Below are positions 1-34,962 of a stretch of DNA of 34,962 nucleotides, piece by piece (positions within the stretch are counted from its first letter, which is position 1; the number at the start of each line of letters is the position of its first letter). This DNA comes from Desulfomicrobium sp. Its GTDB lineage: Bacteria; Desulfobacterota; Desulfovibrionia; Desulfovibrionales; Desulfomicrobiaceae. Both the position numbers and the translations under genes were made by a program. The notes beneath the pieces are model-generated. The model had not been told where the DNA came from. It worked only from the letters and a program-made list of their open reading frames with translations, and did no database searches. The stretch is taken from positions 1 to 34,962 of the forward strand of contig JANJWV010000236.1 in assembly GCA_024709365.1 (NCBI GenBank). Direction: 5' to 3'.

Positions 1-206
1 CGTCGGAACTTCTTTGCCGGCCTCGTAGGGGATAGCCGTTGCGTGCACGGCCGGAAACCGCGCTTCGGGTGGGGGCAACGGTTCTCCCGACGATGCCTGG
101 CGCAGTCGGACAGCCGACGCCGCACGGACGGCACCCGGCCGAAGACCTGCGCCTTGGAGTCAGGTTGTTTCGAAGATTGGGGAAAAAAAAGGGGGCGGAA
201 AAAGAA
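1..206. other. Window edge, no supported gene
   Basis: I see no convincing gene here. The short open frames on the plus strand run into the tRNA and terminator and look like chance high-GC frames. On the minus strand a frame that could begin with GTG near position 42 runs off the window edge with plausible residues, but it has no clear ribosome binding site and too little sequence to judge. The A-rich stretch around 181-206 is the T-tract side of the terminator of the neighbouring tRNA gene. Confidence 0.4.
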
Positions 207-231
207 AAGGCCCTTCGATGTGAAGGGCCTT
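207..231 (-). terminator. Intrinsic terminator of tRNA-Asn
   Basis: A perfect 10-bp inverted repeat, AAGGCCCTTC and its complement, is separated by a 5-nt loop. On the minus strand it is followed by a run rich in T (positions 208 down to about 181 are mostly A on the plus strand). It begins 9 nt beyond the CCA end of the tRNA, which fits a Rho-independent terminator for the tRNA transcript. Confidence 0.85.
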
Positions 232-239
232 GGAAATTC

Positions 240-315
240 TGGCTCCCCGGGACAGATTTGAACTGCCGACAGGGTGGTTAACAGCCACCTGCTCTGCCAA
301 CTGAGCTACCGGGGA
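240..315 (-). tRNA. tRNA-Asn (anticodon GTT)
   Basis: Read on the minus strand, the sequence folds as a standard tRNA. The 7-bp acceptor stem is TCCCCGG (309-315) with CCGGGGA (244-250). The D-arm has AGCTCAGTTGGCAGAGC, the anticodon loop is CTGTTAACC with anticodon GTT, and the T-arm contains GTTCAAATC. The discriminator base is G and the CCA end is encoded in the DNA (240-242). It decodes AAC and AAU. It lies 42 nt downstream of the GGDEF/TPR gene on the same strand and is followed by its own terminator. Confidence 0.97.
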
Positions 316-331
316 TCGCTCGTGAGAAGCC

Positions 332-361
332 CCTTTAGGGCAAAGAGGGACGCGATGTCAA
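332..361 (-). promoter_or_regulatory. Putative promoter of tRNA-Asn
   Basis: On the minus strand a perfect -35 hexamer TTGACA (356-361) is followed 17-18 bp later by CTAAAG or TAAAGG (332-338), which places transcription start about 10 nt before the tRNA. The -35 hexamer overlaps the TGA stop codon (358-360) of the upstream gene. The -10 match is modest. A short GC-rich stretch between promoter and tRNA could be the discriminator of a stringently controlled stable-RNA promoter, but that is inference. Confidence 0.5.
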
Positions 362-2838
362 CCGGTTTGGGCCGCGGCGCGAATTTTTGTCTGTCCGGCC
401 TCCTCGGCCTTGCCCTGCTGCTCCAGGGCCGAGATGAGGACTTCCCAGAAGGCCGGAGCGTCGGGTTTGAGGTGCACGCTCTGACGGGCCAGGGACTCGG
501 CGATCTCCGGGTCGTCCCCGCGCTCCAGGTAGATCTTGGCCAGCAGGTGGAAGGAGTGGGCGTCCTGGGGGTTGGCGGTGATGGCCTGGTGGAGCAGTTC
601 GCGCGCCGTGTCGCGGTCGTCGCGGCGGAAAGCCAGGCGTGCCAGGTAGCGGTGGGCCAGGCTGCTGGCCGGAGCGTGCCCTTCGCCTTCCGGGGCGGCG
701 CCGACCTGCTCGTAGAGGGCCCAGGCCCGCTCGAAATCCCCTTCCTCCTCGGCCATGAGACCCAGGCGGATGAGGGCGTAGAGGTGGTCGGGCTTGACGG
801 CCAGGACCTGTTCGAAAGCCTGCCGGGCGGCTTCGGGGTCTCCGTCCTTGAGGCAGGCGCAGCCGAAATTGTAGAGGGGCATGATCTGGTCCGGGTGGCT
901 CGCCGCGAGGTCCTGGAAGATGGCCCTGGCCGCGGTGTACTTGTTCAGGCGGGCGTAGCAGACGCCGAGGGAGTTGCGGGCCAGGAGGTTGCCTTCGTCG
1001 GCCGTGAGGGCCTTCTTGTATTCGGCGATGGCGTCGTAGACTTCGCCCTGAGCGAAGAGCCGGTCGGCGCTTATGTTCAGGGAGATGGAGTCGAAGCAGG
1101 CGATCTTCTCATCCTGCAGCAGGGCGGCGTGGTCCAGGGCCTTGCGGGCGTTGTCCAGGATGTCGGAGCGGGTGAAGTCCAGGAAGGGGTAGCCCGCGAT
1201 GCCCACGGACTTGTCCAGTCCGGCGAAGCGCTCGTCCTCGAAGAGTTCGCGCACGGCCCGCGCGCATTCGGCCTGTTCCATGTCCGGCACGTGGTAGACG
1301 ACGCAGTTCATGCTGTAGCGGCCGCCCAGGGCCGACGGGCCGAAGAGGGCTTCGGCGCGGTTGGTCAGGGCCTGGAAGAACTGCTCCTCCTTCATCTGGT
1401 CCATGGGCGTGCGTTCGGCGTGGGGCGACTCCAGGCGCATGAGCAGCATGGAAAAGGTCTTGGACTGGCTGCGCACGGTCTGCCAGGTCTGCAGGAAATC
1501 GCGGTAGGGGTAGAGGCCGGTCAGCAGGTCCTTCTGCGGGGAGCGGGCGCCAGGTTGGGCTTCGCGCTGCTCCATCAGTCCCGAATGCTCGTCCAGCAGC
1601 GTCAGCTTGTCCCCTTTCTCCACCACCCAGTCCGGGTCGTTCTGGACCAGGATCTCGGCGATGGCCATCTCGTCCTGGACTTCCACCAGGGAGACCTCGG
1701 CCTTGTACATGGGCGGGTAGTGCCCGAAGACCACGTCCCCGCTGGCGCCGACGATGGTCTCGCGGCCGTTGAACTTGCGCGACCAGACCAGGAAACGCTG
1801 GCCCTCGTGGGCGTCCACGCTGCGGCCGAGGTTGATGATCAGCCTGTTCATGGGCATGACCTCAAGCACGACGCCGCCCTGGGCCAGGATCTGGTTGAAG
1901 GAATAGACCTGCCCGCGCCCGCTGGCCTTGGCCGTGTTCAGGGCCTTCTCGGCCTTCTCCAGCACCAGCCAGGCCTGTTCGGCCGGGGCCTTCTGGAACT
2001 GCGCGCCCTGGAGGTCCTGGGGATAGTTGACGAAGCCGATGCTGGCCGACACGGACACGTCCTCGCGCAGGGGGGCGAAGCGGGCCGTGACCTTGGACAT
2101 CTCGACGCCGAGGTTCGACGCCAGTTCGCGCAGTTTGGACCTTGAGGCCTGGGGCCAGAGCACGCCGAAGGAGTCGCCGTCCAGCCGGCAGACCAGGGCC
2201 TGCTTGGGGCACGCGTCGCGCAGCACCTCGGCCGCGAGGTTCAGGATGCGGTCGCCGAAGAGGTGCCCGTAGCTCTCGTTGACCTGGCGGAAGCGGTCCA
2301 GGTCAATCATGATCAGCCCGAAGCAGGCGCTGTGCCCCTGCAGGGAATCGTCGGCCACGGCCTCGGGGCCGGGCATGATGGAGCCGAGGATGCCCGAGAT
2401 CTCCCGCATCAGCGCCCCGTGCAGGCAGTGGCGGTTGGCCAGGCCCGTCAGGGGGTCGGTGATGGCGAGTTTCCTCAGCCCGATCTGCTCCAGGCACAGG
2501 GAGGCCATGACCGGCAGGTAGGGCAGGGCCTGGGCCGTCTTGCCGGCGTCCACGCCGCGGGCCTCGAAGACCGCCAGCAGCCTGTCGCCGCGGATGAGGG
2601 GCAGCTGGAGGCGGTCGTCCTCCAGCACTGCCCTGCCGTAGGGGTGCTCGGGGTCCGGTTCCAGTTCCTCGGGGCTTATGGCCGGGAACATGAGGCTGTA
2701 GGAGGAAAAGGACAGGAGCTCCTTGAAGGAGCTTTTGAGCAGAGGCTCGTATTCGACGATGTCCTGCCGGCGCAGGGGAGAGACGGTGCTGGCCGTGTTC
2801 ATGATTGACCCCGGGTGTTTCCGAAGCCTTTGCCTCAT
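358..2838 (-). CDS. Tandem degenerate GGDEF and TPR protein
   Basis: Probable cytoplasmic signalling or scaffold protein of 826 residues. Residues about 20-120 form an N-terminal input region of unknown type. Residues 125-315 are a GGDEF-like domain: the opening motif DPLTGLANR (128-136) and the MIDLDRF segment are intact, but the signature is D220-G-D-S-F instead of GGDEF and no RxxD inhibitory site is visible, so cyclase activity is doubtful. A linker domain follows (about 320-430). A second, more decayed GGDEF-like domain spans about 436-590, starting at DLLTGLYPYRDFL, with GGRYS near 505-509. At least five TPR repeats (592-820) end the protein and suggest a partner-binding role. Start: ATG 2838 follows AAGGGG at 6 nt; ATG 2802 (residue 13), preceded by GGGG, is an alternative. 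The gene diverges from the MBL hydrolase across 88 bp, in which I saw no clear promoter. Confidence 0.88.
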   Translation of the reverse strand: MRQRLRKHPGSIMNTASTVSPLRRQDIVEYEPLLKSSFKELLSFSSYSLMFPAISPEELEPDPEHPYGRAVLEDDRLQLPLIRGDRLLAVFEARGVDAGKTAQALPYLPVMASLCLEQIGLRKLAITDPLTGLANRHCLHGALMREISGILGSIMPGPEAVADDSLQGHSACFGLIMIDLDRFRQVNESYGHLFGDRILNLAAEVLRDACPKQALVCRLDGDSFGVLWPQASRSKLRELASNLGVEMSKVTARFAPLREDVSVSASIGFVNYPQDLQGAQFQKAPAEQAWLVLEKAEKALNTAKASGRGQVYSFNQILAQGGVVLEVMPMNRLIINLGRSVDAHEGQRFLVWSRKFNGRETIVGASGDVVFGHYPPMYKAEVSLVEVQDEMAIAEILVQNDPDWVVEKGDKLTLLDEHSGLMEQREAQPGARSPQKDLLTGLYPYRDFLQTWQTVRSQSKTFSMLLMRLESPHAERTPMDQMKEEQFFQALTNRAEALFGPSALGGRYSMNCVVYHVPDMEQAECARAVRELFEDERFAGLDKSVGIAGYPFLDFTRSDILDNARKALDHAALLQDEKIACFDSISLNISADRLFAQGEVYDAIAEYKKALTADEGNLLARNSLGVCYARLNKYTAARAIFQDLAASHPDQIMPLYNFGCACLKDGDPEAARQAFEQVLAVKPDHLYALIRLGLMAEEEGDFERAWALYEQVGAAPEGEGHAPASSLAHRYLARLAFRRDDRDTARELLHQAITANPQDAHSFHLLAKIYLERGDDPEIAESLARQSVHLKPDAPAFWEVLISALEQQGKAEEAGQTKIRAAAQTG

Positions 2839-2926
2839 GCCGCACCCCTTGTCCAGAAAGGAGAATTGTGTTTTGGGTCGAAGGTGGCTACAGCCCGGGA
2901 AGACACCACTTCCGACGGAGGAATCG

Positions 2927-3556
2927 ATGCTTCACGTGACCGCCATGCCCCTGGGGCCCCTGGATACAAACTGCTATGTCCTGCACTCCGACCGCGAAGC
3001 CGTGGTCATCGACCCGGGCGGGGACGCCGACGAAATCCTGTCCTTTCTCTCCTCCAGAAAGCTCGTTCTCCACAGCGTTCTCAACACGCACCTGCACTTC
3101 GACCACATCCAGGGCAACGCCGACCTGGTGGCGGCCGCGGGCGTGACGGTCATGGCCAATCCCAAGGACGCCTATCTCATGCAGACGGAACTCGGTGGGG
3201 GCGGCATGATGGGCTTTCCCCGCACGCCTGCCTTCGAGATCACCCCCCTGGAGGAGGGAGAGCTGCCCCTCTTGGGCACCACATGCCGCGTTCTGGCCAC
3301 CCCCGGCCACAGCCCCGGCAGCCTGTCCTTCTATTTCGAGACGATCGGGGCCGTGTTCGTCGGCGACCTGATCTTCTACCGTTCCGTGGGGCGCACCGAT
3401 TTTCCGGGCAGCTCCGAGCGGGAGCTCATGCGCTCCGTGCGCACCAAGATCTTCACCCTGCCCGAGGACACCGTCATCTATCCCGGCCATGGCCCCGAGA
3501 CCACGGTGCGGCAGGAACGGCTCAACAACCCTTTTTTCACCGAGTTCATCCGCTAG
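2927..3556 (+). CDS. MBL-fold metallo-hydrolase (glyoxalase II-like)
   Basis: A 209-residue soluble metallo-beta-lactamase-fold hydrolase. The metal-binding signature THLHFDH is at residues 54-60 (H55, H57, D59, H60), with further ligands in TPGHSPG (H128), GDLIF (D147) and YPGHG (H188). This is the two-metal set of the glyoxalase II-like branch, which usually hydrolyses thioesters such as S-lactoylglutathione or related acyl-thiols. It lacks the C-terminal helical domain of true glyoxalase II, so the substrate is uncertain. ATG 2927 is chosen because GGAGG lies 5 nt upstream and the product starts at the conserved strand; the frame is open further upstream but without family similarity. First gene of a tightly packed plus-strand group. 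Confidence 0.9.
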   Translation: MLHVTAMPLGPLDTNCYVLHSDREAVVIDPGGDADEILSFLSSRKLVLHSVLNTHLHFDHIQGNADLVAAAGVTVMANPKDAYLMQTELGGGGMMGFPRTPAFEITPLEEGELPLLGTTCRVLATPGHSPGSLSFYFETIGAVFVGDLIFYRSVGRTDFPGSSERELMRSVRTKIFTLPEDTVIYPGHGPETTVRQERLNNPFFTEFIR

Positions 3557-3566
3557 GGAGGGCTTC

Positions 3567-3794
3567 ATGATCCCCGAAGGCGAACACGATTTCCGGGGCA
3601 GGTGCTGACACGTGGGTTCCGATGCCAGTTGGTATCTGCGTTTCAGCCGCACGGACCGGCAGGTGTTCTGGGTCAGCCCGGGCGTCGTTCCCCAGCTCGA
3701 GAACGCGCTCTATGTCGAAACCGACTGGACCCTGACCATGCAGAACGTCGGGGAATACGTGCGGGCGGAATTCGTGCGCAAGCGCCGCTCATGA
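3567..3794 (+). CDS. Candidate small selenoprotein with in-frame TGA
   Basis: An ATG (3567) with a strong GGAGGG ribosome binding site opens a frame of 13 codons, meets TGA at 3606-3608, and continues in the same frame for 61 more sense codons to a TGA at 3792-3794. If the first TGA is read as selenocysteine, the product is 75 residues with adjacent Cys13-Sec14, followed by a compact, protein-like sequence (WYLRFSRTDRQVFWV, LENALYVETDWTLTM). The true stop overlaps the next start as ATGA, the same coupling used elsewhere in this group. A hairpin with a GU-containing loop sits just downstream of the TGA. Alternatives: a 60-residue protein starting at GTG 3612, which has only a weak AGG upstream; a 13-codon leader peptide; or a disrupted gene. 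I do not recognise the family, and no selenocysteine machinery is in the window. Confidence 0.55.
3609..3636 (+). promoter_or_regulatory. SECIS-like stem-loop after in-frame TGA
   Basis: Directly after the in-frame TGA, GATGCC (3621-3626) pairs with GGTATC (3631-3636) through six base pairs including one G-U, closing a loop AGTT (3627-3630). The loop G is the 20th nucleotide after the TGA. Known bacterial SECIS elements have a small apical loop with G in its first two positions, about 16-37 nt beyond the UGA, and a GU in the loop. From memory, the spacing is close to that of E. coli fdhF, whose Sec codon is likewise followed by CAC. The bulged U of the E. coli element is not obvious here. Confidence 0.55.
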
Positions 3795-4351
3795 GCCTGC
3801 CCGTCATCATGTCCCTGAGCCCCCGCGGGGGCGGAAACAGCGATCAGGCCGCTGACTTCTTTGCGCGCTGCCTGCATGGCGAAAGCCATGTCCTGCGCCT
3901 GCGGGACCACCATGTCGAGCCCTGTACGGGCTGCGGCGCATGCGCCGCCGACGGCGTCTGCCGCATGAGCGGCGAGGATGAGGCGGAAGAGCTCTTCGAG
4001 CGGCTCGATCGGGCCTCGGGGCTCGTCCTGACAGCGCCCGTCTATTTCTATCATCTACCCAGCCCGGCCAAGGCCTGGATCGACCGCGCCCAGTGCAGAT
4101 ACATGGCCAGGCAGGGCGGTCGGGCCGCGGGCACCCTGCGCCCGGCCTATGTCGTGCTCCTTGCCGGGCGCACGCGCGGCGAGAAGCTTTTTGACGGAAT
4201 TCTGCCGACTCTGCGCTATTTTCTGGATGCCCTGGACTTTCGCCTGGAAGGAACCGCCCTGCTCCGCGGCATCGACGAGGCCGGGGATTTTTCGGCAAGC
4301 CGCGAAGCCTTGCAGGCCGTGCGCGAACTGGCCGGGAGGAGCGGGTGGTAG
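3791..4351 (+). CDS. Iron-sulfur flavoprotein-like NADPH:FMN reductase family protein
   Basis: A 186-residue flavodoxin-fold protein. The N-terminal strand and FMN phosphate loop are in IMSLSPRGGGNS (residues 6-17). A compact cysteine cluster C45-x2-C48-x2-C51-x5-C57 follows, and TAPVYFYHLPSPAKAWIDR (81-99) is the second flavin-contact region typical of the NADPH-dependent FMN reductase family. The cysteine spacing matches the CX2CX2CX4-7C motif of archaeal and bacterial iron-sulfur flavoproteins (Isf), which hold a [4Fe-4S] cluster and FMN and transfer electrons to low-potential acceptors. Here that is inferred from the motif only. ATG 3791 overlaps the upstream stop (ATGA) and has no Shine-Dalgarno of its own, so translation is probably coupled. 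Its end overlaps the comF-like start. Confidence 0.85.
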   Translation: MSLPVIMSLSPRGGGNSDQAADFFARCLHGESHVLRLRDHHVEPCTGCGACAADGVCRMSGEDEAEELFERLDRASGLVLTAPVYFYHLPSPAKAWIDRAQCRYMARQGGRAAGTLRPAYVVLLAGRTRGEKLFDGILPTLRYFLDALDFRLEGTALLRGIDEAGDFSASREALQAVRELAGRSGW

Positions 4352-5075
4352 GCGGCCTTGCGGTCTCGGCCGGGCGCTTCCTGGACGCCCTGGCCTGCCT
4401 TGCCGGCCGCCGCTGCCAGCTTTGCGCGGCGGTGCTGGACGATCCGCGCGACCATCCCCTGTGTCCGGAATGCGCATCGAAGCTGGAGCCTCGCCGGGGC
4501 GGGCACTGCCCTCTGTGCGGCACCTGCTACGCCGATCCCTGCTCGCCCGCCTACCTCTGCCTGACCTGCCGCATGTCCCCGCCGCCCTGGTCCGGTCTGG
4601 CCTTTCACGGCCCGTACGACGGGCCTCTCAAGGAGTTGGTGCACCGGCACAAGTTCGGCCATGAGCACGGTCTGGGCCGCCTGCTGTCGTTCCTGGCCCG
4701 TCAGGCCTGGACTCTGCGGGGGCTGGGACGGCCGGACGTGATCGTGCCCGTGCCCATGCTGCCGGGCCATGTGCTCCGCCGCGGATTCAACCAGAGCGCG
4801 GAGCTGGCCCGCATGCTGGGGCGGACCATGTCCCTGCGGCCGCTGACGCACGCCCTGGTCAAGACCCGGGAAACGCGCACCCAGTCGAGCCTGGGCCGGG
4901 CCGCCCGGCGCGGCAACGTCGCCGGGGCCTTCGCCGCCTCCACGGAAATCCGGGGCCGGCACATCCTCATCGTCGATGACGTCATGACCACCGGGGCCAC
5001 GATGACGGCCTGCGTCCGCGCCTGTCTGGAGGCCGGAGCCGCGAAGGTCGATGTCTTCGTCCTGGCCAGGGCCCT

Positions 5076-5079
<4 letters not shown>
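4345..5079 (+). CDS. ComF family phosphoribosyltransferase-like protein
   Basis: A 244-residue ComF-type protein. The N-terminal part has many cysteines (C24, C27, C40, C43, C55, C58, C61, C66, C72, C75) arranged as paired knuckles, as in the zinc-binding region of the family. The C-terminal half is a type I phosphoribosyltransferase fold with the PRPP loop [12 protein letters not shown] and the upstream [11 protein letters not shown] helix. ComF proteins are linked to DNA uptake in naturally competent bacteria (GntX in E. coli), but the enzymatic substrate is not established; no other competence gene is adjacent. The start is GTG 4345 behind GGGAGGAG, overlapping the preceding stop by 7 nt. 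The end overlaps the kinase start as ATGA. Confidence 0.9.
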
Positions 5080-7679
<2,600 letters not shown>

Positions 7680-7698
7680 CCCTTTTGTCAGATTTCGA

Positions 7699-7727
7699 TT
7701 GACGGCCTCCTGGTTTCGTTTTATGTG
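7699..7727 (+). promoter_or_regulatory. Putative promoter of rplU-rpmA
   Basis: TTGACG (7699-7704) and TATGTG (7722-7727) are separated by 17 bp, about 110 nt upstream of the rplU start. The -35 is close to consensus, the -10 only partly so. A second TTGACG at 7784-7789 followed by TAGCCA after 17 bp is a weaker alternative. The leader (about 7735-7841) could carry translational autoregulation, as is common for ribosomal protein operons, but I could not identify a known leader fold. Confidence 0.4.
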
Positions 7728-7841
7728 CTTCCTCCCTCTCGACGGCTGCTCTGCTCCGGGCGGCCTTGTAACGTGATGAAAGTCTTGACGGGGTTCCTCG
7801 GAAAAGGTAGCCACGTCGTTCAATATTTTGGAGGTCGCAAG

Positions 7842-8153
7842 ATGTTTGCAATCGTAGAAACTGGCGGAAAGCAGTTCCGTGTTGAAGAAGGCCGCAGCCT
7901 GAAGGTCGCCAAGCTTGATGCGCAGGCCGGTTCGGAGATCACTCTGGACAAGATCCTGCTGGTCGGGACTGGTGCCGACGTGAAGATCGGTCAGCCTTTC
8001 GTCGACGGCGCTGCCGTGACGTGTGAGGTGGTCGAGCACGGACGTGACAAGAAGATCATCATTTTCAAGAAGAAACGCCGCAAGGATTATCGTAGAACAC
8101 AGGGCCACCGTCAGGATTTCACCACCCTGAAGGTGAAGTCCATTCAGGCCTAG
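7842..8153 (+). CDS. rplU: 50S ribosomal protein L21
   Basis: 103-residue ribosomal protein L21, which binds 23S rRNA in the large subunit. The N-terminus MFAIVETGGKQ and the C-terminal KKKRRKDYRRTQGHRQ signature are diagnostic, and the length is the family norm. ATG 7842 is chosen because it gives the canonical start and lies 6 nt behind GGAGGT; the frame extends upstream without similarity. rpmA follows after 18 nt, the usual bacterial arrangement. Confidence 0.98.
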   Translation: MFAIVETGGKQFRVEEGRSLKVAKLDAQAGSEITLDKILLVGTGADVKIGQPFVDGAAVTCEVVEHGRDKKIIIFKKKRRKDYRRTQGHRQDFTTLKVKSIQA

Positions 8154-8171
8154 TGTCGTCGGGAGGAAAAC

Positions 8172-10715
<2,544 letters not shown>

Positions 10716-10750
10716 AGAGTTCGGATTGACGCTGCCGCGCTGCGGGAAGG

Positions 10751-10786
10751 AAGGCTTCTGCATTTTCATGCACGAAGCCTTTTTTT
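10751..10786 (+). terminator. Intrinsic terminator after proB
   Basis: AGGCTTC and GCAT pair with ATGC and GAAGCCT around a short loop, with one mismatch, followed by seven or eight T residues. It ends the obg-proB transcript 36 nt after the proB stop. Confidence 0.9.
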
Positions 10787-10866
10787 GCGCCCGCGCACTG
10801 CGGAATACCCGCGGTCCGTGACGGTCCGTGGACGTCCCGCAGTTCCGCCCTCCATCGCAGTTTCGT

Positions 10867-10893
10867 CCTGATCCGCCTTGCGGCGGGGTCAGG
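10867..10893 (-). repeat. Hairpin overlapping the thiN stop codon
   Basis: CCTGA (10867-10871) and CCGCC (10873-10877) pair with GGCGG (10882-10886) and TCAGG (10889-10893) around a TTGC loop. The structure includes the stop codon of the thiamine pyrophosphokinase gene. No T-tract follows on the minus strand, so it may protect the 3' end or help terminate rather than be a classical terminator. Confidence 0.4.
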
Positions 10894-11527
10894 GCCTGAA
10901 GAGATGGAAGACGAAGAGGCGCCCCGAGCGCAGAGTCACGGTGGCAGTGGTTTCGGTGAAGACGTTGCTCATGCCCCAGCTGGTGCCGAAGGTCAGGGTG
11001 GCGTCCTGAAGCGGATATTCCAGGCCCGAGAGCGTCACGCCGCTGACTTCCGGCGTGGCCGGGAGCAGGGACAGAGTGTCGCCGACGTTTCCGGTCAGGG
11101 TCAGGGGCTGGTCCGTGAGGTGCACGCACTGGCCCTCGTCCATGACGCAGGCCGGGATCCCGGCGGGCAGGCAGCGCGACAGCAGGAAGAGGTTGCCCAG
11201 TGTATGGTCAAGGCGTCCACCCGTGCCGCCCAGGATTGAGATGCGCGTCGCACCGCGCTCCAGAGCCAGTTCCAAGGCCAGTTCCAGGTCCGTGGCGTCC
11301 TTTTTCGGCGGGTGAAGGTCCATCTCGACCCCTGCGTCCCGGTAGCTGTCGAGGAGGTCTCCGGGAATGGAGTCCATGTCCCCTACGGCCAGATGGGGGA
11401 GGATGGACAGCGGCGCCAGGTGCCGGCTGCCCCCGTCCACGCCGACGACGCGGTCGGCTGACGCGATCAGGGTGCGGATGTGAGGGGCGAGGTCCAGGGG
11501 GCCGTTGGCCAGGAGAACCCAGTGCAT
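10889..11527 (-). CDS. thiN: Thiamine pyrophosphokinase
   Basis: 212-residue thiamine diphosphokinase (ATP + thiamine to thiamine pyrophosphate + AMP). Diagnostic motifs are VVGVDGGSRHL (residues 27-37), AVGDMDS (47-53), KKDATDLELAL (75-85) and GGTGGRLDHTLGN (100-112); the C-terminal beta-barrel that binds thiamine follows. ATG 11527 is preferred over longer openings because AAGGA lies 6 nt upstream and the conserved fold begins at once. It diverges from the M24 peptidase gene across 193 bp in which I found no TPP-riboswitch-like sequence. Other thiamine genes are absent. Confidence 0.93.
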   Translation of the reverse strand: MHWVLLANGPLDLAPHIRTLIASADRVVGVDGGSRHLAPLSILPHLAVGDMDSIPGDLLDSYRDAGVEMDLHPPKKDATDLELALELALERGATRISILGGTGGRLDHTLGNLFLLSRCLPAGIPACVMDEGQCVHLTDQPLTLTGNVGDTLSLLPATPEVSGVTLSGLEYPLQDATLTFGTSWGMSNVFTETTATVTLRSGRLFVFHLFRP

Positions 11528-11720
11528 GGAGCGTCCTTGGTGTGAAGTGGGGAATTCTTGCTGTTTCGGGGGCATCCCGCTACGTTTCACAGAGTAATCA
11601 CGCCGGTTGTCCAAGGCAAGGAGAAGGGACCAGGCCTTGGGTCGAATCGGCTTTTCCGGCCCGTCGGCGGACGCGGAAAAGGTCCGGCCCGGCGGCCATG
11701 ATCCCATCACGGAGGCTTCG

Positions 11721-13115
11721 ATGTTCGATGCGACGATATATGCGGCGAGGCGCGCGCAAGCGATGCGCTCCGTCGGGAAGGGCTGCATCTTGCTCCCCGG
11801 CAACGACCTGCTGGGCATGAATTACAAGGCCAATGAATACCCCTTCCGCCAGGACGGCTCCTTTTCGTATTTCACCGGCCTGGATACGCCCGGCCTGTGC
11901 CTGTGGCTCGACTGCGAGAGCGGCGAGGAGGTGCTGTGCGGGCCTGAGCCGGACCTCATGCACACCATCTGGAGCGGCCCTGCGCCGTCCCTGGGGGAAT
12001 TGGCGGAAAGGGCCGGGGTCGCCCGGCACGGTAGCGCGGCCGACGTGGAGGAGCTTTGCCGGAAGGCTGTCGGCGATGGCCGCGAGGTGCACCATCTTCC
12101 GCAGTACCAGGGCGATGGCGTGCTGCGGCTGGCGAGATTTCTCGGCAGAGCTCCAGGTGAAATCGAGACGGGATTCTCGCAACGGCTCATCGAGGCCGTG
12201 GTGGAATTGCGCAGCCTGAAGGACGAGGCGGAGGTCGCGGAAATCCGTCGAGCCGTGGCGGTTTCAGCGGACATGTATGCCGAACTCATGGCCTCCTGCC
12301 GTCCAGGCACGTCGGAAATGGAGCTTTACGGACGTCTGCAGGGCCTGATCCTGTCGCGGGGCAGCAGGGAGGCCTTCCCCATGATCCTCTCCCGGCGGGG
12401 AGAGGTCCTGCACAATCACACCCATGACCAGATATTGCGGCAGGGGGACCTGCTGCTTGTGGATTCCGGGGTCTGTTCGCCGCTGGGATACGCCTCGGAC
12501 ATCACGCGCACCCTGCCCGTGGGCGGTGCGTTCACGCCGCGGCAGCGTGACATCTACGAGATTGTACTCCACGCCCAGGCCGTGGGCATCGCCTGCATGG
12601 CCCCCGGCATCCCCTTCCTTGACTGCCATCTGGCGGCGGCCAGGGTCATGGCCGAGGGCCTCTCGGCCCTGGGGCTCATGCGCGGCAACCCGGACGTCGC
12701 CGTGGCCGCCGGAGCCCACGCACTCTTCTGCCCGCACGGCCTGGGCCACATGCTCGGCCTCGACGTGCACGACATGGAGAGCCTGGGCGAGGACAACGTG
12801 GGCTATGACCAGGAGTTCCGCCGCAGCGGCCAGTTCGGCCTGTCCGGCCTGCGCATGGCCCGCAGGCTGCGACCGGGCTTCGTCGTGACCGTGGAGCCGG
12901 GCATCTACTTTATCCCGGATCTGATCCGACTGTGGCGCGAACAGGGCCGGCACGAGGAATTCATCGACTACGACGCCCTGGAACCATACCTGGACTTCGG
13001 CGGTATCCGCATCGAGGACGACGTACTGGTCACGGAAGAAGGAACAGAGGTCCTGAGTTCCGCCATCCCCAAAACTGCCGGAGAACTGGCGGAACGCATG
13101 GGGCGGCCCGCATGA
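11721..13115 (+). CDS. Aminopeptidase P / Xaa-Pro peptidase family protein (M24B)
   Basis: 464-residue creatinase-fold metallopeptidase, expected to remove N-terminal residues ahead of proline. The N-terminal AMP_N-like domain contains NDLLGMNYKANEYPFRQDG (19 residues shown). The catalytic domain has all five dinuclear metal ligands: D248 in VDSG, D260 in SDITRT, H343 in GLGHMLG, E392 in VEPGIY and E432 in RIEDDV. ATG 11721 follows GGAGG at 5 nt; the open frame extends about 110 nt upstream without similarity. No signal peptide, so cytoplasmic. The stop overlaps the next start as ATGA, suggesting co-expression with the PHP-family gene. Confidence 0.93.
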   Translation: MFDATIYAARRAQAMRSVGKGCILLPGNDLLGMNYKANEYPFRQDGSFSYFTGLDTPGLCLWLDCESGEEVLCGPEPDLMHTIWSGPAPSLGELAERAGVARHGSAADVEELCRKAVGDGREVHHLPQYQGDGVLRLARFLGRAPGEIETGFSQRLIEAVVELRSLKDEAEVAEIRRAVAVSADMYAELMASCRPGTSEMELYGRLQGLILSRGSREAFPMILSRRGEVLHNHTHDQILRQGDLLLVDSGVCSPLGYASDITRTLPVGGAFTPRQRDIYEIVLHAQAVGIACMAPGIPFLDCHLAAARVMAEGLSALGLMRGNPDVAVAAGAHALFCPHGLGHMLGLDVHDMESLGEDNVGYDQEFRRSGQFGLSGLRMARRLRPGFVVTVEPGIYFIPDLIRLWREQGRHEEFIDYDALEPYLDFGGIRIEDDVLVTEEGTEVLSSAIPKTAGELAERMGRPA

Positions 13116-13975
13116 GGCGCATCAGCCTCCACGGCGGCCACAGCGGCCAGTTCTGCGACCACGCCAGAGACACGCTGGCGGAAATCGTCGCGGCCTACCA
13201 CGCCGCGGGGTTTGAATGCGTGGGGCTAACGGAGCACATGCCGCCGCTGAGCGATGCGTGGCTCTATCCCGACGAGGTTGAGCTGGGCAGGACGGCGGTG
13301 TGGATGCAGGAGCGTTTCGGGCGATATGTGGCCGAGGCCAGGAGACTGGAGCGGGAGTACGCTGGGCGCATGCGGATTTTGGTGGGCATGGAGAGCGAGT
13401 GGTACCCGGGGTGCGGTGAGTGGGTTGCGGAACTGCGTGAGCGGTTCGCGCTGGATTATGTGGTGGGCTCGGTCCACCACGTGGGTGGTGGATGTTTTGA
13501 CTTTTCGAAAACGGACTATGCGCGTATTGTGCAGTTATCAGGCGGATTGCTACCGTTTTATGCGGACTATTTTGACGCTCAGTATGAGATGATGCAGTCA
13601 CTCAGGCCGGAGGTGGTAGGTCATTTCGACCTTGTCCGGCTTTATGACGCGAACTACGTGGACACGTTGCTGGAACATGAAATTCGGTGTCGGATAGCTC
13701 GCAATCTGGAGTGGGTGCTGGAGTCCGGCGTGATTTTGGATGTCAACGCCAGGGCGATCTTGAAGGGGCAATCCGAACCGTACATGTGTTGGCTTATTTT
13801 GGAGAAAGCCGTGAGACTGGGAGTCCGGTTCGCATACGGGGATGACGCCCATGGAGCGTCGGAGGTGGGTTTCGGATATGAAAAGATCGGGTCGTTACTT
13901 GCGGAAGCAGGCGCGTCGCCCATCAAATCCTGCGAAGTTCTGTTGCGGCCGGTATCTTCCACGCGGCCCACATGA
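13112..13975 (+). CDS. PHP-family histidinol-phosphatase-like protein
   Basis: 287-residue PHP-domain phosphoesterase. Metal-binding segments appear in family order: LHGGHSGQFCDHA (residues 5-17), GLTEHMPPLSD, GMESEWYPG, VVGSVHHVGG, GHFDLVRLYD and YGDDAHGASEVG near the C-terminus. The HxGHSxFCxHA start and the order match HisK-type histidinol-phosphate phosphatases, but with no his genes nearby the substrate stays open. ATG 13112 overlaps the preceding stop. The gene is compositionally split: the first 350 nt are about as GC-rich as the flank, while the 3' half is clearly more AT-rich and marks the edge of the AT-rich region. Its 3' end overlaps the convergent membrane-protein gene by 53 nt. 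Confidence 0.88.
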   Translation: MRRISLHGGHSGQFCDHARDTLAEIVAAYHAAGFECVGLTEHMPPLSDAWLYPDEVELGRTAVWMQERFGRYVAEARRLEREYAGRMRILVGMESEWYPGCGEWVAELRERFALDYVVGSVHHVGGGCFDFSKTDYARIVQLSGGLLPFYADYFDAQYEMMQSLRPEVVGHFDLVRLYDANYVDTLLEHEIRCRIARNLEWVLESGVILDVNARAILKGQSEPYMCWLILEKAVRLGVRFAYGDDAHGASEVGFGYEKIGSLLAEAGASPIKSCEVLLRPVSSTRPT

Positions 13976-14384
13976 GTCGGCTGGAAAAGGCCAGGCCGCT
14001 TCCGACCATGACATAGAGTCCGGTTTTCCAGTGCACGTTCAGAGAAAGCACGTCCAGGGTCCGGCCAAAGACAGACATGATGATGATGAGCGCCCAATTC
14101 CTTAGGGAAAAAAGCCCTCCAAGGCACGCCAGGGGGGGCTTCTTAATGATGTGGGCGATGATTTTTTGTCCGACCCGGTCGAAAATCAACCTGCTTTTTA
14201 CGAATCCCAGTCCCAATCCGGTCACGAGGGGCACAAAAATCAGCCCCCAAGGTTCATGGCGGGAAAACCACACGCCTTTGGCACAAAGAAAAATGCCAAC
14301 CGCGGTCCAGACCGCAGCGGCAGTCAGCAGGCGGGTGCGCGGGTAGACGCGGGGAGTTAGACGATCGAGGAAGGGGGGCAGCAT
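13923..14384 (-). CDS. Small membrane protein of unknown function
   Basis: 153-residue protein with about four membrane segments: LLTAAAVWTAVGIFLCAKG (residues 19-37), WGLIFVPLVTGLGLGFV (46-62), LGGLFSLRNWALIIIMSVF (88-106) and GLYVMVGSGLAFSSRLMW (121-138), with basic residues between them. I do not recognise a family with certainty. GGAG lies 7 nt upstream of ATG 14384. It converges with the PHP gene, overlapping it by 53 nt, and diverges from the pilin operon across a long AT-rich gap. The hydrophobic pattern, ribosome binding site and protein-like sequence argue that it is real. Confidence 0.7.
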   Translation of the reverse strand: MLPPFLDRLTPRVYPRTRLLTAAAVWTAVGIFLCAKGVWFSRHEPWGLIFVPLVTGLGLGFVKSRLIFDRVGQKIIAHIIKKPPLACLGGLFSLRNWALIIIMSVFGRTLDVLSLNVHWKTGLYVMVGSGLAFSSRLMWAAWKIPAATELRRI

Positions 14385-14442
14385 GTGTGGGCTCCAAAGT
14401 TTGAAGCCGGTTAAGAGAGCTTGGATTGAAAGTCAAATAGGT

Positions 14443-14472
14443 CCTCCCCCGTCGACGTTGTGTCGGGGAGGG
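14443..14472. repeat. Inverted repeat CCTCCCCCG / CGGGGAGG
   Basis: CCTCCCC(C)G at 14443-14451 pairs with CGGGGAGG at 14464-14471 around about 12 nt. No T-tract follows on either strand, so it is not a typical intrinsic terminator. It lies 58 bp upstream of the start of the minus-strand membrane-protein gene and may act on that transcript or as a protein-binding site. Confidence 0.4.
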
Positions 14473-14872
14473 AGCTGTTGGCTGTTGGCATGACCATTGA
14501 AGGCTATCGATTTTGGTGAGGAAGAAGTACGCGATAATGGAGTTCATGACGATGCGCCAAATATTGTCCGTAATTCATATAACTGTCGCTACTTCTTTGA
14601 CAGCAGCGCGGCAGGAGGGTAAGAGAAAAAAATAAGTCTCCCAATCTGGACGGTTCGGCTATTGTTTCAGACTGCGGAATCCGCTCCAAGAGCAGATGAA
14701 AACGGCGCTTGGGTATCGTCTTTGCAGAGTATGGCAAAATGAGATTTCCGGAGAACAAGCCTCGCGGGTCGTTTTTGGGGAGAATAAAAAATCAATGATG
14801 CCGAAATAATATGAAAGTCCATGAATTGTTTGTGCTGTGTGTAATTTTTGTTGCGCAAAAATTTGCCTCACT

Positions 14873-14901
14873 GTGACAAATTTTGCCTCGCTATGTATGC
14901 A
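14873..14901 (+). promoter_or_regulatory. Weak putative promoter of pilus operon A
   Basis: GTGACA (14873-14878) and TATGCA (14896-14901) are 17 bp apart and about 80 nt before the first pilin start. The match is modest. The region also contains the repeated TTTGCCTC element, which could be an activator site. Low confidence. Confidence 0.25.
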
Positions 14902-14950
14902 AAATGATGGTTTCCCTCAGGTGCAACGTATCTGATAAGTTCAAATTTAA

Positions 14951-14969
14951 TGACCGCCCGGAGCGGTCA
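14951..14969 (+). repeat. Perfect 7-bp hairpin in the operon A leader
   Basis: TGACCGC (14951-14957) pairs exactly with GCGGTCA (14963-14969) around CCGGA. The AAGGTG ribosome binding site of the first pilin starts at the last base of the stem, so in the mRNA the fold could limit ribosome access or stabilise the 5' end. It is unusually GC-rich for this AT-rich stretch. Confidence 0.5.
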
Positions 14970-14980
14970 AGGTGTTGAAA

Positions 14981-15466
14981 ATGAATTACCTTGTTTGTCC
15001 GAGTCCACGGAGCAACGTCGTGTTGAACCGGCTTTGCTGCAGGGAGCGCGGGGTAACCTTGGTCGAATTGCTGGTAGTGCTTGGTATTATCGGCATCCTC
15101 GGGGGGCTGAGCGGTATATTTTTGTTCAAATACCTACCTGAGTACCATCTGCGATCTGCTGCCAGCACTCTTTCACAGGATTTGCGTCAGACTCAAGTTA
15201 ATGCGATAAAGCGGCTTCAAACTTGGTCTGTATCCATGGACAGCGCGACGAATGCATATAGTATCATCGATGCTTCTGGAAATGCCTCCAAAACTGTCAA
15301 TCTCTCCTCATATGGGGGAGAGGTCCGTTTTGCGGCCGTTGGGGGGAGTCCTATCCAATTTGATGCGGAGGGTTTCACGACTGCAGGGAATGCGACAATA
15401 AGAAACAGTCGTGGATCTCAGATTACCATTCTGATTTTGAGGACAGGAGCTGTTCGTGTTCAATAG
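14981..15466 (+). CDS. FimT/GspH-like type IV minor pilin (operon A)
   Basis: 161-residue prepilin. The type III signal ends in RERG with cleavage predicted after G24, leaving VTLVELLVVLGIIGILGG with E29 at mature position +5, as needed for pilus assembly. The globular part, with a late beta-rich segment, resembles the GspH/FimT family of minor pilins. ATG 14981 is chosen because AAGGTG lies 6 nt upstream; GTG 14972 and TTG 14975 are possible but less well placed. First gene of a six-gene AT-rich operon whose members overlap or abut. The FimT assignment comes from size, position and the typical fimT-pilW-pilV-pilX-pilY1 order. Confidence 0.87.
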   Translation: MNYLVCPSPRSNVVLNRLCCRERGVTLVELLVVLGIIGILGGLSGIFLFKYLPEYHLRSAASTLSQDLRQTQVNAIKRLQTWSVSMDSATNAYSIIDASGNASKTVNLSSYGGEVRFAAVGGSPIQFDAEGFTTAGNATIRNSRGSQITILILRTGAVRVQ

Positions 15467-16316
15467 CACAACATGTCGGGAATCTGCCCGCTATTCTGGA
15501 TTTTCGCTGGTGGAACTGCTGGTCGTCATTGTTATGGCCGGTGTTTTGGCGACGGCCGGGTATAGTCTATTCCGAGAGCAGTCACGGGTTAATCAGTCTC
15601 AGCGAAATCTTCTTGAAATGCAGGGTAACGGTCGAGCGGCTTTGAATTTTCTGACCCAAAGCCTTTCGCATGCTGGATTTGGCTGCAGCGAGACAAATGC
15701 GTCGTTTATTCTTTTTTCAAATAACGCTTCTTCGCAGGGTCCTGATGTTGTTACTGTGCTGTATGGTTCAGACCACGTTGCAACAACAACAAATAACAGT
15801 ACTGATTCGAATATTGTCCCCATATCGCTTGTTTCTGGAAAGACCGTTAATGTTTCGAATGAGGTAAGTTTTTATCCGTCAATTCGGCCAAATAAGGCGT
15901 ACCGTGTAACGACTTCTGGAACAAGCATTACCCTTAATTCGGAAGTCGAATATGTTCCAGGCGGTGCAAAAGTGTTCAGAGTGTTTCCCGTGGAGTATCG
16001 ACAGGCTGGGAATGTGTTGCAGCGCACTGATTCCGTGGGGCCAGCCATTGTTGCCTATGAGGTGGTTAATTTTCAAATGGCATACTCGACGGTCAATCCA
16101 CCTGTGTGGCGCGAAGATTCTGGGGCCATCAATAACCCCAGGGCGGTATGGCTTTATCTCATTTTAAGGACGCGTGAGCCTGTTGCGGGCGTGAGGCATG
16201 GCCAGCAATTTGTATTGCCATGGAATAATGCAACTAGTTTTGCGGTCGCAAATGCCGAGGATGGATTGTATTATCAGGAATTTCAAGCACAAGTGTGGAT
16301 ACGCAATGCGAACTAA
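15456..16316 (+). CDS. PilW-like type IV minor pilin (operon A)
   Basis: 286-residue prepilin with processing site after G15 and the hydrophobic helix FSLVELLVVIVMAGVLATAG (E20 is +5). The size and the segment after the helix (QSRVNQSQRNLLEMQGNGRA, a conserved feature of PilW proteins) support a PilW-type minor pilin, part of the tip-priming complex. The start is GTG 15456, 6 nt after AGGAGC, overlapping the upstream gene by 11 nt. The C-terminal domain contains WREDSGAINNPRAVWLYLIL, also typical of the family. Codon use is AT-rich like the rest of operon A. Confidence 0.88.
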   Translation: MFNSTTCRESARYSGFSLVELLVVIVMAGVLATAGYSLFREQSRVNQSQRNLLEMQGNGRAALNFLTQSLSHAGFGCSETNASFILFSNNASSQGPDVVTVLYGSDHVATTTNNSTDSNIVPISLVSGKTVNVSNEVSFYPSIRPNKAYRVTTSGTSITLNSEVEYVPGGAKVFRVFPVEYRQAGNVLQRTDSVGPAIVAYEVVNFQMAYSTVNPPVWREDSGAINNPRAVWLYLILRTREPVAGVRHGQQFVLPWNNATSFAVANAEDGLYYQEFQAQVWIRNAN

Positions 16317-16692
16317 AGATAAACCGCAGAACGGGTTTACAATCGTTGAGTTGCTGGTTTCTGCGATGATAATCTCCATTGGCATTTTGGCATGGGCCAA
16401 AGCGCAGACGGGGGGTATCAAGGGGAGCGCTACGAGTAACGGAATTACGACAGCCTCGGAGTTGGCCATGTCGCGAACTGAAGAGTTGGCTCTCGAATGT
16501 CAGAGATCTGCTCTTCCAGGTTCAGGAAATGACGCAGTGACCGCGCGTGGCTTCCTGTTCACCCGTAGTTGGACCGTGACGCAGCATGTTGCCATGCCGG
16601 GGGTGCAGGTCAGGAGGATAGAGGTTACCGTTAATTGGAACCAGTACGGGCCGAGGGAAGTTCGGTATCAACGTGTTACAAGCGGTGGTTGA
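16306..16692 (+). CDS. PilV-like type IV minor pilin (operon A)
   Basis: 128-residue prepilin. Cleavage is expected after G10, giving FTIVELLVSAMIISIGILAW with E15 at +5; the mature part is short, as in PilV. ATG 16306 overlaps the preceding stop and has no strong ribosome binding site, so coupling is likely. The longer upstream frame is rejected because it would bury the prepilin peptidase site behind about 45 residues that lie inside pilW. Followed after 2 nt by the PilX-like gene. Confidence 0.82.
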   Translation: MRTKDKPQNGFTIVELLVSAMIISIGILAWAKAQTGGIKGSATSNGITTASELAMSRTEELALECQRSALPGSGNDAVTARGFLFTRSWTVTQHVAMPGVQVRRIEVTVNWNQYGPREVRYQRVTSGG

Positions 16693-16694
16693 TT

Positions 16695-17222
16695 ATGGCG
16701 AAACAAGAAGGAAGTACGCTAGTTATCGTAATTCTGGTAATGGCGCTATTGGCGGCCGCTATCATAGGATTGATGAGAGATGTTGAGATTGATCTCTTTG
16801 TAGGGCGCAATACTCGCGTTGTGAAGCAGTCTTTTTTATGGGGTGATAGCGGTTTGGAAATTACTGAAGAGTTGCTCGGGAATTCAGCGCGAAAGCGTGG
16901 TTCTGCAGACAACTCTACGAATATTCCGAATACTCAATATCGCCTTGAGTTGGTCAATCCCCCACTCTATGTTCCGAATGCAACATCAGTTAATGTTCTG
17001 GATCAAGGAAATGTCGTTTCGAATGTCGATGTAAACTACCTGGGTCGCTTTGTCTCTGATGGAAATTCTATTAAATTTGAAAGCGCTTCAGAGGGTGTCG
17101 GTTTCGGAGCGGGTTCGGGTTCTGTTGTCGGTTTGGTGTATAGTTTCGACTCTGTAGGTTTTTCAGACAATAATCAGGCAATAAAACGTGCAGCAGAGAT
17201 TTTCACATATGTTGTGAACTAG
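16695..17222 (+). CDS. PilX-like minor pilin component (operon A)
   Basis: 175-residue protein with a short leader MAKQEG followed by the helix STLVIVILVMALLAAAIIGL. Glutamate is absent at position +5 (isoleucine there), as is common in the PilX/GspK group, whose tip position may not need it. The segment NTRVVKQSFLWGDSGLEIT corresponds to the conserved region after the helix in PilX proteins (compare FFLADSGANAG in operon B). ATG 16695 lies 2 nt after the preceding stop. In known systems PilX works with PilY1 in aggregation and tip-complex assembly; this is inferred from position and family. Confidence 0.82.
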   Translation: MAKQEGSTLVIVILVMALLAAAIIGLMRDVEIDLFVGRNTRVVKQSFLWGDSGLEITEELLGNSARKRGSADNSTNIPNTQYRLELVNPPLYVPNATSVNVLDQGNVVSNVDVNYLGRFVSDGNSIKFESASEGVGFGAGSGSVVGLVYSFDSVGFSDNNQAIKRAAEIFTYVVN

Positions 17223-17234
17223 AGAGGGTGTTGT

Positions 17235-17573
17235 ATGCGCAAAAAAATGATTGCGATCATAATTTTTGTTTTTTTCTGTGGCTTGGCCCATGCTGAAGGG
17301 CAAGCGTTGGACAACGCGACGGACGAAATTTCTGCAACGGATAGTATATGTCCTGGAAATTGGGTGCTTTCAAATCTCGCGGGGTGGTCGGTGCGTAATG
17401 AAGACGGCGTGATTTTACCCTTGTCTGTGGATACGGCCGTTTTCGGGTGCGACGGTAAATTGATTGCTCTTAATGCCGATTTGTCGGGTATGAAGGTCGG
17501 CGTAGAATGCGCCCCTTCCGGCGTAGAGAAAGGACTTCCAAATGTATTGACTGTAAATATATGGTGCCGCTGA
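17235..17573 (+). CDS. Small secreted four-cysteine protein of pilus operon A
   Basis: 112-residue protein with a clear Sec signal peptide (MRKKMIAIIIFVFFCGLAHA, cleavage near residue 20). The mature domain of about 92 residues has four cysteines (in SICPGNW, VFGCDG, VECAPS and at the C-terminal IWCR), which could form two disulfides in the periplasm. I do not recognise it. It sits between the PilX- and PilY1-like genes, 12 nt after the former, with GAGAGGG ahead of ATG 17235; operon B has no counterpart. A periplasmic chaperone or tip accessory for the adjacent PilY1 is a guess. Confidence 0.8.
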   Translation: MRKKMIAIIIFVFFCGLAHAEGQALDNATDEISATDSICPGNWVLSNLAGWSVRNEDGVILPLSVDTAVFGCDGKLIALNADLSGMKVGVECAPSGVEKGLPNVLTVNIWCR

Positions 17574-17601
17574 CATCTCTCTCGCCTCGAAGGAGGAGAT
17601 T

Positions 17602-20600
17602 ATGAAACGTTTTGTCGTGATCGCGCTATCAGTAATTGTATTCTTCTTTGGTGCCAGTTCGGCTTGGAGCAAACAGGCCGCTCAGGTAGAGGCATTTAAT
17701 TGTAATAACTATGCTCTTGAGCCCCCTTCATTGGCTGATGCGGTGGCGCCCTCAACCACCCTGATAGTCGATTCTTCCGGTAGTATGAACGAGCACGCCT
17801 ATCAGGAGACAGAAATTCGGTGGCGGTATACCTCGGAAAATTCAGATCGTCGAGGGTATACTGGATTCAATCCGCAAAATGAATATTATGGTTACTTCGA
17901 CCCGTATCTATATTATTCTTATAATAGCACGGGGAGTAGGTTCTATCCGGATTCGTCAGGAGAGTGGAGTGGAAACTTTATGAATTGGGTTTCCATGCAT
18001 AGAACTGATGTCGTTCGGAAGGTTTTGACGGGTGGCCCGTATGATAATGCAACAAGTACTTATACTGTCTCAAGAACTGATGCAAGTGATCAGCGTGGCA
18101 AGTATCATGTATACGATGCGTCTGCTGCTGTTGTCGATCTGAATAATGCAACAAAGTATGTTGTGCCTTCTGAATATAGAAAGAAGGTTGGTTTTGTTCA
18201 GGTTGATAATAGCGATAATATGTATATATATTTTGCTAGTAGTGTTGATGCTGCTGTCGATCCGGCGCGATGGAATATGGGTACGACACAGCAAGGTGTG
18301 TGTGTTCTTCGTGTTGTCTCGGAAAAGCAATACGGTGTTTTGGATAAATTTGGGTATAGGATGAGGCTTGCGCTGTTCAGGTATGATAATGATGGTACGT
18401 TGCATAATGGCGGCAAAGTTCTTAACTATATGACATCTGATCCATCAGAAATCAATAATATTGTTAACAACATTAATTTGTTGAATGTTAATAGCTGGAC
18501 TCCTCTTGCGGAGACATTTCATACAGTTACTGGCTATGTGCAACAGGTGTCTGCGAAAAATAACGAAGTCGGCCCTAGATATGAGGATACGTCCTATGTC
18601 GCCAACAAGGGCAAGGTCACTGATCCCTTCTATTTTAGTGGGAACGGGACAATTTATTGCACTCAGCAGAATGTTATTCTCATAACAGATGGCGAGTCGA
18701 CCAAGGATACTGCCGTCCCTGATAAATTTAAGACTGCTGAATCTGATGTGGCTGGCAACGACGCCTACTATGGTTCCCAATCTGACGATGCGAGCGGTTA
18801 TCTCGATAATATCGCCTATTGGGCGCACACCAATGATCTGCGTGCGGATCTGCCCGGAAATCAGACGATAAACTTGTACACAGTTTTTGCTTTCGGTTCC
18901 GGCAGTCAACTGCTCAAAGATGCCGCTAAATGGGGTGGGTTCGTCGACAAAAATGATGACGGCCTTCCTGATCCGGATGAATACGACGCAAATATAGATG
19001 GGGTGCCTGACAATTATTTCGAGGCGGCTTCAGGAAGCGCTCTTGAGAATGCTTTGGTTGTTGCGTTCAGCAGTATTCTCAATCGAGTTTCGTCAGGTTC
19101 CGCTGCCTCGGTCGTGAATACTTCGAGGGAAGGAGTGGGCTTTTTATTGCAGGCCGTGTACTGGCCTGAGCTTCGTGATATCAATGGGAAAACAACATCC
19201 TGGTCCGGCGATGTCTATGCGTATTGGTTGGATGAAGAAGGTCGCCTGTATGAAGACGACGGGACGACGCCAAACTTTTTTGATGCCTCGGACAGTAAGG
19301 TGACCGTCTGGTATGATACCAGTACCGTGCCGAATAGGGCGAGGGCGTGTTCGGGGGGTACGGTCGTCAACGGGGCTTGTGTCAACGGTACGGTCAAGGA
19401 AATTAATTCCGTCAAGCATCTCTGGGCTGTTTCCAGATGGTTGAATAAAACGAGCCTCGACGCGGCCACTCAGCGAACGAGTTACGCCTCATCGTCGGGC
19501 GACGACGCAGGGCGTCGGTATATTATGACGTGGAATGACAATGGCGATGGCGCGGTGAACGGGGGTGAATATGTTCCATTCACGTCATCCGATTTTACTT
19601 CAGGGGTTGTAAACGGAACTGTTGTCGACTGGATTCGGGGCGTAGATTCCGCGCAGTTGCGGTCAAGGCAGATTCTTAGCGATACGAATTCTGATGGGAC
19701 GGCGGATACGACAGTAACTTGGCGACTCGGGGATGTTATCAATTCTTCACCGACAGTAGTGGCGCAACCTTCAGAGAATTTTGACCTCATATGGGGCGAC
19801 GCCAGTTATAAAGATTTTTATTTGAAATATTTCAACCGGCGAACAATGATTTATTTCGGCGGCAATGATGGCATGCTCCACGCGATTAACGGTGGATTTT
19901 ATAACGAGGATGACAAAGGATATTGCCGTAGTCTCAACGAAAATGGCTCATGTGGCAACTCGGGCGGTTTCGAAATTGGTACAGAAATGTGGGCGTATGT
20001 ACCCTTCAATGCGCATCCGAACCTTTCGTGTCTCGCCAGCCCGCAATACCGGCATCAGTATTATGTCGATTTGAAGCCGCGTGTTTTTGAGGTGCAAATC
20101 TTCGACCCTGATACTGACCATCCGAATGGCTGGGGAACGATCCTGGTGACCGGGTTCAATTTCGGTGGCGATGGTCAGCAGGATTTGATGCGGGATTCAC
20201 GTTATTTCGGGTCGTCGTTCTCTGTATTTGATATCACCAACCCCGAGAAGGCGCCTGGATTTTTGGGTGAATTCACCTATGATGGCCAGTACACATTTGG
20301 CTATGCTTTGAATCAGCCAACTGTAGTTGCGGTGAAGGACGGGACCGGTAAGAAACATTGGTATATGCTCATGGGTACCGGTCCGACATCTTCGGCGGGA
20401 TCCAGCACGCAGAAGGCGCAGGTTGTTGTTGTCCCATTGGGAGAGTTGGTTGATAAGAGCACCAATACGGCTAAGTCGTCCTTCCCGCTCCGTCTGGGCG
20501 CCAGCCTCGCCAAGCCGAGCATGACGAAAATCGGCGCTCTGCCCCTTGCGCTGTCCACAAGCGCCATGGGGACGGGGTTTTCCGCTGTTGACTACGATTT

Positions 20601-21465
20601 CGATTTTTTTGTTGACATGATGTATTATGGCGTTGTGGACACGCCTCAGAATGGTCCATTGACCGGTGGAGTGCACAGACTGAAGATCGAGGACGAGCCG
20701 GATCCAAGCAAGTGGGAGCGTAAGGAAATGACAGATACCGGCGGTCCCATGACTGGTGGTATTAACGTCGGCTTCAAGAGCAAAAACGTGTGGGTCTATT
20801 TTGGTACGGGCAAGTTTTGGGATGTGACCGACAAGACGGACCTGCGTACCCAATGGATGTATGGCATAATGGAACCTAAGAAAACGGACGGTAGTGCCTA
20901 CAATTTTAGCCAGATTCCCGTTGGTCAGCTGTTGGATGTTACGGATTTTTATGTGCGACCGGATGGCGTGGGTACTCTCTACTGCAAGAGTAATAATTCA
21001 ACAGGTTGTTTGCCTTCTGGTGTTGTTACAGTCGATGATCTTGAGAAGTATATTCGTGACACTCCAAATGTTGATGGCTGGCGGAGAGCTCTTACTTCCT
21101 CTGGAGAGCGAGTCATTGTTGAACCTTCGCTTTTCGGCGGAGTGGCGAACTTTGTTACGTCTGTTCCGTCAAATGATTACTGTGTTGCTGGCGGTTCCAG
21201 CAAATTATATGCGCTTTATTATTTAACTGGAACGGCCTGGAAAGAGAACGTATTTGGCGGAGTTTCCGGAGATTATGTGCCATTCGTTGTTGATCTTGGG
21301 CAAGGAATAGCCTCTAGGCCAAGTTTGCATTTAGGTAAAGAGCAAGGTGTTATGCTTTATTTTCAAAATAACCTTGGAGAAATTATAGTATTACATCAGC
21401 CAGTTCTACCGACTGGCCCCGTTTCGTCCGGAAAGGGCGGTTGGCACACTTTAGAAGCAGATTAA
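17602..21465 (+). CDS. PilY1-like type IV pilus tip adhesin (operon A)
   Basis: 1287-residue exported protein. The signal peptide (1-23, ending SSAWS) is followed by a von Willebrand A domain with MIDAS D57-S-S-G-S; it carries a tyrosine-rich insertion (YYGYFDPYLYYSYN) and the WSGNFMNW motif shared with the operon B protein. A Ca-binding-like segment rich in Asp (DKNDDGLPDPDEYD, from about residue 449) precedes the C-terminal PilY1 beta-propeller, which contains YFGGNDGMLHAINGGFY and a canonical calcium loop D997-x-D999-x-D1001-x3-D1005. In Pseudomonas and Neisseria such proteins cap or regulate the pilus and act as adhesins, with calcium at this loop controlling retraction; that role is inferred here. 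AAGGAGGAGATT precedes the ATG. The gene is markedly AT-richer than its flank. Confidence 0.93.
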   Translation: MKRFVVIALSVIVFFFGASSAWSKQAAQVEAFNCNNYALEPPSLADAVAPSTTLIVDSSGSMNEHAYQETEIRWRYTSENSDRRGYTGFNPQNEYYGYFDPYLYYSYNSTGSRFYPDSSGEWSGNFMNWVSMHRTDVVRKVLTGGPYDNATSTYTVSRTDASDQRGKYHVYDASAAVVDLNNATKYVVPSEYRKKVGFVQVDNSDNMYIYFASSVDAAVDPARWNMGTTQQGVCVLRVVSEKQYGVLDKFGYRMRLALFRYDNDGTLHNGGKVLNYMTSDPSEINNIVNNINLLNVNSWTPLAETFHTVTGYVQQVSAKNNEVGPRYEDTSYVANKGKVTDPFYFSGNGTIYCTQQNVILITDGESTKDTAVPDKFKTAESDVAGNDAYYGSQSDDASGYLDNIAYWAHTNDLRADLPGNQTINLYTVFAFGSGSQLLKDAAKWGGFVDKNDDGLPDPDEYDANIDGVPDNYFEAASGSALENALVVAFSSILNRVSSGSAASVVNTSREGVGFLLQAVYWPELRDINGKTTSWSGDVYAYWLDEEGRLYEDDGTTPNFFDASDSKVTVWYDTSTVPNRARACSGGTVVNGACVNGTVKEINSVKHLWAVSRWLNKTSLDAATQRTSYASSSGDDAGRRYIMTWNDNGDGAVNGGEYVPFTSSDFTSGVVNGTVVDWIRGVDSAQLRSRQILSDTNSDGTADTTVTWRLGDVINSSPTVVAQPSENFDLIWGDASYKDFYLKYFNRRTMIYFGGNDGMLHAINGGFYNEDDKGYCRSLNENGSCGNSGGFEIGTEMWAYVPFNAHPNLSCLASPQYRHQYYVDLKPRVFEVQIFDPDTDHPNGWGTILVTGFNFGGDGQQDLMRDSRYFGSSFSVFDITNPEKAPGFLGEFTYDGQYTFGYALNQPTVVAVKDGTGKKHWYMLMGTGPTSSAGSSTQKAQVVVVPLGELVDKSTNTAKSSFPLRLGASLAKPSMTKIGALPLALSTSAMGTGFSAVDYDFDFFVDMMYYGVVDTPQNGPLTGGVHRLKIEDEPDPSKWERKEMTDTGGPMTGGINVGFKSKNVWVYFGTGKFWDVTDKTDLRTQWMYGIMEPKKTDGSAYNFSQIPVGQLLDVTDFYVRPDGVGTLYCKSNNSTGCLPSGVVTVDDLEKYIRDTPNVDGWRRALTSSGERVIVEPSLFGGVANFVTSVPSNDYCVAGGSSKLYALYYLTGTAWKENVFGGVSGDYVPFVVDLGQGIASRPSLHLGKEQGVMLYFQNNLGEIIVLHQPVLPTGPVSSGKGGWHTLEAD

Positions 21466-21469
21466 AATT

Positions 21470-21533
21470 GAGCGTGTAAGAGTTGTGGGCCGTTTGTAAT
21501 CAGGGAGGCCATATCCTGATGCGGCCCACGCTC
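21470..21533. repeat. Nested inverted repeats between the two pilY1 genes
   Basis: GTGGGCCG (21485-21492) pairs with CGGCCCAC (21522-21529), and inside it ATCAGG (21499-21504) pairs with CCTGAT (21515-21520). A competing outer pair, GAGCGTG (21470-21476) with CACGCTC (21527-21533), shares bases with the first. It fills most of the 104-bp gap between the convergent operons. There is no T-run, so it could be a bidirectional Rho-assisted terminator or a barrier to antisense read-through. Confidence 0.6.
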
Positions 21534-21569
21534 ATGCCGCGGTCATTCTGAACAAGATTCTCGATTCAC

Positions 21570-24500
21570 TCAGTTAGTATTTTTGCGCCAGAACAGGCAA
21601 CCGGACTTGAAAGGCAGGGGCGATTCGATATCCATCTTCTTGATCTCTCCATAGCTTGATTGGGTGAAGGCCGTGAGCATGCGTTCTTCACCGATGTGCA
21701 AGGTAGGGTTTGCGGCCGGACCCCGGCCGAGTTCTCTGGAAGCAGGGAATTCCCCGCTTGGTTGTCGCAAGGAGGGCCAGAGGTACGGGGTGCCTGTTTT
21801 GTAGTAGAGCGTCCAGAGTCGGCTTGTTCCGTCCAGTGCGCAGATTTCCTGCTCAGGCGCAATGCTGGTGAATACTACCGCGCCGCCCAATACCGCCGCC
21901 TGGCTCAGCACCCTTTCCCCTGCATTCGAGAATGTGTGCTTCCAGCCCGAGGCCTGGTCCAGGTTGCCGGTAAGCCAGGCCCAGTCCTTGGTGATATTTG
22001 AGCCTTCGTCCATCTGCATTATGCCGACGCAATCAGGCGCATATTTTCCCTCCCAGCACGATCCGCGTGTCACGGCAATCTTGTTGCTGTCGAAGAGCTG
22101 CTGGCTCGACACGGCGTCCCAGTTCATGGTCCCGTCAGTTGTTGGTTCCTTGACGCCGTAAAAGCCCATTGGCGTGGTTTGGGTCATATCGTCGCGGTTG
22201 AATAACCTGCCGGTACCGAAATAAATCCAGAGTCTGTCCTCTTCGTCGACGCTAACCGCGGGGGCGGCACACATGGGCTCACCCACATCGACAAGGATGG
22301 AGGTTTTCCATTCTTCAGGCGCGCCATTGCCGGTCCGTAGCCGGTAAACCTTACCCGTGGCGCTGGTTGAACTCCCGGCCACAGTTCCGAAATAGACGAG
22401 GTCTGTGCTGAATTTTCCAGACCCGTTCCTTGAGCCGACATCAAGATCGACGCACACGGGATCGGAGATGAACGACCCTTCCTCCGTGAAGGCGAAAGCT
22501 TCTCGTTGCGACGTGGTCAAGCCGGTGCTGTCCACGGTCTTGACAATTTTTTCCGTGAGCAGGGCGCTGAGGTCCAGCACGAAAAGCTTGCCGGGTTGGT
22601 CGCTGGTCTCGTGCATCAGCTTGCTTCGGCTGGCGTGCCCGCTTGCGTCGGCAGGCCCGGAGCCGAAGACCAAGTACCACTTGTCAGAGGCGGGGCTGCC
22701 GGTACCCGTGCCGCTCATGGGCATCACTGCCGGGGTGCACGTCGTGAAGCCCTGGCCGGGCACTGATATTTCGGCCAGCACGTTGGGTGGGGATTCGGGA
22801 TCGGTGACGTCCATGATTATGTATGCCGAGGTCACGGTGCGGTCTATGCCGACGTTCAGCCCGTTGCCGTCGTTTTTGTCGATGTCCGTCTCCATGGCCG
22901 CGCCGCCCAGGCGCATCCCTGCGACAAGGATGGTTCCCCAGCCGCCTGGGTATGTGTCCTCGTCGATGGATGTGATCCCGTCAGACATGAAGAAGATTCG
23001 AGCGTCGAAGACTTGCGGCGTCAAATCCATGTAGGCGACATGCAGCTTCTCGCCATAATCCGGATGCATGAGCCATTTGAGATGGGGAAGCAGGTTGTAG
23101 GGAACGTAGGCCCAGAGCTCCATGCCGAGGGGAAATTGCGTCAACGTGCCGTGCGCCACATCGAAAGCGCGGGTTCCGGGGTTCCAGAATCCGCCGTTGA
23201 ACGCATGCAGCATACCGTCATTGGCTCCGACGTACACGACCTGACGGCGGTCCTGGTATTGTTTCAGGAACGCTTCGTAGGTCGCATCATTATATATGAG
23301 GTGGAAGTTTTCGGAGGGCTGGCCCACCACGGTGGGCGCAGAGAAGGCAATGTCGCCCAGCCGCCAGGGGGTTTCTCCGTACATGCGGCTTCGGGTGGCA
23401 TCCACGATGCCCTCGATCGTGGCATTGCCGACCTCCGCTCCGCGGATGAAGTCAACCTGCCTCTTGGCCAGGGTGCTCTGGAAATTGGAGAACGCAGACG
23501 GATTGTCTTCCTGGAGATCGTTGATCGCGTTCTGCACGGGGTCGGCAAGATCGAGTCCCAACGTGCCGGAGCCTGATTCGAACAGGGTCAGAAAGTTGTA
23601 ATAGAAATCCGGAGAGTTGAGGGTATTGTCAGCAGGATTGGCCGGAAGCGCAAAATGTTGGATTTCTCCGTTGGTGCTGGAGGCGACCATGTCCTGGTTT
23701 TTGTCCACAAAGGTCAAGATGTAGCGGTTCGGATCGGCAACCGAGTAAATTGAACGCTGCGAGACCACCTGTTGTTCCGTCAGGCTGTTGAGCCAGGCGA
23801 CTGTTGACCACAGGAAACGGATGTCGGCGATGCTGTCCAGCGTCGTTGCGTTTTTCTCCTCTTCTTCGATGACTCCGTTCCCGTCGGAGTCAACGTGGAC
23901 GTATATCTCTCCCTTTGCGAATTCGACGACTCTGTCGGCGGTCAGGTCCAGCCGTTGGTTGGAGTTGGTGTCCTCGCGAAGGTTGCCCTTGGCGTCCAGC
24001 ATGTAGGCATGGACCTGGCCCGACCAGGGCGGGGCGATGTGTCCTGTACGGCTCGGTGGGAACAAGAGCGCCTGGTATGCGGCCACTTCGCCGGTTCGTG
24101 CCAGCGTTGTGACGGTCATTGCCGTGGCGGAGGCGACTTTGGGCGCGTCGAGCAGGAGGACGCGGGTGACGGCTTGTTCCAGCCTTCGCCCAGCTTGGGC
24201 GGTAAAATAATTGTCGGGCAGGCCGTCGCCGTCGGCGTCGAACTCTTCCTGCATGTCAGGCAGGTTGTTGCCATTCATGTCTCTGAATTTTCCGTGCCGG
24301 GCCGCGTCCAGGAGAAGGTTGCTCGGACCGTCGGTTACGGAAACGGCGTAGAAATCTGCGTTCTGCGTTCCCTCCATTCCGTCCTCGGGCCTCAAGTCCG
24401 TGGTTTGGCCAAAATATGCCATATCGATCAGATAGGTGCTTCCACTTGGGTGCAGGGAATACTCTGTATTCGGCCGTTTTATTGTGGTCAGATTTTTGAG

Positions 24501-25430
24501 TACTCCGGGAACGCCTTGGTCACCGGAACTTTCCCCGGCACTGACCAAAATGACGCTCTGCCTTGAGCAGGGTACGGTTTGGCCCCTGGACGGGAAATAG
24601 AAGGGATCGTCTGACGTGCCGCTTTGGCCAAGATACTCATGCACTGTATGCAAGGCTGCAGCGAGCGGGGCCGCCCCCCGGGCCCGCACGGAATTGACGG
24701 TGCTTACGATGCGATCGAGCTCGGCCGCGTCGTCGCTCATGGGGTGCCGGTTTTGTCCGCCTTCTTCGAGAGTGAAGAGGGCGATGCGGGCCTTTTTACC
24801 AACGGCCTGGAGCAGCCCGCTTTCGGCTTCGCCTTTGACACGCAGCACGTATTTTCGCTCGAAGTCCGCCATGGAGACGCTCATTGCGTTCTCGCCATCC
24901 ACAGGCCCGAAGGTGACACGCCCGCGCAGGGGCGTCATGTGAGCAATTCGTCCTCCGTGGTCGCGCCGCGGCGTCGAGTCATCGTACTCGAATCCGTCCG
25001 TTCTCTGGCCATGCTCCTCCATTTCGTAACAGCCGCTCTGGGCCACGAAGTTTCCGCCGCTGAGCAGTTGGCGCGCCACGTCGATACGCAGCATCGCCGC
25101 CCAGTTCAGGAAGTTGCCGCTCCATTGCCCCGTGGCGTTGTCAGGGGAGAAGTGGGCATAATCGGTATCCGCAATGTAGACGTAATACGAATCGGGATCG
25201 AAATACCCGTCGTATCGTCGCGTAGCGTTGAACGGGCCGGAGTATGCCCGCTGGAGCATGCTCGCGGACGAATCCAGAACAAAAGTGACGGAAGGTTTTT
25301 CCTCCATGGTCACAAAGGGCGGCAGCCAATGGAAATCTGCGCCTCGGTAAGCGGCGGCACTGGAAGCGAAGAACACGAGTACGCACGCGACCGCCAAGGT
25401 CACAGTCAGGGGGCCGTTCGTCCTCTTCAT
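21570..25430 (-). CDS. PilY1-like type IV pilus tip adhesin (operon B)
   Basis: 1286-residue exported protein, paralogous to the operon A PilY1. Signal peptide (about 1-28, hydrophobic VTLAVACVLVFFASSAAA), then a VWA domain with MIDAS D53-S-S-A-S, the shared YDGYFDPDSYYVY and WSGNFLNW segments, the Asp-rich DADGDGLPDNYF region (ending near residue 407) and the propeller with YVGANDGMLHAFNGGFW. The propeller calcium loop is altered: D995-x-D997 is followed by a longer glycine/serine stretch before D1010. Its C-terminus ends in SGCLFWRKNTN. ATG 25430 overlaps the PilX-like stop (ATGA) with GGAGG 11 nt upstream; a longer frame to 25649 lies inside that gene and is rejected. GC content is closer to the chromosomal flank than operon A. 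Confidence 0.93.
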   Translation of the reverse strand: MKRTNGPLTVTLAVACVLVFFASSAAAYRGADFHWLPPFVTMEEKPSVTFVLDSSASMLQRAYSGPFNATRRYDGYFDPDSYYVYIADTDYAHFSPDNATGQWSGNFLNWAAMLRIDVARQLLSGGNFVAQSGCYEMEEHGQRTDGFEYDDSTPRRDHGGRIAHMTPLRGRVTFGPVDGENAMSVSMADFERKYVLRVKGEAESGLLQAVGKKARIALFTLEEGGQNRHPMSDDAAELDRIVSTVNSVRARGAAPLAAALHTVHEYLGQSGTSDDPFYFPSRGQTVPCSRQSVILVSAGESSGDQGVPGVLKNLTTIKRPNTEYSLHPSGSTYLIDMAYFGQTTDLRPEDGMEGTQNADFYAVSVTDGPSNLLLDAARHGKFRDMNGNNLPDMQEEFDADGDGLPDNYFTAQAGRRLEQAVTRVLLLDAPKVASATAMTVTTLARTGEVAAYQALLFPPSRTGHIAPPWSGQVHAYMLDAKGNLREDTNSNQRLDLTADRVVEFAKGEIYVHVDSDGNGVIEEEEKNATTLDSIADIRFLWSTVAWLNSLTEQQVVSQRSIYSVADPNRYILTFVDKNQDMVASSTNGEIQHFALPANPADNTLNSPDFYYNFLTLFESGSGTLGLDLADPVQNAINDLQEDNPSAFSNFQSTLAKRQVDFIRGAEVGNATIEGIVDATRSRMYGETPWRLGDIAFSAPTVVGQPSENFHLIYNDATYEAFLKQYQDRRQVVYVGANDGMLHAFNGGFWNPGTRAFDVAHGTLTQFPLGMELWAYVPYNLLPHLKWLMHPDYGEKLHVAYMDLTPQVFDARIFFMSDGITSIDEDTYPGGWGTILVAGMRLGGAAMETDIDKNDGNGLNVGIDRTVTSAYIIMDVTDPESPPNVLAEISVPGQGFTTCTPAVMPMSGTGTGSPASDKWYLVFGSGPADASGHASRSKLMHETSDQPGKLFVLDLSALLTEKIVKTVDSTGLTTSQREAFAFTEEGSFISDPVCVDLDVGSRNGSGKFSTDLVYFGTVAGSSTSATGKVYRLRTGNGAPEEWKTSILVDVGEPMCAAPAVSVDEEDRLWIYFGTGRLFNRDDMTQTTPMGFYGVKEPTTDGTMNWDAVSSQQLFDSNKIAVTRGSCWEGKYAPDCVGIMQMDEGSNITKDWAWLTGNLDQASGWKHTFSNAGERVLSQAAVLGGAVVFTSIAPEQEICALDGTSRLWTLYYKTGTPYLWPSLRQPSGEFPASRELGRGPAANPTLHIGEERMLTAFTQSSYGEIKKMDIESPLPFKSGCLFWRKNTN

Positions 25431-25984
25431 TGGTTGATATGCCTCCAGCCCAGATCCACTTCCGCAACGCTGTTGCGGGCGCCCTTCCTGTGCGAACGGA
25501 TGAGGTAGCTGCTGAAGGTTCCACCCGAGGCTGCCCCCCGTCCTGCGCTTCCATATCCCGTCCCGCACTGTATGGCGCTGCCCGGAACCAGCCCTGTTTC
25601 GATGAAACCGGCCCGGACATAGGTGCCTTCGGACTCGTGGCTGTGCCATTTGACTGGAAAGTCATCGGGATCGAAGCCGTTTGTGTTTTCCCAAGCGGAG
25701 GCGTTGGTGGCGGAGGTGCCGTCGTTATAGAACGTGGAATTGGCCGAGGCGATGGCTGTTTCCAGGTATTCGTGGCCTGCGTTTGCGCCCGAGTCCGCCA
25801 GGAAGAACGCGTTTTTTGCGTCGTTGCCGTTGGCCGCCATGAGGATGTTCAGGAGCGCCGTGTCGCTTGCGGCCAGACCGATCACCCCGAGCAGGGCGAG
25901 GATGATGATGGCCACGACAAAGACCATGCCGGACTGATTCAGGGAAGATTCCGGGCTGGGTTTAGAATTTTGGTGAGAGAACAT
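25427..25984 (-). CDS. PilX-like minor pilin component (operon B)
   Basis: 185-residue prepilin-like protein with leader MFSHQNSKPSPESSLNQSG, predicted processing after G19 and helix MVFVVAIIILALLGVIGLA. As in operon A, no glutamate occupies +5 (valine there). NAFFLADSGANAGHEYLETA is the conserved PilX segment. ATG 25984 overlaps the end of the PilV-like gene by 23 nt and lacks a strong ribosome binding site. The TGA stop overlaps the pilY1 start. It probably forms the tip complex with the other operon B pilins and PilY1. Confidence 0.84.
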   Translation of the reverse strand: MFSHQNSKPSPESSLNQSGMVFVVAIIILALLGVIGLAASDTALLNILMAANGNDAKNAFFLADSGANAGHEYLETAIASANSTFYNDGTSATNASAWENTNGFDPDDFPVKWHSHESEGTYVRAGFIETGLVPGSAIQCGTGYGSAGRGAASGGTFSSYLIRSHRKGARNSVAEVDLGWRHINQ

Positions 25985-26432
25985 AGATGTACCGTGCGCT
26001 GGCTTGGAAGCCGCCGTTGTTCCATGAGAGGGTGCAGGTCATTTCCTTGCATCGCTCCATGGGTGTGTTGTCGGCCAGGGTGCAGTTCAGGGAAAATCGT
26101 ACGCCATCGATGACGGTTGTTGTGTTCGAGTCAGCCAGCGCCGCGAATGCCTGCGCGGAATACTGGGCAGGAATGGACTTTTCCAGGAATCTCTCGACCA
26201 GATGGCTTCCCCGGGAGATGTGGGCGGCGCGGGTCTGCTGCGTGGAGGCGTGTGCAATGAGCGAGGCGACGCCCATCAGTCCGATGCTCAGAATGGCCGC
26301 AGCAACGAGGACTTCGATAAGCGTGAAGCCCCGACAGGTCTGCTCTTTGCGTGTCCGGCGCGAACGGGCATTTAAAGGAGGCCTTGCCTTTAGGGCATGG
26401 TTGCGGAGCAAAGGGCGGGAGGAGCTTTCCAT
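25962..26432 (-). CDS. PilV-like type IV minor pilin (operon B)
   Basis: 156-residue prepilin with an unusually long, basic leader (about 35 residues, RSRRTRKEQTCRG) before FTLIEVLVAAAILSIGLMGV; E40 is +5 after cleavage behind G35. ATG 26432 is chosen because it lies 8 nt after the FimT-like stop; longer starts would overlap that gene deeply. No other in-frame ATG is closer to the processing site, so a shorter product would need a non-ATG start. The mature domain has cysteine pairs (SLNCTLAD, RCKEMTC). Part of the five-gene minus-strand operon. Confidence 0.83.
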   Translation of the reverse strand: MESSSRPLLRNHALKARPPLNARSRRTRKEQTCRGFTLIEVLVAAAILSIGLMGVASLIAHASTQQTRAAHISRGSHLVERFLEKSIPAQYSAQAFAALADSNTTTVIDGVRFSLNCTLADNTPMERCKEMTCTLSWNNGGFQASARYIYVLSPKF

Positions 26433-26440
26433 CGGGTGCT

Positions 26441-26866
26441 CTATTCCGAAACCACACTGCCCGAAGGCCGTACCGTTACGGTGCGGGACAGGCCGGTGTT
26501 GTTGCGTATGGTTATGGCTCCGGCAACGGTGGCCCTGCCGAGGCCGTTGAAATGGGTGGTGAAGGACTTGGTGAGGGCTGCGCTGTTTCTCAAGCCGCTG
26601 AGGTCGAAGCGCCGCAACAGGGTGTTGTCGTCGCGTACCCTGATTTCGCATGTGTTGCGCAGCATGTCGCACTGGAATCTGATGTGTTCGTTTCGTTTGA
26701 TGGCTTCAAACCTGGCGTTCCGGCACATGCTGACAATGGTTCTGGTCGCACGGTCCATTTCGGCCCCCGGCAGGGCGGAGATGAGGGAAGTTCCACAGAG
26801 GGCCGCAAGTATGGCCACGACTCCCAGGACCATGAGAGTCTCCATGAGGGTGAACCCCTTCGTCAT
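26441..26866 (-). CDS. FimT/GspH-like type IV minor pilin (operon B)
   Basis: 141-residue prepilin with the minimal leader MTKG, then FTLMETLMVLGVVAILAALCG (E9 at +5). The segment ATRTIVSMCRNARFEAIKRN and the beta-rich C-terminal GspH-like domain match FimT proteins. ATG 26866 overlaps the preceding TGA (ATGA); an ATG 30 nt upstream is possible but would lengthen the leader beyond need. In operon B this gene is second, behind the PilW-like gene, whereas in operon A it is first. Confidence 0.86.
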   Translation of the reverse strand: MTKGFTLMETLMVLGVVAILAALCGTSLISALPGAEMDRATRTIVSMCRNARFEAIKRNEHIRFQCDMLRNTCEIRVRDDNTLLRRFDLSGLRNSAALTKSFTTHFNGLGRATVAGAITIRNNTGLSRTVTVRPSGSVVSE

Positions 26867-27552
26867 GGCGTTTTGTCCATGTCCGTATTGCGGCACCAGA
26901 CCATGGCGGACATGGTGCTGTTGCCGATGCCCATCCCCGCGTGGGACGGTGAGGGGATCGCGGTGATTCGTACGAGCACGCCGCGGATACTTTGCGTATC
27001 CGGCTGCGAGTCTTCGATGATGTCGCCGCGCTCATTGAAATAGGTGAAACTCAGATCGCCGATGTTGGTGTTGACCGGCTGCCAGCGAACGGTGCCGGTA
27101 TCGTATTTGCGCAGCACATTGTCGGGCTCCGGCTTGGCGGCCCCGTCATTGGCGACGTTGAGCCTGAAGCCCGAGTGCTCACGCAGACTGCCGCTATCGC
27201 TTTCATTGACGACCCCGTCGGCGTTCATGTCCTGGGTGCAATAGACCGATGACCTCGTCGTGGTCCTTCCGTAATCCGGCGCGCCTGTTCCGGGCCTGTG
27301 GGAAAATCCGAAGCCCGGGGCTGCATGTGCCGAAAATCCGCACATCCGCAATTCGTCGGAAATGAGCGAAATGGCGGACAGCAGTTCCTGCTGCATGAGG
27401 GCGGCTTGGCTCTGCCTGATGGCCATGCGCTGGTGGGTCTGGAAAAGGGTGAAGATCGCTCCGAGGATCAGGCCGGAAATGGCCATGGCGACAAGCAGTT
27501 CAATGAGGGTCATGCCCGATTGGGCGCGTAGCTTCTGAAATCCGTAGGGCAT
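26863..27552 (-). CDS. PilW-like type IV minor pilin (operon B)
   Basis: 229-residue prepilin; processing is predicted after G13, leaving MTLIELLVAMAISGLILGAI with E18 at +5. The region RQSQAALMQQELLSAISLI and the later DLSFTYFNERGD fit PilW-type pilins, though it is shorter than the operon A version (286). ATG 27552 is preferred; a TTG 36 nt upstream would also keep the frame, and neither has a strong ribosome binding site. First gene of operon B; its promoter should lie between here and the terminator at 27679-27718, but I cannot point to convincing hexamers. Confidence 0.84.
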   Translation of the reverse strand: MPYGFQKLRAQSGMTLIELLVAMAISGLILGAIFTLFQTHQRMAIRQSQAALMQQELLSAISLISDELRMCGFSAHAAPGFGFSHRPGTGAPDYGRTTTRSSVYCTQDMNADGVVNESDSGSLREHSGFRLNVANDGAAKPEPDNVLRKYDTGTVRWQPVNTNIGDLSFTYFNERGDIIEDSQPDTQSIRGVLVRITAIPSPSHAGMGIGNSTMSAMVWCRNTDMDKTP

Positions 27553-27678
27553 GGGGTGTGCCTGTGAATCTGGTGCATTGCATTTCAAAATTCACAGAAC
27601 GCTACGCTTTGCACTCGTTGATTCCAATAATGGCTGGGCCTGAAATTGGCAGGTCGGATAGTTGGCAGAAGAGGTGGT

Positions 27679-27718
27679 AAAAAAAAGGCTGCCTGGGCAT
27701 TGTGTGCCCAGGCAGCCT
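27679..27718 (-). terminator. Strong intrinsic terminator of the small cysteine protein gene
   Basis: A perfect 14-bp stem, AGGCTGCCTGGGCA (27686-27699) with TGCCCAGGCAGCCT (27705-27718), loop of 5 nt, followed on the minus strand by a T-run of eight. It is 21 nt beyond the stop codon and separates this gene from pilus operon B on the same strand. Confidence 0.95.
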
Positions 27719-27739
27719 AGGAATTGATCCATGCGATCG

Positions 27740-27928
27740 CTACTTGTCGACGATCGCGCAGTCGGGGTTGGGGCACCACCATTCGTCCTTGTCGCCGGTG
27801 ATGGCCTTGACCTCGCCCTCTTCGAGCATCGCGGCCGTCTGGCCGTTGAGTTCCTTGCATTTACGGCCGGGAAGCTTCTTCTTCGTGTCGCCTGATATGG
27901 ACAGTGGCTTTTCCTGTTCGTTCGTCAT
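27740..27928 (-). CDS. Small cysteine-containing protein of unknown function
   Basis: 62-residue cytoplasmic protein, charged and without signal peptide. A lysine-rich middle (TKKKLPGRKCKEL) is followed by an acidic segment and ends in DEWWCPNPDCAIVDK; the C-x4-C pair plus the upstream single Cys could bind a metal. I do not recognise the family. The evidence for a real gene is strong: AAGGAGGT 5 nt before the ATG, a near-consensus sigma70 promoter, and a perfect intrinsic terminator. It is monocistronic and probably highly expressed. Confidence 0.85.
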   Translation of the reverse strand: MTNEQEKPLSISGDTKKKLPGRKCKELNGQTAAMLEEGEVKAITGDKDEWWCPNPDCAIVDK

Positions 27929-27957
27929 GGTAGACCTCCTTGGTTTCTTCTGTGAGG

Positions 27958-27986
27958 ATTATAGCTGCGGGGGCGTACGCTGACAA
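27958..27986 (-). promoter_or_regulatory. Near-consensus sigma70 promoter of the small cysteine protein
   Basis: On the minus strand TTGTCA (27981-27986) and TATAAT (27958-27963) are exactly 17 bp apart, predicting a start near 27951 and a leader of about 23 nt. The -35 lies in an imperfect palindrome TGACAACATGGTCA (27981-27994), and GGTGG-TGT-CCACC (27995-28007) adjoins it; either could be an operator. Confidence 0.85.
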
Positions 27987-27994
27987 CATGGTCA

Positions 27995-28007
27995 GGTGGT
28001 GTCCACC
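27995..28007. repeat. Palindrome GGTGG-TGT-CCACC
   Basis: A 5-bp perfect inverted repeat with a 3-nt centre, immediately upstream of the -35 of the minus-strand promoter and about 185 bp before the response-regulator start. It could bind a dimeric regulator acting on one or both divergent genes; no known consensus is recognised. Confidence 0.35.
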
Positions 28008-28191
28008 AGGGGCTCGCTCCGTATGGATGCGGATTAAGTGTTGAGTGTCTTGGGTATGAGACCTTGTTTGAGTCTTCATGGATTTTCATATATCCCCACT
28101 TCATGAGCGGAAAGCGACTACATATTTCTATGCCCTGCAGCCCCTGCGCACGGACTCCCCACGCGCTGAACCGTCCAGTTTTGGGGGGCGT

Positions 28192-29532
28192 GTGAATCGC
28201 GAGCGGACCATCCTGGTCGTCGATGACGACGAGGGCGTTCGTCAGATCCTGCAGGATCTGCTGGCTTCGGCCGGGTACAGGACGTTCATTGCGGCCGACG
28301 GCGAGGAGGCCCTGCTCAAGCTGGGAAACGGGGAGGTGGACCTCGTCGTCTCTGACGCCAGAATGCCCGGCATGAGCGGCCGCGAACTGCTCTGGGAGTG
28401 CATGCGGCGCTGGCCCGGGCTGCCGGTCGTGCTGCTGACAGGGTACGGCACCGTGCCCGACGCCGTGGAGGCCATCAAGGCCGGGGCCGTGGATTACCTG
28501 CTCAAGCCCTTTGACGGCCGGGAGCTGCTCGGCAAGATCGCGTCCATCCTGGCGGCCAGGGATACCCGCGCCTGGACCGGGGGGAGGGGGCTGCTGGCGG
28601 AGGAACTGTGGGGCGGGAAGAGCCCGGCCATGCAGCGCCTGTACAAGCTCATCGAGCGCGTCGCGCCGACGGAGGCCACGATCCTCCTGCTTGGCGAATC
28701 CGGCACGGGCAAGGAGAAGATCGCCGGGCTCCTGCACCGTCTGAGCCAGCGCGCGTACGGGCCGTTCGTCGTGGTGGACTGCGGTTCCACGCCGTCAACC
28801 CTGCTCGAAAGCGAGCTCTTCGGGCACGCCAAGGGCGCCTTCACCAATGCCTTCAAGGACAAGAAAGGACTTGTGGCCGAGGCCCACGGCGGAACCCTCT
28901 TCCTGGACGAGATCGGCAACATCTCCCCGGAGATGCAGCTTAGGCTTCTGCGCTTCCTGCAGGAGCGCCGCATCCGCCGCGTGGGCGACGTGGCCGAGAC
29001 GCCCGTCAACTGCCGGGTCATCGCCGCCACCAACGCGGATCTGGCCGAACTGGTCCGGCGCGGGGAATTCCGCGAAGACCTCTACTACCGCCTGAAGGTC
29101 ATCACCATCCAGGTGCCTCCGTTGCGCGAGCGTAAGCCCGACATTCCCATCCTGGCCGAACGTTTCCTGCAGCTGTTCGCCGAGGACGGGCGCGTCCGCA
29201 AGCTCGACCCCGAGGTGGGCGAGGCCATGCTCGACTATGCCTGGCCCGGCAATGTCCGCGAACTTCGGAACATGCTGGAGGCGGCCGTCATCCTGTCCTC
29301 GGACGGCGTCATCCGCATGGAGGACATGCAGTTCGAGGAGACCGACCTGGACGTCCCGCTGCCCGGCAACGTGCTCTCGCTTGAGGACAGCGAACGTCAG
29401 GTCATCGTCAGCGCCCTGGAAAAAAGCGGCTGGGTGGTCAAGGACGCCGCCGACCTGCTCGGCATCAGCAGGCGCACCATGCACTACAAGATCAAGAAAT
29501 TCCGCATCGAGACGGGCAAAAAAGCGAGTTAG
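28192..29532 (+). CDS. Sigma54-dependent NtrC-family response regulator
   Basis: 446-residue regulator: receiver domain (1-120) with D11/D12, phospho-acceptor D55, T83 and K105; AAA+ domain with Walker A GESGTGKE (168-175), Walker B LFLDE (236-240) and the ELFGHAKGAFTNA loop; Fis-type helix-turn-helix at the end (DLLGISRRTMHYKIKKF). The sigma54-contact motif reads GAFTNA (215-220) rather than GAFTGA; variants at this residue can alter or weaken sigma54 activation. GTG 28192, preceded by a G-run, gives the family-typical start; ATG 28078 is the first ATG of the frame but has no ribosome binding site and would add 38 residues of no similarity. No partner kinase is adjacent. Pilus operon control is possible but not shown by position alone. 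Confidence 0.92.
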   Translation: MNRERTILVVDDDEGVRQILQDLLASAGYRTFIAADGEEALLKLGNGEVDLVVSDARMPGMSGRELLWECMRRWPGLPVVLLTGYGTVPDAVEAIKAGAVDYLLKPFDGRELLGKIASILAARDTRAWTGGRGLLAEELWGGKSPAMQRLYKLIERVAPTEATILLLGESGTGKEKIAGLLHRLSQRAYGPFVVVDCGSTPSTLLESELFGHAKGAFTNAFKDKKGLVAEAHGGTLFLDEIGNISPEMQLRLLRFLQERRIRRVGDVAETPVNCRVIAATNADLAELVRRGEFREDLYYRLKVITIQVPPLRERKPDIPILAERFLQLFAEDGRVRKLDPEVGEAMLDYAWPGNVRELRNMLEAAVILSSDGVIRMEDMQFEETDLDVPLPGNVLSLEDSERQVIVSALEKSGWVVKDAADLLGISRRTMHYKIKKFRIETGKKAS

Positions 29533-29651
29533 TCCAGTCCGGTCTTTCCCTGTATCGCGTCTTCCCCTTCCTTTGAAATACTCGTCGCAGCCGATCATTG
29601 TCATCTTCTCCGGAATGATTACCAAATGACAACCTGACTGGAGGGATGATC

Positions 29652-29924
29652 ATGAAAAACATGCAGACACTGAAACACTTCATGCGCTATTTCGAGCCTC
29701 ATTGCGAGGAGCGGGACGGCCGCAAGTACTGTTACGTTTCGGCCCTGGAATACCCCGAGGCCCAGGAGGCGCTGGATTTGTTCGGCGGGTACGGGTTTTT
29801 CGAAGGAGCGCCCAATTCCATCACCCTGAAGTACGCCCACCTTGTCGAGGAGGACGGTGATGAGAGGTGGCATCTCGGAGCGGAGCAGATGCCCGGCACA
29901 TACCCCGTATGGGTGGCCTGGTAG
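29652..29924 (+). CDS. Small protein of unknown function
   Basis: 90-residue soluble protein beginning MKNMQTLKHFMRYFEPHCEE, rich in aromatic and acidic residues, with no signal peptide or membrane segment. I do not recognise it. ATG 29652 is chosen since GGAGG sits 7 nt upstream; ATG 29646, two codons earlier, is too close to it. It precedes msrA on the same strand by 39 nt, so the two are probably co-transcribed. Confidence 0.72.
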   Translation: MKNMQTLKHFMRYFEPHCEERDGRKYCYVSALEYPEAQEALDLFGGYGFFEGAPNSITLKYAHLVEEDGDERWHLGAEQMPGTYPVWVAW

Positions 29925-29963
29925 GCGAAGCCGCCCGAGGCTCCGGCCTTGAGGGAGGAACCG

Positions 29964-30557
29964 ATGCGAATGCTGACCATCATGCTCATGCTCTGCCTGA
30001 GCGCTGGAGGAGTCATGGCTGCGGAATACAAGAGCGCTGTGTTTGCCGGCGGGTGCTTCTGGTGCCTCGAAGGGCCTTTCGACGAGTTGCCGGGCGTCAT
30101 CGGCACCGAGTCCGGGTATACGGGCGGGACCGTGCCGAACCCCACGTATGAACAGGTGTCTGCGGGGACCACGGGGCATGTCGAGGCCATGCGCGTGGTC
30201 TACGATCCCGGGAAAGTCACCTTTGAAAAGCTGCTGTCCGTGTTCTGGCGCAACATTGACCCTGCGGATGGAGGCGGGCAGTTTTGCGACCGTGGTCCGC
30301 AGTACCGCTCGGCGATCTTTTTCGCGGACGCGGGGGAGGAGGCCGAGGCGCGCAGGCAAAAGGCGCAACTGGAAGAGGAGAAGGGGATGCGGGTAGCTAC
30401 GGAGATTCTGCCCCGGTCAGAATTTTACCCGGCCGAGGAATACCACCAGGATTACTACTCGAAGAACCCCCTGCGATACCGTTTCTACCGGCAGGGCTGC
30501 GGCCGGGACCAGCGCCTCAGGCAGATCTGGGGCGCGGAGGCCGGGGGCAATCACTGA
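29964..30557 (+). CDS. msrA: Exported peptide-methionine (S)-S-oxide reductase
   Basis: 197-residue MsrA, which reduces the S-epimer of methionine sulfoxide in proteins. The catalytic GGCFWC motif (C31, C34) with the following EGPFDELPGV, GYTGG, and QYRSAIFF segments is diagnostic; likely recycling cysteines occur in GGGQFCDRGPQ and RQGCGRDQ. A signal peptide (MRMLTIMLMLCLSAGGVMA) suggests a periplasmic enzyme protecting envelope proteins. ATG 29964 follows GGAGG at 5 nt. Paired with the unknown 90-residue gene upstream. msrB is not in the window. Confidence 0.95.
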   Translation: MRMLTIMLMLCLSAGGVMAAEYKSAVFAGGCFWCLEGPFDELPGVIGTESGYTGGTVPNPTYEQVSAGTTGHVEAMRVVYDPGKVTFEKLLSVFWRNIDPADGGGQFCDRGPQYRSAIFFADAGEEAEARRQKAQLEEEKGMRVATEILPRSEFYPAEEYHQDYYSKNPLRYRFYRQGCGRDQRLRQIWGAEAGGNH

Positions 30558-30574
30558 GGCTTCCGGGTCGCGGC

Positions 30575-30615
30575 AAAGAAAAGGCCCGGCTTTCGCAAAG
30601 AGCGGAAGCCGGGCC
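30575..30615 (-). terminator. Intrinsic terminator for the acyl-CoA synthetase gene
   Basis: GGCCCGGCTT (30583-30592) pairs with AAGCCGGGCC (30606-30615), loop of 13 nt that can close further. On the minus strand the stem is followed by TTTTCTTTG, so it best serves the minus-strand gene ending at 30761, about 145 nt upstream of it. The plus strand lacks a T-run, but the stem may also help end the msrA transcript. Confidence 0.8.
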
Positions 30616-30760
30616 GACCTATATATAATGATATAGGGAGAAGTTATTTTCCGCACCGCCCGCGATATGACGGCTCTCTCTTCCCAGCCATTCCTGCGCA
30701 GGCGGGTGCCATCTTCGATGCACTCGCCGTGGGATATGGCTGCCCGTGATCCCCCAGCGT

Positions 30761-32893
30761 TCAATCCTCTCTGAGTTCCGCCTCGCTCATGAAGTTGCGG
30801 TCATAGCGCTGCCAGATGTCCAGGGCCATGCTCAGGGGCTTGATCATGGGCACCGTGTAGGTGTGGAAGCGTTTGGCATAGAGGTATTCCCTGAACCTTG
30901 CGACGTGTGTGGAGAGGCCGCGCGGCGAGACGATGAAGGGCTTGCCGATGGTGCGCCTGAATTCCACCAGCCGTTCGGGCAGGTACTCGGACAGGTAGGG
31001 CACCTGCAGGTAGATGGCGGCCATGATGACGTCGGTGTTCGGGTCCTCGGCGATGATCTCCAGGGCGCGCATGAGCCGCCGGTCGTCGCAGTTGCCGAAG
31101 AGGTCCAGGGGGTTGTTGCCGACGTTGACGAGCATCTGCTCCAGATCGTCGGGGCTTCCGGCCTTGATATTCTCGCGCAGCAGGTCCTGCAGGCGTCGCC
31201 TGGTTTCGGGGGCGAACTGGGCCAGCTCCATGCCTTCGGCCGTGATCTGGTCCGCCTGGAGCACGGCCGCGCCGCCGCCGACGCTGACCACGGCCGTGCG
31301 CTTGCCCTTGGGCCGTGGCTGGGTGGTCAGGATGGAGAGCACGTTGACCATGATCTTGGGGTCTTCGGTCAGCTCCTCGATGAGGTAGAAGCCGGCCTGG
31401 GAACAGCAGGCCCGGAAGGCCTCGTGGCTGCCGGCCAGGGAGGCCGTGTGCGACATGGTCGCCTCCTTGCCTCCGCCGGAGCCGCCCTTGATGATGACCA
31501 CGGGTTTTTCCGCCGCCACCTGCCGGCCGATCTCCATGAGCTTCAGCCCTTCGGACAGCCCTTCGAGGTAGATGGCGACGACGTCGATGCGCGGGTCCTG
31601 GCCCATGTGCGCCAGAATCTCGGGCACGCCAACGCTGCTCGAGTTGCCGCAGGAGACCCACTTGCCCACGCCCACCCGGTCGGCGTCGAGCATCTCCATC
31701 AGTTCCATGCCGATGCCGCCGCTCTGGGAGATGATGCCGATGCCCCCCGGTTCGCGGATGACGCCCGTGCGGTGCGGCGGGATGAACATGGTGTTGAGCC
31801 CGGAGAAATTGTCGATGACGCCCAGGCAGTTGGGGCCTATGTAGCTGACTCCGTACTGCTGGCTCAGGTCCCGCAGGCGGTTTTCCAGCTCCCGCCGGCC
31901 GGACTCGGCGAAGCCGTCGCTGATGATGATGGCGCCCTTGCCCCCGGCCAGGCAGAATTTTTCGAATTCACGCACCACGGTTTCGGAGTTGACGACGAAC
32001 ACGGCCATCTCCGGCACCTCCGGCAGGCTCTCAAGGTTGGGGTAGCAGCGCATGCCCTGCAGCATGTCCGTGCGCGGGTTGATGGGGTAGACCTTGCCCA
32101 GACGGCGCAGGTTCTTGAGCACGATGCCGCCCACGGTGCCGGTATTGGAGGCGCCGTAGAGAACGATGGACGCCGGGTTGAAGATGGTCTGCAGGCTGGA
32201 CATGGTGCCCGGGGAGACGTCGGTCCGGCTGGGGTAGTGGACGGGTTCACCGGCGATGAGGCGGGCGTCGACGATGGCGAAGCCCTCCTCGTAGACGATG
32301 ACCGGGTTAAGGTCGAGTTCGTGGATCTCCGGGTGCTCGGCCATGAAGCGAGAGACGCTCATGGCCAGGCGAATGACGGCGGCCTTGTCCAGGGCCGGTC
32401 CGCGGAAGCCGTCCAGGATTTTTCCGGCCATGGTCCTGTCCAGCATGGCGCGGACATCCTTTTCGTCCAGGATGCCGATGCCAGGTGCCACGTCCGCAAA
32501 GAGTTCCACGAAGCGTCCGCCCGAGCCGATCATGGTCATGGGGCCGAAGCTCGGATCCTGGGTGGCCCCGATGAGGATTTCCTGGCCTGCCTTGACCATG
32601 GGCTGGATCAGGATGCCGTCGATGGCGCCGACCCCGGCTGCGCGGACATTGTTCATGAGCCGGTCGTAACCGGCCTCCACGGCACTCTCGTCGGAAAGGT
32701 TCAGCAGCACGCAGCCCAGGTCCGTCTTGTGGATGATTTCGCTGGAGACGGTCTTCATGGCCACCGAGAAACCGAGCTCCCGCGCCGTGCGCACGGCCTG
32801 CTCACGGCTGCGGACCATGCGACCCAGGACGGGGATGCCGTAGGCGTCCAGAAGAATCCGGCTTTGTTCGAATCCGAGCTGGGATGGTTCCAT
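30761..32893 (-). CDS. ADP-forming acyl-CoA synthetase, permuted domain order
   Basis: 710-residue NDP-forming acyl-CoA (acetate-CoA) ligase: acyl-CoA + ADP + Pi to acid + CoA + ATP, or the reverse. The ATP-grasp (beta) part comes first (about 1-235), including H55 in EIIHKTDLG, a position used as a phosphohistidine in archaeal enzymes. The CoA-binding alpha part follows (from about 245; VLYGASNTGTVGG, GPNCLGV, SQSGGIG), with the probable active-site H482 in SHTASLAGSHEAF. Many bacterial homologues have the alpha domain first. No acetyltransferase domain is fused. ATG 32893 follows AAGGAG at 8 nt; the longer frame upstream is non-homologous. It could generate ATP from acyl-CoA in organic-acid oxidation or amino-acid fermentation; diverges from glutamate dehydrogenase. 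Confidence 0.9.
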   Translation of the reverse strand: MEPSQLGFEQSRILLDAYGIPVLGRMVRSREQAVRTARELGFSVAMKTVSSEIIHKTDLGCVLLNLSDESAVEAGYDRLMNNVRAAGVGAIDGILIQPMVKAGQEILIGATQDPSFGPMTMIGSGGRFVELFADVAPGIGILDEKDVRAMLDRTMAGKILDGFRGPALDKAAVIRLAMSVSRFMAEHPEIHELDLNPVIVYEEGFAIVDARLIAGEPVHYPSRTDVSPGTMSSLQTIFNPASIVLYGASNTGTVGGIVLKNLRRLGKVYPINPRTDMLQGMRCYPNLESLPEVPEMAVFVVNSETVVREFEKFCLAGGKGAIIISDGFAESGRRELENRLRDLSQQYGVSYIGPNCLGVIDNFSGLNTMFIPPHRTGVIREPGGIGIISQSGGIGMELMEMLDADRVGVGKWVSCGNSSSVGVPEILAHMGQDPRIDVVAIYLEGLSEGLKLMEIGRQVAAEKPVVIIKGGSGGGKEATMSHTASLAGSHEAFRACCSQAGFYLIEELTEDPKIMVNVLSILTTQPRPKGKRTAVVSVGGGAAVLQADQITAEGMELAQFAPETRRRLQDLLRENIKAGSPDDLEQMLVNVGNNPLDLFGNCDDRRLMRALEIIAEDPNTDVIMAAIYLQVPYLSEYLPERLVEFRRTIGKPFIVSPRGLSTHVARFREYLYAKRFHTYTVPMIKPLSMALDIWQRYDRNFMSEAELRED

Positions 32894-33113
32894 GAAGGTG
32901 TCTCCTTGGTTTGGTGTGTGCGGATCATGAGGGCGGCCACGAATTTTTGCAAGAGGGCGCCCATTGTGCCCCGTACGCACCCGCTGCTTCGGCCTGGATA
33001 CAAGAGACGCCAAACGTCATTATGACACGCAGAATCGGCGGAAGGAAGGGCGGACGTCCGTTCATCGTTCAATATATAGTCGTTTTGGCAGGGAAAATGC
33101 CGAACTCCCTTGA

Positions 33114-34559
<1,446 letters not shown>

Positions 34560-34584
34560 TCGAACTTCCCCAGCCTTGAGTCTG

Positions 34585-34608
34585 AAAAGCCGGTTCGCCG
34601 GCTTTTTT
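34585..34608 (+). terminator. Intrinsic terminator after gdhA
   Basis: AAAAGCCGG (34585-34593) and CCGGCTTTT (34598-34606) form a 9-bp stem around a TTCG tetraloop, continuing into six T residues in all. It lies 25 nt beyond the gdhA stop. Confidence 0.95.
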
Positions 34609-34676
34609 CTTTGCCTCGCCGCGTTGCCCGGAGAACGCGCATTGAGTAGGCTTGCGCCACCCAAGGAGGAGACGAC

Positions 34677-34962
34677 ATGCCCTTCACCCCCGCGCTGCAG
34701 CTCGTGGCCCAAGATTCGGAGTTCCGCAAATTTCACGACCTCATGGCCCGCAAGGTCCAGAACATTCTCCTTGTTTCCACGGCCTACGACGCCTGGGTCA
34801 TGGAGGAGGACTGCAAGCTCTCGGAACGCATTGTCTCCGAGTACCAGGGCCTCAATCTGAGCCGTCCGCCGCGCCTGACCTGGGCGTCCAGCGCCGAGGA
34901 GGCCCTTGGCTTCCTGGCCGAGCGGACCTTCGAGCTCATCATCCTCATGCCGCAACTGGCCG
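34677..34962 (+). CDS. N-terminal part of a probable PEP synthase-related protein
   Basis: Truncated by the window edge; 95 residues visible. AAGGAGGAG precedes ATG 34677. The segment KVQNILLVSTAYDAWVMEED (residues 26-45) followed by LSERIVSEYQGLNLS and a hydrophobic FELIILMPQLA strand looks like a divergent receiver-type alpha/beta domain. From memory, this kind of N-terminus leads PEP/pyruvate-binding (PEP synthase/PPDK-like) proteins in Desulfovibrio relatives; the catalytic part is outside the window, so the call depends on what follows. The aspartates of a classic phospho-acceptor site are not evident. Confidence 0.55.
   Translation, partial: MPFTPALQLVAQDSEFRKFHDLMARKVQNILLVSTAYDAWVMEEDCKLSERIVSEYQGLNLSRPPRLTWASSAEEALGFLAERTFELIILMPQLA

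Follow-up and report, generated by a model that had tools for sequence, protein, structure and literature searches.

More than one set of minor-pilin and PilY1 genes has been described in several bacteria. In Myxococcus xanthus, which has a single PilA and a single machine, either of two minor-pilin/PilY1 clusters suffices for pili (PMC7541494). Clusters 1-3 of this species are differentially regulated, by HsfBA (NtrC-like regulator) (PMC9109919), the diversity of its minor-pilin/PilY1 clusters has been documented (PMC13190605), and PilY1.3 has been attributed to horizontal transfer (PMC7541494, PMC9109919, PMC13190605). Xylella fastidiosa carries duplicate pilEVWX/fimT/pilY1 sets whose mutant phenotypes are different and often opposite (PMC9956873). 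Between close strains of Xanthomonas translucens, PilY1 identity is 28-31% compared with over 94% for other type IV pilus (T4P) genes (PMC5217246), and the minor pilins and PilY1 of Pseudomonas aeruginosa PA14 and PAO1 show allelic divergence (PMC5979040). Neither dual tip sets nor divergence among tip alleles is thus new (PMC7541494, PMC9956873, PMC5217246).

The locus studied here, in the Desulfomicrobium genome G000 and its relatives, resembles that of M. xanthus in its several complete FimU/PilV/PilW/PilX/PilY1 sets. They occur beside one PilQ in G000 and, in the genomes G029 and G044, which are closed, beside one PilA. The M. xanthus sets are described as separate clusters, however, whereas here one site houses both a resident set and an exchangeable slot, the slot differs in content between sister species and the two G000 sets lie tail to tail. 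The X. fastidiosa sets differ from ours in occupying two different genome regions, and that species has several PilA paralogues. As in X. translucens and P. aeruginosa, tip genes of close strains are far more divergent than the remaining pilus machinery, but in those species one set varies between strains, as described, whereas here a second set stays alongside. A literature search, mostly outside subscription journals, found nothing closer to an exchangeable PilY1 locus with a resident set and a refillable slot, and such a slot next to a resident set looks like a new variation. The gene sets themselves are ordinary and their arrangement is unusual, with good evidence that they are exchanged rapidly; their function as pilus tips is presumptive.

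The window (the whole 34,962-nucleotide stretch that was analysed) is contig C77 of the 3.65-Mb draft genome G000, which comprises 239 contigs. Operon A (14981-21465, plus strand) runs in the order FimT, PilW, PilV, PilX, Cys protein and PilY1, and operon B (27552-21570, minus strand) in the order PilW, FimT, PilV, PilX and PilY1 (Table 1). Each holds FimT/FimU, PilV, PilW, PilX and PilY1 genes in one direction, and every pilin of both (FimT, PilV, PilW, PilX) has a type III leader. Glu5 is absent from the leader sequences of both PilX proteins, as expected of a PilX subunit; A-PilX owes its assignment to its position and to weak similarity. No stop interrupts any of the six A genes, all of them intact and with sound leaders. 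Open reading frames, domains and leaders thus bear out the preliminary description of two intact minor-pilin/PilY1 operons facing tail to tail, and the one-residue difference in length between two widely diverged PilY1 proteins was likewise recovered, at 34-36% identity. The gap with nested inverted repeats that had been noted between the operons holds a nested hairpin that is strong by its z values (-3.6 on the plus strand, -2.5 on the minus strand) and is probably a terminator common to both. G+C content is about 43-52% in operon A, about 57-61% in operon B and mostly about 65% in the remaining contig.

Table 1. Features of the minor-pilin/PilY1 locus and its surroundings (window coordinates; strand is given as a dot where not applicable)
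Feature	Coordinates	Strand	Evidence or remark
Left identity break	13420..13500	.	inside PHP-domain gene 12932-13975
Region upstream of cassette A	14385..14980	+	without sigma54-like/sigma70-like promoter pair
A-FimT/FimU-type minor pilin	14981..15466	+	N_methyl 1e-6, GspH 1.1e-5; ORF from GTG 14972
A-PilW minor pilin	15456..16316	+	N_methyl 5.4e-6; 44-45% to PilW of G034/G044 A cassettes
A-PilV minor pilin	16306..16692	+	N_methyl 1.9e-6; TIGR02523 PilV 3.1e-8, below curated cut-off
A-PilX (no Glu5)	16695..17222	+	NF037980 GspK 9e-5, below cut-off; 51% to G034 A-cassette PilX
Small secreted Cys protein	17235..17573	+	four invariant Cys in alignment with homologues
PilY1-A, putative tip adhesin, 1287 aa	17602..21465	+	N-terminal DSSGSM (VWA/MIDAS-like), Ca-loop-like motifs
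Convergent gap, 104 bp, nested inverted repeats	21466..21569	.	between stop codons of PilY1-A and PilY1-B
PilY1-B, putative tip adhesin, 1286 aa	21570..25430	-	PF05567 9.7e-9; N-terminal DSSASM
B-PilX (no Glu5)	25427..25984	-	PF14341 4e-7
B-PilV minor pilin	25962..26432	-	N_methyl 1.3e-8; TIGR02523 3.9e-9, below curated cut-off
B-FimT minor pilin	26441..26896	-	GspH 1.4e-5
B-PilW minor pilin	26863..27552	-	N_methyl 1.9e-7
Right identity break	27720..27760	.	break at about 27,740
NtrC-type response regulator	28078..29532	+	conserved, adjoins locus; GAFTNA instead of GAFTGA

PilY1-A gave no match to Pfam or NCBIfam models, and PF05567 was found in PilY1-B only. The two proteins align at 34-36% identity over two long stretches (34% over the C-terminal half), and a family profile built from both types matches the solved P. 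aeruginosa PilY1 structure 3hx6 at 3.8e-24, so the family shares by homology the C-terminal beta-propeller of that protein. PilY1-A is therefore identified as a PilY1 by its homology to PilY1-B together with the family profile. A D-x-S-x-S motif, the pattern expected of a VWA/MIDAS domain, lies near the N terminus of PilY1-A and most homologues read; judged by this motif, PilY1-A may contain such a domain.

A PilY1 tree from a quick search, with SH-aLRT support only and with row G055_B (translated out of frame, with 30 stops and a long branch) used for no conclusion, separated an A clade and a B clade, each with support of 100. PilY1-A clustered with its A-type counterparts in G034, G044 and G029 and with PilY1 proteins that occur as a single copy in other families of the order; the neighbours of PilY1-B were other B proteins and B-like slot-2 proteins of the same family. 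The tree and the low identity rule out a recent duplication and uphold the earlier reading on this point; by these comparisons A and B are anciently distinct. Decay has left no trace in A or B, both of which are intact with complete subunit lists.

Among relatives, the site is framed on one side by genes for aminopeptidase P, a PHP-domain protein and a 153-aa ORF, and on the other by those for the NtrC-type regulator, MsrA and others. Between these flanks lie a B set, with its genes arranged W-T-V-X-Y1, and another set arranged T-W-V-X-(Cys)-Y1. The position of the latter, slot 2, is filled by an A-type cassette in G034, G044 and G029 (and in G061, judged by FimT alone at a contig end) and by a B-like cassette in G024, G055 and G058; gene order tracks the slot, not the sequence clade. 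Slot-2 G+C is low throughout (about 0.40-0.53). G014 has a B-like slot-2 set and no B gene except PilW, so tip sets do get lost.

The content of slot 2 diverges far more than its surroundings. Genomes G029 and G044 are 96.3% identical in the flank, 96.8% in PilQ and 83.1% in B PilY1, with only 51.1% in slot-2 PilY1; the corresponding values are 96.3% (flank), 88.1% (B PilY1) and 44.7% (slot-2 PilY1) for G055 and G058, and 92.2% (flank), 94.4% (PilQ) and 34.6% (slot-2 PilY1) for G000 and G014. As far as sequence comparison can tell, slot-2 turnover is fast, the second position is an exchange slot into and out of which tip sets of different lineages are swapped, and set B is the more stable resident. 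Closely related species can thus carry very different pilus-tip sets, and near-identical genome pairs with different tips offer natural material on tip specificity and subunit compatibility. In G044 and G029 (loci L130 and L132), a second PilY1-like 3' end, reading ...KPGSLFRRKNTA and then a stop, lies between the intact B PilY1 and slot 2; it is probably the scar of an earlier, replaced cassette.

All seven two-set relatives (7/7) have the sets in tandem on one strand, and G000 alone has them inverted. The tail-to-tail layout is hence not the usual arrangement, an outcome that the preliminary description had not foreseen. Inversion of slot 2 is known from one genome, the 239-contig draft. Repeat-mediated misassembly was considered as its cause and rejected, although with less certainty in a draft: no suitable repeats were found, and the PHP-domain ORF is continuous across the left break.

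Both ends of the G000 locus show abrupt breaks in identity. At about 13,460, the nearest relatives fall from 90-98% on the left to about 55-80% on the right, and G+C falls; at about 27,740, identity to G014 drops from 92-98% on the right to 28-62% on the left, a side on which clade II relatives match at 48-82%. These clades come from flank trees built from genes near the locus, several rows of which were less than half filled: clade I holds G000, G079 and G014, and clade II holds G024, G034, G029, G044, G055 and G058. The operon trees are incongruent with this grouping and reject a clade II that excludes G000 (AU p = 1.4e-4 for A, 3.6e-8 for B), the tested groupings having been named from the flank tree and not picked after several tries. 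G000 and G024 are 69% identical in B, with flanks only 80% identical, whereas clade II pairs with 88-89% flanks are 66% identical in B.

Because the breaks to the nearest relatives are abrupt at both ends, the data suggest that about 14 kb (13.46-27.74 kb) with both sets entered G000 from a different lineage, through recombination within the flanks. The AU tests are compatible with either direction of transfer, and a donor of the G000 stretch is one we infer. G055 and G058 may also have received their B set from elsewhere. Carriage on a mobile element or phage was rejected: the flank genes are housekeeping genes, and there was no mobile-element gene among the families scanned.

In G000, N_methyl matches mark six prepilins within the window and another four on C82, a contig whose prepilins belong to a type II secretion system (T2SS) with its own pseudopilins and GspK. 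Three secretins are clear (T2SS GspD, type III secretion SctC and one PilQ) and a fourth match is weak; a PilT/PilU pair was found, which together with the T2SS explains the remaining filament genes, as were four GspE/PilB-type ATPases apart from that of the T2SS. One locus per genome exceeded the PilQ cut-off in all 6 genus genomes. The closed genomes G029 and G044 have exactly seven N_methyl matches, six at the locus and one PilA-like gene elsewhere, and so pair a single PilA and a single PilQ with two tip sets. The G000 draft yielded no PilA, most likely owing to an assembly gap, and the single-machine claim for G000 draws on its own PilQ and on the relatives. A single PilQ in each of these genomes, and a single PilA in two closed relatives, make it probable that one type IVa pilus machine uses both sets, as in M. 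xanthus. The SctC gene (C19:17089-17574) gives G000 a type III secretion secretin besides the T2SS and T4P.

That the two sets instead serve two different filaments, such as T4P and another pilus or the T2SS, could be argued from the T2SS and the four additional ATPases of G000. This appears improbable given that the T2SS is equipped with its own pseudopilins and GspK, and that two closed relatives hold both sets with one PilA-like pilin and one PilQ. The earlier proposal of alternative tip complexes fits in part: the sets are not recent duplicates, and one PilQ and one PilA (in the closed relatives) are available to them. That both sets form tips, and that these bind different targets, would be a plausible extension.

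The slot-2 upstream regions of the seven relatives share a GGCAYRSTTYCTGCT element with sigma54 spacing (GG-N10-GC), and TTGACA-N17-TATNNT-like hexamers come after it; together they make up a sigma54-like and sigma70-like promoter pair. The element occurs once per upstream region read, above both A-type and B-like cassettes; it was defined from the same seven sequences, so its recurrence reflects conservation, not function. Both elements are absent upstream of the slot-2 cassette in G000 (cassette A), G014 and G073. Cassette A may be silent in G000 or driven by another promoter. The neighbouring regulator reads GAFTNA in clade I and GSFTNA in clade II in place of GAFTGA, the sigma54-contacting motif, which makes a sigma54 role for it uncertain. 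For set B, and for cassette A in the window, control by sigma54 was rejected, as no upstream site stood clearly above shuffles with conservation to back it. A perfect-looking hairpin (TGACCGC..GCGGTCA, 14951-14969) lies immediately 5' of the A-FimT start and could affect its expression.

The absence of this promoter pair raises the alternative that set A landed in G000 only lately and is silent there, inverted, off the slot promoter and heading for loss, with only B making tips. Its strongly AT-rich composition (GC3 of 0.48 in cassette A versus 0.85-0.93 in flank genes) and the precedent of G014, where B is down to PilW, point the same way. Against it, the six A genes remain whole, uninterrupted by stops and with leaders in working order; G014 and G073 keep an intact slot-2 cassette despite lacking the promoter motif; and cassette A could have a promoter of its own. 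We regard a silent set A as unlikely. An invertible switch, with tip types turned on or off by the flipping of cassette A, would account for the inversion of this cassette relative to all tandem relatives. We consider it highly improbable: no long inverted repeats bracket A (the best arms are 24 nt at 79%, at unrelated positions), there is no recombinase gene in the window among the families scanned, and A has its own upstream region, so a flip would not obviously switch it.

We thus favour, with a probability of roughly 0.72, two alternative tip sets serving one machine at an exchange locus, with about 14 kb imported into G000 and the slot-2 cassette inverted. Each complex would comprise four minor pilins and PilY1, probably with a tip or priming role on one type IVa machine. 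Low-GC cassettes would refill slot 2, drawn from no fewer than two PilY1 lineages of ancient separation, and homologous recombination through the conserved neighbouring genes is the probable route. In G000, the import would have brought in both sets, and the slot-2 cassette would have come to lie inverted, giving the tail-to-tail layout. For the further proposal of a dedicated tip exchange locus, in which a resident set accompanies a constant slot promoter beneath which distant-lineage cassettes are swapped, we would give even odds. If it is true, tip specificity would be replaceable in one recombination step with the resident set kept; surface-polysaccharide loci are swapped in a similar manner. 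Keeping one set and exchanging another at one site would explain how a single machine could acquire new adhesion targets without risking piliation.

The small Cys protein of operon A is a companion of A-type and some B-like cassettes. It has a predicted beta fold, its mature part was modelled confidently, and the model had no significant match among PDB folds. The usual flanks are missing from the tip-cassette contig of G073, which starts with an apparent 5S rRNA end (L176:1-200), so this cassette may lie at another genomic site. In both G014 (L144:14457-15131) and G073 (L176:982-1692), a lone B-type PilW stands 5' of a complete T-W-V-X-Y1 cassette; deletion of the second PilW from such a layout would give the operon B order and may be its origin.
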